DNA from: Asaia siamensis
GTDB taxonomy: Bacteria > Pseudomonadota > Alphaproteobacteria > Acetobacterales > Acetobacteraceae
NCBI RefSeq assembly: GCF_014635085.1
Contig: NZ_BMCH01000001.1
Location: 651,151 to 715,150 of the forward strand
Direction of reading: 5' to 3'
Length of the DNA: 64,000 nt
Shown here: one piece after another, positions 1-64,000 of the stretch
Layout of the letters: each line of letters starts with the position of its first letter
Numbering within the stretch: position 1 is the stretch's first letter
Made by a program: the position numbers and the translations under genes
The notes under the pieces: generated by a model
What the model was told of the DNA's origin: nothing
What the model saw: only the letters and a program-made list of their open reading frames with translations
The model's database searches: none

Positions 1-153
1 AGGCGCGAGAAGGCGTGGGCATCGCTGTCAGTCTAGACGTTAGAGGGGCGTACTACCAGCGAGGGAACGTCTCTGAGTTCGTTCGAAGCGTCTGCCTGGC
101 TAAAGCCAAGGGAACCCGCGTCAAAAACAGCTATTCAGGAAGGGTGTAACGCC

Positions 154-186
154 ATGTTGCTTGACCGGGCGAGGAACTATTTCTAG
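154..186 (+). promoter_or_regulatory. Possible 10-codon leader ORF with Shine-Dalgarno ahead of lysK
   Basis: A strong purine-rich ribosome-binding site (AGGAAGGG, about 138-145) lies 8 nt before an ATG at 154 that opens a 10-codon frame ending in TAG at 184-186, just before the likely lysK ATG at 200. The lysK ATG itself has no clear Shine-Dalgarno sequence. Either this is a translated leader that hands ribosomes on to lysK, or the site serves an in-frame TTG at 161 that would extend LysRS by 13 residues. The preceding bases 1-150 hold no gene I can recognise; one frame is open from 3 to 149 but uses rare codons and resembles nothing known to me. Confidence 0.25.
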
Positions 187-199
187 TTTTCATCCGATC

Positions 200-1825
200 A
201 TGTCCGACAGCATTCAAAACAACGCCCCGCTCCCTCCTGATGCTCCTGCGCTGCCAAAAGCCTGGCCGTTCGAGGAGGCGCGAAAAATCGCGGCCCATGT
301 CGAGGCACGCGGTGGCGAGGCGCCTGCTCTGCTCGAGACCGGTTATGGCCCCTCTGGCCTGCCCCATATCGGGACGTTTGGCGAGGTTGCCCGCACTACG
401 TGGGTGCGTCAGGCCTATGAGCAGCTTACAGGCCGCAAGACGCGTCTACTGGCGTTCTCTGACGACATGGATGCCCTGCGCAAGGTGCCGGGCAACGTGC
501 CGAACCAGGAGATGCTGACGCAGCATCTCGGTCTGCCGCTCAGCCGCATCCCTGACCCGTTCGGCAAATTCGAGAGTTTTTCGGCGCATAACAACGCCAT
601 GCTGTGCGAATTCCTGGATCGCTTCGGCTTCGATTACGAATTTGCATCGGCGACCGATTATTACACCTCCGGCGTTTTCGATGCAGCTTTGCGCCGTATG
701 CTCGAGGTGCATGATGAAGTCGTGGCGACCATCGCTCCGACACTCGGTGCCGAGCGCCGCGCCACCTATTCGCCCGTGCTTCCCATTCATCCCCGCACCG
801 GTCAGGTCATGCAGGTGCCTGTCATCAAGGTTGACCCCGACGCCGCCACGGTGGCCTGGAAAGACCCGGAGACAGGGGAGACATTCGAGACCTCCGTTCT
901 GGGCGGTCACGCCAAGATGCAGTGGAAGGCCGACTGGGCCATGCGCTGGTTCGCGCTGGGCGTCGATTACGAAATGTCGGGCAAGGACCTGATCGACAGC
1001 GTGAAGCTGTCGAGCAAGATCTGCCGTATTCTCGGCAAGGCACCGCCTGCCGGGCTGACCTACGAGCTGTTCCTTGATCAGAACGCGCAGAAGATCAGCA
1101 AGTCCAAGGGCAACGGGCTTTCGATTGATGAGTGGCTGCATTACGCACCGCCCGAGAGTCTGGCGCAGTACATGTTCAACCAGCCGACGCGCGCCAAGCG
1201 TCTGTTTTTTGACGTGATTCCGCGGGCTATGGACGAATATCTGGCCAATCTGGACAAGGCGGTCGAGACGCAGGACCCGCTGGTTCTGCAGGCAAACCCG
1301 GCCTGGTTCATTCATGGCGGTGAAATCGATAGCGGTCTGTCGAGCCCGGTCTCTTTCACGGCGTTGCTCAACCTGGCTTCGGTTGCCAATGCCGAAACCA
1401 GCGACACGCTCTGGAAATTCCTTCGTCGTTATGATCCCTCGCTTTCGCCCGAGACTCATCCTTATGTCGACCGTCTGGTCGGCCATGCGCTGGTCTATTT
1501 CAAGGAATTCGTTCGTCCGGCCAAGACGTTCCGTGCGCCGACCGATCTGGAGCGCGTGGCACTGCAGGATCTGGCAGACGCCTTGAAACAGGCCGATGCG
1601 AGCCTATCTCCGGTTGAAGTTCAGGACATCGTCTTTGAAATCGGCAAGAAGCATCAGATCCAGCCGCTGCGCGCGTGGTTCGGGTGCCTCTATGAAGTGC
1701 TTCTGGGTCAGACTGAAGGGCCGCGTTTCGGTATCTTCGCCTCACTTTTCGGTCTGCCGGAAACCGTGGCGCTGATCGAAGGGGCGCTTGCCCGCGACGC
1801 CCATGTCGAGGAAGCGGTTCAGTGA
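200..1825 (+). CDS. lysK: Lysyl-tRNA synthetase, class I
   Basis: Attaches lysine to tRNA-Lys in the cytoplasm using ATP. This is the class I form found in archaea, many Alphaproteobacteria and spirochaetes, unrelated to the class II LysS/LysU enzyme. About 541 residues, normal for the family. The HIGH-type nucleotide-binding motif is read as GPSGLPHIGTFGE near residue 50, and the KMSKS-type loop as KISKSKGNG near residue 298. The ATG at 200 (MSDSIQ) is preferred because the alignable part begins just after it; a TTG at 161 is an alternative. The MprF-like gene follows after 36 bases. That pairing is notable because canonical MprF enzymes consume Lys-tRNA, although the neighbour appears to lack part of the transferase domain. 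Confidence 0.95.
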   Translation: MSDSIQNNAPLPPDAPALPKAWPFEEARKIAAHVEARGGEAPALLETGYGPSGLPHIGTFGEVARTTWVRQAYEQLTGRKTRLLAFSDDMDALRKVPGNVPNQEMLTQHLGLPLSRIPDPFGKFESFSAHNNAMLCEFLDRFGFDYEFASATDYYTSGVFDAALRRMLEVHDEVVATIAPTLGAERRATYSPVLPIHPRTGQVMQVPVIKVDPDAATVAWKDPETGETFETSVLGGHAKMQWKADWAMRWFALGVDYEMSGKDLIDSVKLSSKICRILGKAPPAGLTYELFLDQNAQKISKSKGNGLSIDEWLHYAPPESLAQYMFNQPTRAKRLFFDVIPRAMDEYLANLDKAVETQDPLVLQANPAWFIHGGEIDSGLSSPVSFTALLNLASVANAETSDTLWKFLRRYDPSLSPETHPYVDRLVGHALVYFKEFVRPAKTFRAPTDLERVALQDLADALKQADASLSPVEVQDIVFEIGKKHQIQPLRAWFGCLYEVLLGQTEGPRFGIFASLFGLPETVALIEGALARDAHVEEAVQ

Positions 1826-1861
1826 GAAAGAGAGACGATCGTCAGCCTTAATCGAGGGTTC

Positions 1862-3955
1862 ATGACCGTTCAGGAACAGACAACATCCTGCTGTGAAGAA
1901 GGCGAGGCGAAGCAGGCCAGCCCATGGCGTCGGCTGGCCTGCCGCCTTCCGGCGCTGGTCGGCCTCGTTCTGCTTGTGGCGGCGATCTTTGTTATCCAGA
2001 AAGAGCTGAAATCGCTCTCGCTGTCAGAGATACGCTCTGCCTTCGCTGCCATTCCTGCCCAGGCACTTGCGGCGGGTGTTGGCTGCACGGTTCTGTCCTA
2101 TTTCATTCTTTCCTTCTACGACTGGCTGGCCTGCTATCATATCGGGTCGAAGCAGTCTTTTCTCAGAACGGCTTTCGCGGCCTTCTGCTCCTATGTGCTG
2201 TCGCATAATCTCGGATGCTCGGCGATTTCAGGCGCAGCGGTCCGTTTCAGGCTCTATCGCAACTGGGGTGTTTCTCCGGGCGGTATTGCCCAGATCATCG
2301 CGTTCTGCTCGACCACCTATCTGCTTGGGGCAATGGCGCTGATCGGTGGGGTGCTGCTTTTCGAGCCATCCCATATTCCGCTTATCGATCATCTCCCCCA
2401 TCTGTTGTTACAATGCGGTGGTGCCGCCGCCTGGATGGCCGTTCTGGCCTATCTTGTCGTCTCGGTGCGCTATCGCCAGATGCGGATCTGGCGCTACACG
2501 CTCGACGTGCCGGGCTTCCGTGTTGCTCTGGCGCAGGTTGTGGTGAGCTCGGCCGATATGGCAGCGACGGCGCTTATCGCCTTCGTGTTGCTGCCCCCTC
2601 AGGCGACCATCAGCTTTCCGGCGTTTCTCGCGATCTATATCGCATCCTACACGGCAGGTCTGGTGGCCAGTGTGCCGGGCGGTCTGGGGGTTTTCGATGG
2701 GGCGATGCTGCTGGCGCTTGGCCCCTATATGCCCACCCCCCAGATTCTGGGCGTCATACTGACTTTCCGGCTTTTCTATTACATCATTCCGCTGGTGCTG
2801 GCGGGCATCATGTTTGCCGTGCACGAACTGTTCCTGCGTGGCGATGCCGCTTGGGCCAAGCGCCGCGGTGCGATCCCGGGTGTGGCCCTGATGCGGCGCC
2901 CCAGTCAGGTCGTGCGTGAATCGGAAGCCGATTTTTCTGTGACGGTCGCGACCGGTGTGGTGGCGGGGACGGGTATTCTTCTTGTCTTTTACGCCGTTGC
3001 GGTGCCCGCTCCGCTTCTGGGCACGCCATTCGCGCATCTTCTGCTGCAGGCGGCAGAGTTTCTCCTGTGCCTCACAGGTGTCATGCTGGTGGGGGTTGCG
3101 GCAGGCCTGGCCCAGCGTGTCACAGCGGCATGGCGCGCGTCACTGATTCTGCTCGGTCTTGCCATTCCGCTGGTCATTCTGCGTCAGGGGCCGCTTGGTA
3201 TATCGCTCAGCCTTGCGCTTGTGATGTTCCTGATTGCGCCTTTCCGTGCTTGCTATTATCGCAAGGCGCGGCTGTTTTCCGAGCCGCTGAGCCCGACCCT
3301 GATGGCGCCCGTCACACTATGGGTCGTCAGTCTCGCAAGCGTCGGCCTTTTCGCCCTGCGTCAGCATCTGGGTCATGCCTGGTGGCGCTCGCTCATCTAT
3401 GATGCGCATACCTCTGTTGTGCGTTGGGCGCTGGGTATTTCTGCCATCCTAGGTATTGTCGCTGTCGTCCAGATGCTGCGACGCAGCCAGGTTCTGGTAC
3501 GGCCCTGGGATCGGGAGAGCGAGACGCTCTATAAAAGCCTCGCGCATGCGCTCGAAGAATTGGGTCCTCGCCGTCCGAGTGGCCTGATACTTAATGACAA
3601 CGGCCGTGCCGGGATTCCGTTTCTTAGGACCGGGCAGTTCATTATCGGTGTTGGCGATCCGGCCGGTGCAGAGAACGATTGCATTGCAGCGATCTGGCGA
3701 TTGCGCGATCTCGCCATGGAAGAGGGGCGTCACCCTGTTTTTATCAAGGTCGGGCAGGCATTGATCGGCGTTTACCATGATATCGGCATGACGGTGTGCC
3801 CGAATGGCCCCGGTGAATCAGGCGTTCTTTGCTGCCTTGCGCAGGATCTGCAGGCGGTGAAAGCCGTGCTGGGCAGCGAGCACAAGCGTCTGAAGCGTCT
3901 TCTCAATGCCAAGGGGTTTCTGTCGGTCAAGGCACGTACAGACAGGGCCGGGTGA
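1862..3955 (+). CDS. MprF/LpiA-like membrane protein with shortened C-terminal domain
   Basis: 697 residues. The first roughly 540 form a multi-pass membrane region typical of the lysylphosphatidylglycerol synthase/flippase family (UPF0104-type fold, with a conserved-looking SVPGGLGVFDGA segment near residue 275). The remainder matches the first half of the DUF2156 aminoacyl-transferase region, including a GDPAGAEN motif near residue 598 and a PVFIKVGQALIGVYHDIGM stretch. Full-length MprF/LpiA proteins are around 840-880 residues with two GNAT-like halves. Here the protein stops about 150 residues early, and the next gene starts inside its stop codon, so no missing half lies downstream. It may act as a lipid flippase or modified aminoacyl-lipid synthase; transferase activity is doubtful. 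It sits 36 bases after lysK, probably in the same transcript. Confidence 0.8.
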   Translation: MTVQEQTTSCCEEGEAKQASPWRRLACRLPALVGLVLLVAAIFVIQKELKSLSLSEIRSAFAAIPAQALAAGVGCTVLSYFILSFYDWLACYHIGSKQSFLRTAFAAFCSYVLSHNLGCSAISGAAVRFRLYRNWGVSPGGIAQIIAFCSTTYLLGAMALIGGVLLFEPSHIPLIDHLPHLLLQCGGAAAWMAVLAYLVVSVRYRQMRIWRYTLDVPGFRVALAQVVVSSADMAATALIAFVLLPPQATISFPAFLAIYIASYTAGLVASVPGGLGVFDGAMLLALGPYMPTPQILGVILTFRLFYYIIPLVLAGIMFAVHELFLRGDAAWAKRRGAIPGVALMRRPSQVVRESEADFSVTVATGVVAGTGILLVFYAVAVPAPLLGTPFAHLLLQAAEFLLCLTGVMLVGVAAGLAQRVTAAWRASLILLGLAIPLVILRQGPLGISLSLALVMFLIAPFRACYYRKARLFSEPLSPTLMAPVTLWVVSLASVGLFALRQHLGHAWWRSLIYDAHTSVVRWALGISAILGIVAVVQMLRRSQVLVRPWDRESETLYKSLAHALEELGPRRPSGLILNDNGRAGIPFLRTGQFIIGVGDPAGAENDCIAAIWRLRDLAMEEGRHPVFIKVGQALIGVYHDIGMTVCPNGPGESGVLCCLAQDLQAVKAVLGSEHKRLKRLLNAKGFLSVKARTDRAG

Positions 3956-4677
3956 TGCATCTGCCCCATGTGCTGACGCAGCCGGTCAATTTCAGTGATG
4001 TGACCGCCATCTGGCTCATGGCGTATTCGGCCCTTTTCTCTATCGTCAACCCGCTTGGGGCATCATTGATTTTTGCGCAGATGACCCTGGGGCGTCCAAA
4101 GCGCGATGTCGTTACGCTGGCGAGGCTGGTGGGTTTTTATTCCTTCATCATCCTCATGGTCTCGGTCTGGCTGGGCGGCTGGATTTTGAGTTTTTTCCGC
4201 ATCAGTATCGATGCCCTGCGCGTCGCTGGCGGGCTGGTCGTGGCGTCACGCGCCTGGACTCTTCTGCTCGCTCCTGAAGAAAATGAGGCGCGCAAGGAGC
4301 GTCAGGTTTTCAATCATGACAATGCGGGTCAGGAGAGTGATCTCGGAGATCGCGCCTTCTTTCCGCTCGCCATGCCGTTTACTGTGGGGCCTGGCAGTAT
4401 CGCGGTCGCGATTGCGCTGAGCTCCGGTCGTACGCTCGGTGCGTCGCCTGCGAGCTATATTCTGGCACTGTCTCTAGCAGTATGCGCCGTCGCTCTGACT
4501 GTTGTTCTGCTCTATACCTATGCGGAACGTATTGTGAGCTCTCTGGGGAGAACGGGCGCGCGTATCGTCAGCCGACTGGCCGCCCTCATTCTGCTTTGTA
4601 TCGGTATACAGATCCTGTTCGCGGGGCTTGAGGGCTTCGTGATGTCGGCGCTGAAACACGCGCATCTGCTGACCTGA
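3955..4677 (+). CDS. MarC family integral membrane protein
   Basis: 240 residues, about six hydrophobic segments, typical MarC/UPF0056 length. The N-terminal helix carries the family's FSIVNPLGA sequence near residue 25, and a second PFTVGPGS segment appears near residue 140, the recognised internal repeat. The family is widespread but its function is unsettled; early links to multiple antibiotic resistance were not confirmed, so I give no gene name. The start ATG overlaps the stop of the MprF-like gene (TGATG), so translation is probably coupled and the two membrane proteins co-produced. A start further upstream at 3829 would run through the previous gene and is rejected. Confidence 0.85.
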   Translation: MHLPHVLTQPVNFSDVTAIWLMAYSALFSIVNPLGASLIFAQMTLGRPKRDVVTLARLVGFYSFIILMVSVWLGGWILSFFRISIDALRVAGGLVVASRAWTLLLAPEENEARKERQVFNHDNAGQESDLGDRAFFPLAMPFTVGPGSIAVAIALSSGRTLGASPASYILALSLAVCAVALTVVLLYTYAERIVSSLGRTGARIVSRLAALILLCIGIQILFAGLEGFVMSALKHAHLLT

Positions 4678-4707
4678 CACACAGATCCCCGTGCGGGCCG
4701 GTCATTT

Positions 4708-5322
4708 TCAGGCGAGCGCCTTTTGTATCTCTTCCCTCAGGGCAGGGATCACCTCGCCCTGAAACCACGGTGCCCGTTTCTCCCATACACCCGTTCGCCA
4801 GGAGGGGTGGGGCAGGGGAAAATAACGGGGGAGATAGCGTCGAAAGTCTTTTACCCGTTCGCCTACAGACCCGCGACCAAGCGTGTAGTGCTGGCTATAG
4901 CTCCCTACCAGCAGGATCAACCTGAGCGACGTCAGGTGGGACAGCACCTCATCTCGCCAGGCTGGCGCGCATTCTGGCCGGGGCGGCTTGTCGCCCCCAT
5001 TGGGCAGGCGACCGGGATAGCACAGCCCCATCGGCAGAATTGCCACCTTGCTGGTGTCATAGAAATCGTCTTCCGACAGGTTCATCCAGCTTCTCAGGCG
5101 CCTGCCCGAGGGATCGTAGAAGGATTTGCCGCTCTCATGAGCAATTGTGCCGGGCGCCTGGCTGGCGATCAGTATCCGCGCCTTTTTTGAGACATGAATC
5201 AGCGGCTTCGGCCCCAGGGGCAGTTCAGGCGCGCAGATCGTGCAGGCACGCACACGGGCGACGAGGGAGTCGAGCGTCTCGTTGTTGCTGCGAGCCAAGG
5301 CTGCCTGACCGTCTGTATTCAT
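4708..5322 (-). CDS. Uracil-DNA glycosylase family protein, four-cysteine type
   Basis: 204 residues. Base-excision repair fold: motif 1 reads ASQAPG at 53-58, followed by FYDPSGRRLRSW, and the late motif is PHPSWRTG near 172. Four cysteines are placed at 27, 30, 102 and 119 (C-x2-C-x71-C-x16-C), the spacing pattern of the [4Fe-4S] cluster in family 4 uracil-DNA glycosylases. The surrounding sequence deviates from classical family 4 (SQAPG rather than GEAPG), so it is probably a sub-branch, and its substrate preference is not established. The start overlaps the stop of thpR by ATGA, so the two are co-transcribed with thpR first. Confidence 0.8.
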   Translation of the reverse strand: MNTDGQAALARSNNETLDSLVARVRACTICAPELPLGPKPLIHVSKKARILIASQAPGTIAHESGKSFYDPSGRRLRSWMNLSEDDFYDTSKVAILPMGLCYPGRLPNGGDKPPRPECAPAWRDEVLSHLTSLRLILLVGSYSQHYTLGRGSVGERVKDFRRYLPRYFPLPHPSWRTGVWEKRAPWFQGEVIPALREEIQKALA

Positions 5323-5882
5323 GAAGCCCGGAGCGGCGTATGAGCCAGGGCGCTCAAGGGATAGTCGGCGCAGGCCTCGTAGTGCGGTTCGTCATTCGTC
5401 TTGTGTGAGTGGAAGAGCGTTATGTGTTCGATCTCGACGCTTGAGCTGCGAAGCAGATTATGATTCTGGACCCAGCGAATGATGTCCGGGCCGGGATCCC
5501 CCTGAAATGTGCCGAGTGAGACATGAGGCTGGAAGCGCCTCTTCTCGGCGGCCAGACCGGCGCGCCTGAGGGCGGTTTCAACCTTTGCCTGCAGGGTTGT
5601 CAGGGCATCGGATGGCGCAAGGCCTGCCCAGAGGCGAGAGCGCCCTGCCTGGGTGAATACCCCGACGCCGTTCAGTTCCAGCGACACAGGGGCTGCTGTG
5701 ATACCGGCCAGGGCATGATCGATTTCTTCCAGCAGCGGCCGCCCCCTGACCTCCCCCAGGAAGCGAAGGGTCAGGTGATAGCTCTCGGGGGGATACCAGA
5801 CCACACCCGCTATCGACCGACGCAGGGAAGAGAGGAGGCGCTTTTGCTCGTTGGGTAGGTCGAGGGCTGCGAAAAGGCGCAT
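5319..5882 (-). CDS. thpR: RNA 2',3'-cyclic phosphodiesterase
   Basis: 187 residues, the usual size for the 2H phosphoesterase family. Both catalytic HxTx-type motifs are present: HLTL at residue 36 and HVSL at residue 120 (Ser replaces Thr in the second, a common variant). It opens 2',3'-cyclic phosphates on RNA; LigT/ThpR enzymes were first described as 2'-5' RNA ligases. It is the first gene of a two-gene minus-strand unit with the uracil-DNA glycosylase-like gene, overlapping it by four bases. The physiological role is poorly known in bacteria. Confidence 0.9.
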   Translation of the reverse strand: MRLFAALDLPNEQKRLLSSLRRSIAGVVWYPPESYHLTLRFLGEVRGRPLLEEIDHALAGITAAPVSLELNGVGVFTQAGRSRLWAGLAPSDALTTLQAKVETALRRAGLAAEKRRFQPHVSLGTFQGDPGPDIIRWVQNHNLLRSSSVEIEHITLFHSHKTNDEPHYEACADYPLSALAHTPLRAS

Positions 5883-6062
5883 GAAGCGATCCTGAGTGCG
5901 ATGGGATAACGGCTGGGCCGCGTTGGCAGCCTTGTCGGTCTTTTCAAAACTATGGCGCGGCTCGCTGGCCTCGTTGTATAACCAGCATGATTAACGCGGT
6001 GAAACGTCCCGGTTTCAGTCGGGCGTCCTATGTATCTTAGAATGTCCGGGGCGCTGTTCGAC

Positions 6063-6080
6063 TTGACCGTTGTATCTGAA
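6063..6080 (+). promoter_or_regulatory. Copy 1 of shared motif TTGACY-N4-TATCTGAA upstream of the BI-1 gene
   Basis: TTGACC, four bases, then TATCTGAA, 56 bases before the start codon of the Bax inhibitor-1 family gene. The TTGACC could be a -35 box with a weak -10 (ACATTT) 17 bases downstream. The same 18-bp arrangement recurs at 7009-7026 ahead of the cyo operon. Only two copies were noticed. Confidence 0.35.
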
Positions 6081-6136
6081 GCGCCACATTTAGAAAAGAA
6101 AACGGCCATTCCGGCCAGATTTCAGGAAAGGGTGTC

Positions 6137-6919
6137 ATGGCTTTCGTTCCCAATTCTCGTTCTAGCGGTTCTTCTCCCCAGGCGGGAACCGCCAGCTTCG
6201 ATACGGTCGATGCCGGTCTGCGCGCCTACATGCTCAGCGTGTACAACTGGATGACGGCCGGTCTGGTCCTCACCGGCGTGGTCGCCTATGCCGTAGCCGA
6301 AACCTCGCTGAGCAACCTGTTCTATCATCAGGTCATCACGTCGGGCGGCATCATCACCCGCCCCACGGGTCTCGGTATGCTGACCATCTTCGCACCGCTG
6401 GTGTTCGTTCTGGTGATGTCGTTCGGCGTCAACCGACTGTCCCGCCAGGCGGCTCAGGGATTGTTCTGGGGCTTCTGCGCCGTGATGGGTGCGAGCCTGT
6501 CGAACATTCTGCTCGTCTACACGCATACATCGGTGGCAAGCACTTTCTTCATCACCTCGGCGACCTTCGCGGCGATGTCGCTCTGGGGCTATACGACCAA
6601 GCGGGACCTAAGCTCGCTCGGTTCGTTCTGCTTCATGGGGCTGATTGGCCTGATCATTGCCATGACGGTGAACATGTTCATGCACAGCGCAGCGATGTCG
6701 TTCCTCGTGAGCATCGTTGGCGTGGGTCTTTTCACGGTGCTGACTGCTTTCGATACGCAGCGCATCCGTTCGACCTACCAATACTATCTGAGCTATGTCG
6801 GGCCCGAGGAAATGGGCAAGCGCAGTGTTTATGATGCCCTGTCGCTTTATCTCAACTTTATCAACCTGTTCACCTTTTTGCTCCAGTTCATGGGTGTCCG
6901 TAGTAATAACAACGGATAA
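6137..6919 (+). CDS. Bax inhibitor-1/YccA family membrane protein
   Basis: 260 residues with about seven hydrophobic helices, the standard BI-1 (UPF0005) layout. Recognisable elements are the N-terminal FDTVDAGLRAYMLSVYNWM segment and a C-terminal region with FDTQRIRSTYQ and SLYLNFINLFTFLLQ. Bacterial relatives include YccA, which modulates FtsH proteolysis, and the calcium-leak protein BsYetJ; which role applies here is unknown. The start has an AGGAAAG Shine-Dalgarno 6-8 bases upstream. It is a single-gene unit closed by the hairpin at 6950. Confidence 0.92.
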   Translation: MAFVPNSRSSGSSPQAGTASFDTVDAGLRAYMLSVYNWMTAGLVLTGVVAYAVAETSLSNLFYHQVITSGGIITRPTGLGMLTIFAPLVFVLVMSFGVNRLSRQAAQGLFWGFCAVMGASLSNILLVYTHTSVASTFFITSATFAAMSLWGYTTKRDLSSLGSFCFMGLIGLIIAMTVNMFMHSAAMSFLVSIVGVGLFTVLTAFDTQRIRSTYQYYLSYVGPEEMGKRSVYDALSLYLNFINLFTFLLQFMGVRSNNNG

Positions 6920-6949
6920 CTAGCTGTCTCATACAGAGTTTTATTTGAC

Positions 6950-6977
6950 GGGGTGCGTCTCAGACGCATCCCGTTTT
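6950..6977 (+). terminator. Rho-independent terminator after the BI-1 gene
   Basis: GGGGTGCGTCT and AGACGCATCCC form a stem around CTCAG, followed by GTTTTTGTTT. It lies 30 bases after the stop of the Bax inhibitor-1 family gene and separates it from the cyo leader. Confidence 0.8.
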
Positions 6978-7401
6978 TGTTTATCCAGACTATTTCAGTC
7001 TAATTAACTTGACTTTTCTATCTGAACCAAACCTAAAAAATCCGCAATGAATTGCGGCGAAAAAGCGTTTCTTGCCTTTAACTTATTGAAAACATTTCGT
7101 TTTCTATGTGTTCAAATTGTGAACGTGACTGTGAAAACTTGTTATGAGTGCTTGCTTTGCGCGCCAATCAGGCGGAAACAACACAACAGAGCTGGGCATT
7201 CACGCCCAGCGTGCAGGCAGGCGGGTTTTCTGACGAAGGCTCTGTCTGCTGAAGTTAAGGCGAGGCAACGATGGCGCGGATTGCAGTCGGGCGCCCACAA
7301 GGCACCGGCAAACGTAATGTTACATCTTCGGGCGGCAGGGGTCGCACGCTGGTGTCACGTTGCGGAGCGATACGCGCCCTCAACTGGAATAGGAGAGATG
7401 G
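6978..7401 (+). promoter_or_regulatory. Long upstream region of the cyo operon
   Basis: More than 400 bases without a convincing gene before the leader ORF at 7402. The first part is AT-rich and carries the second copy of the TTGACY-N4-TATCTGAA motif (7009-7026), where TTGACT could be a -35 box with CCTAAA about 17 bases downstream. A clean 7-bp stem GCTGGGC/GCCCAGC with a six-base loop lies at 7191-7210, without a T-run, so not an obvious terminator. If transcription starts near 7040 the cyo mRNA would have a 5' leader of nearly 480 bases, room for oxygen- or iron-responsive control, which is inference. Confidence 0.4.
7009..7026 (+). promoter_or_regulatory. Copy 2 of shared motif TTGACY-N4-TATCTGAA upstream of cyo
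   Basis: TTGACT, four bases, TATCTGAA: identical spacing to the copy at 6063-6080, with 13 of 14 defined positions shared outside the spacer. It sits in the AT-rich start of the cyo upstream region and may be a promoter element or the binding site of a common regulator of the two neighbouring units. Confidence 0.35.
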
Positions 7402-7524
7402 ATGACATCCCCTGAAGGTGTTGTCGCCATGTTCGACCAAGCCGAGGTCGGGTTGAGCGGCAGCGTAGCGCAGCCACAGAGCTTGACGGTCGGTTCAACG
7501 AGCGGGGCAGACAATGAACAATAG
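7402..7524 (+). CDS. Putative 40-residue leader peptide overlapping cyoA
   Basis: A short frame starting at ATG 7402 with AGGAGA at 7391-7396 (five-base spacing), better than the cyoA site. It encodes 40 residues beginning MTSPEGVVAMFDQAEVG and ending GADNEQ, with no membrane segment or known domain. Its stop (7522-7524) lies 11 bases inside cyoA, which begins at 7514 in another frame with only a weak GGGG site, the arrangement expected for translational coupling. It could set cyoA expression or be a small protein in its own right. No homologue is known to me; expression is unproven. Confidence 0.4.
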   Translation: MTSPEGVVAMFDQAEVGLSGSVAQPQSLTVGSTSGADNEQ

Positions 7525-8443
7525 ATTTTTGCCGAAGTTGCGGCGGCTTCTGCCGCTGGCGCCGGCACTCTTCCTCTCAGGCTGCACGCTCGATCTTCTC
7601 GATCCGCGTGGCCCGGTAGGAATCCAGAACCGTAACGTCATCCTGATCGAGCTGGGTGTGATGCTGTGCATCGTCATCCCCGTGATCGTGATGACGCTCT
7701 TTTTTGCCTGGAAATATCGTGAGTCCAACACCTCGGCCGAATATCTGCCGAACTGGGATCACTCCACGAAGATCGAGTTCTTCGTCTGGGGCGTTCCTGC
7801 TGTTGTGATCGTGATTCTAGGCGCTATCGCGATCTGGACGAGCTACACGCTCGATCCGTACCGTCCGCTTCACTCGGCTGAAGCTGCGGGTCGCAAGCCG
7901 CTGAACGTCGAAGTTGTCGCTCTCGACTGGAAATGGCTGTTTATCTACCCTGACCAGGGTGTCGCTACGGTTAACCAGCTTGCCGTGCCGGTAAACACGC
8001 CGATCAATTTCCGTATCACGTCTGACGCCGTCATGACCTCGTTCTTCATCCCGCGCCTGGGTACCCAGGTTTACGCGATGGCAGGCATGCAGACCCAGCT
8101 TCATCTCCTGGCCAGCGCGCCGGGCGATTATCTGGGTGAAGCAGCGCATTACACGGGTCGCGGCTTCTCGGACATGAAGTTCCGTACGCTTGCGATGACG
8201 GATGACGACTTCAACCAGTGGGTCGACAAGGTGAAGGGGGCGTCTGACTCGCTCGATTCAGCCAACTACCCGCAGGTTGCCGCTCCGCAGGAAGCAGCTC
8301 CGGTCAAGTATTTCGCGCATGTTCAGCCGAACCTCTTCGACACCATCGTGGCCAAGTACAATAACGGTACGGTCATCGACAAGTCGACGGGTCAGGTCAT
8401 GCACATGCAGTCCGCCATGTCCGACATGCAGATGAAGGAATAG
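7514..8443 (+). CDS. cyoA: Cytochrome bo3 ubiquinol oxidase subunit II
   Basis: 309 residues. Periplasm-facing subunit of the quinol-oxidising heme-copper oxidase. A lipoprotein signal with lipobox FLSGC (Cys24) is followed by two transmembrane helices (about 40-60 and 90-110) and a cupredoxin-like domain. As expected for a quinol oxidase, the Cu-A cysteine pair of cytochrome c oxidases is absent: the region around residues 165-220 contains no CxxxC. First gene of the cyoABCD operon; six bases separate it from cyoB. Confidence 0.95.
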   Translation: MNNRFLPKLRRLLPLAPALFLSGCTLDLLDPRGPVGIQNRNVILIELGVMLCIVIPVIVMTLFFAWKYRESNTSAEYLPNWDHSTKIEFFVWGVPAVVIVILGAIAIWTSYTLDPYRPLHSAEAAGRKPLNVEVVALDWKWLFIYPDQGVATVNQLAVPVNTPINFRITSDAVMTSFFIPRLGTQVYAMAGMQTQLHLLASAPGDYLGEAAHYTGRGFSDMKFRTLAMTDDDFNQWVDKVKGASDSLDSANYPQVAAPQEAAPVKYFAHVQPNLFDTIVAKYNNGTVIDKSTGQVMHMQSAMSDMQMKE

Positions 8444-8449
8444 GGACAC

Positions 8450-10438
8450 ATGCTAGGTAAGTTAACCCTCTCTGCGATACCGTTGGATGTGCCGATCCTT
8501 GTCGGCACGTTTACTGGCGTCGTTATCGTCGCGCTTGCCGTCCTCGGCGCGATTACCTATTTCGGCAAATGGGGCTATCTCTGGCGCGAATGGCTGACCT
8601 CGGTCGACCACAAGCGTCTGGGCATCATGTATATCGTGCTCGCCCTGGTCATGCTGTTCCGCGGCTTTGCCGACGCAGTCATGATGCGCAGCCAGCTCTT
8701 CCTTGCCTATAACGGCAACCCGGGCTATCTGCCGCCGCACCATTACGACCAGATCTTCTCCGCCCATGGCACGATCATGATCTTCTTCATGGCCATGGCG
8801 TTCATGACGGGTCTGCTTAATGTCATCGTGCCGCTGCAGATCGGCGCACGCGACGTTGCCTTCCCGTTCCTGAACTCGCTGAGCTTCTGGATGACCACGA
8901 TCAGCGCCGTTCTGATCAACGTCTCCCTGTTCATCGGTGAGTTCGCACAGTGCGGCTGGTTGGTTTATCCCCCTCTGTCCGAGCAGCAGTTCAGCCCCGG
9001 TGTCGGCGTTGACTACTATATCTGGGCGGTCCAGCTTGCCGGTGTCGGTACGCTGCTGACGGGTGTGAACTTCTTCGTCACCATCGTGAAGATGCGTGCT
9101 CCTGGCATGGGCTGGATGCAGCTCCCCGTTTTCACCTGGACAGCACTCGTCACGGTCGTTCTGATCATGGCAGTCTTCCCGGTTCTGACGGTTACCCTGG
9201 CCGAGCTCGCTCTCGACCGTTATCTGGGCATGCACTTCTTCACCAATGATGGCGGCGGCAGCGTTCAGCTGTATCTCTCGCTCATCTGGACGTGGGGTCA
9301 CCCGGAAGTTTACATTCTGGTTCTGCCGGCATTCGGCGTGTTCTCGGAAGTTACCCAGACATTCTCGCGCAAGCCGCTCTTTGGCTATCGCGTGATGGTC
9401 TACGCTACCCTTGCGATTGGCGTTCTGTCGTTCATCGTCTGGGCTCACCACTTCTTCACCATGGGCGCAGGCCCGAACGTCAACGCCTTCTTCGGTGTTG
9501 CCACGATGATCATCGCCGTCCCGACGGGCGTGAAGATCTTCAACTGGCTCTTCACCATGTATAAGGGCCGTATCCAGTTCAATGGTATCATGTACTGGGT
9601 CATCGGCTTCATGGTCGTGTTCTCCATCGGCGGCATGACAGGCGTCATGATGGCGATGCCGGCAGCCGACTTCGTGCTGCATAACTCGCTGTTCCTCGTG
9701 GCCCATTTCCATAACGTCATCATCGGCGGTGTGTATTTCGGTTACGTCGCAGGTCTGAGCTTCTGGTGGCCGAAGGTTCTCGGCTTCAAGATGAACGAAG
9801 CCTGGGGCAAGCGCGCCTTCTGGTGCTGGTTCGTCGGTTTCTTCGTTGCATTCGTTCCGCTCTATATTGCCGGTTTCGAAGGCATGACCCGCCGTATGAA
9901 CCACTACGACAATGCTGACTGGCATGTTCAGATGCAGATTGCAGGCGTTGGCGCAGCAATCATCGCACTGGGTGTCGTCTGCCAGCTGATGCAGATCTAT
10001 GTGTCGATCCGTGACTGCAACCTGCCGGAAAACCGTGATTTCACGGGTGATCCGTGGAATGCACGCACGCTCGAATGGTCGATGTCTTCGCCTCCGCCAT
10101 CCTATAACTTCGCCGTCCTTCCTGACATTCACGGTATCGATACGTTCCATACCGAGAAGCAGCTTGGCCGCCGCAGCTATGAAGGCAAGACGCTGACCCC
10201 GATCCATATGCCGAAGAACACGGCTGCAGGCTTCTTTGTTGGTGCTTTCAGCTTTGTGCTCGGTTTCGCAGCGATCTGGTATATCTGGTGGCTCGCAGCG
10301 ATCGCCCTTGTTGGCGTCTTCGCGACGGTCATCCTGCGCAGCTACAACAATGATGTGGACTACTATGTCCCGGTCAGCGAAATCGAACGCGACCAGGCCA
10401 AATATGTCCGCTCGCTGACAGCACAGGCGGCAGAATAA
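8450..10438 (+). CDS. cyoB: Cytochrome bo3 ubiquinol oxidase subunit I
   Basis: 662 residues, matching E. coli CyoB in length. The catalytic subunit holds low-spin heme b, heme o3 and Cu-B and pumps protons while reducing oxygen to water. Visible signatures are HGTIMIFFM in helix II (heme ligand), [17 protein letters not shown] (Cu-B histidine and the cross-linked tyrosine), WAHHFFTMG (Cu-B histidine pair) and VAHFHNV (heme ligands near residue 420). About 14-15 membrane helices. Acetic acid bacteria use this oxidase as a main terminal oxidase for periplasmic dehydrogenase electrons arriving through ubiquinol. cyoC starts two bases after its stop. Confidence 0.98.
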
Positions 10439-10440
10439 CA

Positions 10441-11058
10441 ATGGCAAATATCTCAGCAACGCCGCACGGCACAGCACACGGCATTGACGATCACGAACAC
10501 CACCACACGAATAATGTGTTTGGTTTCTGGATCTATCTGATGACGGACTGCCTCCTTTTCGGAACGCTGTTCGCCACCTTTGCCGTCATGCGCACCCAGT
10601 TTGCTGGTGGCCCGACGGGCAAGGAGCTTTTTGATCTGAACGGGGTAGGGCTGGAAACGGCCCTCCTTCTGCTCAGCTCGATCACCTTCGGCTTCGGCAT
10701 GCTTTCGGCTTATGCCCGCAAGCAGGGCGCCATGCTTCTTTGGCTGGCAGTCACCTTCCTGCTCGGCCTCGGGTTCCTTGTTCTTGAACTCAAAGAATTC
10801 GCCCATCTGATTCATGAAGGCGCTGGTCCGGATCGCTCCGCGTTCCTGTCTGCGTTTTTCACGCTGGTGGCGACACATGGTCTTCACGTGACTTGTGGTC
10901 TGGTCTGGATCGCCGTTATCATGGCCCAGAGCTTCAGCTCGCAGGTTTTCAGCACACGCTATATGGACAAGCTCCAGTGCCTGAGCCTCTTCTGGCACTT
11001 CCTGGACATCGTCTGGATCTGCGTGTTCACCTTCGTTTATCTGTTGAGTGTGATCTGA
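10441..11058 (+). CDS. cyoC: Cytochrome bo3 ubiquinol oxidase subunit III
   Basis: 205 residues with five hydrophobic helices, the short quinol-oxidase type of subunit III. The N-terminus is His-rich before the first helix (FGFWIYLMTDCLLFGTLFA), and the HFLDIVWICVFTFVYL terminus is a family hallmark. It stabilises the oxidase core. The cyoD start codon overlaps its stop by one base (TGATG). Confidence 0.96.
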   Translation: MANISATPHGTAHGIDDHEHHHTNNVFGFWIYLMTDCLLFGTLFATFAVMRTQFAGGPTGKELFDLNGVGLETALLLLSSITFGFGMLSAYARKQGAMLLWLAVTFLLGLGFLVLELKEFAHLIHEGAGPDRSAFLSAFFTLVATHGLHVTCGLVWIAVIMAQSFSSQVFSTRYMDKLQCLSLFWHFLDIVWICVFTFVYLLSVI

Positions 11059-11393
11059 TGAGCCAAGCGTCGACCCATCAACACGAAGGCGAGTCTCACG
11101 GCAGCTTCGCCTCGTACATCATCGGCTTCGTGATCGCGGCCATCCTGACGGTTGCGGCTTTCGCAATCGTCGAGATGCACCTCATGACGCCCGGCATGAC
11201 CTTCGGGGTTATTGCCGGTCTGGCAGTGGTTCAGATCTTCGTGCATCTGATCTACTTCCTGCACATGAACGCCAGCTCGAGCCAGTCCTGGAACAACACG
11301 GCATTTGCCTTTGCCGTCATCTGCGTTCTGATCATCGTCGGTGGAACGATCTTCATCATCCACGACGTCAGCATGAACATGATGTCGCGCTGA
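11058..11393 (+). CDS. cyoD: Cytochrome bo3 ubiquinol oxidase subunit IV
   Basis: 111 residues with three membrane helices; the HLIYFLHMN segment around residue 65-73 is characteristic of CyoD. It assists Cu-B and heme assembly into subunit I in E. coli. The start ATG at 11058 overlaps the cyoC stop; upstream in-frame codons lie inside cyoC and are rejected. Last gene of the operon: no cyoE (heme O synthase) follows here, so that enzyme must be encoded elsewhere. Confidence 0.95.
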   Translation: MSQASTHQHEGESHGSFASYIIGFVIAAILTVAAFAIVEMHLMTPGMTFGVIAGLAVVQIFVHLIYFLHMNASSSQSWNNTAFAFAVICVLIIVGGTIFIIHDVSMNMMSR

Positions 11394-11460
11394 TATCTCC
11401 GGTCTTCAGGCTTCGCCCCCAGAAGGGGCGAGGTCTGGAATTCGGTCAGTGCCGGCAACA

Positions 11461-11497
11461 AAAAAGCCCGGAGGGATATCCCTCTGGGCTTTTTTTA
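11461..11497 (+). terminator. Bidirectional terminator between cyoD and fdxA
   Basis: AAAAAGCCC...GGGCTTTTTTT hairpin with AGCCCGGAGGGA and TCCCTCTGGGCT arms. T-runs on both strands suit the convergent cyo operon and fdxA. A second hairpin (CGCCCC-CAGAA-GGGGCG, about 11415-11430) lies just before it. Confidence 0.88.
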
Positions 11498-11564
11498 TGA
11501 CTTGCATCAGAGCGGGGCATTGGTTGATGCCCCGCCGACCCAATCGGGCCGGCTGTCTGTCTGA

Positions 11565-11897
11565 TCAGTCCTTGTGCGGTTCCGGCGAAAGCATGGCGTC
11601 CTTGCCCGGCTTGTCTTTCCACTCATCGGCATCGGGCATTGAATCGATCTTGCGCGTGATGTTCGGCCAGACGGCGGCGTATTTGCTGTTCACTTCGAGC
11701 CAGGGTGTGGCGCGGTCGTCGCTATCGGGGAAGATCGCTTCCGCCGGGCATTCCGGTTCGCAGACGCCGCAATCGATGCATTCGTCGGGGTTGATTACAA
11801 GGAAGTTCTCGCCAGCATAGAAGCAATCGACCGGACAGACCTCGACGCAATCCGTGTATTTGCAGCGTATGCAGTTTTCGGTGACCACATAGGCCAT
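11565..11897 (-). CDS. fdxA: Seven-iron ferredoxin
   Basis: 110 residues. Cysteines at 9, 12, 17, 21, 25, 40, 43, 46 and 50 match Azotobacter vinelandii ferredoxin I with a one-residue offset. By that comparison C9, C17 and C50 hold a [3Fe-4S] cluster and C21, C40, C43 and C46 a [4Fe-4S] cluster. The C-terminal extension after residue 60 is also typical of the FdxA group. Low-potential electron carrier in the cytoplasm; the partner is not apparent from neighbours. It lies about 150 bases downstream of the S4-domain gene on the same strand. Confidence 0.95.
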
Positions 11898-12050
11898 TGG
11901 TGTCTCCGATCGTAAGCTGGGGCCTGACGGCCCGAGAGGATCCCAGGAGGCGCAAGTGACCCCGTCAGGGATTTTCCAAAAAGGGATGCCGCAGATAGGC
12001 GGAAGTTTCCCGTTCTGGCAAGCATATGTTTACAGGGCTGCCGCTAAAGT

Positions 12051-12341
12051 TCAGCTCTCGCCCTGATTTTCGGTGATGACCTCGTAAAGCAGCGCGGCTT
12101 CGGTAGCCGAGCCGCGACGCGAGGCGAGCGCGGTGACGCGCCAGATACGCACCTCGTCCCGCTGGCGGCCAGGCAGGCCCAGCACATCGCCTGTCCGGAT
12201 CTTGCTATGCGGTTTTCGGGTGACCTGTCGATTGATGCGCACCGCCCCTTTTTCGATCAGGGCGGCGCAATCCTGTCTGTGACGGCAGACGCGCGCATGC
12301 CAGAGCCACAGATCCAGACGTTCATAATCCCGCTCTGACAT
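12051..12341 (-). CDS. RNA-binding S4 domain protein (Hsp15-like)
   Basis: 96 residues built almost entirely from an S4 RNA-binding domain: RLDLWLWHARVCRHRQDCAA, then KGAVRINRQVTRKP and GDVLGLP. This resembles heat-shock protein Hsp15 (HslR), which binds stalled 50S subunits carrying nascent chains, and other short alphaproteobacterial S4 proteins. The start overlaps the stop of the upstream helicase gene by one base, so it is translated as the second gene of an RNA-handling pair. Confidence 0.85.
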   Translation of the reverse strand: MSERDYERLDLWLWHARVCRHRQDCAALIEKGAVRINRQVTRKPHSKIRTGDVLGLPGRQRDEVRIWRVTALASRRGSATEAALLYEVITENQGES

Positions 12342-14881
12342 CAGGTTTGTCCCGATCGGAGCGTGAGGGCTGCAAGCGCCGCGAAAGGACTGTCCTTTAC
12401 AAATCCCTGCGGCTTCGACGGTTCTTTGCCTTTTTTCCTTCGTGCTTCCTGTCGTCTCGCCGCACCCAGAAGCATGGGCGGGGCGACCGGTCCGAATTGA
12501 TTGGCTGGAAGAGGAGCCGCCTGTCGCAAGCGTATGCCAAGCGCGAGCAGAATATCCCCGATCTGTTTTTTGCCCAGTCCATGACGCGAGGCAAAATCGT
12601 CAGGCAGGGGGCGAGGGCCAGAGCGCGTCAGGCGATGCAGATCGCCGAGCAGTCTTTCAACCCGGTCGAGGCGAAGCCACAGGGCACCGGCATTGACCCA
12701 GCCCAGAGGCGCCAGAACCGCGTTATAAGGCGCCTGAAGCGTTATCTGGCTTGCGTTGACGTCAGGGCGCGCTGTTCGATGCCATAGGCTGAGCAATAAA
12801 GAGCGTAAGGCCATCGGTACCGGCTTGAGCAACGAGGGCATGAACACCCCGAACGGGCAGAAATTGATGCCAAGACGGCGGAGATGACCAATCATCTGCT
12901 GGCCGTGACTGCCGGGCTCTGCTGGCAGGAGGGGTGCCACGCCTCCATACTCCATCAGGCGATGAGTAAGGCCGCGTAGAGCCGGAGAGGGGTGAGGCGT
13001 TGCGGCTAGGGTATAGAGTGGCGCCAGCGTTTCTCTCAACATGGCACGAACGAAGCCGTGAAGCCGTTCCTGAACCAGATCGCGCTGCCTGGTGTCTGAA
13101 AATTCGCCGCCAAGAATCTGGATGCTAGGATCGAGCAGCGTCGTACCCCGTGCCAGACGCGCAATAATGACCCCTTGCCAGGAGAGCATGCCATTGTGGC
13201 TATCGAGCGCGAAATCGCTGTCGGGCGAGGCAACAAGGGCCTGAACCCGTCGGGGGATCTCGTGCAGCAAGGCCCTGCGCCCGGCGCGCAACATGAGTTT
13301 CTTTTCGGGCAGGGCCTCTTCCCGATCGGGCTTGAGGGTGAAGCCCTCTATCGTCCCGACGGCATGGCCTTCGACAATAACCTGCCCATCCTTGGTGACG
13401 GCTGAAAGCAGGTCCCTTGCGCCATCACTGTCGAGGCGGCGAAGCAGAGAGGTCGCCCGACGATCAACGAAGCGCGCTGTCAGGCGCTCGTGGAGGGCAT
13501 CGGAGAGAAGGTCTTCAACCTCGCGTGTGCGCTCCTGCCAGTGCTGGGCGCGGTCGCTCCATTCGGTTCGTGCCGCGACATACGCACAGACACGAATGCC
13601 CGTCAGCCGGTGCATCAGCGTGTCGATATCGCCCTCCAGACGGGAGAAGCCAGCGATATGCGCCTCGAACCATTGGGCTGGAATGCCACCTTCGTTCAGG
13701 AGATGCACGAATAGCCGATGGCAAAGCCTGACATGGGAGTCGTCGCCCAGTTTGCGGAAATCGGGGATCTGGCAGACTTCCCACAGAAGGGACGTCGCCT
13801 TTTTGCCGCGTGCGGCGTCGCGTATATCGCGCTCACCGGACAGGCTTTCGAGGGTGAGCACATCCGATGCAGGCCGACCGGCAACCAGACCGCGGCGTGG
13901 CGGGGCAGCGTTCAGGCTGGCCAGCAGGGCATCCGGCGAGGCCAGATCGAGAGCCGCATTGCGCCAGCTTATCCGCTCGATCGGGTCAAAGCGATGCGCC
14001 TCGATGGCATCCACCAGCGCTTCGGACATCGTGCGCGCCTCGGCCGTGGTGCCAAACGTGCCGTCCTTCATGCCGCGACCGGCACGCCCTGCGATCTGGG
14101 CACATTCCTGCGCGGTCAGCGGACGCAGAGAGGCACCGTCAAACTTGGTCAGAGAGGCCAGGGCAACATGATTGACGTCCATGTTGAGACCCATGCCGAT
14201 GGCATCGGTCGCTACCAGATAATCGACATCCTTGTTCTGGTAGAGTTCAACCTGAGCATTACGCGTGCGGGGCGAGAGCTGCCCCATGATGATGGCGCAG
14301 CCTCCACGCCGCCTGCGAATGATCTCGGCTATCGCGTAGACCTCTGCCGCCGAGAACGCGACGATGGCCGAACGCGCAGGCAGGCGTGAAAGCTTGGTAT
14401 GGCCGGTATGAACGAGGCTCGACAAACGCGGCCTGGTGTCGATCTCGATGCCGGGGACGAGACGTTGCAGCAGCGGGCGGATGGTCTCGGCGCCAAGAAA
14501 CAGGGTCTCGACATTGCCACGTGCATTGAGAAGCCGGTCGGTAAAGACATGCCCCCGGTCCGGATCGCTACTCAGCTGGATTTCATCGACCGCTACGAAC
14601 TCTACCTTGCGGGTGAGCGGCATCGCCTCGGTGGTGCAGGAGAACCATCTGGCATCCGGCGGGACGATTTTTTCCTCACCTGTGATCAGGGCAACATGGC
14701 GCGCGCCCTTGAGCCGCACCATGCGCTCGTAGTTCTCACGCGCGAGCAGACGGAGCGGAAAGCCGATAACGCCCGATTCATGGGCCAGAAGGCGTTCCAG
14801 CGCATAATGGGTCTTGCCGGTATTGGTAGGTCCGAGCACGGCGCGAACCCTGCGAGGCATGACATGGTGCTGGGTCTTCAT
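12341..14881 (-). CDS. SUV3-like superfamily 2 RNA/DNA helicase
   Basis: About 846 residues. Walker A GPTNTGKTH near residue 17-25, a DEIQ box (FVAVDEIQLSSDPDRG) near 105, and helicase motif VI as QIAGRAGRG near 290; the order matches mitochondrial SUV3/SUPV3L1 and its alphaproteobacterial relatives. SUV3 works with the RNA degradosome in mitochondria; the bacterial proteins are less studied. The C-terminus is basic (ARRQEARRKKGKE), suggesting nucleic-acid contact. The frame stays open a further 257 codons upstream, but that part lies over the divergent aminopeptidase gene and lacks helicase similarity. ATGs at 14899, 14881 and 14860 are all possible; none has a good Shine-Dalgarno site. Confidence 0.85.
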   Translation of the reverse strand: MKTQHHVMPRRVRAVLGPTNTGKTHYALERLLAHESGVIGFPLRLLARENYERMVRLKGARHVALITGEEKIVPPDARWFSCTTEAMPLTRKVEFVAVDEIQLSSDPDRGHVFTDRLLNARGNVETLFLGAETIRPLLQRLVPGIEIDTRPRLSSLVHTGHTKLSRLPARSAIVAFSAAEVYAIAEIIRRRRGGCAIIMGQLSPRTRNAQVELYQNKDVDYLVATDAIGMGLNMDVNHVALASLTKFDGASLRPLTAQECAQIAGRAGRGMKDGTFGTTAEARTMSEALVDAIEAHRFDPIERISWRNAALDLASPDALLASLNAAPPRRGLVAGRPASDVLTLESLSGERDIRDAARGKKATSLLWEVCQIPDFRKLGDDSHVRLCHRLFVHLLNEGGIPAQWFEAHIAGFSRLEGDIDTLMHRLTGIRVCAYVAARTEWSDRAQHWQERTREVEDLLSDALHERLTARFVDRRATSLLRRLDSDGARDLLSAVTKDGQVIVEGHAVGTIEGFTLKPDREEALPEKKLMLRAGRRALLHEIPRRVQALVASPDSDFALDSHNGMLSWQGVIIARLARGTTLLDPSIQILGGEFSDTRQRDLVQERLHGFVRAMLRETLAPLYTLAATPHPSPALRGLTHRLMEYGGVAPLLPAEPGSHGQQMIGHLRRLGINFCPFGVFMPSLLKPVPMALRSLLLSLWHRTARPDVNASQITLQAPYNAVLAPLGWVNAGALWLRLDRVERLLGDLHRLTRSGPRPLPDDFASRHGLGKKQIGDILLALGIRLRQAAPLPANQFGPVAPPMLLGAARRQEARRKKGKEPSKPQGFVKDSPFAALAALTLRSGQT

Positions 14882-14989
14882 GCTGCGATGCTTGTGCATG
14901 AGCGCCGGAATTGCAAGACGCTCCTGCGACTGGCACAGCTCAGACAATCCCGCTGTGGGATCGTGAATGACGGCGAAAGGGCGATGTGA

Positions 14990-16399
14990 ATGCGCAATCC
15001 TGAACAGTTCTGTCTGGTGGATACGGCCGACAAGGCGAGAACCGTGCATATCGTTCTGCCGGATCAGGATTTCAGCGGCCTGCTCGGCGTTCATGCCAGC
15101 GCTCTTTTCGAGATGGTCGGACAGCCGCAATGCGGCAGGCTCTATCTCGTTCCCGGCGTCGAGGGCGTTGCGCAGGCGGTTTTCGTCATTGATGCAGCAA
15201 AGCGCGACGCAGCGCGATTCGGTGCGCTGGCGGCCGGGCTGCCCGCAGGCGACTGGAAGCTCGCCATTGCTGCAGAAGCCCTCGCACTCTGTCCCGAGAT
15301 CGCGCACGACGCGACACTCGGTTTCTGCATGGGCGCCTATCGCTTTGCCCTGGGGCGCGAAACCGTATTTCCCACCCGCCTCGCGCTGACCGAGGATGTG
15401 CGCGCCGTAATGCCCATGGCTCAAGCCATCTGGCTGGGGCGCGACTTGATCAACCAGCCTGCCAATCTGCTCGGGCCGGCAGAACTCGCTCAGGAAGCTG
15501 CCGACGTGGTCTCGGCTCAGGGCGCTGCCTGCGAGATCATCTCGGGTGAGTCGCTGGTCAGCGCCTATCCCTGTCTCGCGGCGGTTGGCGCGGGGTCCGA
15601 CCGGCCTGCCCAGGTTGTGAAGGCGATATGGCGGGGCAGCAAGGCGCCGCATGATGCCCCTCTTCTGTCACTGGTGGGGAAGGGCGTGTGTTTCGACACG
15701 GGCGGCTATGACATCAAGCCTGCGAGCGGCATGCTGCGTATGAAGAAGGATATGGGCGGGGCGGCGCTGATGCTGGCTCTGGCCCATGTCATCATGGCGC
15801 AGGATCTCCCTATCCGACTGGAGCTGCGTCTCGGCTGTGTCGAAAACAGCATTTCGGGTCATGCCATGCGCCCCGGCGACATTCTGACAACGCGCGCCGG
15901 GTTAACTGTAGAGGTAGGCAACACCGATGCCGAGGGGCGTCTGGTGCTGAGCGATCTGCTGACCGAAGCCTGCGAACAGAAGCCCGATTGGCTGCTTGAT
16001 GCCGCGACTCTGACGGGTGCGGCGCGTGTCGCTCTCGGCCCCGATCTGCCTGCGCTGTTCTCCAACAACCCCCAACTGGCTCAATTGTTGTTGAATGCGG
16101 GGGCAGTGGTTGGCGATGCCATGTGGCAATTGCCACTCTGGCATGGCTACGACGCATGGCTCTGCCGCAAAAATGCCCATCTCGGCAATGTCACCGACAA
16201 GCCCATGGCGGGCGCCATCACCGCAGCGCTGTTTCTGCAGCACTTCGTCGAACCCACTGTAAAATGGGCACATATCGACACTTACGCGTGGAATGACAGC
16301 TCAATTCCAGGCCGTCCGGAGGGTGGAGAAACGCTCGCACTTCGCGCCTTGGTGGAGGCGACATTACGAATGATTAATGAAAAGGCAGGGTCACAGTGA
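14990..16399 (+). CDS. Leucyl aminopeptidase family protein (M17)
   Basis: 469 residues. Cytoplasmic metallo-aminopeptidase of the PepA/PepB family. Metal-binding and catalytic signatures are visible: GKGVCFDTGGYDIKPA (Lys and Asp), MKKDMGGAALML, and the family hallmark NTDAEGRLVLSD near residue 310. The N-terminal 150 residues are more divergent than in PepA, as in the alphaproteobacterial M17 branch, so I avoid the name pepA. It diverges from the helicase gene with about 100 bases between starts. The ATG at 14990 follows a GAAAGGG stretch at a rather long spacing. Confidence 0.9.
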   Translation: MRNPEQFCLVDTADKARTVHIVLPDQDFSGLLGVHASALFEMVGQPQCGRLYLVPGVEGVAQAVFVIDAAKRDAARFGALAAGLPAGDWKLAIAAEALALCPEIAHDATLGFCMGAYRFALGRETVFPTRLALTEDVRAVMPMAQAIWLGRDLINQPANLLGPAELAQEAADVVSAQGAACEIISGESLVSAYPCLAAVGAGSDRPAQVVKAIWRGSKAPHDAPLLSLVGKGVCFDTGGYDIKPASGMLRMKKDMGGAALMLALAHVIMAQDLPIRLELRLGCVENSISGHAMRPGDILTTRAGLTVEVGNTDAEGRLVLSDLLTEACEQKPDWLLDAATLTGAARVALGPDLPALFSNNPQLAQLLLNAGAVVGDAMWQLPLWHGYDAWLCRKNAHLGNVTDKPMAGAITAALFLQHFVEPTVKWAHIDTYAWNDSSIPGRPEGGETLALRALVEATLRMINEKAGSQ

Positions 16400-16667
16400 G
16401 CTTAGTCCCTGAGTTTCAACAAAAAGATACTAAACCGATTACCAAAACGAACCTATATGACTGCGTATCGTTTGGCGCATGTTGTAGGAATGCAACGCTG
16501 ATCGGGACGTAACCCGCCCCATTCCTAGAGCACGCGCCGATAGGACACGCACCCAAGGCGTGGCGTCTCCGGAAAAGCCTGCTGGCCTATCCGGGGTGGC
16601 TTACTTGGGCGACGGGTAAGACCATTTCAGCCGCGCCACCTGCGCGACGCATTTAGGAGTTTTTTTG
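16400..16667 (+). ncRNA. Hairpin-rich leader or small RNA upstream of the MarR-type gene
   Basis: This intergenic stretch has no gene, but four consecutive hairpins fit in about 100 bases just before the regulator. They are CACGC/GCGTG (16546-16562), CCGGA/TCCGG with an inner GCC/GGC (16569-16594), CTTAC/GTAAG enclosing TTGGGCGACGG (16600-16620) and GCGC/GCGC (16633-16645). The Shine-Dalgarno TAGGAG and a T-run follow directly. The order suggests a structured 5' leader, or a small RNA ending near the T-run. It does not match a riboswitch class that I can identify. An upstream AT-rich part (16430-16475) could hold the promoter. Confidence 0.4.
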
Positions 16668-17072
16668 ATGGCCCAGGCACAGAATGACCAGATGCTGAAC
16701 CTTCTTCGCGACACGATCGTTTCGCTCGTTCGCAAGGATGGCCCTGATCTCTCGGCGCGTCAGCTTGGTGTGTTTCTGACCTGCTACCTGCAGGACGGCG
16801 CGCACACGGTTCGCGGCCTTGCTCAGGAACTCAACGTTTCCAAGCCCGCCATCACACGTGCCCTTGATCGCCTTGGCGAACTGGATCTGGCCCGTCGCAA
16901 GGTTGATCCGCTGGATCGTCGTTCGGTTCTGGTGCAGCGCACGCTCAAGGGCTCGGCCTTCCTGCGCGAAATGCGTTCGCTGATGAGCGAAGCTTCGGGT
17001 ACGACCAAGCCCGTCGCCAAGACCACGCGTGGCTCGGTCGAGCGCATGAATGTGCGTCGCATCGCTGGCTGA
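16668..17072 (+). CDS. MarR-type winged-helix transcriptional regulator
   Basis: 134 residues. The central part is a MarR/winged helix domain: LSARQLGVFLTCYLQ, the helix-turn-helix around TVRGLAQELNVSKPAITRAL (about 46-65), and the wing LARRKVDPLDRRSVLVQ. The C-terminal tail (from about residue 110) is short, basic and Ser/Thr-rich, without the dimerisation helix length of classical MarR proteins. The target is unknown; its own leader contains several hairpins. The ATG at 16668 follows TAGGAG with seven T/G bases between. A terminator closes the unit, so it is monocistronic. Confidence 0.82.
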   Translation: MAQAQNDQMLNLLRDTIVSLVRKDGPDLSARQLGVFLTCYLQDGAHTVRGLAQELNVSKPAITRALDRLGELDLARRKVDPLDRRSVLVQRTLKGSAFLREMRSLMSEASGTTKPVAKTTRGSVERMNVRRIAG

Positions 17073-17133
17073 TAGTCGTGTGGCTACGGGCAGGGGCCTC
17101 TTTATGAGCAGCCCTGCCTGACCCGGCAACAGA

Positions 17134-17166
17134 AGAACCGCTTCCTGCAAGTGAGGCGGTTTTTTT
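17134..17166 (+). terminator. Rho-independent terminator after the MarR-type gene
   Basis: AACCGC and GCGGTT arms, extended by wobble pairs, followed by TTTTTTT; 62 bases after the stop codon. Confidence 0.82.
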
Positions 17167-17238
17167 GTGTCGATTTGGCTACTCCTTGCTGTTCTGTTCG
17201 CAAGCGAGGATCGAACACAGCCGCAGAGGTAATACACC

Positions 17239-17769
17239 ATGGGTGACAAGCGCGAGATAGAGACAGCACGCCTGGTTCTGACGCTTCCGGCGCGCCATGA
17301 TTTCGATGCGTTTGCCTCAATGCGGGCTGACCCCCTCGTCGCGCGCTATACGACGCGTGTTCCCGCCACGCCCAGCGAGAGCTGGGAGCGCCTGATGCGC
17401 TATCGCGGATTTTGGGAGGTTCTCGGCTTCGGTTTCTGGAGTGTGCGAGAGCGCGAATCGGGTCGTTTCGTCGGGACGGTCGGCTTTGGCGAGAACAGGC
17501 GCGGCATCGAGCCATCTCTTGATGGCTATCCCAAGGCCGGCTGGCTTCTTGCCTCATGGTGTCATGGCAAGGGCTTTGGAAAGGAAGGCGTGGCTGCTGC
17601 CTGCGCGTGGCTTGATCGCGAGACAGGGTTCACGCGATCAGTCTGTATCATCGCCCCTCAGAACACTGCCTCTCTCGGCCTGGCTGCGCTCAATGGCTTT
17701 ACCGTTTTTGCGCGATCACTTTATCAGGGTGAGGAAATCTGCGTGCTGGAGCGTTCCAGGTCCGGCTGA
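17239..17769 (+). CDS. GNAT family N-acetyltransferase (RimJ/RimL type)
   Basis: 176 residues. The N-terminus ETARLVLTLP is the usual start of RimJ/RimL-type GNAT proteins, and the acetyl-CoA loop is in the GWLLASWCHGKGFGKEGVAA region near 100-120 (consensus Q/RxxGxG/A read as HGKGFGKE). The final part has PQNTASLGLAALNGF, where the Asn and following helix complete the fold. Substrate cannot be predicted; these enzymes acetylate protein N-termini, antibiotics or small amines. The stop lies eight bases from the convergent stop of the WbpL-like gene. An acetylation step would suit the adjacent amino-sugar module, but that is only positional. Confidence 0.85.
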   Translation: MGDKREIETARLVLTLPARHDFDAFASMRADPLVARYTTRVPATPSESWERLMRYRGFWEVLGFGFWSVRERESGRFVGTVGFGENRRGIEPSLDGYPKAGWLLASWCHGKGFGKEGVAAACAWLDRETGFTRSVCIIAPQNTASLGLAALNGFTVFARSLYQGEEICVLERSRSG

Positions 17770-17776
17770 GACAGGC

Positions 17777-18781
17777 TCACCACTTGCCCAGAGCGGCATT
17801 GCGCGCGCGGTGAATGATTGTGCCCATCCAGAGTAGCTGTGGCGCCAGGAGCAGGGCCAGTCTGAAGCCAAAGGGCAGGGGCTGTACGCAGACGATGCCA
17901 CCCCAGATGACGAAGAACCAGTAGATGAGGGTCACCAGGACAGATGACATGCCAGCGCGTGTTGCCAGTTGATAAAGATGGCTGCGATGGGCCTGCGCCA
18001 GCGGGTCTCCCGCAATGGCACGTCGTACCAGCGTGAAGGCGACATCGAACAGAATGCCGCAGAGCAGAAAAGGCATGATGAGTGGATAGGGCGTGCTGAT
18101 GAAAGCCTCAAGCCCGAACCATGAGAGCGCCAGACCAGCCCCCTGACTGCCGACATCGCCCATAAAAATGCGCGCCTTCGGGAAGTTGAATGGCAGAAAG
18201 GCAAGGAGGCAGACGGCTAGTAGCAGTGCGGCATGGGTGAGGCCAATCTGGCCTGCATCGTCGAAAAGCCAGGCCATGATGAGCGCGCTGAGCGCCATGC
18301 TGCCCGAGGCAAGACCGTTGATGCCGTCGATGAAATTGAGCGCGTTGGTGACATACACAAGCCAGCAGAACCCGGTTCCGACAAGGCAGGCGAGGAGTAA
18401 CGGTGACACGCTCGGGAGGGAGACGCTGCCAAGGGCCATGCCTGTCAGAACCATAAGCGCGGCGATAGCCTGCACACCCAGCTTGAGGGACGCCCGATAG
18501 GAATGGATGTCGTCGAGCCAGGAGAAAAGAGCCAGAAGGGCGATGGCCAGAAGAGGAAGCAGCAGCGAGAGCCCCGGCAGGTCGCCCTGCGTCCAGAGCT
18601 GACTGACGGGAAAGACAAGAAGAAAACCGAGGACGATGCCAATGCCCCCGCCTTTCGGGGTGGGGCGGGTGTGCGAACTGCGATGGCCCGGCACATCCAT
18701 CACCCCGACCCGGATCATGTGGCAGATGAGAGCGATGCTGACGCCAGCGGCGCTGAGACAGCAAATGATCAGGGGCACCAT
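17777..18781 (-). CDS. Polyprenyl-phosphate sugar-1-phosphate transferase (WecA/WbpL-like)
   Basis: 334 residues with about ten membrane helices, in the MraY/WecA/WbpL family (glycosyltransferase family 4). Signatures are HRSSHTRPTPKGGG near residue 35, SWLDDIHSYRAS near 90, NALNFIDGINGLASGS near 145 and the MGDVGSQGAG loop near 208. These enzymes put a sugar phosphate from a UDP-sugar on undecaprenyl phosphate and so start O-antigen or other glycan chains. WbpL uses UDP-FucNAc or QuiNAc. It diverges from a WbpM-like dehydratase, which supplies such sugars, with 90 bases between the starts. Confidence 0.9.
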   Translation of the reverse strand: MVPLIICCLSAAGVSIALICHMIRVGVMDVPGHRSSHTRPTPKGGGIGIVLGFLLVFPVSQLWTQGDLPGLSLLLPLLAIALLALFSWLDDIHSYRASLKLGVQAIAALMVLTGMALGSVSLPSVSPLLLACLVGTGFCWLVYVTNALNFIDGINGLASGSMALSALIMAWLFDDAGQIGLTHAALLLAVCLLAFLPFNFPKARIFMGDVGSQGAGLALSWFGLEAFISTPYPLIMPFLLCGILFDVAFTLVRRAIAGDPLAQAHRSHLYQLATRAGMSSVLVTLIYWFFVIWGGIVCVQPLPFGFRLALLLAPQLLWMGTIIHRARNAALGKW

Positions 18782-18870
18782 TGTCTAGATCCGCTTTTTT
18801 TTCACGAGCAGTATGAAAGCGTGGTGAGGGGCCATCGCCGGGAAATTGTTTTTCGGGCTATAAGTGTCGT

Positions 18871-20892
18871 GTGAACGCGAAGCAACATCCTCATACCCCA
18901 GATCCTGTGCCTCATTCTGTGGCAAGACGCCGTCGACCGACCGGGCGTATTGCGGTCAATGTCCTGGCCGATGGCCTTATTTCAGGGCTGGCGGCGCCCG
19001 TGGCACGGTTTCTGGCTGCGCCCCATGACGGGCTGCTGCACCCTCTCTGGTTCATCATGGGCGGGGCTATTACCCTGCTTGTAAGCGGGCTGCCATTTCG
19101 CATTCCTCAGCAATACTGGCGTTTCTCCGGGGTGGCCGATCTGAGGGGGATTGCGGCTGCGTCAGTCGCCGGGGCCGCGCTTTTCTCATTCATGATTTTT
19201 CTGACGGGATTTCCGCTTCCGTCTCCCACTTTTCCTCTGATCTATGCGCTCGTTCTGCTTGTGGGGCTTGGCGGCGGTCGGTTGCTGACCCGAGTCTACG
19301 GCACCATGCGGCAGCAGGCGCAGGGGCAGAAGGTGCGGGTATTGCTGGCCGGTTCTGATCTGAGCGCCGATCTGTTCTTGCGTGCGCTCGAACGCGCTTC
19401 GGACCGGCATTACAATGTGCTCGGTCTGGTCACCAGATCGCCAGGGCAGCAGGGGCGCCGGTTGCATGGCGTGCCGATTCTGGGTGTCGCCGATGATCTC
19501 TCGGGTGTTCTCGCGCGCATGAGCCAGGATGACGCCCTGCCGGATAGTGTGATCGTGACCGATCCCGAGTGGCGCGGTTCGCAGCTTTCCGTTGTTCTCG
19601 ATGCAGGTCAGGCCCATGGCATTGCAGTGCAGCGCGCTCCTTCGCTAACCAGCTTGACGCCTGCCGAGGAAATCCAGATGCGTCCGATCGCTCTGGAAGA
19701 CCTTCTGAACCGTCCCGAAGTGCCGCTCGATCGGGAAGGCATGGCGCGTCTTATTCAGGGGCAGGTGGTGCTCGTCACTGGCGCAGGGGGAACGATCGGT
19801 TCCGAACTGGTTCGTCAGGTCGCCCAGTTCGGCCCCAGCCAGTTGCTGCTGCTCGATCATGGTGAGTTTGCGCTCTGGCAGATCGATCTCGAAATGTCCG
19901 AACGCTATCCGACGGTGCCGCGTCAGGTCATCGTGGCCAACATACGTGACGCCGACCGCATTGAGGAAGTTTTTGCCGTCCACAAGCCGGCTCTGGTCTT
20001 TCATGCTGCCGCGCTGAAGCATGTGCCGATTGTCGAAGCCAATCCCTGCGAAGGCGTGCTGACCAATGTGATTGGCACACGCATCGTCGCCGATGCGGCC
20101 ATACGCCACATGGCCTCGGCCATGGTGCTCATATCGAGCGACAAGGCGGTCAACCCGTCCAGCATCATGGGAGCGTCCAAGCGTTGCGCTGAAATCTACT
20201 GTCAGGCCTTGGCCGTGGCAGCCGAAGCCAGAGGCTCGGCTTTTCGCTGCGTGACAGTGCGTTTTGGCAACGTGCTGGGGTCGACCGGCTCGGTCGTGCC
20301 GCTGTTCAGGCGCCAGCTTGAGCAGGGCGGTCCGCTGACAGTGACGCATCCCGATATGACGCGGTATTTCATGACTGTGCCTGAAGCGGTCGGACTTGTC
20401 TTGCAGGCCAGCGTGCGGGGTACGGCCCTGCGTAACCGGAGAGACGAGACAGACATGCGTCTGCAGCAGGGCGGTATTTTTGTGCTCGATATGGGCGAGC
20501 CCGTTCGTATTCTCGACCTGGCAAAACAGATGATCCGTCTTGCAGGCCTCAAGCCGGATGAGGATATTGCGATCCGCTTCACCGGCCTGCGTCCCGGCGA
20601 AAAACTCTACGAAGAGCTTTTCCACGGGCGTGAGGCCCCGGTGCCGACCGATGCACCCGGGCTCAAGATGGCCACACCCCGCATGATCGATCTGACCGCC
20701 GCGGCCGCATTGCTTCAGGAACTGGAGCGCGTCAGCCATCGTGATGAGGTTGAGCAGGCCCTGATCGTCATGAAAGAGCTAGTGCCTGAATTCGCGCATA
20801 ATCCTCTTGGGGAAGTGCGTCGTCTGCAGGCTGGCGAGGCCGGGAACAGTAATCCCGTGCCGACTTCGGAAAACGACGGGTCTGTGTCATAG
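18871..20892 (+). CDS. Membrane-anchored UDP-sugar 4,6-dehydratase (WbpM/CapD/PglF family)
   Basis: 673 residues. Four predicted N-terminal helices, a first Rossmann-like domain (around 150-270), and a catalytic SDR domain beginning with VLVTGAGGTIGSELVRQ near residue 300. The active-site region reads SSDKAVNPSSIMGASKR: Met replaces the usual SDR tyrosine, as in WbpM and FlaA1. It probably converts UDP-GlcNAc to UDP-4-keto-6-deoxy-GlcNAc, precursor for QuiNAc, FucNAc or bacillosamine-type sugars. Starts at GTG 18871. The aminotransferase gene follows after 53 bases, and the WbpL-like transferase is divergent: a compact rare-sugar module. Confidence 0.9.
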   Translation: MNAKQHPHTPDPVPHSVARRRRPTGRIAVNVLADGLISGLAAPVARFLAAPHDGLLHPLWFIMGGAITLLVSGLPFRIPQQYWRFSGVADLRGIAAASVAGAALFSFMIFLTGFPLPSPTFPLIYALVLLVGLGGGRLLTRVYGTMRQQAQGQKVRVLLAGSDLSADLFLRALERASDRHYNVLGLVTRSPGQQGRRLHGVPILGVADDLSGVLARMSQDDALPDSVIVTDPEWRGSQLSVVLDAGQAHGIAVQRAPSLTSLTPAEEIQMRPIALEDLLNRPEVPLDREGMARLIQGQVVLVTGAGGTIGSELVRQVAQFGPSQLLLLDHGEFALWQIDLEMSERYPTVPRQVIVANIRDADRIEEVFAVHKPALVFHAAALKHVPIVEANPCEGVLTNVIGTRIVADAAIRHMASAMVLISSDKAVNPSSIMGASKRCAEIYCQALAVAAEARGSAFRCVTVRFGNVLGSTGSVVPLFRRQLEQGGPLTVTHPDMTRYFMTVPEAVGLVLQASVRGTALRNRRDETDMRLQQGGIFVLDMGEPVRILDLAKQMIRLAGLKPDEDIAIRFTGLRPGEKLYEELFHGREAPVPTDAPGLKMATPRMIDLTAAAALLQELERVSHRDEVEQALIVMKELVPEFAHNPLGEVRRLQAGEAGNSNPVPTSENDGSVS

Positions 20893-20945
20893 TCCCGCGC
20901 CAAATGAGGGTCGCCTTCGGTGGCTGAAGATGGAAACAAGGTGCA

Positions 20946-22103
20946 ATGAGCGAAAAAGCCCCCATCCAATTTCTCGATCTGCCAAGACAACAGGCCCGGT
21001 TGGGCGCCCCTTTGCGCGAGCGGATCGACACCGTCCTTGCCCATTGCAAGTTCGTGATGGGCCCTGAGATCGAGGAGCTTGAATCGCGACTCTGTGCCTA
21101 TAATGGCGCAGGCCATGCGATCAGTGTTTCTTCTGGCACCGACGCCCTGCTGATGGTGCTCATGGCCGAAGAGATCGGCCCGGGCGACGCTGTGTTTCTG
21201 CCTGCCTTCACCTATACTGCCACGGCAGAAGTCGTGCTCCTGCTGGGGGCGACGCCTGTTTTTGTGGATGTCGACCCGGCGACCTTCCAGATCGATCCGG
21301 CAAATCTGGCGGAGCGCATTGCGTCCATCCGTGCACAGGAAGAGCTTGAGCCGCGTGTGATCATCGGGGTCGATCTTTTTGGTCAGCCAGCACCATGGGA
21401 GGTTCTGCGTCGCATTGCTGCCGAACAGGATCTGCTTCTCATGGCCGATTGCGCCCAGGCTTTCGGCGCTTCCCTTGATGGTCGCAAACTGGGGCGTGAG
21501 GCGCTGGCAACGACGTTGTCGTTTTTCCCTTCCAAGCCCTTGGGGGGGTATGGCGATGGCGGGGCCATCCTGACGGATGACGCCGAAAGGGCGGCGCTCT
21601 ATCGCTCGTTGCGCAGCCACGGTGAGGGGCGCACGCGCTATGAAGTGTTGCGTATTGGTCTGAATGGCCGTCTCGACACACTTCAGGCAGCGATCCTTCT
21701 TGCCAAGCTGGACCGTTTTGAAGAGGAGCTCGAGCGGCGCGACGCAATCGCGTGTCGCTATGATACGGCTCTTTCAGGTCTGGTTGTGACGCCACAGCGC
21801 GTTGCCGGGTCAAAGAGTGCGTGGGCAATCTATTCGATCCTCCTTCCCGATGCGGCGCTACGCAACGCACTTCAGGCGTATCTGGGGCAGGAGGGCGTGC
21901 CGAGCGTCGTCTATTATCCCAAGCCGCTGCACGAGCAGCCTGCCTACGCAGAACATCATGACGAGACGATCACCCTGCCGGTCTCGGAAGGGCTGGGCGC
22001 CCGTATTCTGGCCCTGCCGTTACATCCCGAACTGACCGATGACGAGGTGGCACGGATCATTGCTGCCGTTCAGGGCTTCTTCGCTCGGGAGCGTGGCGCG
22101 TGA
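20946..22103 (+). CDS. DegT/DnrJ/EryC1 family sugar aminotransferase
   Basis: 385 residues. PLP-dependent enzyme adding an amino group to a keto-sugar nucleotide. Typical signatures: VSSGTDALLMVL near 62, ADCAQAFGA near 169, and the Schiff-base lysine in SFFPSKPLGGYGDGGA near 196. Sequence style is close to WbpE/PglE-type aminotransferases. After the upstream WbpM-like dehydratase it could make a 4-amino-4,6-dideoxy-GlcNAc or related sugar. A dedicated acetyltransferase (PglD-like) is not present next to it. Translationally coupled to the next ORF through overlapping GTGA. Confidence 0.9.
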   Translation: MSEKAPIQFLDLPRQQARLGAPLRERIDTVLAHCKFVMGPEIEELESRLCAYNGAGHAISVSSGTDALLMVLMAEEIGPGDAVFLPAFTYTATAEVVLLLGATPVFVDVDPATFQIDPANLAERIASIRAQEELEPRVIIGVDLFGQPAPWEVLRRIAAEQDLLLMADCAQAFGASLDGRKLGREALATTLSFFPSKPLGGYGDGGAILTDDAERAALYRSLRSHGEGRTRYEVLRIGLNGRLDTLQAAILLAKLDRFEEELERRDAIACRYDTALSGLVVTPQRVAGSKSAWAIYSILLPDAALRNALQAYLGQEGVPSVVYYPKPLHEQPAYAEHHDETITLPVSEGLGARILALPLHPELTDDEVARIIAAVQGFFARERGA

Positions 22104-22561
22104 GGAAGGAAACACTTCTCGTTATCGGGTTTGTCGCCCTTGTGCTGACGACGGTCGCAATCATCTGGACGTTCGCGCTCCCGTCGTTGCGGCCGCTCAA
22201 ATTCGAGACGCTCAGCGATGTGACGCTCACTATCGAGCAGACCGGGCAGACCCGTGTGCTGAATGCTGAGGAAACCGGCCAACTCAATCGCTGGCTTCAG
22301 GGCCATAAAAGCCACTGGGCGCCGCTCTCTTCACCAGCGCCTTCGACAGGCGATGTCGTGATCAGGGGGCGCAACCCTGACGGCGGAGACTTTGAGCTTG
22401 CGCTCTGGACCGGTATCAGCGGAGCCGACTGGAACAATACGGCCATTACTCGCGCCAACCCGAAGGCGCGTCTGAAAGTGCAGAGCTTCAGCGACGAAGA
22501 CTGGGCTGTGCTCCACCATCTGATAGATGGGCAGGGGTTCCAGAAGACGGACGTACCCTGA
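22100..22561 (+). CDS. Membrane-anchored hypothetical protein
   Basis: 153 residues starting at GTG 22100, which overlaps the aminotransferase stop. One N-terminal hydrophobic segment (LLVIGFVALVLTTVAIIWTF, residues 5-24) is followed by a soluble region with an N-terminus-in topology by charge. Beyond that I recognise no domain. The overlap with a sugar aminotransferase suggests a role in the same envelope glycan process, but that is context only. A strong terminator follows 55 bases after the stop. Confidence 0.65.
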   Translation: MRKETLLVIGFVALVLTTVAIIWTFALPSLRPLKFETLSDVTLTIEQTGQTRVLNAEETGQLNRWLQGHKSHWAPLSSPAPSTGDVVIRGRNPDGGDFELALWTGISGADWNNTAITRANPKARLKVQSFSDEDWAVLHHLIDGQGFQKTDVP

Positions 22562-22616
22562 ACCCCATCTCATCAAGGGTCTTCAGGCAAGGCAGAAATG
22601 AGTGAAAGTGAAAGAA

Positions 22617-22648
22617 GGGGGCAGACCTGGTCTGCCCCTTTTTTTTTG
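22617..22648 (+). terminator. Terminator between the glycan module and the MerR-type gene
   Basis: GGGGGCAGACC and GGTCTGCCCC arms followed by ten T residues. It ends the plus-strand module; on the minus strand the flank is only mixed T/C, so it may be weaker for the convergent regulator gene, whose stop begins two bases later. Confidence 0.88.
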
Positions 22649-22649
22649 T

Positions 22650-23423
22650 TCAGTTCTCACGCGCCAGTCGGGCTGTCTCCGAAACGAAGTGATAGACTTC
22701 CTGACTGAACGGGGCCTTGGCTGTCTCGGTCTCCCACTGATCCATTTCGCCATACATTCTGGCGGCCTTGTTCCAGTGATCCTTGCCCAAAGCCTCGACC
22801 ATCGGCTGCTGCAGAATCCTCCATTCCTCCATGAGGGCGAGAGCTTTGCTCGAGCTGGGCATGACACCTGACGCGATGGCTTTTTCAATGCGCTCGATAA
22901 GGGCCGCCCAGTCCTGCTCGTAGCGGGTGCGCATGTCGCCGGGAAAAAGCTTGCTGCCTGTTTCCTTCCAGCGGCTCCACTCTTTTTCTGTAAAATAGGT
23001 CGTCGCGACGGCCTTGAAATCTTTGTCTGACATGATGGTTTGTGCCTCCTTGATGAGAGAGCAGAGCCCATCCACATCCAGCGCTTCGCGCGTCTCGAGC
23101 AAGGTCAGGGTTTCGTGTAGACGGCGCAGCATAAGGGTGACCTGCTTTTGTTTCGCGTTCAGGCAAAGGATCTGGCTTTCGATAAGGCTCCGGGCATCGA
23201 GAGAGGGGTGCAGCATGGCGGATGATATTTCAGACAGGCGATAACCTACCTGACGCAGCAACAGGATGCGCGTGACGAGACTCGTTTCCTGCGCGCCATA
23301 GACGCGTCGGCCCGCCTCGCTTCTCTTCGGGCTGATCAGGCCCTTTTCCTCGAGATGGCGCAGGCTGCGAGGCGAAAGCCCGCATTGCGCCGCCATCTCT
23401 CCGATCGATCTGTTGCGTGTCAT
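22650..23423 (-). CDS. MerR family regulator with TipAS-like C-terminal domain
   Basis: 257 residues from the ATG at 23423, which has a GGGAGGGG ribosome-binding site; upstream codons are ignored. Residues 1-70 form a MerR winged helix (RSIGEMAAQCGLSPRSLRHL, then RSEAGRRVYG). A linking coiled coil runs to about 125, and the remainder (about 130-257) resembles the TipAS ligand-binding domain, with YFTEKEWSRW and MPSSSKALALMEEW. TipAL-type proteins bind hydrophobic drugs and induce export or sequestration. The target promoter is unknown, and no obvious efflux pump is adjacent. Confidence 0.85.
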   Translation of the reverse strand: MTRNRSIGEMAAQCGLSPRSLRHLEEKGLISPKRSEAGRRVYGAQETSLVTRILLLRQVGYRLSEISSAMLHPSLDARSLIESQILCLNAKQKQVTLMLRRLHETLTLLETREALDVDGLCSLIKEAQTIMSDKDFKAVATTYFTEKEWSRWKETGSKLFPGDMRTRYEQDWAALIERIEKAIASGVMPSSSKALALMEEWRILQQPMVEALGKDHWNKAARMYGEMDQWETETAKAPFSQEVYHFVSETARLAREN

Positions 23424-24097
23424 CTGAGCCCCTCCCTTGGTGCCGTTCGCAGGAAGCGATGCTGACACAGTGTCAGGAGCAAGAGAAAAATGACTGACCG
23501 GCCGGAATTCTGTTTGCGGCAAAAACGGCATGTTTCGTCGGCGCGCAATCTTATGGCACGGCCGCCCGTCGCAGCACTGTGCGGATCGCTGGCGGCGAAT
23601 AAAGGAGGCGCTACCTCCTGATGTGTCAGAAAAACACTATCGAGTCAGGCAGGGCAGGTGTGTGCGGCGACAAAAACTGTGTGGTCATCGGCTTCGATAT
23701 GTGGCCATTTGGTACAGTCGAGCTGTCTCCTTGTGATACCCCATGTAAAGATCTGTAAGATAATACGAAGTGAGTGCAGAAAATTGCGGGGTGGGCGCGC
23801 GAGGTCATATTCGCCTCACCATTCAGCCTTTGACAGGGAGTTTTTCGTGAAATTGCTAGGCACGCCACGCCTGGTCGCTTGCTCGAAAAGCTGCCGCCTA
23901 AAGGTTCCGGCCTGGATTGCTCTCATAAACGGCCTGAGCCAGAACTTGTCTGTTCCGAATGAGCGTATCGCGGTTTCCTATCCGCCCGGAAGCTCTGGAT
24001 AGGTCCAGGGGGAGTTGAAAGCTGTCACCGCGAAACCGACAAAGCCAGAATTATTACGTAGCCGTTATCAGTAACGCGGCGACAGTGGCGGATCACC
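23424..24097. other. 674-base region without a recognised gene
   Basis: The part next to the MerR-type gene should hold its promoter. The remainder is less GC-rich than neighbouring coding DNA and contains several short frames on both strands that do not resemble known proteins. The best is a GTG frame at 23847-24002 (51 residues, starting KLLGTPRLVACSK after the initiator) with AGGGAG eight to ten bases upstream. I found no inverted repeats of insertion-sequence size. It borders the AT-richer glycosyltransferase-like gene, so it may be part of an acquired segment. Confidence 0.4.
23847..24002 (+). CDS. Possible 51-residue small protein
   Basis: GTG start preceded by GACAGGGAG at good spacing. 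The predicted peptide is basic at the N-terminus with two cysteines (ACSKSC), a short hydrophobic stretch (VPAWIALING) and ends PPGSSG. No family recognised; it could be chance. Confidence 0.2.
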   Translation: MKLLGTPRLVACSKSCRLKVPAWIALINGLSQNLSVPNERIAVSYPPGSSG

Positions 24098-25498
24098 TCA
24101 GGATTGGGCAGGCTCCCGGAGTTCCTCCGCTTTATCGATATATGCCTGCATGGCTAGATGTTTGTCGGCCGTATTCCAGAAATGAATAAAGCCACGAGGA
24201 TGAGCAGGGTCAGTCGGATGATCGTAACCGCCTATCTGCGTATGTGCGCTGACAGGCTCGGCATCGAAATCGTCAAGCTTATAGAGCGCATAGTTCAGCA
24301 CGCTCTGGTCGTAGAACGGTATCGATTTGCGACCATGTTGGGACGTATATCGGATCAGAGTTTGATATGCAGCCCTGATGTAGCGGGCATGATCTACCAT
24401 GTTGGGCACGAGCAAAAGGCCACCGTTGAACCCATGCAGCCCTTCGCTTGAGAACGGATCAGCCTGCACCAGGGTAGCCCCTGTGTGTTCTGATGTGGCG
24501 ATTTGGTGAAAAGACTCGACCTGTGCGCTGCACCGTCGAGATTTGGCCGCTTTGATCAGGAACGGTTCGATCGGAAGATCAAAAGCAATATCAACATCCG
24601 AATAAAGTATCGGCTGGTAATCATCGAGTATGGAAGTGTTGAAAATGGTCAGGCGAGCGCCGACATAGTCAAGCTGATCTATGCCCTGCATCGGGATGAC
24701 TCTAATATGACTACGTAGAGGCTCAGGGGCCAAGCCCTTGAGATGATCCTCTGGGATGTTGCTGACGATCAGAATCGTGCCACGATATTCCGCCAGCCGG
24801 TCGATGCTGCGGATGCATTCGCAATATTGTTTGAGAGCGGCTCCATGGCCGAACACAACCAGTACGATTGCGGGATTAAGCAAGAATGCTTCGTGGACCT
24901 TCCACTCATCGAAAAATATGAATCGGGTAGGGTTTTTCGTGGATACTGCACTGTTGAAGAACGCGTCCATAGGCAGCTTCTTGTCTCCGAAAGTCACTTC
25001 GTCAAAGTTCGACTCCCGCAGGTTCAGTTTTAAGACCGTGTTGCTGCCGCCCAAAACCCAACGGTGGCTGGCTACCCTTGTGGCCGCGTGGAACACGTCA
25101 ATGTCCAGAAGCTTGAATGTTTCCCAGAGATTGCGGTGTTCGGAGACAAAATCAAGACCACCGAGATGATTGGCGCGTCCGAATTTCCCATTGTATTTGA
25201 AGCTGTAACGTCCATTGCCGTGATAGTCTAAGTCTATCATGACACTGGGTATCGCGCGCGCAATATTGAGAGTTTCGAGATCCAGCCAGCGATTTGAGTC
25301 TCCCAGCGTACAAAAACCCTGCAGGCCATTTCGGTCGTGGAAGCAGATAACATCGTCAGGACGCGTGATATTCGAAAAATCGCGCTGAACGATGCTCTCT
25401 CCCTCCACAAGAAAGACTTTGAGATTATGGCTGACCAGAACTTTCAGCATTGGTTTTCCGTACGCTTTCTCAGTAATTAGGATGTCGCAATATCGCAC
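24098..25498 (-). CDS. Putative glycosyltransferase-like protein with DxD motif
   Basis: 466 residues; a start at ATG 25450 (MLKVLVSHNL, 450 residues) is equally possible. The second half resembles GT-A type glycosyltransferases such as family 8: PAIVLVVFGHGAAL near 215, ILIVSNIPEDHL near 245, then the likely metal and nucleotide-binding stretch ILYSDVDIAFDLPIE around 305, and a late GFNGGLLLVPN plus FYDQSVLNYALY, reminiscent of the GT8 GxNxGxxL and DQ..N patterns. The first 200 residues are unassigned (LGDSNRWLDLETLNIAR, GGLDFVSEHRN). Codon use is AT-richer than the neighbours, suggesting horizontal acquisition. Donor and acceptor unknown. Confidence 0.6.
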   Translation of the reverse strand: MRYCDILITEKAYGKPMLKVLVSHNLKVFLVEGESIVQRDFSNITRPDDVICFHDRNGLQGFCTLGDSNRWLDLETLNIARAIPSVMIDLDYHGNGRYSFKYNGKFGRANHLGGLDFVSEHRNLWETFKLLDIDVFHAATRVASHRWVLGGSNTVLKLNLRESNFDEVTFGDKKLPMDAFFNSAVSTKNPTRFIFFDEWKVHEAFLLNPAIVLVVFGHGAALKQYCECIRSIDRLAEYRGTILIVSNIPEDHLKGLAPEPLRSHIRVIPMQGIDQLDYVGARLTIFNTSILDDYQPILYSDVDIAFDLPIEPFLIKAAKSRRCSAQVESFHQIATSEHTGATLVQADPFSSEGLHGFNGGLLLVPNMVDHARYIRAAYQTLIRYTSQHGRKSIPFYDQSVLNYALYKLDDFDAEPVSAHTQIGGYDHPTDPAHPRGFIHFWNTADKHLAMQAYIDKAEELREPAQS

Positions 25499-26019
25499 AG
25501 ATCGTATTTACAAACAAATATCTGGAAAGAAAAAACACAGAATGTTGCCAAGTATTTGTCCCGGAGGATCTCCTTCGGTCTGGAGGCTGGCATTACTGGA
25601 TATTTCAAAGTCTACAGCTTGACAGATATTGCCTGATCGACCTGCCAGCGCATCATCTGCGGGGTCAGATTTCTATGCTCGGTATTTCCTGACGACGTGT
25701 GATCATTCTGGAGGGGCGTTGACCGTGGCTGTCCATTCAGAGCACAGAACTTCATCGCACGGCTGCTGTTGGGTCAGATCGGAAGTATCTTCGGTGGGAT
25801 CTTGTGAGAGCAGGGTGGCAGACCATTTCGGCCCAACCGAATCTCAGTCCAATACTCGAGCTCTTTCTCATCTGATGGGAAATGTCAGGGGGCTTGTCTC
25901 GAACTGATGAAGCTGTCGTGCAGACGGCCCGTGGTGAAATGTGTAATGCGCATTTGGACACCAAGGCAGAGCAACCTCACCGCGTCAAAGGTGAGGTCAT
26001 ATATCAGCTCCGTTGGTTT
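25499..26019. other. 521-base region without a recognised gene
   Basis: AT-richer near the glycosyltransferase-like gene, GC-richer toward the AI-2E family gene. Short frames exist on both strands, none with recognisable protein similarity or a good ribosome-binding site. It may contain the promoter of the glycosyltransferase-like gene and decayed sequence. I see no terminal inverted repeats, tRNA or clear terminator. Confidence 0.35.
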
Positions 26020-27138
26020 TCAGTCGACGTCGTCATGGGCGAGGGGGGAGTCGCCCATGGTTTTGCCGGTGCGCATCTTGGCTTCAAGCGGGGCTGTTGC
26101 AGTATCGCCGATTGCCAGGAGAGCTGCGGTAAGAGGCGAGGCGAGAATCAGGCCCGGCACGCCAAGGATGGTACCGAAGACGGTCTGTGACAGAATGGCG
26201 AGGGCCGGCGGCATATGCACAGCATGTCGCTGGATAAGGGGCGCCAGCACGTTGCCTTCCAGAAACTGGATCACACAGTAGAGACCGGCAACCATCAGTC
26301 CGGTTCGTGTCCCCTGCGAGAGGGCGATCAGAACCGCGGGGATCGCTCCGAGAATGGCACCGATATAAGGGATGAAGTTGCAAAGTCCGGCGACAACGCC
26401 AAGTGCCATGGCCAGAGGGACACCCAGGAAACCGAGCCCTATCCCTGACGCCAGCCCTACGGCCAGCATGTCGAAGGCCTGTCCGATGGTCCAGGACCAC
26501 AATGTCGTGCCAGCGGTCAGAACAAGCTTGCGTGCCGCAGGGCGATGCCCTTCGGGGACAAGGCGCAGCATGCCATCGACATAGATTGCCGGAGAGAGGG
26601 CAAAATAGAGCCCGGCGATCAGAATGACGGCTATCGTACCGAGCAGGCCAAAAGCGCTGCTGAGGATGCCGGTTACCGAATTAGCGAGGCCCGCGCCGAG
26701 AGATGAGCCATTACCCTGCTCGTTTCCGCCAAGAGATTTCGGCAGATGATCGAGCGCGAACTGACCCCAGGTACTCGTGCCCATCTGGCTGCGTAACTGA
26801 CCATACTGCGTGATGAGTGCTGCCTTGAGCTTTACGAACTGATCGCTGATCTGCGGACCGCTGAAATAAAACAGGGCTCCGATGGCGATCAGGATGATCA
26901 GCGCCACGAGCCCAACCGCGAGCTGATAAGGAATGCGTGCCTTGTCTCGCAGGATACGAGCGAGCCCATGCAGAATGACGGCAAAGAGCGTCGCTGCAAA
27001 AACGACCATGAGCACATCGCCAAGCAGCCAGAGCGCCAGAACGATGAGTGTGACAATCAGGGTAAAGCGCAGGATCTTGAAGATCTGCAGCAATTCGCGC
27101 CCGGCAGCTGGGGCGGCGTCAGAAGGATGGTCGGACAT
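26020..27138 (-). CDS. AI-2E family transporter (PerM/TqsA superfamily)
   Basis: 372 residues with about eight membrane helices, including two N-terminal ones (IVTLIVLALWLLGDVLMVVF) and the conserved PYIGAILGAIPAVLIAL and QFLEGNVLAPLIQRHAVHMPP segments in the C-terminal half. The superfamily was named after TqsA, which exports autoinducer-2, but includes Na+/H+ antiporters and uncharacterised members. Substrate unknown. It follows the ABC-F gene on the same strand with 44 bases between, so the pair may be co-transcribed. Confidence 0.88.
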   Translation of the reverse strand: MSDHPSDAAPAAGRELLQIFKILRFTLIVTLIVLALWLLGDVLMVVFAATLFAVILHGLARILRDKARIPYQLAVGLVALIILIAIGALFYFSGPQISDQFVKLKAALITQYGQLRSQMGTSTWGQFALDHLPKSLGGNEQGNGSSLGAGLANSVTGILSSAFGLLGTIAVILIAGLYFALSPAIYVDGMLRLVPEGHRPAARKLVLTAGTTLWSWTIGQAFDMLAVGLASGIGLGFLGVPLAMALGVVAGLCNFIPYIGAILGAIPAVLIALSQGTRTGLMVAGLYCVIQFLEGNVLAPLIQRHAVHMPPALAILSQTVFGTILGVPGLILASPLTAALLAIGDTATAPLEAKMRTGKTMGDSPLAHDDVD

Positions 27139-27182
27139 CTTATCCCGTTCTCGATAATCGGTACTGGGCTTAACGGAAACGC

Positions 27183-29075
27183 CTAGCTTCGGTTTGCTTC
27201 CTCGATCTCGGCTTCGGCGTTCAGCCAGCGCTCTTCTGCGGCCTGTTCTTCAACGCCAAGTGCTGCCAGCCTCGTGTTGAGCTTCGTTATCTCGCTGGCA
27301 TCGCTCTTTTCATAAAGGGCCGGATCAGCGAGGCGCGCCTCTATCCTGGCGCGCTCCTTGCCCAGCAATTCCATGAGATGCTCTGCAGCTTTTGCCTCCT
27401 TGCGCAAGGGGGCGAGGGCGCGCCTTTGTTCGGCCCGGTCACGGCGCTGATCCTTACGGCCACTATTATCAGAACTGTTTTCGATGCGTGCCTCGCTGGC
27501 AACTTTTCTTGCGCGTTCGCTCAGCCAGGTTCGGTAGCCGTCCATGTCTTCATCGAAAGGGGTAATCGTGCCGTCATCGACCAGCCAGAGTCGATCGGCG
27601 ACAGATTCCACGAGATGGGCGTCATGGCTGATCAGCACCACTGCGCCCTCGAAATCGCACAACGCCCTGATGAGGGCATCACGCGCATCCAGATCGAGAT
27701 GGTTGGTCGGCTCGTCGAGCAGGAGAAGATGCGGGGCGTTACGAGTGGCAAGAGCCAGAAGCAGGCGGGCCTTTTCACCCCCTGACAGGTCGCCGACGCG
27801 CGATTCCGCCTTGCCGGCATCGAGCCCGAAACGGTCGAGCTGCGCCCGGACAGCCACCGGCGTCGCCTCAGGCATGGCACGGCTCATGTGATCGATCGGT
27901 GTCTCGGTAAGCACGAGTTCGTCGCCCTGATGTTGGGCGAAATAGCCGATGCGCAGCCGCGACGAGTGCTGCATGGTTCCCGCCATGGGTTCGAGCCGTC
28001 CTGCCAGCAACTTGGCAAAGGTTGACTTGCCTTTGCCGTTCTGACCGAGCAGCGCGATGCGGTCATCAAGATCAAGGCGGCAGGAGAGATTCGAGAGAAC
28101 CGCGCGGCCGTCATAGCCGATCGTGACCTTGTCCAGAGTCAGCATCGGCGGTGGGAGCGGTGTTGGTTCGGGAAAGGAGAAACGCGTCGGGCTGTCTTCG
28201 ACCACTGAATCGATCTGGGGAAGGCGGGCAAGGGCCTTCAACCTTGCCTGGGCCTGACGCGCCTTTGTTGCCTTTGCGCGAAAGCGATCGACGAAAGATT
28301 GCATATGGGCGCGCTGGGCAGCCAGACGCTCTGCCGCGCGGTTCTGTTGCAGGGCCTGCTCGGTGCGGATGCGGATGAATTCGTCGTAGCCGCCCGGCGT
28401 CAGATTGATTTTGCCCTTGTCGAGATGGGCAATCGAGTCGACCACGCTATCGAGGAGCGAGCGGTCGTGACTGACCACGATGGCGGCGCCAGAGAAGGAT
28501 TTGAGCCAGTTTTCGAGCCAGATGGTTGCCTCGATGTCGAGATGGTTCGTCGGTTCGTCGAGGAGAAGCAGGTCAGGATTGAGAAAAAGCGCTGTGGCGA
28601 GCGCAACGCGCATCCGCCAGCCACCCGAGAATGAAGACACTGGCCGCTGCTTTGCCTCATGATCGAATCCCAGCCCCGAAAGAATGCTGGCGGCGCGCGC
28701 CGGAGCGGTATGCGCGTCGATCATCAGAAGTCGTTCGTGGATATCGGCGAGAAGGGTCGGCTCGGAGGTCGTCTCGGCCTCGTGCAGAAGACGGGCGCGT
28801 TCGAGATCGCCCGCGAGAACTGTCTCGATCAGCGAAGCCTCGCCTTCCGGGGTTTCCTGCTTGACCCGGCCCATGCTGGCCCGGTTCGACAGCTGGATCG
28901 TGCCGCCATCGGGGTGCAGATCGCCCGCTATCGCAGCCAGCAGCGTTGATTTGCCAACGCCATTTCGTCCAACAAGGCCGATCTTGCGGCCGGGGTCAAC
29001 GCTGAGTGACGCGTTGTCGAGAAGCACGCGCCCGGCGATACGCAGTGTCAGATCGGTGATGGTCAGCAGGCTCAC
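27183..29075 (-). CDS. ABC-F family ATP-binding protein
   Basis: 630 residues with two ATP-binding cassettes and no membrane segments. First cassette: Walker A GRNGVGKSTL near 37, signature SFSGGWRMRVALA, Walker B DLLLLDEPTNHLD. Then the interdomain linker and the second cassette: GQNGKGKSTF near 343, LSGGEKARLLLA, LLLLDEPTNHLD. The charged C-terminal coiled coil (about 560-630) resembles Uup and YheS. ABC-F proteins act on the ribosome in translation or stress, not in transport. Assignment to one subfamily is not safe without an alignment. Upstream of the AI-2E family gene and divergent from ndk. Confidence 0.92.
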   Translation of the reverse strand: MSLLTITDLTLRIAGRVLLDNASLSVDPGRKIGLVGRNGVGKSTLLAAIAGDLHPDGGTIQLSNRASMGRVKQETPEGEASLIETVLAGDLERARLLHEAETTSEPTLLADIHERLLMIDAHTAPARAASILSGLGFDHEAKQRPVSSFSGGWRMRVALATALFLNPDLLLLDEPTNHLDIEATIWLENWLKSFSGAAIVVSHDRSLLDSVVDSIAHLDKGKINLTPGGYDEFIRIRTEQALQQNRAAERLAAQRAHMQSFVDRFRAKATKARQAQARLKALARLPQIDSVVEDSPTRFSFPEPTPLPPPMLTLDKVTIGYDGRAVLSNLSCRLDLDDRIALLGQNGKGKSTFAKLLAGRLEPMAGTMQHSSRLRIGYFAQHQGDELVLTETPIDHMSRAMPEATPVAVRAQLDRFGLDAGKAESRVGDLSGGEKARLLLALATRNAPHLLLLDEPTNHLDLDARDALIRALCDFEGAVVLISHDAHLVESVADRLWLVDDGTITPFDEDMDGYRTWLSERARKVASEARIENSSDNSGRKDQRRDRAEQRRALAPLRKEAKAAEHLMELLGKERARIEARLADPALYEKSDASEITKLNTRLAALGVEEQAAEERWLNAEAEIEEANRS

Positions 29076-29191
29076 GGCAAATTCCCAGACAGGATGGACG
29101 CTTTTGATGCCATGCGGACTATCAGGAAGTGTTGTTTTGCTCTAGGGGAGGGGCGTTCACCGCTTTTCTTTTTTGTGCAGGAGATGCCGCC

Positions 29192-29614
29192 ATGGCCCTG
29201 GAACGTACCCTTTCGATCATCAAGCCTGACGCAACCCGTCGTAACCTGACCGGCAAGATCAACGCCGTGTTCGAAGATGCCGGCCTGCGTATTGTCGCCC
29301 AGAAGCGCATCAAGCTGACAGAAGACCAGGCCAAGGCCTTCTACGCAGTCCATGCAGAACGTCCTTTCTATGGTAGCCTCGTCTCGTCCATGCTGGCAGA
29401 GCCGGTTGTCGTGCAGGTTCTGCAGGGCGAAAATGCCGTTGCCCGTCATCGTGAAGTCATGGGCGCGACCAACCCGGCCCAGGCAGCAGACGGCACAGTG
29501 CGCAAGCTCTACGCCGAGAGCATCGAAGCCAACTCCGTTCATGGTTCGGACAGCCTCGAAAACGCGAAGAACGAAATTGCTTTCTTCTTCGCCGAGACGG
29601 AAATCTGCGCATAA
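29192..29614 (+). CDS. ndk: Nucleoside diphosphate kinase
   Basis: 140 residues, standard for bacterial Ndk. Transfers the terminal phosphate of ATP to nucleoside diphosphates through a phosphohistidine. The active-site motif NSVHGSDS puts the histidine at 117; Lys11 lies in [13 protein letters not shown] 29192 has a CAGGAGA Shine-Dalgarno 8-9 bases upstream; earlier in-frame codons are not needed. Monocistronic, with a terminator about 120 bases downstream. Confidence 0.97.
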
Positions 29615-29733
29615 GCTGTTTCGATTTTGGAGCCATGCCACTTCTCTTATGCAGAAGCGTGGTTCCGAAATTCCGGATCTTCATCAGTGAGGCCCGTCGC
29701 TTCCCTAAGGGGACGGTCCGGAAGAAACACCTG

Positions 29734-29760
29734 AAAAGGCGGCCTTGTGCCGCCTTTTTT
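29734..29760 (+). terminator. Rho-independent terminator after ndk
   Basis: GGCGGC-CTTGT-GCCGCC with flanking AAAA and TTTTTT. Confidence 0.88.
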
Positions 29761-29984
29761 GTTACCTGCAGTCGGAGCGAATGGGCGCTTATATTGGGGG
29801 TGTTAACGCGTTGACGGTAATTTTTGTCACGAAAGATGAATGATACTGGATATTAACGTTGGATAAGGTTGTGTTCGATAATTTTATCTGTTTTTCGTGA
29901 GGTATCGGAAGAATCAATGAAGATTTGTTGGTAAAAAATAAGAATTATCCATTCGATCAATAATAATGAAAGAGTGTATTTGGT

Positions 29985-30461
29985 ATGGTATGGTCGTCTA
30001 GTAGCATGCTGTCAGCATCCGGGTGTTCTACCAGCCCGAACCATGACACGGTTGTTCCCTTCCCGGGTAGGCCTGGACTGGCTCAGCAGGTTCAAGCCGA
30101 GATAACCGATCCGGGGATCAGTATTCTGACCTCAGATGGTCGTTCTCTAGACAAGCTCGGTATGTCAGGAGTTGAATGCTGCTATATCCTCCTTCCGGAT
30201 GTTCACGAGGTGGCTTTCAGCTATCAGTGCGAAGGGCAGGAGGGGGGCGTCCTGTCTCAGGAATCCATCGCAGCCTTGATCGAAAAAATCATTGTCTCCG
30301 AGGCAGACGCGGTGTCCGAGATCAGAATGCCAAGTGCAGTCATGCCGCATTTGGAGAGCTGCGGTGACATGCGCTGGATTGAGCCCGGACGAAGCCTTTT
30401 TCTGGGCCGGAAATCACCCGATCATGTGGCCCTTCTCTCCGTTCAGCTCGCAAAGCCCTGA
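29985..30461 (+). CDS. Hypothetical protein
   Basis: 158 residues, no recognised family. The N-terminus MVWSSSSMLSASGCSTSPN contains a cysteine after SASG, which weakly suggests a lipoprotein, but there is no positively charged start and the hydrophobic stretch is too short to be convincing. The middle has a plausible beta-rich stretch (GVECCYILLPDVHEVAFSYQ). The 220 bases before it are very AT-rich, unlike the rest of the window, and probably contain a promoter. It ends 48 bases from the convergent DMT gene. Confidence 0.45.
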   Translation: MVWSSSSMLSASGCSTSPNHDTVVPFPGRPGLAQQVQAEITDPGISILTSDGRSLDKLGMSGVECCYILLPDVHEVAFSYQCEGQEGGVLSQESIAALIEKIIVSEADAVSEIRMPSAVMPHLESCGDMRWIEPGRSLFLGRKSPDHVALLSVQLAKP

Positions 30462-30508
30462 CGACGTAGGGCGTTTCGGGGCTGGCTGGGGCGCCTTACT
30501 CGGATGTC

Positions 30509-31447
30509 TCAGCCCCGCGGGTTTGAGCGTAGCAGGGCTCGCGCCCTCCGCCAAGGGCGACCGTCTATCGCGGCCAGCCCCGTGCCGATCAAAGCAAGCC
30601 CTGCAATTGCATACCAGCGTATCGTTTCACCCAGAAACACGGTGCCGAGCAGCAGCGCCATGATAGGCAACAGGAAAGTTACGAGAGAAAGATTGGTGGC
30701 GCCTGCTGTAGCGAGAAGTCTGAAATAGAGAATGAAGGCCAGAGCTGTGCTAAGAAAGGCTATGCCGGCGAAAGCACCCCAGATTGTGACTGACGGTATA
30801 GCCAAGCCCCAGGGGTGATCGACCACGAGTGACACAGGCAGAACCAGCGCCATGCTGGCGGTAAGCTGCCCGGCCGCGAGCTTGAGAGGGGGTAGCCCCC
30901 TGAACTGCCGGCCATAGACCCCGCCAAACCCGTAGCTCAGAGCTGCAGTGAGGCAGGCGATCTCACCCAGCAGCGATTGCTGTGCACCTCCGCCGAACAG
31001 AGCCGGGCCAATCAGGACACCCACACCACAAAACCCCATCATGATGCCGATAATCTTGCCCCAGCGCAGTTTCTCGTCATGAGTGAAAAAATGCGCCACG
31101 AGGATGGTAAAGACCGGAGTAGTGGCGTTGAGGATGGCCGCGACGCCACTCGATATGCGCGTTTCACCAAAAGCGATAGCCGAGAATGGGATGATATTGT
31201 TCAGTGCCCCGAGCAGGAGCAACCGGAGCCAGACAGAGCGCCCCAGGGTCAGGCGATCGCCTTTGAGAAACAGAACAAGATTGAGCGCCAGCGCCGCAAG
31301 TCCCACGCGCCCGAGCACCACCGTGAAGGGCGGCACGGCTGAAACCAGTATTTTGAAAAAGAAGAAAGAGCCGCCCCAGAGCAGGGCAAGAACCAGCAAT
31401 AGGCACCATTCTTCCAGCCCCATACCCCGGTCATGCGCTCGATGCAT
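30509..31447 (-). CDS. DMT superfamily transporter (EamA family)
   Basis: 312 residues from ATG 31447, which has AGGGAC upstream. Ten hydrophobic helices as two EamA repeats: the first begins LLLVLALLWGGSFFFFKIL, and the second contains LIGPALFGG and the FLSTALAFILYFRLLATAGA signature, with FLLPIMALLLGTVFLGE near the end. EamA proteins export amino acids, purine-type metabolites or other small molecules; the substrate cannot be told. A longer open frame upstream would overlap the divergent P-loop gene and is rejected. Confidence 0.88.
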   Translation of the reverse strand: MHRAHDRGMGLEEWCLLLVLALLWGGSFFFFKILVSAVPPFTVVLGRVGLAALALNLVLFLKGDRLTLGRSVWLRLLLLGALNNIIPFSAIAFGETRISSGVAAILNATTPVFTILVAHFFTHDEKLRWGKIIGIMMGFCGVGVLIGPALFGGGAQQSLLGEIACLTAALSYGFGGVYGRQFRGLPPLKLAAGQLTASMALVLPVSLVVDHPWGLAIPSVTIWGAFAGIAFLSTALAFILYFRLLATAGATNLSLVTFLLPIMALLLGTVFLGETIRWYAIAGLALIGTGLAAIDGRPWRRARALLRSNPRG

Positions 31448-31587
31448 GTCTTGTCCCTGTTCGAAGTCTTCGGCGATTCGTGTTCTTCTGCCATGCGAGG
31501 TTTGTCGCCGCACCCTCAGAAGCGAAGGAGATCGACGAATTGTTCTCAAACGTGTTTTCCGGGGCGCAGCAGCATGAGACGGTGTCG

Positions 31588-32181
31588 ATGACCCATCAAT
31601 CCTGCGATATCTCACTCAGGATGCTCGGTCCGCGATTGATTGTCATGGGACCGAGCAATAGCGGCAAATCGACGCTCTCGGTATTTATCGGAAGGCTTAC
31701 GGGTCTTCCGGTCGTCCATCTCGATCTTTTGCGCCATGAAGTCGGCACCTTTGATAGGCTGCGCCCCCTGGTCGATTTCCATCACGATCATGCCCAGGCA
31801 ATCGCCGCCCCTTCCTGGATTATCGACGGTAATTATTCATCCTGCCTCGATCAGCGTCTCGAACGCGCAACAGGCGTGATCCTGCTGGATGAAACGACCC
31901 GGAAAAGCCTGAAGCGCTATATTGGCCGATGCCTCGGCAGGAGTGGTCGCCATGGTGGTTGGGGTGCGCAACGCGAGCCTGTGCGGCTGTCGATGGTGAA
32001 ACACATCCTCGGCCCGACGCGCTCGAACAGAAAGCGTTATCGCCTTTGGTTTGACTCCTGTTCCTTGCCGAAACTCTATCTTCCGACGTCGCAGGCTGTT
32101 GCAGCATTCTGTCAGAGAGAAGAGGCTCGGAATAGGGGGGATGGACTGCAGGAAAGCCGAGTTCATCGCCCGTTTCAATGA
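31588..32181 (+). CDS. Small P-loop kinase-like protein (FlaR/adenylate kinase-like)
   Basis: 197 residues. Walker A GPSNSGKST at 20-28, then VVHLDLLRHE and PSWIIDGNYSSCLDQRLERA with a later VILLDETTRKSLKRYIGR. This resembles the small adenylate-kinase-like or 'topology modulation' (FlaR) family, typically 170-190 residues, of unproven enzymatic activity. The Arg-rich lid (QRLERA, RYIGR) is consistent with phosphoryl transfer. The last 20 residues diverge from the family. Start at ATG 31588; an ATG at 31618 is a possible alternative. Divergent from the DMT transporter. Confidence 0.7.
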   Translation: MTHQSCDISLRMLGPRLIVMGPSNSGKSTLSVFIGRLTGLPVVHLDLLRHEVGTFDRLRPLVDFHHDHAQAIAAPSWIIDGNYSSCLDQRLERATGVILLDETTRKSLKRYIGRCLGRSGRHGGWGAQREPVRLSMVKHILGPTRSNRKRYRLWFDSCSLPKLYLPTSQAVAAFCQREEARNRGDGLQESRVHRPFQ

Positions 32182-32485
32182 CGTACGGGAGAGAAGCTCC
32201 GACCGGCAGGGAGCAATCGCGTCGTTCCTCTTGGCTTTCCCCTACGCAGTCTTCAGGTCATTCGATGCCCAGAGCGCAGAGATCAACCTGTATCGGCAAT
32301 GAGAACCTTCGTTCACCTGCGTGTGCTAGGCGAGACGCGAACACCGCGTTTGGTGGGGCACAGACGTTCCTTGCTCAGACTACGATATCACGAATTAGGG
32401 GATAGCAGATGCCTTCCACTGATCTGGTCTGACACCTGCAAAAATGCTACGCACAGGACACGAGAATTGTTTCGTAGAGAGCTTG
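32182..32485. other. 304-base intergenic region, no feature found
   Basis: No frame with good start and coding character, no hairpin with T-run. It probably contains the promoter of the GT2 gene that follows; I see no convincing -35/-10 pair. Confidence 0.4.
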
Positions 32486-33472
32486 ATGCAGCCAGATAAT
32501 ATTCAGCAGGAACAGTTCTCCAGAATAATACCCTTCTTGACCGGCCAGAAGGTGGCGGTACTGATACCTTGTTACAATGAGGAGGTAACCGTCGGAACTG
32601 TCGTGCGCGACATGCGAATGGCACTGCCTGATGCCGCTATCTATGTCTATGATAACAACTCGACAGATCATACCATTGCTAAAGCAAGCGAGGCCGGAGC
32701 CATCATCCGTCGTGAGCGCTTGCAGGGTAAAGGCCATGTCATCAGGCGGATGTTTGCCGATATCGAGGCCGATTTTTTTGTCCTGATTGATGGTGATGGC
32801 ACATACGAGGCTGCGGCTGCGCCCAAAATGATCCGCCTGGCTTTGGAAAACGCTCACGACACGGTGATGGGTGTCCGTCTGCACGAGCGTGCGGAAGCTT
32901 ATCGTGCGGGGCATGTTCTAGGCAACAAAGTGCTGACGGGGCTGGTCGTAAGGCTTTTCGGCCGTGGCCAGTCGGATATGCTTTCGGGCTACAGGCTGTT
33001 CAGTCGTCGTTTTGTCAAATCGTTCCCGGCAATTTCCTCCGGGTTCGAAACCGAAACCGAGTTGACCGTCCATGCCTTGCAACTCAACATGTCCATGGGT
33101 GAAGTATCGACACGCTATGTCGAGCGCCCTGAAGGCTCGTTTTCGAAACTCAATACCTATCGTGATGGCTTCAGGATACTTGGGACGATCATCAACCTGC
33201 TCAAGCAGGAACGTCCCTTCCTGTTCTTTGGGCTCATTGGTGTATGCCTTGCGTTAATTGGTGGCGTGACCGGCATGCGCTCAGTGCTGGATTTCATCGA
33301 AACGCACACGGTTCTGCATCTGCCTTCAGCGGTTCTGGCGACAGGGTTTGAGATCCTCGCGGCGTTGGCCCTGGTTTGCGGTGTTATTCTGAACAGCGTC
33401 GCGCTTGGTCGTCAGGAGGCAAAGCGACTGGCTTATCTGGCCCTGTCGGCACCTCCCAGGATCGAGTTTTAA
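32486..33472 (+). CDS. Family 2 glycosyltransferase with C-terminal membrane helices
   Basis: 328 residues from ATG 32486 (AGAG upstream). GT-A domain: VAVLIPCYNEEVTVGTVV near 22, the DxD-type LIDGDGTYEA near 103, and SGYRLFSRR with the GFETETELT region near 170-195. Two C-terminal hydrophobic segments (FLFFGLIGVCLALIGGVTG and ATGFEILAALALVCGVIL) suggest membrane attachment like GtrB/dolichol-phosphate mannosyltransferase homologues, which make undecaprenyl-phosphate-linked sugars. Followed by the DUF2142 membrane protein, which may use the lipid-linked sugar. Confidence 0.88.
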   Translation: MQPDNIQQEQFSRIIPFLTGQKVAVLIPCYNEEVTVGTVVRDMRMALPDAAIYVYDNNSTDHTIAKASEAGAIIRRERLQGKGHVIRRMFADIEADFFVLIDGDGTYEAAAAPKMIRLALENAHDTVMGVRLHERAEAYRAGHVLGNKVLTGLVVRLFGRGQSDMLSGYRLFSRRFVKSFPAISSGFETETELTVHALQLNMSMGEVSTRYVERPEGSFSKLNTYRDGFRILGTIINLLKQERPFLFFGLIGVCLALIGGVTGMRSVLDFIETHTVLHLPSAVLATGFEILAALALVCGVILNSVALGRQEAKRLAYLALSAPPRIEF

Positions 33473-33553
33473 AAAATTCAGGCTGTTCGATCACACAAGG
33501 TTGGGTGAACGGATTCAGCGCAGTGTCATCCCAATAGCCCGGAGCCCCAATTC

Positions 33554-34951
33554 TTGCGCTTATTCCTGAAAACCGGGCTGACAGTCCAGATGTCACTGCT
33601 CTACGTCTTTTTCGCCTCCTTGATGGCGATGGCATGTGTGCTGCTTACCCCTCCAGGCCAGACTCCTGATGAGCGCAATCACTTCGCAAGGCTTACGCAG
33701 ATTTCACAGGGTGGATTTATTGCTATCAAAAAGGGCACCAAGGACGCCGGAGGGTATCTTCCCACAGGTATTCCGTCGGAATCGGAGCTGCTGAATTCGC
33801 TGCGCTTCAATCCAAAGGCCAAGGTGTCGAGTGAGGAGCTTCTTGCGCTCTCTGAAAGACATTGGTCTCGGGAAAAAACCTGGGTGTCTTTTCCCAATAC
33901 GGCAATCTATGCGCCTATCACCTATCTTCCAGGGGCTCTTGCGACGTTCGTTGCCCGGCATACGCGAGCAACAATCCTGCAGACCAGCTACGCAATTCGA
34001 ACGGTCAACGCGATCTGTGCGATAGCGCTATGCGCACTAGGTATGGCCTTGGCTCGTCGGGGCGCGCTCTATCTGGCTGTGCTTGCGAGCTTTCCAATGG
34101 TTGTAGCGCTCGGCGCCTCATGTTCGCAGGATGGTATACTTATCGGGCTTGCGATTGTTACGGCAGCGCTTCTCACTCGACTGGACACGATCAATCCTGG
34201 CTCTTCGCGTTTCTGGCTCGGCATGACATCGCTCTTTGCAATTCTTGCTGTCAGCAAGCCGCCCCTTCTTTTATGCAGCCTTATTCCGCTGGGTTATATG
34301 GCCCGTGCGCACAGGTGGCGCTATGTCCTGCCTTTCGCTGTGAGTTTGCTGGCATTTCTTTTCTGGCAGAAATTTGGTCTCAATCCGGCGAAGATACAAT
34401 TCCTCGACGGCTCCGGCACTTCCGACAGCGGTCAGGTGCATTGGGTTCTGACTCATCCTGCAGCGCTTCCCGCACTCGCCCTGCATACGCTTCAAGCCCA
34501 TATCAGGCACAATATTCATGAGTTTTTTGGGGTGCTGGGATGGCTCGATACAGTATTTCCGAATTGGTTTTATGGTATTTCTTATATCACGATTACCGCA
34601 TCGTTCTATTTTTGTATCTATCCTGCCTTCCGCCACAAGAGCGTTCGTCAGTCTAATCGGGTAGTATTTCTTGCTATTTTTTTTGTCCTGCTAGCAATCG
34701 GCGCCGTCTATTTCTCGCTTTACGTCATCTGGACCCCAGTCGGTGCGCCCGTGATCGATGGTGTGCAGGGGCGTTATTTCCTGCCGATTGCGCCGTTTCT
34801 GGCGCTCATATTTCCCAAGGTCAGCGTTGAGGGGCAGGTAGCTTCTTCCCTTCGCATCCATCAGATTGCGATGCTGGCTCTGGGTCTCTTTCTTGCCATT
34901 GATATGGTCACGCTCACCTGCGTTCTGGCATCACGTTACTGGCTGGCGTGA
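33554..34951 (+). CDS. DUF2142 family membrane protein
   Basis: 465 residues, about ten to eleven hydrophobic helices. Family signs: TPPGQTPDERNHFAR near residue 32 (acidic DE in the first external loop, as in GT-C enzymes), ASFPMVVALGASCSQDG near 180, and VDGVQGRYFLPIAPF-like segment near 405. The topology resembles GT-C glycosyltransferases using polyprenyl-phosphate sugars, though activity is unproven. Starts at TTG 33554 with GGAG about 12 bases upstream; ATG 33590 is an alternative. Likely works with the GT2 gene 81 bases upstream on cell-surface glycan modification. Confidence 0.8.
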   Translation: MRLFLKTGLTVQMSLLYVFFASLMAMACVLLTPPGQTPDERNHFARLTQISQGGFIAIKKGTKDAGGYLPTGIPSESELLNSLRFNPKAKVSSEELLALSERHWSREKTWVSFPNTAIYAPITYLPGALATFVARHTRATILQTSYAIRTVNAICAIALCALGMALARRGALYLAVLASFPMVVALGASCSQDGILIGLAIVTAALLTRLDTINPGSSRFWLGMTSLFAILAVSKPPLLLCSLIPLGYMARAHRWRYVLPFAVSLLAFLFWQKFGLNPAKIQFLDGSGTSDSGQVHWVLTHPAALPALALHTLQAHIRHNIHEFFGVLGWLDTVFPNWFYGISYITITASFYFCIYPAFRHKSVRQSNRVVFLAIFFVLLAIGAVYFSLYVIWTPVGAPVIDGVQGRYFLPIAPFLALIFPKVSVEGQVASSLRIHQIAMLALGLFLAIDMVTLTCVLASRYWLA

Positions 34952-34973
34952 CGGAATAACGCCAGCAGGCATG

Positions 34974-34997
34974 AAAAAGCCCGGTGCGAGAGACCGG
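34974..34997 (+). terminator. Bidirectional terminator between the DUF2142 gene and purN
   Basis: AAAAAGCCCGGT-GCGAGAG-ACCGGGCTTTTTTT; runs of A and T on the two sides serve both convergent units. Confidence 0.9.
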
Positions 34998-35004
34998 GCT
35001 TTTT

Positions 35005-35583
35005 TTATCGTCTGTCCAGAAAAGCGGCGAGAGCTGCAGGATAAAGCTGGTGTTCCTGCTCAAGCACACGGTGAGCCAGGCTCTGCTCGGTATCGCCTTC
35101 GAGCACCTTGACCCGGGCCTGAGCGAGAACAGGGCCTTCATCGACCCCATCCGTCACGAGATGTACCGTGCATCCATGCTCCGCATCGCCAGCGGCAAGC
35201 GCGCGGGCATGCGTGTCCAGACCCGGATAGGCCGGGAGAAGGCTCGGGTGGATATTCAGCATTCTGCCCTGCCAACGCCCAACCAGATAGGGCGTTAGCA
35301 CGCGCATGTATCCTGCGAGGCAGATGACCTCCACGCCAGCGTCGAGCAGGGCCTTGTCGATAGCCTTTTCGTGGCCGTCGCGATCTTTCGGAAAGAGACG
35401 GTGATCGATGGCGACTGCTTCAAGCCCGGCTGCGCGCGCGGTCTCAAGGCCGGGCGCGTCGGGGTTGTTGCTGAGCACGAGGGCAATGCGCGCCGGATAA
35501 TCCGGTCGCGCACAGGCCTCGATCAACGCGTTCATGTTGCTGCCACGCCCACTGATGAGAATGGCGATGGGCGTTTTTGTCAT
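35005..35583 (-). CDS. purN: Phosphoribosylglycinamide formyltransferase
   Basis: 192 residues. Third step of purine synthesis: transfers a formyl group from 10-formyl-tetrahydrofolate to GAR. Catalytic residues Asn110 and His112 are in NIHPSLLPAYPG, and Asp148 in TDGVDEGP; the phosphate-binding start is LISGRGSNM at residue 10. The start overlaps the purM stop (ATGA), giving the usual purM-purN order. Confidence 0.97.
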   Translation of the reverse strand: MTKTPIAILISGRGSNMNALIEACARPDYPARIALVLSNNPDAPGLETARAAGLEAVAIDHRLFPKDRDGHEKAIDKALLDAGVEVICLAGYMRVLTPYLVGRWQGRMLNIHPSLLPAYPGLDTHARALAAGDAEHGCTVHLVTDGVDEGPVLAQARVKVLEGDTEQSLAHRVLEQEHQLYPAALAAFLDRR

Positions 35584-36638
35584 CAGGAGAAGTCGACCGT
35601 GCCATCGAGCGCGTAGCGCGGGCCATTCGCCATGATTTCACCGATGCGGTAGCCTTTTTCGCCGCGCTCTTCGAGCAGTGCCAGAACCTTGTCGGGCTCG
35701 GGCGTGACGAGAACCATACCGATACCGCAGTTGAAGACCTTGAGCATCTCGTCATGAGCGACATTGCCGGTCTGGGCCAACCAGCGGAAAACGGGCGGTA
35801 CGGGCCAGCTGCCAGCCTCGATCTGCACACCCAGCCCTTCGGGCAGCACGCGAGGCAGATTGCCCGGCAGACCGCCACCCGTGATATGGGCGCAGCCATG
35901 CAGCAGACCGGCCTTGTGCAGGGCCATGACGGTTCGGACATAGAGAGCCGTCGGGCGCAGCAGGGCTTCGGCCAGCGTGCTACCGGGCTCGAACGGCGCT
36001 TCGCTGTTCCATTCAAGACCGCTCATGGTCTTGATGCTGCGTACGAGCGAATAGCCATTGGAATGCACGCCCGATGAGGGCAGGGCAATCAGGGCGTCGC
36101 CTTCAGCGATGCCCAAGGGAAGAAGGGCGCTGCGTTCTGCAGCGCCGACGCTGAACCCCGCCAGATCATAATGACCGGGGCCATACATGCCGGGCATTTC
36201 AGCAGTTTCGCCGCCAACCAGAGCGCAATCGGTGTCGCAGCAGGCTTGGGCAATGCCACGCACGACGCGGGCAGCATCTTCAACAGCGAGCTTGCCCGTG
36301 GCCAGATAGTCAAGGAAGAACAGGGGCTGCGCGCCCTGCACGACCAGATCATTGACGCACATGGCAACGAGATCGATGCCGACCGTATCATGCTGGCCGC
36401 TTTCGATGGCCACCATCAGCTTCGTGCCGACGCCATCGGTGCAGCTGACCAGAATAGGGTCGCTGAACCCGGCAGCCTTGAGGTCGAACAAGGCACCGAA
36501 GCCGCCGAGCCCACCCATGGTGCCCGGCCGGTCGGTCGATTTTGCAGCGGGTTTGATCGCCTCGACCAGCGCGTCACCGGCCTCGATGTCGACACCGGAC
36601 TCGCGATAGCTCGCTGAAGGAGAGATTGGGTCGGTCAT
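35583..36638 (-). CDS. purM: Phosphoribosylformylglycinamidine cyclo-ligase
   Basis: 351 residues, AIR synthetase. It makes the imidazole ring of purines from FGAM with ATP. Signs are [16 protein letters not shown] at residue 9, the [28 protein letters not shown] segment in the middle and [15 protein letters not shown] near 255. Co-transcribed with purN. It diverges from the hdaA-type gene with about 100 bases between starts. Confidence 0.97.
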
Positions 36639-36734
36639 GCTGTCGCCTCGCTCGATAAACCTGGCCGGTTGCGTTACTATCCGCCCTTACTACTGGAGCC
36701 GACCCGGCTCGGAAAGGACCGGAACGGCTATTGG

Positions 36735-37469
36735 ATGGACAAAGAGGCGCGAAATGACGGTTTGTTCCCCGGGAATGCGGCTCGGCAGCTCGCTTTGGCG
36801 CTGCGTCCGCCGCCGAGCGTAGCCGCACGTCACTTCGTCGCGGCCGCGTCGAATGCACAGGCGCGGCTCTGGCTCAACCAGACCGGATGGCCTGACAGGC
36901 GCCTTCTTCTCTGCGGGGCCGATAGCTGCGGCAAGACCCATCTGCTGCATATCTGGGCCGCACGACGCGGCGCGCGCGTGCTGGATGCCGCCAGTCTCGA
37001 CCGCGCCGATATTGCCGCGTTGGCCGAAGCGCCTCCGGCTGCGCTGGCCCTTGACGCCATCGACCGGGTGACGTCCGAGCGGGCTTTGCTGCATCTGCTC
37101 AATCTGGCGCGCGAACATCGGATCACATTGTTGATGGCGGCGCGTGTTTCGCCCATGCGACAGGCGATCATCCTGCCCGATCTGGCCAGCCGCCTGCGCG
37201 CGGTCACAATCGTGCCGATTGCGTCGCCGGAAGATTCGCTGCGCTTTACCTTGCTGCTGCGCCTGATTGCCGAGCGGCAGATGATTGTGTCCAAGCCGAT
37301 ACTGGACTGGCTGCTGCGCCATCTGCCCCGCACGGGCGATGCCATCGTGACGGCTGTCGAGAGGCTCGATCAGGCCGGTTTGGCTCATGGTCGTCCGCTG
37401 ACCCGGGCTCTTGCCAGAGAGGTGCTGTCCGGGCTGCTTGATGAGGGTGACGAGGAGACATTCTGCTGA
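36735..37469 (+). CDS. hdaA: DnaA-related AAA+ protein, Hda-type replication regulator
   Basis: 244 residues. Homologous to the AAA+ domain of DnaA without the DNA-binding domain IV. Walker A CGADSCGKTHLL near residue 62-70, Walker B-like LALDAIDRV near 105, and the sensor/arginine region SRLRAVTIVPI near 155. In Alphaproteobacteria such proteins (HdaA) stimulate hydrolysis of DnaA-ATP with the sliding clamp; N-terminal residues 12-16 (PGNAARQLALAL vicinity) would be where a clamp-binding motif is expected. ATG 36735 starts just before the alignable part. It lies next to purMN, a common alphaproteobacterial order. Confidence 0.82.
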   Translation: MDKEARNDGLFPGNAARQLALALRPPPSVAARHFVAAASNAQARLWLNQTGWPDRRLLLCGADSCGKTHLLHIWAARRGARVLDAASLDRADIAALAEAPPAALALDAIDRVTSERALLHLLNLAREHRITLLMAARVSPMRQAIILPDLASRLRAVTIVPIASPEDSLRFTLLLRLIAERQMIVSKPILDWLLRHLPRTGDAIVTAVERLDQAGLAHGRPLTRALAREVLSGLLDEGDEETFC

Positions 37470-37567
37470 CGACGTCTTTGTGATGATTGGGTTAAGGGGT
37501 TTGACGTACTGCCTCTCCTGAGCCGATGCTGTATTTCTCATACGGTCAGAAACAGGGAACGCATCGC

Positions 37568-39850
37568 GTGACGTCGTCTTCGGAAAAAGAGTCAAAGGCT
37601 GCCTCGGTCAAGGCACCCCGAACTGCCCGAAACAGGCGTTCAAGTCCCGCCCGGGCGGCCAGGGCCGTGGCGCGTATTCCCGATCCGGGGATCGTGACCT
37701 CGCCTGCGCGATTCATCAATCGTGAACTCTCCTGGCTCGATTTCAACCAGCGTGTCATTGAAGAAGCCGAAAACAGCCGTCATCCTTTACTTGAGAGACT
37801 GCGCTTTCTGTCGATCAGCGCCAGTAATCTGGATGAATTCTATTCGGTTCGTGTTGCCGGGCTGGTCGGACAAGTGCGTGAGGGACTGGTCGTCCCTTCG
37901 GCTGATGGTCTTACACCCGCTCGCCAGCTGACGAGCGTCAGACGCAGTGCTGCCAAGCTTTTCGCCGCCCAGCAGCGCATCTGGCGTCTGTTGCGGGGCG
38001 AGCTGGCGCAGGCGGGTATTCGCCTGTGCACGCGCGATGAGCTGACCGAAGCCGAACGCGAAAGCATTGCCGCCAAATTCGAAGATGAAATCTATCCCGT
38101 TCTGACGCCGCTTGCGATCGATCCGTCTCATCCCATGCCTTTCATTCCCAATCTGGGAATGGCGCTGGCGCTGAGGCTGAATGACCCGTCCGTTCCCGGT
38201 TTTTCCATGGACGCGCTTATTCTTCTGCCGCAGCAGATCGATCGCTTCATTCGACTGCCAGCGCCGCATAAGGAAGAACCGGATATCCGTCCGGATGTGC
38301 GCTTTGTCCTGCTGGAAGACGTGATTCGTCTCCATATTACGCGGCTTTTCCCGGGCATGGAGATCGCCGAGGGCGGGGTGCTGCGTATCATTCGTGACTC
38401 GGATGTAGAATTCGAGGATGAGGCCGAAGACCTTGTCCTGTCCTATGAGACCGCGCTCAAGCAGCGCCGCCGTGGCGTCGGCATCCATCTGGCGCTCGAT
38501 GCGTCCATTCCGGAAGGAATGGGGCGCGAGTTCGCTGAAGAGCTCGATGTTGCCAAGGATGACGTGGTCATCCAGCCCGACATAATCGGTGTCGTCGATC
38601 TCAAGCAGATGATCGTCTCTGATCGTCCTGATCTGCTGTTCAAGCCCTACACACCGCGTTTTCCCGAGCGCATTCGTGATTATGACGGCGATTGTTTTGC
38701 TGCGATCCGCGCCAAGGATATCGTGGTGCACCACCCCTTCGAGAGTTTCGACGTGGTGGTGCAGTTCCTCAAGCAGGCCGCGCTCGACCCCAATGTCGTG
38801 GCCATCAAGCAGACGCTTTATCGTACGTCCCGCGATAGCCCGATCGTACGCGCCCTGATCGAGGCGGCTGAGCTTGGCAAATCCGTGACCGCCATGGTCG
38901 AGTTGCGCGCGCGCTTTGATGAAGAAGCCAATATCCGCCTGGCACGCTCACTCGAATCGGCCGGGGTCCAGGTGGTGTTCGGTTTCACCCATCTGAAAAC
39001 CCACGCCAAGCTGAGCCTCGTGGTGCGGCGTGAAGCTGGCGGGCTGCGCTCCTACGCCCATTTCGGCACGGGCAATTATCATCCCATCACCGCGCGTATC
39101 TATACCGACCTCTCTTTCTTCACCTGCGACCCACAGCTTGCAGGCGACTCGGCCAAGCTGTTCAACTACATGACCGGCTACGCCACGCCTGTGGACATGG
39201 AAGCGCTCGCTTTCGCTCCGATCACGCTGCGTGATACGCTGATGGATCTGATCGATGGCGAAATCGACCACGCCAAGGCAGGTCGTCCCGCCAAGATCTG
39301 GCTGAAGATGAACAGCCTTGTCGATCCGTCACTGATCGATGCGCTTTATCGCGCCTCGCGGGCAGGCGTGAAGGTGGTGGCCATCGTACGTGGTATCTGC
39401 TGCCTGCGTCCGGGCGTGCCCGGCCTTTCAGAGAATATCGAGATCCGTTCGATCGTAGGGCGGTTTCTGGAGCATGCGCGCATTTTCGCCTTCGGCAACG
39501 GGCATCGCATGCCCTCGCACAAGGCAAAGGTGTTCATTTCCTCGGCAGACTGGATGGGGCGGAACATGGACCGTCGTGTCGAGGCCATGGTGCCGATCTT
39601 CAATCCGACGGTTCATGCGCAGATACTGGGCCAGATCATGACAATGGACCTGCGCGATACGCTTCAAAGCTGGGTGCTTTCCTCACGAGGGGATTGGCAC
39701 CGCGTGTCTCCGGGCGCTAATCCGTTCTCGGCGCATGAGTATTTCATGCACAACCCTTCGCTTTCCGGCCGTGGGTCGGCGGCGAGGGAAAAACCGCTGG
39801 ACAAGGATGCGGGCCGACGCGAACGGCCCGAGCGCATCCGCGAAGATTGA
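37568..39850 (+). CDS. ppk: Polyphosphate kinase 1
   Basis: About 760 residues. Reversible ATP:polyphosphate phosphotransferase. Signatures are [14 protein letters not shown] near residue 45, [13 protein letters not shown] near 405 and the phosphohistidine region [18 protein letters not shown] near 497; a second conserved histidine lies in [14 protein letters not shown] late in the protein. The GTG at 37568 is preferred because AGGGA precedes it; an in-frame ATG at 37526 would add 14 residues but has no ribosome-binding site. The N-terminal 45 residues are basic and low in complexity. Followed 13 bases later by ppx. Confidence 0.96.
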
Positions 39851-39863
39851 GAAAGAGGGTAGA

Positions 39864-41357
39864 GTGACCGGTTCTGACGCGCCCCAAGGCCATCATCGCG
39901 CAGCCATCGTCGATCTCGGGTCGAATTCGGTTCGACTGGTTGTGTTCGAAGGTGTCACCCGCAACCCTGTCCCGATCTTCAACGAGAAGGCGACCTTGCG
40001 TCTGGGGCGCGGTCTGGAGCAGACGGGACGGCTCAATGAGGATGGTCTGCGCCTGTCGCGTGACGTCATGAGTCGGTTCAACGCCATTGCCCGCGCCATG
40101 GACGCCCATCCTTTCGAGGTGCTGGCCACGGCCGCAGTGCGTGATGCCAGCAATGGTCATGAATTTGTCGAGACCCTGCACGAATGCATGCCTGACGTGC
40201 CGATCCGCATCCTGTCGGGTGAGGAAGAGGCCGATTATGCTGCGACGGGTGTGCTCTGTGGTCTGCCTGATGCCGATGGTGTTGTGGCCGATATCGGCGG
40301 CGGGTCGCTTGAACTGATCCGCGTAGCCAATGGTCGCCATCATGAGGCCTGTACCAAGCCGCTCGGCGTGATTCGCCTTTCCGATCGTTCAGGAGGGGAT
40401 CTCAAGCGGGCGCGTGAAGTAGTGGAAGCTGATCTCGACGATGTGGACTGGCTGCCTGCGCTCAAGGGCAAGCCGCTCTATCTCGTCGGCGGAGCGTTCC
40501 GCGCTCTGGCGCGATTGCAGATTGCGCGCACGCATTACCCGCTTAATATCGTCCATCTCTACACACTTGGTGCCGATGAGGCCCGTGAGATGGTGACATG
40601 GCTCATCGATACGCCGCGCAAGACGCTGGAGAAATTGCCGGGCTTTCCGCGCAAGCGACTAGATGATGTGCCTTTTTCGGCCACCGTTCTGCGTCGCCTG
40701 ATGCGTATCGTGCAGCCATCGCAGATCATTTTCAGCGTCGATGGGCTCCGCGAGGGGTGGTATATGCGCAAGGTGGGTCAGGCTGTGGCCTCGCTCGATC
40801 CCTGCCGCGCGCTGGCCGATGAGGCGTCACAGCGTCTCAGCCGCAGCATGGAGCTTCCGGGCGATCTGGTACGCTGGACCGCGCCGCTCTTCCAGCATGA
40901 GACGCCCTCCGAAACGTCCCTGCGCGACATGGCCTGCCGCATGTCCGATATCGGGTCTTTCGATCACCCCGAATATCGGGCGGCCCAGACCTATCTGCGC
41001 GTGATGCGTATGCACGGTGTCGGCTTCGATCATCAGGCACGTGCTTTTGTCGCCATGACCCTGGCCGTACGCTATGAGGCCGACCCGGCCGATCCTTTGA
41101 TGGAGGTTTCGCGTCGTTTGCTCGCACCCGATGATTGCGATCGCGCCATCCAGCTCGGCTTCGCGCTGCGTCTTGCCTATACGATTTGCGGTGGCACGGC
41201 AGCTCTCCTCAAGAACACGTCGCTCGCCATTGAAGACGGTACGCTCTGGCTGAGCCATGATTCACAAAGCAGTTTTGCAGCTGGTGGCGGTGTGAAGCGC
41301 AGACTGGATCGCCTCGCCCAGAGCATGACCCTGACGGCACAGACACGCACATGCTGA
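39864..41357 (+). CDS. ppx: Exopolyphosphatase (Ppx/GppA family)
   Basis: 497 residues. Hydrolyses terminal phosphates of polyphosphate. ASKHA ATPase-type motifs: AAIVDLGSNSVRLVVFE near 13, ILSGEEEADYAATGV near 118, VADIGGGSLELI near 140. The long form (about 500 residues) carries the extra C-terminal HD-like domain. Starts at GTG 39864 with AGAGGG upstream. The ppk-ppx order is typical; the next gene (cdh-like) overlaps its last seven bases. Confidence 0.94.
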   Translation: MTGSDAPQGHHRAAIVDLGSNSVRLVVFEGVTRNPVPIFNEKATLRLGRGLEQTGRLNEDGLRLSRDVMSRFNAIARAMDAHPFEVLATAAVRDASNGHEFVETLHECMPDVPIRILSGEEEADYAATGVLCGLPDADGVVADIGGGSLELIRVANGRHHEACTKPLGVIRLSDRSGGDLKRAREVVEADLDDVDWLPALKGKPLYLVGGAFRALARLQIARTHYPLNIVHLYTLGADEAREMVTWLIDTPRKTLEKLPGFPRKRLDDVPFSATVLRRLMRIVQPSQIIFSVDGLREGWYMRKVGQAVASLDPCRALADEASQRLSRSMELPGDLVRWTAPLFQHETPSETSLRDMACRMSDIGSFDHPEYRAAQTYLRVMRMHGVGFDHQARAFVAMTLAVRYEADPADPLMEVSRRLLAPDDCDRAIQLGFALRLAYTICGGTAALLKNTSLAIEDGTLWLSHDSQSSFAAGGGVKRRLDRLAQSMTLTAQTRTC

Positions 41358-42109
41358 TCGCCCGACTTCTGTCGCCTCTCGCAATTCTGGGCGGGGTTCT
41401 GGTTGCGGGTGTGTCTCACGCCTCGGCTGCCACCGTGGTGCACAAGGATCATGATCCTGATGCGCTCTGGAAGATCGTGCATCAGAAATGCGCGCAGGGC
41501 ACGGCACCCTGCGCCGTCTATGATGAGTCGCGCCATATAGCGCTTCTGCATTCCATCGAAGGGCGTGGTCAGTATCTTCTGATCCCGACTGACAAGGTGG
41601 CCGGAATGGAGAGTGCAGCCCTGCTGCAGGCCAACCAGCCCAATTACTTTGCCGAAGCATGGTCGTATCGCGATCGGGTTGGTGCCTCCTACGGAACGCC
41701 GGTTCCCGAAACGATGCTTTCCCTGGCAATCAACTCGGCCAGAGGGCGTTCGCAGAACCAGTTGCATATCCATCTGGATTGCCTTGCGCCAGAAATACGG
41801 GCGACGCTGGACCGTGACGCGTCGCGCATTGGCTCCGACTGGGCGGTATTGCCGGACACGCTCGATGGTCACCGTTATCGGGCACGTTATCTGACCTCCC
41901 TTGATGCCTCGCCGTTTCTCGTTCTGGCGGCATCTCTCCGGCATCCGGAGACAGAGATGGGTGACCATACGCTCGTGGTGGCGCCTCTGCGTTCCGGCTA
42001 TGTCCTGCTCGATGATGTGGCGCAGGGCAGCGATCGCGCTTCAGGCGAGGAATTGCAGGATCACGCCTGTCTCGCTGTGATGAAGGCCCCCGCCTCGAAA
42101 ACGCGCTGA
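41351..42109 (+). CDS. cdh: CDP-diacylglycerol pyrophosphatase, exported
   Basis: 252 residues with a signal peptide (hydrophobic LLSPLAILGGVLVAGVSHASA, cleavage likely after residue 26). The HIT-like core is very close to E. coli Cdh in the stretch LAINSARGRSQNQLHIHLDC, where His139 and His141 form the catalytic pair. The enzyme splits CDP-diacylglycerol to CMP and phosphatidate at the outer face of the inner membrane. It overlaps ppx by seven bases, so three phosphate-related genes form a single transcript (ppk-ppx-cdh), an unusual partner for the polyphosphate genes. Confidence 0.9.
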   Translation: MLIARLLSPLAILGGVLVAGVSHASAATVVHKDHDPDALWKIVHQKCAQGTAPCAVYDESRHIALLHSIEGRGQYLLIPTDKVAGMESAALLQANQPNYFAEAWSYRDRVGASYGTPVPETMLSLAINSARGRSQNQLHIHLDCLAPEIRATLDRDASRIGSDWAVLPDTLDGHRYRARYLTSLDASPFLVLAASLRHPETEMGDHTLVVAPLRSGYVLLDDVAQGSDRASGEELQDHACLAVMKAPASKTR

Positions 42110-42162
42110 TCGGTGAGGCTTCCGACAGGAGGCTGATCGAGAGCGGAGGTTTTTCCTTCAGA

Positions 42163-42286
42163 TCAGTGCCTGAAGTGACAAGCCGATTTCCTGGGCGCTG
42201 TCAGCGAAGGCGCGACGGTAGCGCCATCTTTCTTTGAGGAGCGGCCTCGCCAATTGACGCGGTAACCCCCAGTTTGAGCGCTGTCG
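42163..42286 (-). pseudogene. Possible C-terminal remnant of a protein gene
   Basis: A 40-codon minus-strand frame ending at 42163 encodes a peptide rich in Arg and Leu (RPLLKERWRYRRAFADSAQE in the centre, ending GLSLQALI). It opens directly after a stop codon and lacks an ATG. The composition is protein-like rather than random, so I suspect a decayed mobile-element or gene fragment. It lies between cdh and the strong palindrome at 42301. Confidence 0.3.
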
Positions 42287-42300
42287 CTAAAGTTTTGTGC

Positions 42301-42337
42301 CCCCCTCCCGCAAGGCTATGCCGCTTGCGGGAGGGGG
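42301..42337. repeat. Perfect 14-bp inverted repeat
   Basis: CCCCCTCCCGCAAG (42301-42314) and its exact complement (42324-42337) flank nine bases. It lies nine bases beyond the stop of the minus-strand aminotransferase gene and may terminate it, but the following minus-strand sequence is GGGGCACAAAACTTT with no clean U-run. It could alternatively mark the edge of a lost mobile element. Confidence 0.7.
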
Positions 42338-42345
42338 ATGACGTG

Positions 42346-43665
42346 TCAGTCGATGGTCTTGAGAATGCGGCCGATGGTCTCGAAGATCCGGTCGATCTCA
42401 TTCTTCTCAATGATCAGTGGCGGTGAAATGGCAAGAATATCGCCCGTGTAACGCAGCAGAAGCCCTTCATGGAAGGCGCGCTCGAATACCTCGAAAGCGC
42501 GCGTGGTCTTGGCGTTGCGAGGGGCCAGTTCGATACCGGCAACGAGACCTTCATTACGGATATCGACGACATGCGGCGCGTCGCGCAGCGAGTGGGCCGC
42601 TTCCTCGAAATAAGGCGAAAGCGCTGCGGCACGCTCAAAGAGACGCTCTTCGGCATAGGTATCGAGGGTGGCAATAGCGGCAGCGCAGGCAATCGGATGG
42701 GCCGAATAGGTGTAGCCATGGGGCAGGTCGATCGCTTCAAGCGGCCCCTGCATGAAGGCGTTGAAAATCTCGTCAGATACGATGTTGGCGCCCATCGGAA
42801 TGGTGCCGTTGGTGATCCCTTTGGCGACGGTCATGATGTCAGGCACGACACCATATTTTTCTGCGGCAAAAGAAGCGCCAAGACGACCGAAGCCTGTGAT
42901 CACCTCATCGAAAATCAGCACGATGCCATGCTTCGTGCAGATCTCGCGCAGGCGTTTGAGATAGCCTTTGGGTGCGGGCAGAACGCCGGTCGATCCGGCC
43001 ATTGGCTCCACAATGACGGCAGCAATATTCGAGGCGTCATGTAGCGCCACGATCCGCTCCAGATCATCTGCCAGCTCGGCCCCATGCTCGGGCAGACCGC
43101 GCGAAAACGCGTTGCGACGGAGGTCGAGCGTATGGGGAAGGTGATCGACACCGGTCAGAAGCGAGCCGTAGAGCTTGCGGTTGCCAGAGATGCCACCAAC
43201 AGAAATGCCGCCAAACCCGACACCATGATAGGCACGCTCGCGGCCAATCAGCCGGGTGCGGGTGCCTTCGCCCCGCAGACGGTGATAGGCAATGGCGATC
43301 TTGAGCGCGGTATCACCAGCTTCCGAACCGGAATTGCAGAAGAACACATGGTTCAGAGGATTCGGGGCGAGGCGGGCAATACGATCGGCCGCCTGGAAGG
43401 CGAGGGGATGACCCATCTGGAAAGCCGGAGCGAAATCGAGCGTTGCGACGGCTTTCTGCACGGCCTCGACGATGCGTGGCTGACCATGACCGGCATTGAC
43501 GCACCAGAGCCCGGCGCAACCATCGAGCACTTCACGCCCTTTATCGTCACGATAATACATGCCTTTTGCAGAAACGAGCATGCGGGGTGAGTCGCGAAAC
43601 TGGCGATTGGCCGTAAAAGGAAGCCAGAGGGCGTCGAGATTGCTGTCGGCGTTATGGGAATTCAT
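42346..43665 (-). CDS. Class III aminotransferase, probable beta-alanine (omega-amino acid):pyruvate transaminase
   Basis: 439 residues. Fold type I PLP enzyme: FFCNSGSEAGDTALKIAIAY near 110, GRERAYHGVGFGG near 147, VLIFDEVITGFGRLG near 250 and the PLP lysine in MTVAKGITNGTIPMGAN near 282. The N-terminus LDALWLPFTANRQF matches omega-amino acid:pyruvate aminotransferases. These move the amino group of beta-alanine to pyruvate, giving malonate semialdehyde. The close carbamoyl-beta-alanine amidohydrolase-like gene would supply beta-alanine. It diverges from the MFS transporter gene with about 110 bases between starts. Confidence 0.88.
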   Translation of the reverse strand: MNSHNADSNLDALWLPFTANRQFRDSPRMLVSAKGMYYRDDKGREVLDGCAGLWCVNAGHGQPRIVEAVQKAVATLDFAPAFQMGHPLAFQAADRIARLAPNPLNHVFFCNSGSEAGDTALKIAIAYHRLRGEGTRTRLIGRERAYHGVGFGGISVGGISGNRKLYGSLLTGVDHLPHTLDLRRNAFSRGLPEHGAELADDLERIVALHDASNIAAVIVEPMAGSTGVLPAPKGYLKRLREICTKHGIVLIFDEVITGFGRLGASFAAEKYGVVPDIMTVAKGITNGTIPMGANIVSDEIFNAFMQGPLEAIDLPHGYTYSAHPIACAAAIATLDTYAEERLFERAAALSPYFEEAAHSLRDAPHVVDIRNEGLVAGIELAPRNAKTTRAFEVFERAFHEGLLLRYTGDILAISPPLIIEKNEIDRIFETIGRILKTID

Positions 43666-43776
43666 GGCCTTCTTTCCGGCTCCTGTTGCGAGGTCACTCG
43701 GTAAAGTCGTGGCATGACCGGCACGATCTGAAAAGTAAGAAGAAGTTGCGTGAGCTTTAAATATTCTGGAGGCACG

Positions 43777-44928
43777 ATGGCATCGCCGCGTATTGCATTA
43801 TTCTCGCTCGCTGTTGGCGCTTTCGCGATTGGCACGACCGAGTTCACGCCGATGGGTCTGCTGCCCGTTATCGCGCAGGATCTGCATGTCAGTGTGCCCA
43901 AGGCCGGGGGGCTCGTCAGCGCCTATGCGTTTGGCGTCATGATCGGCGCGCCGATCATGACATTGCTTCTGGGGGCCATGTCGCGAAAGGCAGCGCTGAT
44001 AGGGCTCATGGGGCTTTATATCATCGGCAATCTCGGTGCCGGGCTGAGCCACAGCTATGCGCTGCTCATGTTCTGGCGGGTTGTCACAAGCCTGTCTCAC
44101 GGTGCGTTTTTCGGTCTTGGCGCAGTCGAAGCTTCGAGTGTCGTCGCGCCCGAGAAGCGGGCCTCAGCGGTTGCGTCCATGTTTCTGGGGCTGACCATCG
44201 CCAATATCTTTGGTGTGCCTGCTGCCACCTGGCTTGGGGACACGATGGGCTGGCGCAGCGCCTTTCTCGTGACAGCCCTGCTCGGCGCGCTGGCCGTTCT
44301 GGCGCTTTCCATCGCGCTTCCACCAAGAGGGCGTTCGCCCAAGCCCGATATCCTGGGTGAATTGCGTGTCCTGCTGGGCGGGGAAGTGCTGCTTGCTCTT
44401 ACAGTCACGACACTCGGCGCCGGGATCATGTTCGTACTTTACACCTATATTGCGCCATTCCTGCACAGCATCACCCATGCCAGCGACGCGCTCGTCACGC
44501 TGGCACTGATGACCATCGGGGTAGGATTCAGCATCGGTGCTGCGCTCGGCGGGCGGCTTGCCGATCGCTCGACGCGCTTTGCCCTTCTGACCATGCTGCC
44601 GGTTCTCGGGGGGATCATGCTCGTTTACCCGATGCTTGCAGCCTCTTCCCTTGGCGCAATAGCCGGTATCCTGGTCTGGAGCGCGGCGTCTTTCGCCATC
44701 ATGCCTGCGCTCCAGATGCGCACGATGCAGGCAGCGCATGAGGCGCCAGCCCTCGCATCCTCGGTCAATATCGGCGCGTTCAACCTCGGTAATGCACTTG
44801 GTGCCTGGCTGGGTGGCGCGGTGCTCTCACACGGTCTCGGCTACGGGGCGGTGTCGGTCAGTGGCACCGCCGTGGCGCTGGTCGCCTTCCTGATCGTGTT
44901 GTTTTACCGGCGCAAATCAGCTGCCTGA
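43777..44928 (+). CDS. MFS transporter, DHA1-type
   Basis: 383 residues, twelve hydrophobic helices. Resembles AraJ/YdhP-type drug:H+ antiporter-1 members: FAIGTTEFTPMGLLPVIAQDL in helix 1, LMFWRVVTSLSHGAFFGLGAVEA in the first half, and WLGDTMGWRSAFLV. ATG 43777 is chosen because GGAGG lies six bases upstream. Substrate unknown; location between the aminotransferase and the amidohydrolase suggests uptake or export of a pyrimidine breakdown intermediate, but the family more often exports. Its final 12 bases overlap the convergent hydrolase gene. Confidence 0.85.
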   Translation: MASPRIALFSLAVGAFAIGTTEFTPMGLLPVIAQDLHVSVPKAGGLVSAYAFGVMIGAPIMTLLLGAMSRKAALIGLMGLYIIGNLGAGLSHSYALLMFWRVVTSLSHGAFFGLGAVEASSVVAPEKRASAVASMFLGLTIANIFGVPAATWLGDTMGWRSAFLVTALLGALAVLALSIALPPRGRSPKPDILGELRVLLGGEVLLALTVTTLGAGIMFVLYTYIAPFLHSITHASDALVTLALMTIGVGFSIGAALGGRLADRSTRFALLTMLPVLGGIMLVYPMLAASSLGAIAGILVWSAASFAIMPALQMRTMQAAHEAPALASSVNIGAFNLGNALGAWLGGAVLSHGLGYGAVSVSGTAVALVAFLIVLFYRRKSAA

Positions 44929-46200
44929 CGGCGAGCCGGGGTCGAGTTGCCTGTCTGCAATGAACAAGGTCTGCAGCAGAACATTGGCCCCGGCAGCAAT
45001 ATCCTCGCGCGTGGCAGATTCACTTTCATTATGGCTTATGCCGCCAGCGCAGGGGACGAAGATCATGGTCGTCGGGACGATGCGGGCGAGATAGGCCGCG
45101 TCATGGCCTGCGCCCGAGGTGATCTCGCGTGACGGCAGATGTTGAGCGCGGGCTGCGAAGGAAACAGCGTCGATCAGGCGCTGGTCAAAATGCACGGCCG
45201 GCGAGTCCCATATTTCGCGAATACCGATGCTGACCCCGTATTCGCGCGACAGCGCCCCGGCGCGATCGCGGAAACTGTTTTCCATGGCAATGACGACATC
45301 ATCATTCGGGTCACGCAGATCGACGCTGAAGATGACCTCTCCGGGAATGGTGTTGCGGCTGTTTGGCTTGACCGTCACCATGCCAACCGTCCCGACAGCG
45401 TGGGGCGGGCGATTGAGTGCGATCTCCTGTACGCTGGCCATGAGGCGTGAGGCCGCCTGGAGTGCATCGGCCCGCATGGTCATCGGTGTCGTGCCAGCAT
45501 GGGAATCGCGACCCGTGACCGTCACCTCATACCAGCGCATGCCCTGCACACCGGTCACGACACCGATCGTGCAGTGCTCTGCTTCAAGCACAGGGCCTTG
45601 CTCGATATGCAGTTCAAGATAGGCGGCGAGAGGATGTTCGCCGCAGGGTTCGTCGCCTGCAGCCTCGATCGAGGCGAGTGCGGTGTCAAAGCGTTTGCCT
45701 TGCGCATCGACGCGACTTTTCGCAAAATCAGGTGTGAAGATCTTCGCGAAAACGCCAGAACTCAGCATGGCAGGCGCGAACCGTGCCCCCTCCTCATTGG
45801 TCCAGTTGACGATCTCGACAGGGTGGCGAAGGCGACGCCCGCTTTCCTTCAACGTACGCAGAACAGCAATGCCACCCAGCACGCCGATAATGCCATCGTA
45901 TTTGCCACCTGTGGGCTGCGTATCGAGATGACTGCCGATTGCGATAGGGGCGAGGCCCGGCTCGGTGCCCTCGAAACGCGCAAACTGGTTGCCCATGTCG
46001 TCTGACGTGACTGTAGCCCCGAGTGCTTCGGCTGTCTGTGTAAACCAGTTTCGCACTTGCCGATCTTCGGCACTCAGGGCGAGGCGACAGAGTCCGCCTT
46101 TCTCGGTCGCGCCAAACTGCGCCGTCTCCATGATGTCATGCCAAAGAGCGTCTGAATCGATGGCGCTGTTGCCCATGAGGGTATGGTTCTGATCCGTCAT
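44917..46200 (-). CDS. Zn-dependent hydrolase, probable N-carbamoyl-beta-alanine amidohydrolase
   Basis: 427 residues from ATG 46200 (AGGAAGGA upstream). M20-like di-metal amidohydrolase of the HyuC/AllC family. Metal ligands: His91 in GSHLDTQPTGG, Asp102 in KYDG, the Glu pair in WTNEEGARFAPAM near 136, and His in ELHIEQGPVLE; a late HDAAYLARIVPTTMIFVPC. The DTQPTGG and WTNEEGARF wording is that of beta-ureidopropionases and L-N-carbamoylases, whereas allantoate amidohydrolases usually have shorter, different forms (e.g. HIDTVVNGG in E. coli AllC). It would release beta-alanine, CO2 and ammonia. Activity on allantoate cannot be excluded, and the purine operon next door lacks that enzyme. Confidence 0.85.
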   Translation of the reverse strand: MTDQNHTLMGNSAIDSDALWHDIMETAQFGATEKGGLCRLALSAEDRQVRNWFTQTAEALGATVTSDDMGNQFARFEGTEPGLAPIAIGSHLDTQPTGGKYDGIIGVLGGIAVLRTLKESGRRLRHPVEIVNWTNEEGARFAPAMLSSGVFAKIFTPDFAKSRVDAQGKRFDTALASIEAAGDEPCGEHPLAAYLELHIEQGPVLEAEHCTIGVVTGVQGMRWYEVTVTGRDSHAGTTPMTMRADALQAASRLMASVQEIALNRPPHAVGTVGMVTVKPNSRNTIPGEVIFSVDLRDPNDDVVIAMENSFRDRAGALSREYGVSIGIREIWDSPAVHFDQRLIDAVSFAARAQHLPSREITSGAGHDAAYLARIVPTTMIFVPCAGGISHNESESATREDIAAGANVLLQTLFIADRQLDPGSPSGS

Positions 46201-46489
46201 GTCGTGATCCTTCCTCGATCCTCTGGTCGCATTCTGCTGCGTATCGTGCCTCACAGGCTACAGCGCCGGCTCTGCGCGTGAAACAGGCGTTTGTCTCGAG
46301 GAGCATAACTGACCGAGGGAGACGGACAACCGGGGAGAGGCTTCGAGGGGCGCTACGAACGCGTGAGCGTGATGTCGCGACCGGTGGTGGTCAAGGCGCC
46401 CCGAAAACCCGCCTTTCCTCACCCATAAAGACGCCGGTTGATAAGGCCGCATTCAAGGCTCAAAGGAAGCGGGCCAGAGTCGTGTTTTC

Positions 46490-47092
46490 TCAGGCAGTCT
46501 TGCGCAGGACGAGAGACAGAATGGTCTCGGCTGCGACCTGGAAATCGCTTTCCTCGAGCGTCTCTTTTTCGAGCAATGCCGTCACCTGCGGCTGCATGTC
46601 GGCATACCATTGGGTCATGGCCCACAGACAAAACAGGAAATGGGTCGGATCACCCTTGGGAATTTCTCCACGGGCCATCCATGTCTCGAAAGTTTCCTTG
46701 AAGGGATGGATCGCGTCGCGCAGCGTGGTCGAGAGATAATCGCCCAGATAGCGCGCCCCCCCAAGGATTTCATGCGCGAAAAGTCGTGACGCATGCGGAT
46801 TGATGCGGGAAAAGGCGAGCTTCGACATGACATAGCCACGCAGCGCCGTATCAGCCGATGATTCGGGCCGGAGCCATGTCTCGCAATCGCCAAGCCATTC
46901 CTGCACGGTGCGGTGCAATACTTCTTGGTAAAGTATTTCCTTGGTAGAAAAATAATAGTGGATATTGGCTTTGGGTATGCCTGCTTCTCGGGCAACAGCG
47001 GCAATGCTGGCTCCAGTAAAGCCATGTTCAGAAAAGATTTTCCGGGCGGCATCCAATATGGTGACGACTGCTATTTCGCGCGGGACGCCCAA
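46490..47092 (-). CDS. TetR family regulator, RutR-like
   Basis: 200 residues. N-terminal helix-turn-helix: TILDAARKIFSEHGFTGASI then AREAGIPKANIHYYFSTKE (about 10-55). The ligand domain follows E. coli RutR closely in pattern: EVLHRTVQEWL, INPHASRLFAHEILGGARYL, DPTHFLFCLWAMTQWYADMQPQV. RutR senses uracil and thymine and controls pyrimidine use and purine genes. Its position between the amidohydrolase and the divergent purine operon makes it a likely local regulator. A longer upstream space of 319 bases separates it from the purine operon. Confidence 0.85.
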   Translation of the reverse strand: MGVPREIAVVTILDAARKIFSEHGFTGASIAAVAREAGIPKANIHYYFSTKEILYQEVLHRTVQEWLGDCETWLRPESSADTALRGYVMSKLAFSRINPHASRLFAHEILGGARYLGDYLSTTLRDAIHPFKETFETWMARGEIPKGDPTHFLFCLWAMTQWYADMQPQVTALLEKETLEESDFQVAAETILSLVLRKTA

Positions 47093-47411
47093 AACGAACT
47101 CCTGATTTCGATGAAACCTATCGCTTTCGGATAGTTTGTAATTGTGGTTTTTTCAAGTAGTTGCAAAGCTATTCGTTAAATTTTGATCGAAGCGACATTA
47201 CACGTATCTGCGATCAAACCTGTTCCCGGGGCTGGACGTCTAGACGGGGATCTGTTTCACTTAACAAACGAGATTCCAATACCGTACCGGATTGGTATAC
47301 CATAAAAGAGTGCTTTCAAGCGGTGGCGAAGAGCGAGGTTGCGCTCGTCGCTTCGGAAAGCAAAGATGAGGGTCAGACCGTAAGAGATCGTATGCAGGAG
47401 TTGGTCATCAC
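47093..47411. promoter_or_regulatory. Divergent control region of the nucleobase-catabolism block
   Basis: 319 bases between the RutR-like gene (minus) and the purine operon (plus). It is AT-richer than the flanking genes. It holds a CTATC/GATAG inverted repeat (about 47120-47136) near the regulator start and the TGGTATACCA palindrome (47293-47302). No convincing gene is inside: an 84-codon frame crossing it shows no protein character. Confidence 0.5.
47293..47302. promoter_or_regulatory. TGGTATACCA palindrome, candidate operator
   Basis: Perfect 10-bp palindrome 110 bases before the first gene of the purine operon, inside a longer AT-flanked stretch. TGGTATACCA-type sites are characteristic of GntR/FadR-subfamily regulators; RutR of E. 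coli instead uses TTGACCA-N2-TGGTCAA. So a second regulator, not encoded in this window, may control the operon. Confidence 0.4.
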
Positions 47412-48149
47412 GTGAGTTGTGCGACAGTTCAACCATGCCGGTCCGCGTTTGGGCGATGGCGTTCCGTGGGTAGGGGCGCGCTTATTGCCGCTATGCTTTG
47501 CGCTCCGGCTCTGGGCCCCGTCACTGCGCAGGCCGTGCCGGTCAATGTGGGCGATGCCGCCATTGCCGCAAAAGCCTATCATGATAGTGGCGCCTATGAG
47601 CGCGATTTTGCTTCGGTGATCCAGGAGGCGTCGGAATGGGTGCGCTTGCGCGCCGTGCATGTCAGCAGACCCGCCGTTGTTCTCGATATCGACGAGACGT
47701 CTCTGTCGAACTGGCCTGAAATAGCTGCCAACCAGTTTGCCTATTTTCGTGAGGGGCGATGCGACACGCTGCCCAAGGGGCCTTGTGGTGTCGAGGCATG
47801 GGAGCAGACGGCAAAGGCCGAAGCGTTTCCTGCCATGCTCGCCCTTTATGGGATGGCGCAGCAGCATGACGTTGCGGTGTTTTTCGTGACCGGTCGTTAC
47901 GAGCATGAGCGCACCGAGACGGCCCAAAATCTCGAGGCGTCCGGCTATCACAACTGGGCTGGTCTGGTTCTGCGTACCGATGGAAGCCACACGGCTTCAG
48001 CGTCGGACTACAAGAGCGCAGCTCGCCAGAAAATCGAGCAGGACGGCTATCACATCATCGCCAATATCGGTGACCAGCCATCGGATCTTGCCGGTGGCTA
48101 TGCCGAACGCGGTTTCCTTCTTCCCAATCCCTTCTATCGGGTCCCCTGA
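47412..48149 (+). CDS. Exported HAD-family acid phosphatase
   Basis: 245 residues from GTG 47412. A signal peptide (LIAAMLCAPALGPVTAQA) is followed by a HAD acid phosphatase domain of the class B/plant VSP type: RPAVVLDIDETSLSNWPEI near 91, with Asp94 nucleophile; VAVFFVTGRYEHER; and a late ANIGDQPSDLAGGY with the metal ligands. Relatives include the e(P4) and AphA nucleotidases that dephosphorylate nucleotides in the periplasm. As first gene of the urate operon, separated from the flavoprotein gene by a single base, it may feed external nucleotides into purine breakdown. The GTG has AGGAG 11 bases upstream, so the start is moderately sure. Confidence 0.85.
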   Translation: MSCATVQPCRSAFGRWRSVGRGALIAAMLCAPALGPVTAQAVPVNVGDAAIAAKAYHDSGAYERDFASVIQEASEWVRLRAVHVSRPAVVLDIDETSLSNWPEIAANQFAYFREGRCDTLPKGPCGVEAWEQTAKAEAFPAMLALYGMAQQHDVAVFFVTGRYEHERTETAQNLEASGYHNWAGLVLRTDGSHTASASDYKSAARQKIEQDGYHIIANIGDQPSDLAGGYAERGFLLPNPFYRVP

Positions 48150-48150
48150 C

Positions 48151-49593
48151 ATGCAGAATGACGCGCTCAAAGCCCTCACCAGACAGGTTCATGAGGATCT
48201 CGAGAAAATCGCCTATGCCTCAGGGCCGTGGGTTTCGTCAGTTCTGACGCATCATGGCGAGCCGGTTCTTGATGTCGCAGTGATTGGTGGTGGTCAGGGC
48301 GGTCTGGCGACAAGCTTCGCCCTGCGTCGTATTGGTGTGCATAATGTGCGCGTGTTTGAGCGGGCCAAGCATGGCAAAGCAGGTCCATGGGTAACGTTCG
48401 CCCGGATGATTACCTTGCGTACGCCCAAGCATGTGACCGGGCCCGATCTGGGTATTCCATCTCTGACACCACGCTCATGGTTTGAGGCGCGCTACGGAGA
48501 AGCTGCCTGGGCCTCGCTCGACAAGATCGACCGACGCGACTGGCAGGCCTATCTCGACTGGTATAGCGAGACCCTTGCCTTGCCAGTGCAGCATGATCGT
48601 GAACTCGTCGATGTCGTGTGGCAGGACGGGTTGCTGCATCTCACCTTCCGGTCGCAGGATGGCGAAACCAGCAAGGTCTGGGCGCGTCGCATCGTGCTTG
48701 CGACCGGTATCGAGGGCAGCGGATCGTGGCATGTGCCCGAATTCATTCGTGAGTCGGTACCAGCCCATCTTTATGCCCATACGCATCAGGAAATCGACTT
48801 CGAAGCCCTGCGTGGCAAGCGGGTCGGCGTGCTGGGCGGCGGGGCGTCTGCGTTCGACAATGCCGCGACGGCGCTCGAAGCCGGGGCGCAATCGGTTGCT
48901 GTCTGTATCCGCCGCAAGACCCTGCCGCGCATCAACCCGTATCGCTGGATGGAAAATGCCGGGTTCCTCGGCCATTTTCCGTCGCTCCCGGATCTGACGC
49001 GCTGGCGTTTCATGCGTCGTATCTTCGATCTCAACCAGCCTCCGCCGCAGGATACGTTCTGGCGGTGCAGCCGTCATGACGGCTTCAGCTTTCATGGCGA
49101 CACGCCCTGGCTCGATGCCCGTTGCGATGGAGAAACCGTGATCGTGAAAACGCCCCGTGGTGAAAAGACATTCGACTTTCTGATCATCGGTACGGGTTTT
49201 GTGATCGATTTCAGCAAGCGCCCCGAGACAGCCTCCTTCGCGTCCAATATCGCGCTCTGGGGTGATCGTTTTACCGCCCCGGCGGGAGAAGAGAGCGCTG
49301 TGCTCGATTCCTACCCCTATCTCAGCCCGCAAAGTCAGTTCCTGCCTCGTGATGCGGCGCATCCTGACGCCGCGATGCTGGGTGCGATCTATAATTTCAC
49401 CTTCGCCGCGACGCCGAGCATGGGGCTTTCGGGCGCTTCGATCAGCGGCATGCGCTACGGCGTCGACAGGCTTGCCCGGGCGATTGCCTGCGATCTCTTC
49501 GTTCAGGATGGCGAAAAGCATCTTGAGAGCCTGCTCTCTTACGACACTGAAGAACTGGTCAGCCTCGGTCGACAGGGTGAGGAGCAGGCATGA
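48151..49593 (+). CDS. Flavoprotein monooxygenase, candidate HpyO-type urate hydroxylase
   Basis: 480 residues. Two nucleotide-binding Rossmann motifs: DVAVIGGGQGGLATS near residue 42 for FAD and RVGVLGGGASAFDNA near 225 for NAD(P)H, with VLATGIEGS between and FLIIGTGFVIDF near 347. The layout is that of flavin monooxygenases with separate NAD(P) domain, not the PHBH fold of HpxO. HpyO of Xanthomonas was described as a non-homologous urate hydroxylase of this kind. The neighbouring HIU hydrolase, OHCU decarboxylase and allantoinase make urate to 5-hydroxyisourate the obvious missing step. The function is therefore inferred mainly from context. Overlaps the next gene by four bases (ATGA). Confidence 0.72.
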   Translation: MQNDALKALTRQVHEDLEKIAYASGPWVSSVLTHHGEPVLDVAVIGGGQGGLATSFALRRIGVHNVRVFERAKHGKAGPWVTFARMITLRTPKHVTGPDLGIPSLTPRSWFEARYGEAAWASLDKIDRRDWQAYLDWYSETLALPVQHDRELVDVVWQDGLLHLTFRSQDGETSKVWARRIVLATGIEGSGSWHVPEFIRESVPAHLYAHTHQEIDFEALRGKRVGVLGGGASAFDNAATALEAGAQSVAVCIRRKTLPRINPYRWMENAGFLGHFPSLPDLTRWRFMRRIFDLNQPPPQDTFWRCSRHDGFSFHGDTPWLDARCDGETVIVKTPRGEKTFDFLIIGTGFVIDFSKRPETASFASNIALWGDRFTAPAGEESAVLDSYPYLSPQSQFLPRDAAHPDAAMLGAIYNFTFAATPSMGLSGASISGMRYGVDRLARAIACDLFVQDGEKHLESLLSYDTEELVSLGRQGEEQA

Positions 49594-49763
49594 CGGCTGA
49601 AGAGCAACTCGTGGCGCGCGCCGCTGCGCTCGACCTGACCGTTCCAGAAGAATATCGTTCCGAGATCATGCGTAATCTGGCGCTTATCGGGCAGTATGAG
49701 GCGCTGGTAAACGCCGTCGATCTGCCTGAGCGGCTTGAACCAGCCTACGAGTATCATCCATGA
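49590..49763 (+). CDS. AtzG/HpxX-like small amidase subunit (DUF4089)
   Basis: Only 57 residues, below usual gene-calling thresholds. It begins MTAEEQLVARAAALDL and contains RSEIMRNLALIGQYEALVNA, the DUF4089 pattern. DUF4089 proteins (AtzG, HpxX) are GatC-like partners that wrap round an AtzE-type amidase and stabilise it. Here the gene is coupled on both sides, overlapping the flavoprotein stop and the amidase start by ATGA each, so the stoichiometry is likely fixed by translation. Confidence 0.82.
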   Translation: MTAEEQLVARAAALDLTVPEEYRSEIMRNLALIGQYEALVNAVDLPERLEPAYEYHP

Positions 49764-51085
49764 GAGCGACGGAACTCGCGCGGGCGGTCAGAGCCGGAGA
49801 ACGCTCCGCGGTTTCCGTCATCACGTTCTGTCTCGACCGGGTGATCGCGCGTGACGGGGCTCTCAATGCGGTCACGCGTCTGCTTGCCGAGCGGGCGATC
49901 GACCAGGCACGCCATATCGATGCGATCGTGGCCAGCGGGGGTGATCCCGGGCCTCTGGCTGGTGTGCCGTTCGGCATCAAGGACCTGTTCGATGTCGAGG
50001 GGCTTGTCACGACAGCGGGCTCACATGTGCTGGCCGATGAGCCTCCAGCCACTCAGGATGCACTGCTTGTACGCCGTCTGGTTGCGGCCGGTGCGATCCC
50101 GCTCGCCACCACCAATATGGATGAATTCGCTTACGGTTTTGCAACGGATAATGCGCATTACGGTCTGACTCACAACCCGCACGATACAACCCGCCTGGCA
50201 GGGGGGTCTTCGGGTGGGTCGGCTGCCGGTGTCGCTGCCGGATATTTTCCGCTCTCCCTTGGGTCGGACACGAATGGTTCCATCCGTGTTCCCGCGTCGC
50301 TCTGTGGTGTATGGGGATTGCGCGCGACACAGAACCTACTGCCGACCGAAGGGTCCTTTCCTTTCGTGGCCAGTCTCGACACGGTTGGACCCTTTACAGC
50401 CAGCGCTGGCGATATGCGCCTTATGATGGACGCGCTGACAGGCCAAACACTCGCCCGGGTCGACACGGACGGGCTGCGTCTGGCGCGGCTAGGCGGATGG
50501 TTTGCCACCGATGTATCGCCAGAAATGGAAGCGGCGCTTGCCGGGTTGTGTCGTGCTTTGAATGTCGGGCGTGAAATACAGCTTCCCGAGGTCGCCGCGG
50601 CCCGTGCGGCTGCTTTTGTCATCAGCGCTTCGGAAGGCGGCGGGCTGCACCTCGACCGGTTGCGTCGTCAGGCGGCGCTTTATGATCCTGCGGTGCGCGA
50701 TCGCCTTCTCGCCGGGGCGCTTGTTCCGGCGCCGGTTGCGTTCAGGGCGCATAAGCTGCGTCGCTGGTTTCGTGACCGGATGCATGAGGCCTTCGAAGCA
50801 ACGGATCTTCTGATCGCGCCTGCCGTCGTCGGTGAGGCACCGCGCATCGAGGCGCCGGTGCTCATGATCGGTGGCAAGGCGGTTCCGGCACGCGCCAATC
50901 TGGGTCTCTACACCCAGCCTCTCACACTGGCTGGGTTTCCGGTTCTCACTGTGCCGCTCGCGGTTGAGGGGCTGCCGCTCGGCGCGCAGATCATCGCGCC
51001 GCCGGGACGTGAAGACCGGCTGATCGCTTTCGGCGAAGCTCTTGAGCTATCGGGGCTGGCCCGTGCGCGAATTCTGGAGGATTGA
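49760..51085 (+). CDS. AtzE family amidohydrolase (HpxY-like)
   Basis: 441 residues, amidase-signature family. Catalytic triad: Lys in GVPFGIKDLFDVEG near 74, the cis-serine in LAGGSSGGSAAGVAAG near 152, and the nucleophile Ser in LGSDTNGSIRVPA near 174. With the preceding AtzG/HpxX-like subunit it matches the HpxXY and AtzEG pairs. AtzE hydrolyses 1-carboxybiuret in cyanuric acid breakdown; homologues in purine clusters probably act on oxalurate or a related ureido acid. The real substrate is not established here. Gene order with DUF4089 and GGT-like HpxW follows the Klebsiella hpx locus. Confidence 0.88.
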   Translation: MRATELARAVRAGERSAVSVITFCLDRVIARDGALNAVTRLLAERAIDQARHIDAIVASGGDPGPLAGVPFGIKDLFDVEGLVTTAGSHVLADEPPATQDALLVRRLVAAGAIPLATTNMDEFAYGFATDNAHYGLTHNPHDTTRLAGGSSGGSAAGVAAGYFPLSLGSDTNGSIRVPASLCGVWGLRATQNLLPTEGSFPFVASLDTVGPFTASAGDMRLMMDALTGQTLARVDTDGLRLARLGGWFATDVSPEMEAALAGLCRALNVGREIQLPEVAAARAAAFVISASEGGGLHLDRLRRQAALYDPAVRDRLLAGALVPAPVAFRAHKLRRWFRDRMHEAFEATDLLIAPAVVGEAPRIEAPVLMIGGKAVPARANLGLYTQPLTLAGFPVLTVPLAVEGLPLGAQIIAPPGREDRLIAFGEALELSGLARARILED

Positions 51086-52662
51086 TGCTTTTCAGTGCGC
51101 GCTCCCGCAAGGGAATGGTGACCGCCCCGCATCATCTTGCCGCTCAGGCGGGAAGGGATATTCTCAGACAGGGCGGTAATGCCGTCGAGGCAGCCGTAGC
51201 CGTCGCGGCGACTCTCTCGGTTGTCTATCCGCATATGACGGGGCTGGGTGGAGACGGGTTCTGGATTATCCGCAGGCCTGACGGGGCCATGCTGGCGATT
51301 GATGCCTGTGGCAGACTGGCCCAGAACGCGACCCCCGAACTCTATAGCGGCCTTGATGCCGTGCCCTGGCGCGGCGGCCTGGCTGCCAATACAGTGGCGG
51401 GGACTGTTGCCGGATGGAGTCAGGCGCTTGCCTATGCAGGTGGCAGCCTGCCACTCACCACACTTCTAGCCGATGCCATCGACCATGCCGAGCATGGTAT
51501 GGTGGTGACAGAAAGCATGGCCGGGCTCATGGCGGCGCATCTCGATGTGCTGAGCTACATGCCCAATTTCAGTGCGTTGTTTCTCCCCTCCGGTGATATG
51601 CCGATAGCGGGGAGCATCCATCGCAACCCGGCACTGGCGCGGACACTCAAGCGTCTCGCCACAGCAGGGCTGGGCGATTTCTATCACGGTAAACTCGCCG
51701 ATCTGATTGCAGCAGAGCTTGCCGCCTGCGGTTCACCTGTCGGGCTCGACGATCTGAACCATCATGAAGCTGTAGTTTCAGCACCGCTCGAGACGCAGCT
51801 TCATCACGGACGGTTCTTCAACGTCAACCCACCCACGCAGGGGGCGGCGTCCCTCCTGATTCTGGCCCTTGCAGAGAGGCTTGGGGTGAAGGGGGCGGAT
51901 ACGGTCGAGGACATCCATCGCTGGGTCGAAGCCACCAAGGCTGCCTTCATCTGGCGTGATCAGAAGATCGCCGATCCGGCGATCATGGAGACGTCGCCTC
52001 AGGCTCTGCTGTCAGACAGCGCCGCCCTTGATGCCATGGCGGCCGGAATCGATCTGGATCGCGCGGCACCCTGGCCACATCCGGTCGAGCAGGGCGATAC
52101 GACCTGGTTTGGTGTGATGGATGCTGAGGGCTGGTCGGTCAGCATGATCCAGAGCCTCTATTTCGAATTCGGGTCCGGGATTGTGCTGCCCGAGAGCGGG
52201 CTTGTCTGGCAGAATCGCGGGGCGAGTTTCGATCTCAGGCCCGGTCGCCTGCGCAGCCTCGTTCCCGGTCGCAAGCCTTTTCATACGCTCAACCCCGCCA
52301 TGGCGGCGCTCAGTGACGGAAGCCTTCTGTCCTACGGCACAATGGGCGGCGAGGGGCAGCCCCAGACACAGGCGGCCATTGTGGCGCGCAATGTCATTGC
52401 CGGATTGAGCCTGCAGGAGGCGATTACCGCGCCGCGCTGGCTGTTGGGTCGCACCTGGGGTGAAACAACGACCACGCTCAAGATGGAAACGCGTTTCGCC
52501 CCGGAATTGCTCGACGGTCTGCGCGATCTTGGTCACGACGTCGAGAGTCTGACGCCTTTTGCCACGGCAATGGGTCATGCGGGTGCCATTCGGCGCTACG
52601 AGGACGGAACGCTCGAAGGCGCTACCGACCCGCGTAGCGACGGCGGCGTGGCGGCGCTGTAA
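51085..52662 (+). CDS. hpxW: Gamma-glutamyltransferase-fold amidohydrolase (HpxW-like)
   Basis: 525 residues. N-terminal nucleophile enzyme: the precursor is expected to cleave itself before Thr in GDTTWFGVMD near residue 338 and use that Thr as catalyst. Other family parts are MTGLGGDGFWIIRRP near 51 and LSYGTMGGEGQPQTQ near 415. There is no signal peptide, unlike periplasmic Ggt, so it works in the cytoplasm. HpxW proenzyme was shown to hydrolyse oxamate to oxalate and ammonia. Starts at ATG 51085, one base overlapping the amidase stop, with GGAGG five bases upstream; a TTG at 51082 is possible. Confidence 0.85.
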   Translation: MLFSARSRKGMVTAPHHLAAQAGRDILRQGGNAVEAAVAVAATLSVVYPHMTGLGGDGFWIIRRPDGAMLAIDACGRLAQNATPELYSGLDAVPWRGGLAANTVAGTVAGWSQALAYAGGSLPLTTLLADAIDHAEHGMVVTESMAGLMAAHLDVLSYMPNFSALFLPSGDMPIAGSIHRNPALARTLKRLATAGLGDFYHGKLADLIAAELAACGSPVGLDDLNHHEAVVSAPLETQLHHGRFFNVNPPTQGAASLLILALAERLGVKGADTVEDIHRWVEATKAAFIWRDQKIADPAIMETSPQALLSDSAALDAMAAGIDLDRAAPWPHPVEQGDTTWFGVMDAEGWSVSMIQSLYFEFGSGIVLPESGLVWQNRGASFDLRPGRLRSLVPGRKPFHTLNPAMAALSDGSLLSYGTMGGEGQPQTQAAIVARNVIAGLSLQEAITAPRWLLGRTWGETTTTLKMETRFAPELLDGLRDLGHDVESLTPFATAMGHAGAIRRYEDGTLEGATDPRSDGGVAAL

Positions 52663-52682
52663 GCCACAGAAGGGACAAAGGC

Positions 52683-53579
52683 ATGAGAGAGGCTTATCCA
52701 CGCGATCTTCTGGGCTATGGCGCCCATCCTCCCGAGGCGAACTGGCCCGACAAGGCGCGTATCGCCGTGCAGTTCGTGCTGAATTACGAAGAAGGCGCCG
52801 AGAATAACATTCTGCATGGCGATAACGGGTCTGAGGCTTTTCTCTCGGAGATGGTTGGCACTCGGTCGATTTCGGGTGCGCGATGCATGCAGATGGAGAG
52901 CCTATACGAATATGGCTCGCGCGCTGGTTTCTGGCGCCTGCATCGTCTTTTTACCGAAGCCGGTCTGCCCCTGACCGTTTTCGGTGTCGCCATGGCGCTC
53001 TCGCGTAACCCGGATGCCGTGGCGGCCATGCAGGCGGCAGGCTGGGAGATCGCCTCTCACGGACTGCGCTGGATCGACTATCAGGATATTCCTGAAGCTG
53101 AGGAGCGCAAGCATATCCGCGAGGCGATCAGGCTGCACAAGGAAGTCACGGGGTCAGCTCCCCTTGGCTGGTATCAGGGCCGCACCAGCCCCAACACGGC
53201 CAGGATCGTCGCGCAGGAGGGGGGCTTTGTTTATGACGCCGATTCCTACGCGGACGATCTGCCTTACTATGATCGCCGCTACGGCAAGGCACAGCTCATC
53301 GTGCCCTATACGCTCGATGTGAACGACATGAAGCTTGTGGCTCTCAACGGTTTTACCGAGGGCGAGCAGTTCTTCCGTTATCTGCGTGACAGCTTCGATA
53401 TGCTCTATCAGGAAGGGGGGCGCATGATGTCCGTTGGTCTGCATTGCCGTCTGGCAGGGCGTCCGGCGCGTGCCCTGGCGCTGAAGCGCTTTCTGGATCA
53501 TGTGCGAGCACATGACAATGTGTGGGTCGCAACGCGCCTCGATATAGCGCGTCACTGGCTGGAGCAGCACCCGGCATGA
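52683..53579 (+). CDS. puuE: Allantoinase, PuuE type
   Basis: 298 residues in the polysaccharide-deacetylase fold. The N-terminus YPRDLLGYGAHPPEANWP and FVLNYEEGAENNILHGD are typical for PuuE, the metal-independent allantoinase that opens the allantoin ring to allantoate. The central WEIASHGLRWIDYQ and YQGRTSPNTARIV segments hold the presumed active site. Twenty bases after hpxW and overlapping the OHCU decarboxylase gene by four bases. Confidence 0.93.
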   Translation: MREAYPRDLLGYGAHPPEANWPDKARIAVQFVLNYEEGAENNILHGDNGSEAFLSEMVGTRSISGARCMQMESLYEYGSRAGFWRLHRLFTEAGLPLTVFGVAMALSRNPDAVAAMQAAGWEIASHGLRWIDYQDIPEAEERKHIREAIRLHKEVTGSAPLGWYQGRTSPNTARIVAQEGGFVYDADSYADDLPYYDRRYGKAQLIVPYTLDVNDMKLVALNGFTEGEQFFRYLRDSFDMLYQEGGRMMSVGLHCRLAGRPARALALKRFLDHVRAHDNVWVATRLDIARHWLEQHPA

Positions 53580-54070
53580 TCGGCGCAGAGAACCGCGAGA
53601 ATTTCGTCGCGCGATTCGGCGATCTCTATGAGTACAGCCCCTGGATCGTCGATGCCGCCTGGCCGCAGGCGCCCTTCGACAGCGCGCAGGCTTTCATCGA
53701 AGCGACGTCGCGTATCGTGCGTGAGGCGCCGTCTGACGGGCAGAAAGCCCTGGTAAAGGCACATCCCGAGCTTGCCAGAAAATTCGGTGTCGATCCTGAT
53801 CTTGGAGCGCTTTCTGCTTCCGAGCAGGAAGGGGCCGGGCTCGACCGGCTGACCGAGGCTGAGTTCATCTCGTTCCGGGCATTGAATGATGCCTATCAGG
53901 CACGTTTCGACATGCCCTTCGTCATTTGCGTGCGTCGGGCCACGAAGGAGCGGATACGGCAGGAAATAGAACGGCGTCTCCAGCAGACGCCCGAGGCAGA
54001 GCTGGCCGAGGCGCTCGACCAGATCGATCAGATTGCCTTGTTGCGCCTGAAGGACAAGACAGGATCATGA
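53576..54070 (+). CDS. uraD: OHCU decarboxylase
   Basis: 164 residues. Converts 2-oxo-4-hydroxy-4-carboxy-5-ureidoimidazoline to S-allantoin. Conserved catalytic His63 in KAHPELARK and Glu in SASEQEGAGLD near 84; F..LN..Y...F..PFVICVR near 105-125 is also a hallmark. Starts inside the puuE stop (ATGA) and is itself overlapped by the HIU hydrolase gene. Confidence 0.94.
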   Translation: MIGAENRENFVARFGDLYEYSPWIVDAAWPQAPFDSAQAFIEATSRIVREAPSDGQKALVKAHPELARKFGVDPDLGALSASEQEGAGLDRLTEAEFISFRALNDAYQARFDMPFVICVRRATKERIRQEIERRLQQTPEAELAEALDQIDQIALLRLKDKTGS

Positions 54071-54399
54071 CCACACTCTCAACTCATGTTCTCGATACGG
54101 CAAGCGGCCGTCCCGCTGCAGGAATGCGTGTGACATTGCTGCATGACGACCGCGTTCTCTTTTCCGGTGTGACGGATAGCGATGGACGTTGCGCCGAATT
54201 GAAGGCCATTGGTGTCACCGCAGGCGCTTATGTGCTGCGCTTTGCCGTAGCTGCATATTTCAGGGCGCATGGGCATATTTTGCCGGAACCTCCTTTTCTG
54301 GACGAGGTGCAGATCGATTTCGGCATGACAGGCGCGGGTCATTATCACGTGCCGCTCCTGGTCTCGCCCTTCGGCTACTCGACCTACCGCGGAAGCTGA
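54067..54399 (+). CDS. uraH: 5-hydroxyisourate hydrolase (transthyretin-like)
   Basis: 110 residues. Hydrolyses 5-hydroxyisourate to OHCU, the step before UraD. Conserved His7 in LSTHVLDTASGRPA, FPEVxxxF-like DEVQIDF, HYHVPLLVSPFGYSTYRGS at the end with the diagnostic YRGS C-terminal tetrapeptide (107-110). No signal peptide, hence cytoplasmic and distinct from periplasmic HiuH forms. Last gene of the operon, followed by a terminator. Confidence 0.95.
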   Translation: MTTLSTHVLDTASGRPAAGMRVTLLHDDRVLFSGVTDSDGRCAELKAIGVTAGAYVLRFAVAAYFRAHGHILPEPPFLDEVQIDFGMTGAGHYHVPLLVSPFGYSTYRGS

Positions 54400-54437
54400 G
54401 AACTGACGGCCTTCAAGCGGTAGCGGCATCAGGCGTG

Positions 54438-54479
54438 AAAAAGGGGAAGAAGGGGTCGTGACCTTTTTTTCCTTTTTTT
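54438..54479 (+). terminator. Terminator after the urate operon
   Basis: A-rich/G-rich arm AAAAAGGGGAAGAAGGGGTC pairs with GACC-T7-CC-T7 across a very short loop; ends in T-runs, 39 bases after the uraH stop. Confidence 0.75.
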
Positions 54480-54885
54480 GCGGTGTTCCTGATGTCGCGC
54501 GACGCAATTGTCGGGAGAGTGCGTCAATCACGATCGTCTGACGGTCCGATCTGCCATCATCAATGGGGCCGTTCATCAGGCGGATTGATTCCCTCTTTTT
54601 GTCACGGCGTTTCTTACGATGGCAGGCACCGTATTAGGATCATACCCTTAAGGATCCCCCGGTCAGCACGATCTGTTACGGCTCGCGAAGGGGATTGCGT
54701 ATCGGACACGCTGGCTCTCGAGACGTGGCCTATCATGGTTTCTTGAACAACCCGTTTCCCACGGGTCATGTCTTGGTCTGGCCACCAATGGTTGTTGCTG
54801 GCGATCAGCCTCTCGGGCGTAGGTGAATAGTTTTCCAGTCTTGGACGAATGGGGACGGAGCCAGGGCGGGGAACTGGCTGTGCAT
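54480..54885. other. 406-base intergenic region without a recognised gene
   Basis: Lies between the tails of the urate operon and the TonB-dependent receptor gene. Short frames only, none with a ribosome-binding site and recognisable product. No inverted repeats or tRNA seen. Confidence 0.4.
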
Positions 54886-54911
54886 AAAAAAAGGGGGCGG
54901 AATGCGCCCCC
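54886..54911 (-). terminator. Terminator of the TonB-dependent receptor gene
   Basis: Read on the minus strand: CAGGGGGCG, ATTC loop, CGCCCCC followed by seven T residues; 25 bases after the stop codon. Confidence 0.85.
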
Positions 54912-54935
54912 TGTTTCTTAACCAGTAGCAAGAGA

Positions 54936-57890
54936 TCAGAAATCCTTGCTGATCTGAAGCCAGAAGTTCCGGCCTGGAACGAAGGAGCTATAGGTCGAGG
55001 TATCGGTGTTGGTGCCGCCATCGGCGAAGAAGGGCGGGTTCTTGTTGGCGATATTGTTGACGCCGCCAGTAAAATTCCAGCTTTCAACATGGTAGCCGAG
55101 CGCGATGTCCTGCTGAACCATGGCAGGGGTCTTTACCCGACCATAGCCATCGGAAAGCTGCATGAAGGACGAGCTGTCATTCCAGTGAACGCCGCCTGTG
55201 TAGTTCGCCATATAGGTGATGGAGAACGGCCCATGCTGCCACGAGACGGTAGCGTAGTCGCGCCAGCGCGGGTTCGACGTACCACCCGGATAGTAGATGG
55301 CGTTCGTGTAGTGGTAGTACTGACCGCCCGGAACGAGTTGCTGCGAGTAATTGACGAGGTTCTGCAGGCTGTTGCTGATCGTCAGCGTATCTATGCGCGT
55401 CAGGCGGATACGGTAATCAAAGTCCCAGTCGATGCCGCTCGTGTTTGTCGTACCCAGGTTCTGCAAGACGGCCGAGACCTGCGAGATCTGTCCATTGGCA
55501 GAGCGGTTGACGAGACTGCAAAGCCCTGGATTGGTACCGTTGTAGCAGTTGTTGAGGATGTAGTTGGTGGCGAGTGTTCCGACCGATGAGCTGACATTGT
55601 AGTGCCAGAATTCCACCGAGGTGGAGAGGCCAGGAATCCAGCGCGGTGTCAGGACGGTACCGAATGTGTAGGTTCGACCGGCCTCCGGCTGCAGTTTGGC
55701 ATTGCCGCCCGAAACAGTCGCGACCTGGCCCGAGCCCTGCTGCTGGAAGCTGCCCGGATTGGCGATGCCAGCCTTCATGCAGTTGGCGACAATCGTCGGG
55801 CTTGAGGCACCAGCGCAAGGATCGAGCGCTGTGGCATAGCCGAGAGACTGGGCGCCGAACAGTTCATAGACCGAGGGCTGGCGGAACGATGTGCCGATTG
55901 TGCCGCGGAAGCGGATATCGCGTGTCGGAGCCCAGTTGATGGAGGCTTTCCAGTTTTCGACACTGCCAAAGGTATTATAGGACGAATAGCGCCCCTGAGC
56001 GTCGATGTTCAGATCCTTGGCGAGGAACGTATCGCGCAGCAGCGTCGCCTTACCTTCAAGATAGCCTTCCGTGACGTTGAAGCCACCCGAGGTCACGCCC
56101 TGAGGGTTCGTCAGCGCGACACCTGACTGCAGCGCTGGATCAGGCACATAGGTCAGCTGCTCGCCGCGATGCTCCATACCAAGTGCGATGCCCAGATCGC
56201 CACCATGAGCCCATGGCATGGTCGCGACATGATCATTGTGAATCCGCAGGTTCAGGTCGCGCAGCTGGGAGTGGCCGTTGCTGGTAGTGTTGAGATTGGA
56301 ATAGCGGGCTGCCGCAGGCGAGAGGCTGGCAAACGGGCTGGACAGCACACATCCCGCAGCGGCGTTACAGACACTGGGGTTGTAGATCATGCCTGAATTT
56401 GGATCGCCGAATGCGGTGGGCTGCAGGCCATAGGTGTTCAGCAGAGCAGGATAGCTACCCATGTTGCTCTGCTGGTATTTGTACATGTTGGCGCCGTAGG
56501 TATAGGACAGATCATATTTCCAACCTGCGTAAATACGGCCCTGTGCACCGACCTTGGCTGTAAGCGTATCGCTGGCCGTCTGCGTTTCACGCGGGCCCCA
56601 CTCTGTCATACGCCGCAGCATCTGCAGATCTTCGCCTGCTGTGTTGCCCGGATAATCGGCCGGGATCGTGATCGCAGTCGGATAGGGACCGTTCTGTGGA
56701 ACCGCCCCTGCAACCGGCTCGGCCGCCATCTGGGTCATGCTTGTATTGTGCGAATACAGAACATTCGAATACAGGGTGAAATGGTCGTTGAAATCGTAAT
56801 GGGCATCGCCACTCAGGGACGAGTCCTGCAGCTGGTTTGTCAGGAAGCTGTCATGAGCGAAGTTGAAGCGCTTTGTGCCGGCTACCAGATTACCCTGATT
56901 GTCACTGCGATAGGCAGCCCCGGAATCCAGTCCGTAAAAGGAGCCGTAGGGCGAGTAGCTTGAGCCGAAGCGGTTGTTTGACGGATCGGCATCGTCGCCG
57001 ATCTGCACATTGCGCGACCAGGATCGGTTGCGCTGACGGACCCCGCCCTGCGTCATATACTGGCCGAACAGGCTGATATTGCCCTTGCTGTGATCGAAGT
57101 TCCAGCCCTTGAAGCCCGAGATGATTCCTTGCGGTGCATCGCCATGGCCCGTGATACCACCGCGGACAGTGATGTTGCCGGTATCCAGATCATGCCGCAG
57201 CTTGATGTTGATAACGCCTGAAACAGCGTCGGCACCATAAAGCTCAGAGCCGCCATCCTTGAGAATTTCGACGCTCGCAACCTGCTGCACAGGGATCGAG
57301 TTCATGTCGAAGCAGTTGCTGGAGCTGTTCAGCGCGGCACGCTTGCCATCGATCAGGACGAGAACGCGGTTGGTGCCGAGATTACGCAGATCGGTGCAAC
57401 TGACGCCGCCGCCACCATTGGTGTCGGTATTCTGCTGGCTGGAGGAACCTACAGACGGCAGACGCTGAAAGAAATCGGACAGCGTGGTCGCACCGGTCTG
57501 CTGGATCTGTTTGGCTGTAACGATCTGCACCGGGTTGGCGCTGGTGTTGTTTGCCGTGCTGAGAGCCGAGCCGACAACGACCACCTCTTCAGCTTTGCCG
57601 CTCATGCCGAGGGAGAGGCTATTGGATGCCGAAACATCGCGGAGCGTCGTCTGCGAGCGGCTTGGCATTGTCGTAGCGACAGGGGCGGTCTGTGCGCCAG
57701 CGATCGGGCCACTCGTCGTGCCCTTGGTAACAGTGGTCTTGTGCCTGGTGGTCGATTTGACCGCCTTACGGTGATGCGTGCTGGCTGAGGCGGTCTGCGC
57801 ATGGCCGCTCGTCATGGTCGCTGCAGGCGAGAGGAAAATCACGGCACCCAGAAAAAGACGCGCTCGTCCTCGTATTTTGACGGTTTTCAT
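54936..57890 (-). CDS. TonB-dependent outer-membrane receptor
   Basis: 984 residues. Signal peptide to about residue 31 (LFLGAVIFLSPAATMTSGHAQ), then a roughly 70-residue low-complexity Ser/Thr/His/Lys linker, then the plug domain with AEEVVVVGSALS, DFFQRLPSVGSSSQ, RVLVLIDGKRAA and VEILKDGGSELYGADAVSGVINI, and a large beta-barrel ending in Phe (FWLQISKDF). These receptors bring large or scarce nutrients across the outer membrane with TonB energy. The sequence is of the size common in Acetobacteraceae and Sphingomonadaceae receptors with unknown substrates. Position next to the urate operon makes a nucleobase or nucleotide substrate possible but unproven. Confidence 0.93.
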   Translation of the reverse strand: MKTVKIRGRARLFLGAVIFLSPAATMTSGHAQTASASTHHRKAVKSTTRHKTTVTKGTTSGPIAGAQTAPVATTMPSRSQTTLRDVSASNSLSLGMSGKAEEVVVVGSALSTANNTSANPVQIVTAKQIQQTGATTLSDFFQRLPSVGSSSQQNTDTNGGGGVSCTDLRNLGTNRVLVLIDGKRAALNSSSNCFDMNSIPVQQVASVEILKDGGSELYGADAVSGVINIKLRHDLDTGNITVRGGITGHGDAPQGIISGFKGWNFDHSKGNISLFGQYMTQGGVRQRNRSWSRNVQIGDDADPSNNRFGSSYSPYGSFYGLDSGAAYRSDNQGNLVAGTKRFNFAHDSFLTNQLQDSSLSGDAHYDFNDHFTLYSNVLYSHNTSMTQMAAEPVAGAVPQNGPYPTAITIPADYPGNTAGEDLQMLRRMTEWGPRETQTASDTLTAKVGAQGRIYAGWKYDLSYTYGANMYKYQQSNMGSYPALLNTYGLQPTAFGDPNSGMIYNPSVCNAAAGCVLSSPFASLSPAAARYSNLNTTSNGHSQLRDLNLRIHNDHVATMPWAHGGDLGIALGMEHRGEQLTYVPDPALQSGVALTNPQGVTSGGFNVTEGYLEGKATLLRDTFLAKDLNIDAQGRYSSYNTFGSVENWKASINWAPTRDIRFRGTIGTSFRQPSVYELFGAQSLGYATALDPCAGASSPTIVANCMKAGIANPGSFQQQGSGQVATVSGGNAKLQPEAGRTYTFGTVLTPRWIPGLSTSVEFWHYNVSSSVGTLATNYILNNCYNGTNPGLCSLVNRSANGQISQVSAVLQNLGTTNTSGIDWDFDYRIRLTRIDTLTISNSLQNLVNYSQQLVPGGQYYHYTNAIYYPGGTSNPRWRDYATVSWQHGPFSITYMANYTGGVHWNDSSSFMQLSDGYGRVKTPAMVQQDIALGYHVESWNFTGGVNNIANKNPPFFADGGTNTDTSTYSSFVPGRNFWLQISKDF

Positions 57891-58234
57891 GAAAATTAAC
57901 CCTCGGAATGACTCTGTGTCACGAGGCTGCGGTTTCTGTCATATCATTGCAAGAGCGTTATCGTTTTGTGACGTTCCATTGCGCGCGAATACGTCAGGAT
58001 GTTGCTGATTTGCATCATTCCGTGTCAGGTTCGTTGACGTATCCATCCTGCCAGCCGGGGGAAGTGAAAAAGAGTCAGCGTTTTCAGGTGAATCGTGCCG
58101 AAACGCTTTCTCGTGCAGCTGTGACAGTTCGAGACGAAGCTAGACGTTTCAAGCGGGAATAGGGGCAGCGCGGCCTATGCAGGATCGTAATCAATCGTTG
58201 CGCGTGTAAGGCGCTTTTTCGAGGGCAGGCCGGC
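57891..58234. promoter_or_regulatory. Upstream region of the TonB-dependent receptor gene
   Basis: 344 bases with no gene between two minus-strand genes, so it should hold the receptor promoter and the end of the TIGR02302 gene's upstream neighbour. Slightly AT-richer than coding DNA. No Fur-box-like sequence or T-run hairpin was convincing. Confidence 0.4.
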
Positions 58235-60922
58235 TCAGTAGGATTTCAGCAGCCTGTCCAGATAATCCAGTTCGCTCTGCGGACGCGTCCTGTCTGCGTC
58301 CCGACGACGCAATTCGCGTTCGATCTCACGCGCTTTTTCACGACTATCGGCGTCAGGTATCGTGCCGTCCGTATCGGCGCCCGAATGCCCCTTGCCGAGT
58401 TTGCGCCCCAGAGGATCGCGATCAGCCTTGCTGCCGCCATCCCCTTCGGAGTCATCATCATCGCTGTCGGCCTGATGCTGGTCGCCCTTGCCTTTACCGC
58501 CTTGAGCGCTGTTGCCGGTCCCCATGGTCGGCAGAAGGGCGAGCGGACCACCACCGTGATTCTTGCCCTTCTGGGCTTCGCTCATTTGCTGCCCCGACTC
58601 AGCGAGGTCTTTCAGCACCTGGCGGATTGCACTTTCAGCAGGGCCATCCTGAACACTCGCCAGTGCCTGACGGACAGAATGCATGTCCTTGTCCGCCTTG
58701 GTGAGCCCCTCGAGGGTTTTGCCAGTCAGTGATTTGATGTCGTCATTGAGCAGCCGAGCTACCATCTGCAGGGCGCGCTGAACAGCGTGGTCATCGCGTC
58801 GCTGCTCATGCTGCGCGGTCGCTTCTTCCTGAGACAGGACAGGCGGTTGTGGCGGCGGGGCCGATTGCGGTTCGTCCATATCAGGAGGCGGTGCCATGCC
58901 CAGCCGTTTCAGCAATTCTGCTGTCGACATGGTGCTGACATCCTGATTCTGTCCCTGCTGGGCATCACGCGCGTTGCGCTGCCCGATGCCGAGGCGTGCC
59001 TGAACATGGTCGAGAAGAGTGGTCTCGCGCCGTACCAGATCGTGCAGTGTCGCCTTTTGCGCCTGTGCCCTCATGCGGGCGTGCATCTGCTGGGCAATCT
59101 GGGCGAGGTCCTGTGGCGTGGCGGACCTCATGCGCTCGACCATTTTCGATAGATCGTCGAGGCGTTTCAGAGCGTCGTCGGAATGGCCATTGGCTGCATC
59201 CGATTGCAGGCGCCGCATCAGCCTCGATACGGGATCGCTGCCATCATCAGCGCCCATATCCGGAATGACGCTGCCGAGCTGCATGCTGCGCTGCATCAGT
59301 GCCTGCATGCGCTGGTCGAGTGCCTCGCGCAGGCGCTTCATGCGCGTTGCCAGTTCCTGCTGCTCTGCTTCGCTATGCCCGTCCTTGCCGAGTGCCTGCA
59401 TATGAGCGATCTGATCCTGGACCGCTTTCTGAGCCGCCCGGATTTCGAGATTGGCCTGAGCAGTTTCCCGGTCTGTATTGCGCAGATCTTCAAGATAGAG
59501 CGCGACGGCCCAGCACAGGCCGAGCGTATTTTCTTTTGCACGCTCTGCCAGCGGATCGTCGAGCTGGGCCGCAGCGTAGAGCAAAGCGAGTGTGCTTCCC
59601 TTTTCGCTGGAAGGCAGGGTCTGGGCTAGGGTCCTAAGCTCGTCTGCTGTCTGGGCTGCAGTCTCGCGGTCTAGCCCTAAGCGATGCCGCAAGGCAACCA
59701 GAGCCCGGGCGATCGGATCGTGAAAACTCCGGCTGGGCAGGGTGAGCTTCTCGACCGCGCTGTTCGCCTGACGGCCACTTCGGCTCGTGGCGTGCAACCT
59801 GATCGTGACATTCTCTCCGGCCCAGAGCGACTCTGTCAGATCGGCCTCGAAACTGCCTTCCGCCTTTTTGGGCTCACCTTTGAGGGGGATTGCCAGATCG
59901 ATCGGGGGCAGGGTCGGCTTGGCGGCGAGGCTGATCTGAGCCTCAAGCCGTGTCACGCCGTGAGCCTGGGATACCTGCCAGGGGAGCACGACATCCGGGT
60001 TGTCGCTGGCTATGGAGGGCGGCTTCTTCCAGCTGACTTCAGGCGCGAGATCGGGCTCGATCGTGAAATTCCATTCGCCAATCGTCCGACCCCGGGACCT
60101 TACCGAGAGCCTGCCGCCATGGCTCAGACGCGTGACAAAGCTCCAGCTGCCGGGGTCGAGCTGCTTGACCCCGACATCGCTGATATCCACGCCCAGCAGA
60201 TGGGGGCCAGAACGCGCGCCAGTAATATGAATGGTCAGCTTTGCGTCCTGGGGGATGGGCGGCGGCGTCGTGTCTCTGGAAAGGAAAATCGGGGCGCCGG
60301 GGGCGTAATCCGGGAGATCGACCCAGGCCTCTATCTGGGGCAGAGGGACGTCGATATCGTCAACGCCCGGCAGGAATGCGGCTTCAAGCCGGGAGGGGGC
60401 TGCGGGTCCGGCAAGGATGACGGCACCAAGCAGGGCTAGGGCGAAACCGGCCCAGCCGATCCTGCGCTCCAGGGTCCAGTGTAGAAGTGGCCAGCCCGCA
60501 CGGAGCGGGCCTATGCTCGCGCGCAGGCGCTCCATATGTCGTTGCCAGAGCGCCGTCTCTTCCCCGTCCGCAGGCAAGTCATCGAGGCCAGCAAGCGGCT
60601 GATGGCGAAGGCCGGAACGGGATTCGATACGTCGGTCGATGGCGCTGCGCCGTGGGGGCGGCAGTCGGGAAAGATGGCGCGCCGCCAGAGCAATGGCGCC
60701 GCCGCCTACTCCAGCAAGAAGAAAGGCATGCAGCGTGTCGGGCAGGGATTGCGGAATACGCAGCAGGCCGCTCAGCGCATAACCGCCTGCCAGCCCAAGT
60801 GGCCATTGCACGGCCGACCATGCAGATTCGACCCAAAGCACGCGCCGCGCGCGGTGGCGGGCACGCTCGACCCGCTTTTCAAGCATGTAAGGAGACTGTG
60901 GCGCGGGCGGAGCCATGCTCAT
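58235..60922 (-). CDS. TIGR02302/DUF4175 family membrane protein
   Basis: 895 residues. Two or three hydrophobic segments in the first 190 residues (WSAVQWPLGLAGGYALSGLL, FALALLGAVILAGPA), a beta-rich middle with WVDLPDYAPGAPIFL, and a long helical, charged C-terminal half rich in Gln, Met, Asp and Lys with an acidic Asp/Gly stretch (SDDDDSEGDGGSKAD) near 830. This is the layout of TIGR02302, found in Alphaproteobacteria and often next to lysA, function unknown. Its start overlaps the lysA stop by ATGA, which supports co-expression with lysine/meso-DAP metabolism and perhaps a cell-envelope role. Confidence 0.88.
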   Translation of the reverse strand: MSMAPPAPQSPYMLEKRVERARHRARRVLWVESAWSAVQWPLGLAGGYALSGLLRIPQSLPDTLHAFLLAGVGGGAIALAARHLSRLPPPRRSAIDRRIESRSGLRHQPLAGLDDLPADGEETALWQRHMERLRASIGPLRAGWPLLHWTLERRIGWAGFALALLGAVILAGPAAPSRLEAAFLPGVDDIDVPLPQIEAWVDLPDYAPGAPIFLSRDTTPPPIPQDAKLTIHITGARSGPHLLGVDISDVGVKQLDPGSWSFVTRLSHGGRLSVRSRGRTIGEWNFTIEPDLAPEVSWKKPPSIASDNPDVVLPWQVSQAHGVTRLEAQISLAAKPTLPPIDLAIPLKGEPKKAEGSFEADLTESLWAGENVTIRLHATSRSGRQANSAVEKLTLPSRSFHDPIARALVALRHRLGLDRETAAQTADELRTLAQTLPSSEKGSTLALLYAAAQLDDPLAERAKENTLGLCWAVALYLEDLRNTDRETAQANLEIRAAQKAVQDQIAHMQALGKDGHSEAEQQELATRMKRLREALDQRMQALMQRSMQLGSVIPDMGADDGSDPVSRLMRRLQSDAANGHSDDALKRLDDLSKMVERMRSATPQDLAQIAQQMHARMRAQAQKATLHDLVRRETTLLDHVQARLGIGQRNARDAQQGQNQDVSTMSTAELLKRLGMAPPPDMDEPQSAPPPQPPVLSQEEATAQHEQRRDDHAVQRALQMVARLLNDDIKSLTGKTLEGLTKADKDMHSVRQALASVQDGPAESAIRQVLKDLAESGQQMSEAQKGKNHGGGPLALLPTMGTGNSAQGGKGKGDQHQADSDDDDSEGDGGSKADRDPLGRKLGKGHSGADTDGTIPDADSREKAREIERELRRRDADRTRPQSELDYLDRLLKSY

Positions 60923-62244
60923 TCAGAATCCAGCCACTCCGGGACACTGTCATCGGCCCATAACGCTTCTACACGCTGCCGGGGGCGCACAAGTTTCCAC
61001 TGACCGTTTTCGATCATTACCTGTGCGGCCAGAGGGCGACTGTTATAGGTCGAACTCATGACCGCACCATAAGCCCCCGTATCAAGCAGGGCGAGCGTAT
61101 CGCCAGGGCGAACCGCGGGGAGGAGTCGGTCTTTTGCAAACACGTCGCTCGACTCACAGACGGGGCCGACCACCGTCTGCGGGCCGGTCTCTGCATAGGC
61201 GAGATCCGGGGCGAGGGGGACAATGCCGTGCCAGGCGCCGTAGAGACTGGGACGAGCCAGATCGTTCATGGCAGCATCGACGATGACGAAATCGGAGACG
61301 CCGTCGCGCTGAGCCTTGAGATCGATCACCGACGTCAGCAGCACCCCGGCGGGTGCGGCGATCCAGCGGCCCGGCTCGATGGCCAGTTTCAGATCGAGGC
61401 CGCCGAGTGTCTCGGCAATCGCGCCTGCCAGTGCTGCCGGAGGCGGCGCCAGTTCGTCGCGATAACGCACACCAAGACCACCACCGCAATCGACCACGCT
61501 GACGGTCAGGCCCTGGGCACGCAGATCGATCACAAGCTCTGCGATGCGGGCGTAAGCGGCCTTGAACGGAGCGGGAGAGAGAATCTGGCTGCCAATATGG
61601 GTGGCTAGACCACGTATATTGATGCCAGGCAATGTGCTGGCTTCGCGGTAGAGCGCGATAGCGTCTGCCCAGTCGATACCGAACTTGTCACCCAGGCGGC
61701 CTGTGCTGATCTTGTCATGGGTCTCGGCGTCGATATGCGGATTGACCCGCAAGGCAACCGGCGCATTCAGACCAAGCTCACGAGCGAGACGGGACAGGCG
61801 ACGCAGTTCCTCAGCACTCTCAACATTGATCTGGCCGACACCCTCGCGCAGCGCCAGGGTGAGTTCAGAATCGGTCTTGCCCACGCCCGAGAACACGATG
61901 GCAGAGGGAGCAATTCCTGCCTGACAGGCGCGTTTCAGCTCGCCGCCACTGACAACATCGGCGCCGCAGCCTTCCTGTCGGAGCACGCTGAGCGTCGCGA
62001 GATGGTCATTGGCCTTGAGCGCATAATGAAGCGCAACATCGAGCCCGCGTTCGGTGAAGGCTTTCCTGAGATTGCGCGTGCGCCGGCGCAGCGTTCCCGC
62101 TCCCGTTACCCAACAGGGGGTACCAACCTGATTCGCAATGGTCTGCAGGGGAACGCCCTCGAAAAGCAGACCATCCTGCCCGTCCATATGCAGGGAGGGG
62201 CGTGACGCGAGAAGGTTCATGATATCAGGATCGTGGCGTGTCAT
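60919..62244 (-). CDS. lysA: Diaminopimelate decarboxylase
   Basis: 441 residues. Last step of lysine synthesis: decarboxylates meso-DAP with PLP. PLP lysine in LHYALKANDH near 57, the glycine-rich phosphate loop VDCGGGLGVRY near 240, EPGRWIAAPAG near 280, CESSDVFAKD near 345 and the substrate region DTGAYGAVMSSTYNSRP near 380. ATG 62244 is chosen from alignment; ATG 62220 is a second option, neither with a strong ribosome-binding site. Followed by the overlapping TIGR02302 gene. Confidence 0.95.
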   Translation of the reverse strand: MTRHDPDIMNLLASRPSLHMDGQDGLLFEGVPLQTIANQVGTPCWVTGAGTLRRRTRNLRKAFTERGLDVALHYALKANDHLATLSVLRQEGCGADVVSGGELKRACQAGIAPSAIVFSGVGKTDSELTLALREGVGQINVESAEELRRLSRLARELGLNAPVALRVNPHIDAETHDKISTGRLGDKFGIDWADAIALYREASTLPGINIRGLATHIGSQILSPAPFKAAYARIAELVIDLRAQGLTVSVVDCGGGLGVRYRDELAPPPAALAGAIAETLGGLDLKLAIEPGRWIAAPAGVLLTSVIDLKAQRDGVSDFVIVDAAMNDLARPSLYGAWHGIVPLAPDLAYAETGPQTVVGPVCESSDVFAKDRLLPAVRPGDTLALLDTGAYGAVMSSTYNSRPLAAQVMIENGQWKLVRPRQRVEALWADDSVPEWLDSE

Positions 62245-62308
62245 GCCGGTTAGATTACAAGGGCAATCAGCAGCTTCCAAGCTGGGAATATGCCAGGAGA
62301 GGGGAATA

Positions 62309-62704
62309 ATGATGAAAGACGCGCTGATCAGTGCTGCGCTGGATGCCCGGGCAAAGGCCTATGCGCCCTATTCACGTTTTCATGTCGGGGCTGCGCTGCG
62401 TTGCGATGGTGTGATCTATAGCGGGTGCAATGTCGAAAATGCTGCCTACCCGCAGGGAAGCTGTGCGGAAGCGGGCGCAATCTCGGCCATGGTTCTGGCT
62501 GGTAAGCGGCAGATCGACGAGATCGTGATTGTGGGTGGGGGTGATGCCGCCTGCACGCCGTGTGGCGGCTGCCGTCAGCGTCTGCGTGAATTTTCGTCAT
62601 CTACCCTGAAGGTGACGATGGTGGATCCTCAGGGCGTTATATTGCTCGAGACCACACTCGGTGCGTTGTTGCCATGGTCATTCGGGCCGGAAAACCTCGT
62701 GTGA
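62309..62704 (+). CDS. cdd: Cytidine deaminase
   Basis: 131 residues, homotetrameric type. Deaminates cytidine and deoxycytidine to uridine forms. Zinc site: Cys52 and Glu54 in SCAEAGA, Cys85 and Cys88 in PCGGC; N-terminal YAPYSRFHVGAAL is the family signature. Two adjacent ATGs (62309, 62312) follow AGGAGAGGGG. It lies divergent from lysA and feeds the pyrimidine salvage or degradation routes. Confidence 0.95.
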   Translation: MMKDALISAALDARAKAYAPYSRFHVGAALRCDGVIYSGCNVENAAYPQGSCAEAGAISAMVLAGKRQIDEIVIVGGGDAACTPCGGCRQRLREFSSSTLKVTMVDPQGVILLETTLGALLPWSFGPENLV

Positions 62705-63453
62705 TGTATTCTCTGACTGCTCAACGGGTTGTGGGGGCAGCCTGTCTTGCGCTGCTCATGATGGCGACCTGCGCTGGCGCGCCTGCTCGGGCGGCTCGTA
62801 TCGTCCTGCCGGGAATTGGCGCGGGCGCGCGTCACGTTATCGACGTCAACCGCGAGCCGTGGCGTATTCTAGGGCGAGTGCAGACCGAACTCGGCGCCCG
62901 CTGCACAGGGTTTATGGTGGCGCCTTCTGTCATCATGACGGCGGCTCATTGTCTCTGGCGCGATGAGGCAGCGAATTTCGTCCAGCCTTCAAGCATCCAT
63001 TTCATGCTTGGCTACGACACAGGGTCGTGGCGTGCCACAGCGCGTGCGGTGCGTTTCGTAATTGCGCCGAGCTATGATCCCTATCACCCCCTGCGTACCA
63101 GCCAGGGCGATCATGCGACCGTTATTCTCGATCATGCGCTCGTCAAAACGAATGAATTGCTCCCGATCGTTGCTGCCGAGCCGGGCGCACCGGCCATGCT
63201 GGCAGGGTACCAGCAAGACCGTATGGAGCTCGCCATGGGCGATCTTGCCTGTCATGTCGTTCATGTGCGCGGGCAACTGGTCGATCATGACTGTGCTGCC
63301 ACGCATGGGGCGAGCGGCGCGCCTCTCCTGGTGCAAACAGACGGAAAATGGGGCATCGCAGGTATAGATGTGACCGCACGTGAAGGGCAGGGGGGTACAG
63401 CGGTCGGTTTCACGAATGAAGGGGTTTCTAACAAAAGCGTTAAAGGGAAGTAA
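62704..63453 (+). CDS. Exported trypsin-like serine protease
   Basis: 249 residues from ATG 62704. Signal peptide up to about ARA (residue 30), then an S1-type domain: GFMVAPSVIMTAAHCLW with His82, GDHATVILD with Asp136, and THGASGAPLLV with Ser204. The GxSGxP setting and short size are like the S1B/V8-like secreted proteases of Proteobacteria. The tail after residue 235 contains low-complexity sequence (GVSNKSVKGK). The start overlaps the cdd stop (TGATG), so translation is coupled to cytidine deaminase, an odd partner. Confidence 0.82.
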   Translation: MYSLTAQRVVGAACLALLMMATCAGAPARAARIVLPGIGAGARHVIDVNREPWRILGRVQTELGARCTGFMVAPSVIMTAAHCLWRDEAANFVQPSSIHFMLGYDTGSWRATARAVRFVIAPSYDPYHPLRTSQGDHATVILDHALVKTNELLPIVAAEPGAPAMLAGYQQDRMELAMGDLACHVVHVRGQLVDHDCAATHGASGAPLLVQTDGKWGIAGIDVTAREGQGGTAVGFTNEGVSNKSVKGK

Positions 63454-63527
63454 GACGCTACTCTTTGAACTCGCGCGCATCCGGACCGTTAAAGGGAGCA
63501 GAATATTTTCCGAAGGGCGTGGCGGTT

Positions 63528-63932
63528 ATGTCTGTAGAGGAACTTCACAGCGCAGGCATTGGCAAAACGGCCCCCAAGGCACCGACTGTGCTTGTGGTCG
63601 AAGATCAGGTTCTGCTCCGCCTTTACGTATCTGAAATGATTTCTGAGGCAGGCTATACGGTGCTCTCTGCCGAGAACGCTGATGAGGCGCTTTCAGTGAT
63701 CACGAGCAACCCGGAAATTCGCCTGGTTTTTTCCGATTTCGAGATGCCCAGCGTCATGAATGGGCTTGATCTTGGCAATTATCTGTTCAGGACGCGTCCC
63801 GATGTCGCCTTTGTGCTGACGTCTGGTGCCAAGATGGAGGAAGGCTTTGCGCTGCCACCGCGTGGCCTTTTCGTCTCAAAGCCTTTTCTGGAGAGCGATG
63901 TCTGTTCCGCGCTCGCCCAGTTGGTGCACTAG
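63528..63932 (+). CDS. Single-domain response regulator
   Basis: 134 residues: only a receiver domain. Acidic pair Glu25-Asp26 (VVEDQ), phospho-acceptor Asp70 in LVFSDFEMP, Thr98 in VLTSGAK and Lys118 in VSKPF are all present, so it should be phosphorylatable. There is no output domain. In Alphaproteobacteria such short receivers act as phosphate sinks or as partners of hybrid kinases; no kinase is encoded beside it in the window. The ATG at 63528 has GGGCGTGG upstream. The last 68 bases of the window show nothing further. Confidence 0.9.
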   Translation: MSVEELHSAGIGKTAPKAPTVLVVEDQVLLRLYVSEMISEAGYTVLSAENADEALSVITSNPEIRLVFSDFEMPSVMNGLDLGNYLFRTRPDVAFVLTSGAKMEEGFALPPRGLFVSKPFLESDVCSALAQLVH

Positions 63933-64000
63933 GCACAACTCCTGTTTGCAGTGCGGCTGTTCGCAATAGGCGCGTTGGGGCGCTCCTGAGTGACGATCGT

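Follow-up and report, generated by a model that had tools for sequence, protein, structure and literature searches.

The analysed window, a 64,000-nucleotide stretch of the Asaia siamensis genome, contained a set of eight genes on the plus strand (47412-54399), defined from the open reading frame list and profile matches, with part of the start codons chosen from the sequence. These genes and a divergent regulator gene upstream were as follows.

46490..47092, minus strand, TetR-family regulator with a RutR/YcdC-like C-terminal domain (PF08362, 120.1 bits; PF00440, 55 bits)
47412..48149, plus strand, HAD-superfamily IIIB acid phosphatase (PF03767, 149.9 bits, cut-off 27)
48151..49593, plus strand, FAD/NAD(P)H monooxygenase, proposed urate 5-hydroxylase, P0001, 480 aa (from Pfam, gene neighbourhoods and a structure model)
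49590..49763, plus strand, AtzG/HpxX-like small subunit, 57 aa (PF13318 AtzG-like, 33 bits, cut-off 24)
49760..51085, plus strand, AtzE/HpxY-like amidase (NF006631, 576.7 bits, cut-off 461; TIGR02715, 537.9, cut-off 425.75)
51085..52662, plus strand, HpxW-like Ntn hydrolase of the gamma-glutamyltransferase fold (PF01019, 406 bits)
52683..53579, plus strand, PuuE-type allantoinase (TIGR03212, 535.5 bits, cut-off 424.6)
53576..54070, plus strand, OHCU decarboxylase, UraD (TIGR03164, 175.5 bits, cut-off 96.25)
54067..54399, plus strand, 5-hydroxyisourate hydrolase, UraH (TIGR02962, 112.7 bits, cut-off 87.45)

The junctions were, in order, a gap of 1 base, overlaps of 4, 4, and 1 bases, a gap of 20 bases, and two overlaps of 4 bases. 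The eight genes, five overlaps of 1–4 bases, and two short gaps described in the initial annotation were reproduced from these coordinates. The gene at 51085-52662 begins with ATG, and an in-frame TTG is also present at 51082. Each of the eight proteins matched at least one Pfam family over its curated cut-off. When the loci of relatives were compared (80 kept of 109 found), the identical eight-gene order was found in eight (L001-L008), with the short AtzG-like gene once under the match limit; therefore, the Asaia arrangement is not due to chance. The terminator scan found no terminator-like site 3′ of 54399, and the promoter scan found none 5′ of the operon, the sole promoter-like site being on the minus strand (54666-54639). 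Because both scans were empty for the operon, the single expression unit proposed earlier stood on gene spacing and conserved order and gained nothing from the scans. The palindrome TGGTATACCA 5′ of the operon was weighed as an operator and rejected, as nine relatives did not have its core ahead of their phosphatase gene.

UraH, UraD, and PuuE all passed NCBIfam equivalog or equivalog-domain cut-offs within one transcription-like unit predicted from the coordinates, and their earlier assignments were confirmed. UraD of the operon was the sole match to the OHCU decarboxylase profile in the genome.

The flavoprotein P0001 scored over the Pfam cut-offs for Pyr_redox_3, Lys_Orn_oxgnase, Pyr_redox_2, and NAD_binding_9. 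The last of these, which we take to be a domain named after HpyO/CreE, scored 29.8 bits against a cut-off of 21.8. P0001 contained two dinucleotide-binding motifs, in which G46, G48, and G51 and G229, G231, and A234 were invariant among 31 aligned sequences. The FAD- and NAD(P)H-binding domains, as predicted by motifs, profiles, and fold, share one P0001 chain, and the P0001 family had one match in the Asaia genome. When the family profile was compared with the PDB, the best match was 2.7e-8 over a partial length, with no close solved relative.

The known urate oxidases were searched for separately. P0001 scored 17.1 bits on the HpxO equivalog NF033623 against a cut-off of 500; the Asaia genome gave five weak HpxO matches (best E=6.4e-9), none near the cut-off, and HpxO over the cut-off was found in none of 60 genomes of the bacterial family, its own included. 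Neither uricase (PF01014) nor PuuD (PF06181) had a match in the Asaia genome (G000), the controls being positive in 2 and 1 of 14 named genomes, respectively; PuuD was present in 8 of the 60 genomes of the bacterial family. The motifs, the HpxO score, and the absence of a uricase match in the genome bore out the initial annotation, in which the oxidase was a two-Rossmann flavin monooxygenase and neither uricase nor HpxO. Since the genome had no match to uricase or PuuD and none to HpxO near the cut-off, P0001 is the best candidate for urate oxidation in the operon. Ring opening of uric acid by the operon very probably relies on a flavin enzyme in place of the usual uricase.

The structure model of P0001 had a pLDDT of 82.6. 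Its nearest predicted folds were those of ornithine and amine N-hydroxylases, the kind of match that had been named at the outset as speaking against urate, but the identity was 12–17% among the 50 matches listed and the gene neighbourhoods outside Acetobacteraceae (Niveispirillum, two sphingomonads, and Priestia) favoured urate. The PuuE, OHCU decarboxylase, and HIU hydrolase genes lay within 10 kb of the P0001-type gene in 70 of the 80 relatives' loci. The remaining 10 comprised eight loci truncated at a contig end and two of full length (L077 and L080), in which the three genes were truly absent from the 10 kb around the flavoprotein gene. In 17 of the 80 loci, all of them Gluconobacter by title, the line-up was reduced, among the genes looked for, to flavoprotein-PuuE-UraD-UraH-permease. 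Urate-linked relatives of lower identity were found in Niveispirillum (56%, L109), Sphingobium (46%, L206), and Novosphingobium (44%, L208). Furthermore, a plasmid of Priestia, a member of another phylum, carried permease-uraD-uraH-flavoprotein, the flavoprotein having 44.7% identity.

Many relatives at 38–48% identity did not adjoin urate genes. The phylum sample gave 28 match places, the Asaia one included, of which 20 were fetched with wide flanks; an HIU hydrolase gene was near in one of the 20 (G345, of the same bacterial family), and another (L124) had AtzE- and GGT-like matches 7–10 kb away. One plasmid group of relatives had LysR, peroxidase-related, and ABC transporter genes as neighbours instead, and a Mesorhizobium relative had an XDH-like molybdo-hydroxylase set alongside. 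A tree of 71 of the 122 distinct sequences, built after removal of close copies from Acetobacteraceae and of duplicated stretches, needed seven changes of the urate label, six of them forced by starred branches; a few of the changes came from cut-off loci, including the short Asaia locus itself. The five Acetobacteraceae rows in the tree without a urate group were L035 and L052 (cut off), the short Asaia locus (L081), and L077 and L080.

It is very unlikely that P0001 hydroxylates another N-heterocycle or an amine, with the true urate oxidase being an unrecognised gene elsewhere. The N-hydroxylase fold and the relatives that adjoin an XDH-like set (Mesorhizobium) or amino-acid ABC transporters are consistent with such a substrate, but they are set against the linkage of the flavoprotein gene with those for HIU hydrolase and OHCU decarboxylase, seen in Acetobacteraceae, Niveispirillum, two sphingomonads, and the Priestia plasmid, and against the lack of any known urate oxidase family over its cut-off in the genome.

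The reading of P0001 as a urate hydroxylase leads to the comparison with HpyO, the Xanthomonas urate hydroxylase that depends on FAD (Michiel et al. 2012, cited in a passage of PMC4562309). P0001 is likened to it by described type and not by alignment, as a proposed urate hydroxylase of the FAD/NAD(P)H type whose genome carries uraH and uraD and has no uricase. Orthology with HpyO, which would make the operon an ordinary instance of an enzyme family already published, is somewhat favoured. HpyO is of the same described type, using FAD and NAD(P)H, and is non-homologous to HpxO, according to the same passage. In Table 1 of PMC4562309, the species with urad and without the listed oxidases or COG3748 fell from 44 to 26 once hpyO was added, which suggests, within that table, that HpyO is not confined to a single genus. 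The acetic acid bacterium Commensalibacter communis is annotated with EC 1.14.13.113 in an excerpt of PMC10149009. In addition, the NAD_binding_9 score of P0001 points to HpyO, and no rival flavoprotein family was recognised in 96 OHCU neighbourhoods (16 from the family f67 and 80 places from 141 OHCU-bearing genomes, mostly one per genus).

Indirect searches stand against this orthology; an empty result of this kind proves nothing on its own. The family f67 is presumed to be Xanthomonadaceae solely on the basis of a 19-base 16S probe, which matched 3 of 398 genomes, two in f67 and the third (G031) in f46. Among 233 f67 genomes, which may or may not include hpyO-bearing Xanthomonas, no relative of P0001 reached E<=1e-9, and among 117 genomes of this presumed family none reached E<=1e-40. 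OHCU decarboxylase was found in 16 of the 117 genomes, 15 over the cut-off; of these 16 neighbourhoods, eight had PuuD and eight had neither PuuD nor a P0001-type flavoprotein within the fetched stretch. Strong NAD_binding_9 matches in the OHCU-bearing f67 genomes lay at least 39 kb from the OHCU gene on the same contig, and the operon proteins had no match in nine stretches around nine such matches, open reading frames being listed for five. In the phylum sample, NAD_binding_9 was matched at E<=1e-12 in 29 of 79 OHCU-bearing genomes, none of which had it within 50 kb of the OHCU gene on the same contig. The NCBIfam matches listed for P0001 included no HpyO model. Because the f67 and phylum-sample searches yielded no HpyO, orthology is not claimed here. 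A less likely, tentative reading is that P0001 is not HpyO but represents another, unnamed family of urate hydroxylases that use flavin and are akin in fold to the amine N-hydroxylases. In this reading, two branches of the family would be linked to urate (Acetobacteraceae and Niveispirillum; sphingomonads and the Priestia plasmid), set among paralogues with other functions.

The sole PDB match of the AtzE/HpxY-like amidase at 1e-50 was 6c62/6c6g (residues 1-437), and this GatA-type amidase gene adjoins the gene for a small GatC/AtzG-like partner, as in HpxXY and AtzGE. The pair is proposed to be a putative oxalurate amidohydrolase. The HpxW-like protein scored 331.3 on the gamma-glutamyltransferase equivalog, under its cut-off of 357.85, and had its best PDB matches to 5hft, which we take to be K. 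pneumoniae HpxW (chain A, 280.8 bits; chain B, 259.6 bits). The start of chain B aligned with T339, the predicted nucleophile, and the protein is proposed to be a candidate oxamate amidohydrolase. At the sequence level, the AtzG-, AtzE-, and GGT-like genes resemble the HpxX/HpxY/HpxW module, which would act from oxalurate through oxamate to oxalate, much later than allantoate. The title of the initial annotation, urate to allantoate, fitted a urate-degradation operon but was too narrow, as it omitted this module and the phosphatase.

These genes may instead have moved to another substrate, such as 1-carboxybiuret chemistry or gamma-glutamyl peptides, and be merely co-transcribed with the urate genes. 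An AtzE/AtzG pair takes part in the degradation of cyanuric acid (in an excerpt of PMC6219798), and Pfam profiles found no AtzH/HpxZ-like (DUF3225) domain in the eight operon proteins. This alternative is improbable, given the failed gamma-glutamyltransferase cut-off with 5hft as best match, and given Komagataeibacter. The line-up there (L036) was XdhA, XdhB, XdhC, flavoprotein, HpxXYW-like genes, allantoate amidohydrolase, transaminase, PuuE, UraD, and UraH, with 3nnk (ureidoglycine-glyoxylate aminotransferase) as the closest PDB entry of the transaminase; the amidohydrolase and transaminase genes lie at L036:14645-15928 and L036:15925-17154. The HpxXYW-like trio thus precedes the allantoate amidohydrolase and ureidoglycine-glyoxylate transaminase genes, whose products would make oxalurate. 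The Komagataeibacter cluster suggests a urate-to-oxalate route within one locus.

We assign a probability of about 0.88 to the reading of the Asaia operon as a purine-nitrogen scavenging unit, in which P0001 oxidises urate and its products are carried towards ammonia. P0001 with FAD, NAD(P)H, and O2 would convert urate to 5-hydroxyisourate, presumably by attack of a flavin hydroperoxide on C5 of urate. UraH would hydrolyse 5-hydroxyisourate to OHCU, UraD would decarboxylate OHCU to S-allantoin, and PuuE would open the ring of allantoin to give allantoate. The allantoate amidohydrolase and ureidoglycine-glyoxylate transaminase genes were absent from the operon; these two steps, together yielding oxalurate, would be encoded elsewhere. 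The HpxXY-like amidase would then convert oxalurate to oxamate, and the HpxW-like enzyme would convert oxamate to oxalate and ammonia. The family identity of the parts, the gene order, and the absence of an over-cut-off match to any other known family of urate oxidases were read from sequence, and we infer the substrate, chemistry, regulation, and whole flux.

The operon shared features with several known systems. Like the loci of the membrane urate oxidase PuuD, it carries the PuuE, UraD, and UraH gene set, whereas the genome has no PuuD match. The Klebsiella hpx genes, which include HpxO, HpxW, HpxX, HpxY, UraH, UraD, and the allantoinase steps, are paralleled by HpxW-, HpxX-, and HpxY-like genes, UraH, UraD, and the allantoinase steps in Asaia; however, urate oxidation would fall to another flavoprotein family and the HpxZ-like domain is absent from the eight proteins. 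A uric acid degradation locus of Acetobacteraceae has been published (Winans et al. 2017, cited in passages of PMC8358223, PMC11936674, and PMC5873903). The Asaia operon, from the same bacterial family and for the same pathway, probably represents a version of it, likened by description and not gene by gene. It differs by the leading acid phosphatase and by the lack of the allantoate amidohydrolase and transaminase in the operon. The pathway is already known in acetic acid bacteria, and the Asaia operon is a further example.

Uricase produces hydrogen peroxide, whereas water is formed by soluble urate hydroxylases that use NAD(P)H (HpxO/HpyO, in a passage of PMC4562309). This difference is relevant to gout enzymes and to aerobic bacteria. 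Acetic acid bacteria inhabit insects, and these insects excrete uric acid. On flies, uric-acid-degrading Acetobacter outcompete others (a passage of PMC5873903, citing Winans 2017), and an Acetobacter pasteurianus strain is reported to have cut the uric acid of fly food by half, on the high-sugar diet only (an excerpt of PMC11936674). With the oxidase named, the uric acid trait in insect hosts becomes directly testable by a single-gene deletion.

The acid phosphatase is outside the urate-degradation steps. Its scores on the NCBIfam models of plant-AP and e(P4) were under the cut-offs, its gene was present in 12 of the 80 relatives' loci, and a signal-like stretch was judged by eye at the N-terminus. 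It is a probable exported nucleotidase, the nucleotidase role being a guess, and would release nucleosides outside the cytoplasm, the least certain step of the proposed pathway. The TetR regulator scored 141.3 on the RutR model, under the cut-off of 368, and possibly controls the operon or the neighbouring carbamoylase. The gene at 44917-46254 was considered as the missing allantoate amidohydrolase and rejected: its product was over a broad-subfamily cut-off, yet its nearest PDB relatives included N-carbamoyl-beta-alanine amidohydrolase and beta-alanine synthase. Because of these relatives and an omega-aminotransferase AptA gene two genes away, we judged it a putative beta-ureidopropionase.

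The operon and its flavoprotein gene, with products named by Pfam and NCBIfam in gene order, were as follows.

47412–54399, + strand: HAD-IIIB acid phosphatase; FAD/NAD(P)-binding oxidoreductase; AtzG-like; AtzE-like amidase; gamma-glutamyltransferase (GGT) fold; PuuE allantoinase; OHCU decarboxylase; HIU hydrolase
48151–49593, + strand: the FAD/NAD(P)-binding oxidoreductase (flavoprotein P0001)

The eight genes were separated, in order, by a gap of 1 base, overlaps of 4, 4, and 1, a gap of 20, and overlaps of 4 and 4, exactly the five overlaps of 1–4 bases and two gaps (1 and 20) described in the initial annotation. The HIU hydrolase, OHCU decarboxylase, and PuuE genes proposed there were recovered under the same names. 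The flavoprotein was 88–93% identical to its counterparts in six Asaia loci.

The flavoprotein is, from gene content, probably the urate oxidase of this genome, because no match to uricase or PuuD, and none near the cut-off to HpxO, was present and the genes of most relatives lay near PuuE, OHCU decarboxylase, and HIU hydrolase genes. The genome searched (3.3 Mb, completeness 100) gave one match to the flavoprotein, none to uricase or PuuD, and none over or near the cut-off to HpxO, which agrees with the earlier view that the oxidase was neither uricase nor HpxO. Scanning genome contigs yielded 109 confirmed relatives, the best 80 of which were kept, by record title all from Acetobacteraceae (acetic acid bacteria); the scan was built on six short patterns of P0001 itself and was therefore biased to close relatives. 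In 70 of these best 80, the PuuE, OHCU decarboxylase, and HIU hydrolase genes lay within 10 kb of the flavoprotein gene. Eight of the other ten were shortened by contig ends, and the two full-length loci (L077 and L080) matched a permease, an AtzE-like amidase, and a transaminase alone among the genes looked for. The Asaia eight-gene order was present in 8/80 loci (L001–L008), and the order flavoprotein-PuuE-UraD-UraH-NCS2 permease in 17/80, every one titled Gluconobacter.

A Komagataeibacter locus had the order xdhA-xdhB-xdhC-LysR-type regulator (assigned by eye)-flavoprotein-AtzG-AtzE-GGT-allantoate amidohydrolase-transaminase-PuuE-UraD-UraH, with the amidohydrolase scoring 581.6 against NF006775 (cut-off 479) and the transaminase matching PDB 3nnk at 520.6 bits. 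In contrast, GGT was followed directly by PuuE in the Asaia type, neither of these genes being present in between, and a phosphatase gene stood in front. The transaminase was present in 35 and the phosphatase in 12 of the best 80 of 109 loci, cut-off loci included. The AtzE-like protein exceeded the AtzE-family cut-offs, and its sole PDB match at 1e-50 was 6c62/6c6g, the former of which we take to be AtzE. The GGT-like protein fell under the gamma-glutamyltransferase equivalog cut-off; its best PDB match was 5hft, presumably the Klebsiella oxamate amidohydrolase HpxW, and its T339 aligned with the first residue of the 5hft small chain. HpxW is described as an oxamate amidohydrolase (PMC5270733) and HpxY as an oxalurate amidohydrolase (PMC12625717), although a figure legend of the latter paper names HpxY otherwise.

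The association with urate genes was repeated by plasmid-borne relatives of far lower identity. On a Niveispirillum plasmid, OHCU decarboxylase, a 56% relative, and HIU hydrolase were consecutive, with PuuE on the opposite strand. The Sphingobium V4 plasmid carried GGT, allantoate amidohydrolase, transaminase, PuuE, OHCU decarboxylase, flavoprotein, HIU hydrolase, XdhB, and XdhC, and the Novosphingobium PP1Y plasmid carried AtzE, GGT, transaminase, PuuE, OHCU decarboxylase, flavoprotein, HIU hydrolase, and a permease. A Priestia filamentosa plasmid (Bacillota) carried a permease, uraD, uraH, and the flavoprotein, the uraD and uraH names being the record's annotation. In a phylogeny of 71 sequences, one supported branch (100/99) united the relatives from sphingomonads and Priestia, separate from the branch with those from Acetobacteraceae and Niveispirillum. 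On this tree, 7 changes of the urate label were required, part of which cut-off loci account for, and at least 6 by starred branches; shuffled labels gave a mean of 23.1. The Sphingobium set (1251–13369) was a long xanthine-to-oxalate gene set surrounding the relative in an unannotated plasmid record, and the Priestia set (plasmid p5, 4746–8428) was a compact urate module with a Tn3-family transposase nearby.

The flavoprotein family is not urate-specific, because several plasmid relatives (L202, L203, L207, and L210) lay near LysR, peroxidase-related enzyme, and ABC transporter genes. Relatives reaching E ≤ 1e-60 occurred in 23/398 genomes of the phylum, this one included. Among 20 of those places read with wide flanks, an HIU hydrolase gene was nearby in one, from the same bacterial family, and another (L124) had AtzE- and GGT-like matches 7–10 kb off. 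On a Mesorhizobium loti plasmid (8953–14943), a 50% relative preceded FAD-binding, 2Fe-2S, SRPBCC, and xanthine-dehydrogenase-family molybdopterin subunit genes, and its substrate may be another N-heterocycle. On a Rhizobium sp. ACO-34A plasmid (1027–11809), an annotated 8-oxoguanine deaminase accompanied a 47% relative, as did AtzE-like and PuuE-like matches; this may be a different purine-ring pathway. The AlphaFold model of the flavoprotein (pLDDT 82.6, pTM 0.82) was nearest, among 50 matches listed, to ornithine, cadaverine, and putrescine N-hydroxylases (12–17% identity, query TM-scores 0.55–0.60), and this predicted N-hydroxylase-like fold does not tell the substrate.

P0001 scored over the cut-off of NAD_binding_9 (29.8 vs 21.8 bits), a domain presumably named in InterPro after HpyO and CreE. 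Speaking against orthology with HpyO, a search of 233 genomes of a family selected with a 16S probe and presumed to be Xanthomonadaceae gave no relatives at E ≤ 1e-9; this set may lack hpyO-bearing Xanthomonas. Among 96 OHCU decarboxylase neighbourhoods (16 from that family and 80 from a phylum sample), 49 had PuuD and 47 neither PuuD nor the flavoprotein; these 47 yielded six ORFs with a dinucleotide-binding motif, none recognisable as HpyO. Membership of the flavoprotein in HpyO is moderately favoured, and a family separate from HpyO is rather unlikely. According to PMC4562309, Xanthomonas HpyO requires FAD and NAD(P)H and has no relationship to HpxO, and PMC10149009 reports EC 1.14.13.113 for Commensalibacter communis. 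An Acetobacteraceae uric acid degradation locus is already published (Winans et al. 2017, as cited in PMC8358223, PMC11936674, and PMC5873903). On a high-sugar diet, uric acid was reduced roughly by half by a strain of Acetobacter pasteurianus (PMC11936674). The literature searched, which covered few subscription papers, contained neither an experimental description of the flavoprotein nor the eight-gene Asaia order.

The operon was flanked by the following genes.

37526–42109: polyphosphate kinase 1, exopolyphosphatase-like (slightly below cut-off), and CDP-diacylglycerol diphosphatase genes, consecutive
42346–47092: omega-aminotransferase AptA, MFS, carbamoylase (close to beta-alanine synthases), and RutR-like TetR genes, grouped
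54936–57890, − strand: TonB-dependent receptor, past the operon end

The genes at 42346–47092 probably serve beta-alanine or pyrimidine catabolism, adjoining the urate operon. Matches to the TonB-dependent receptor followed the operon in 5/6 Asaia loci (56–59% in the best segments) and in Swaminathania (55%).
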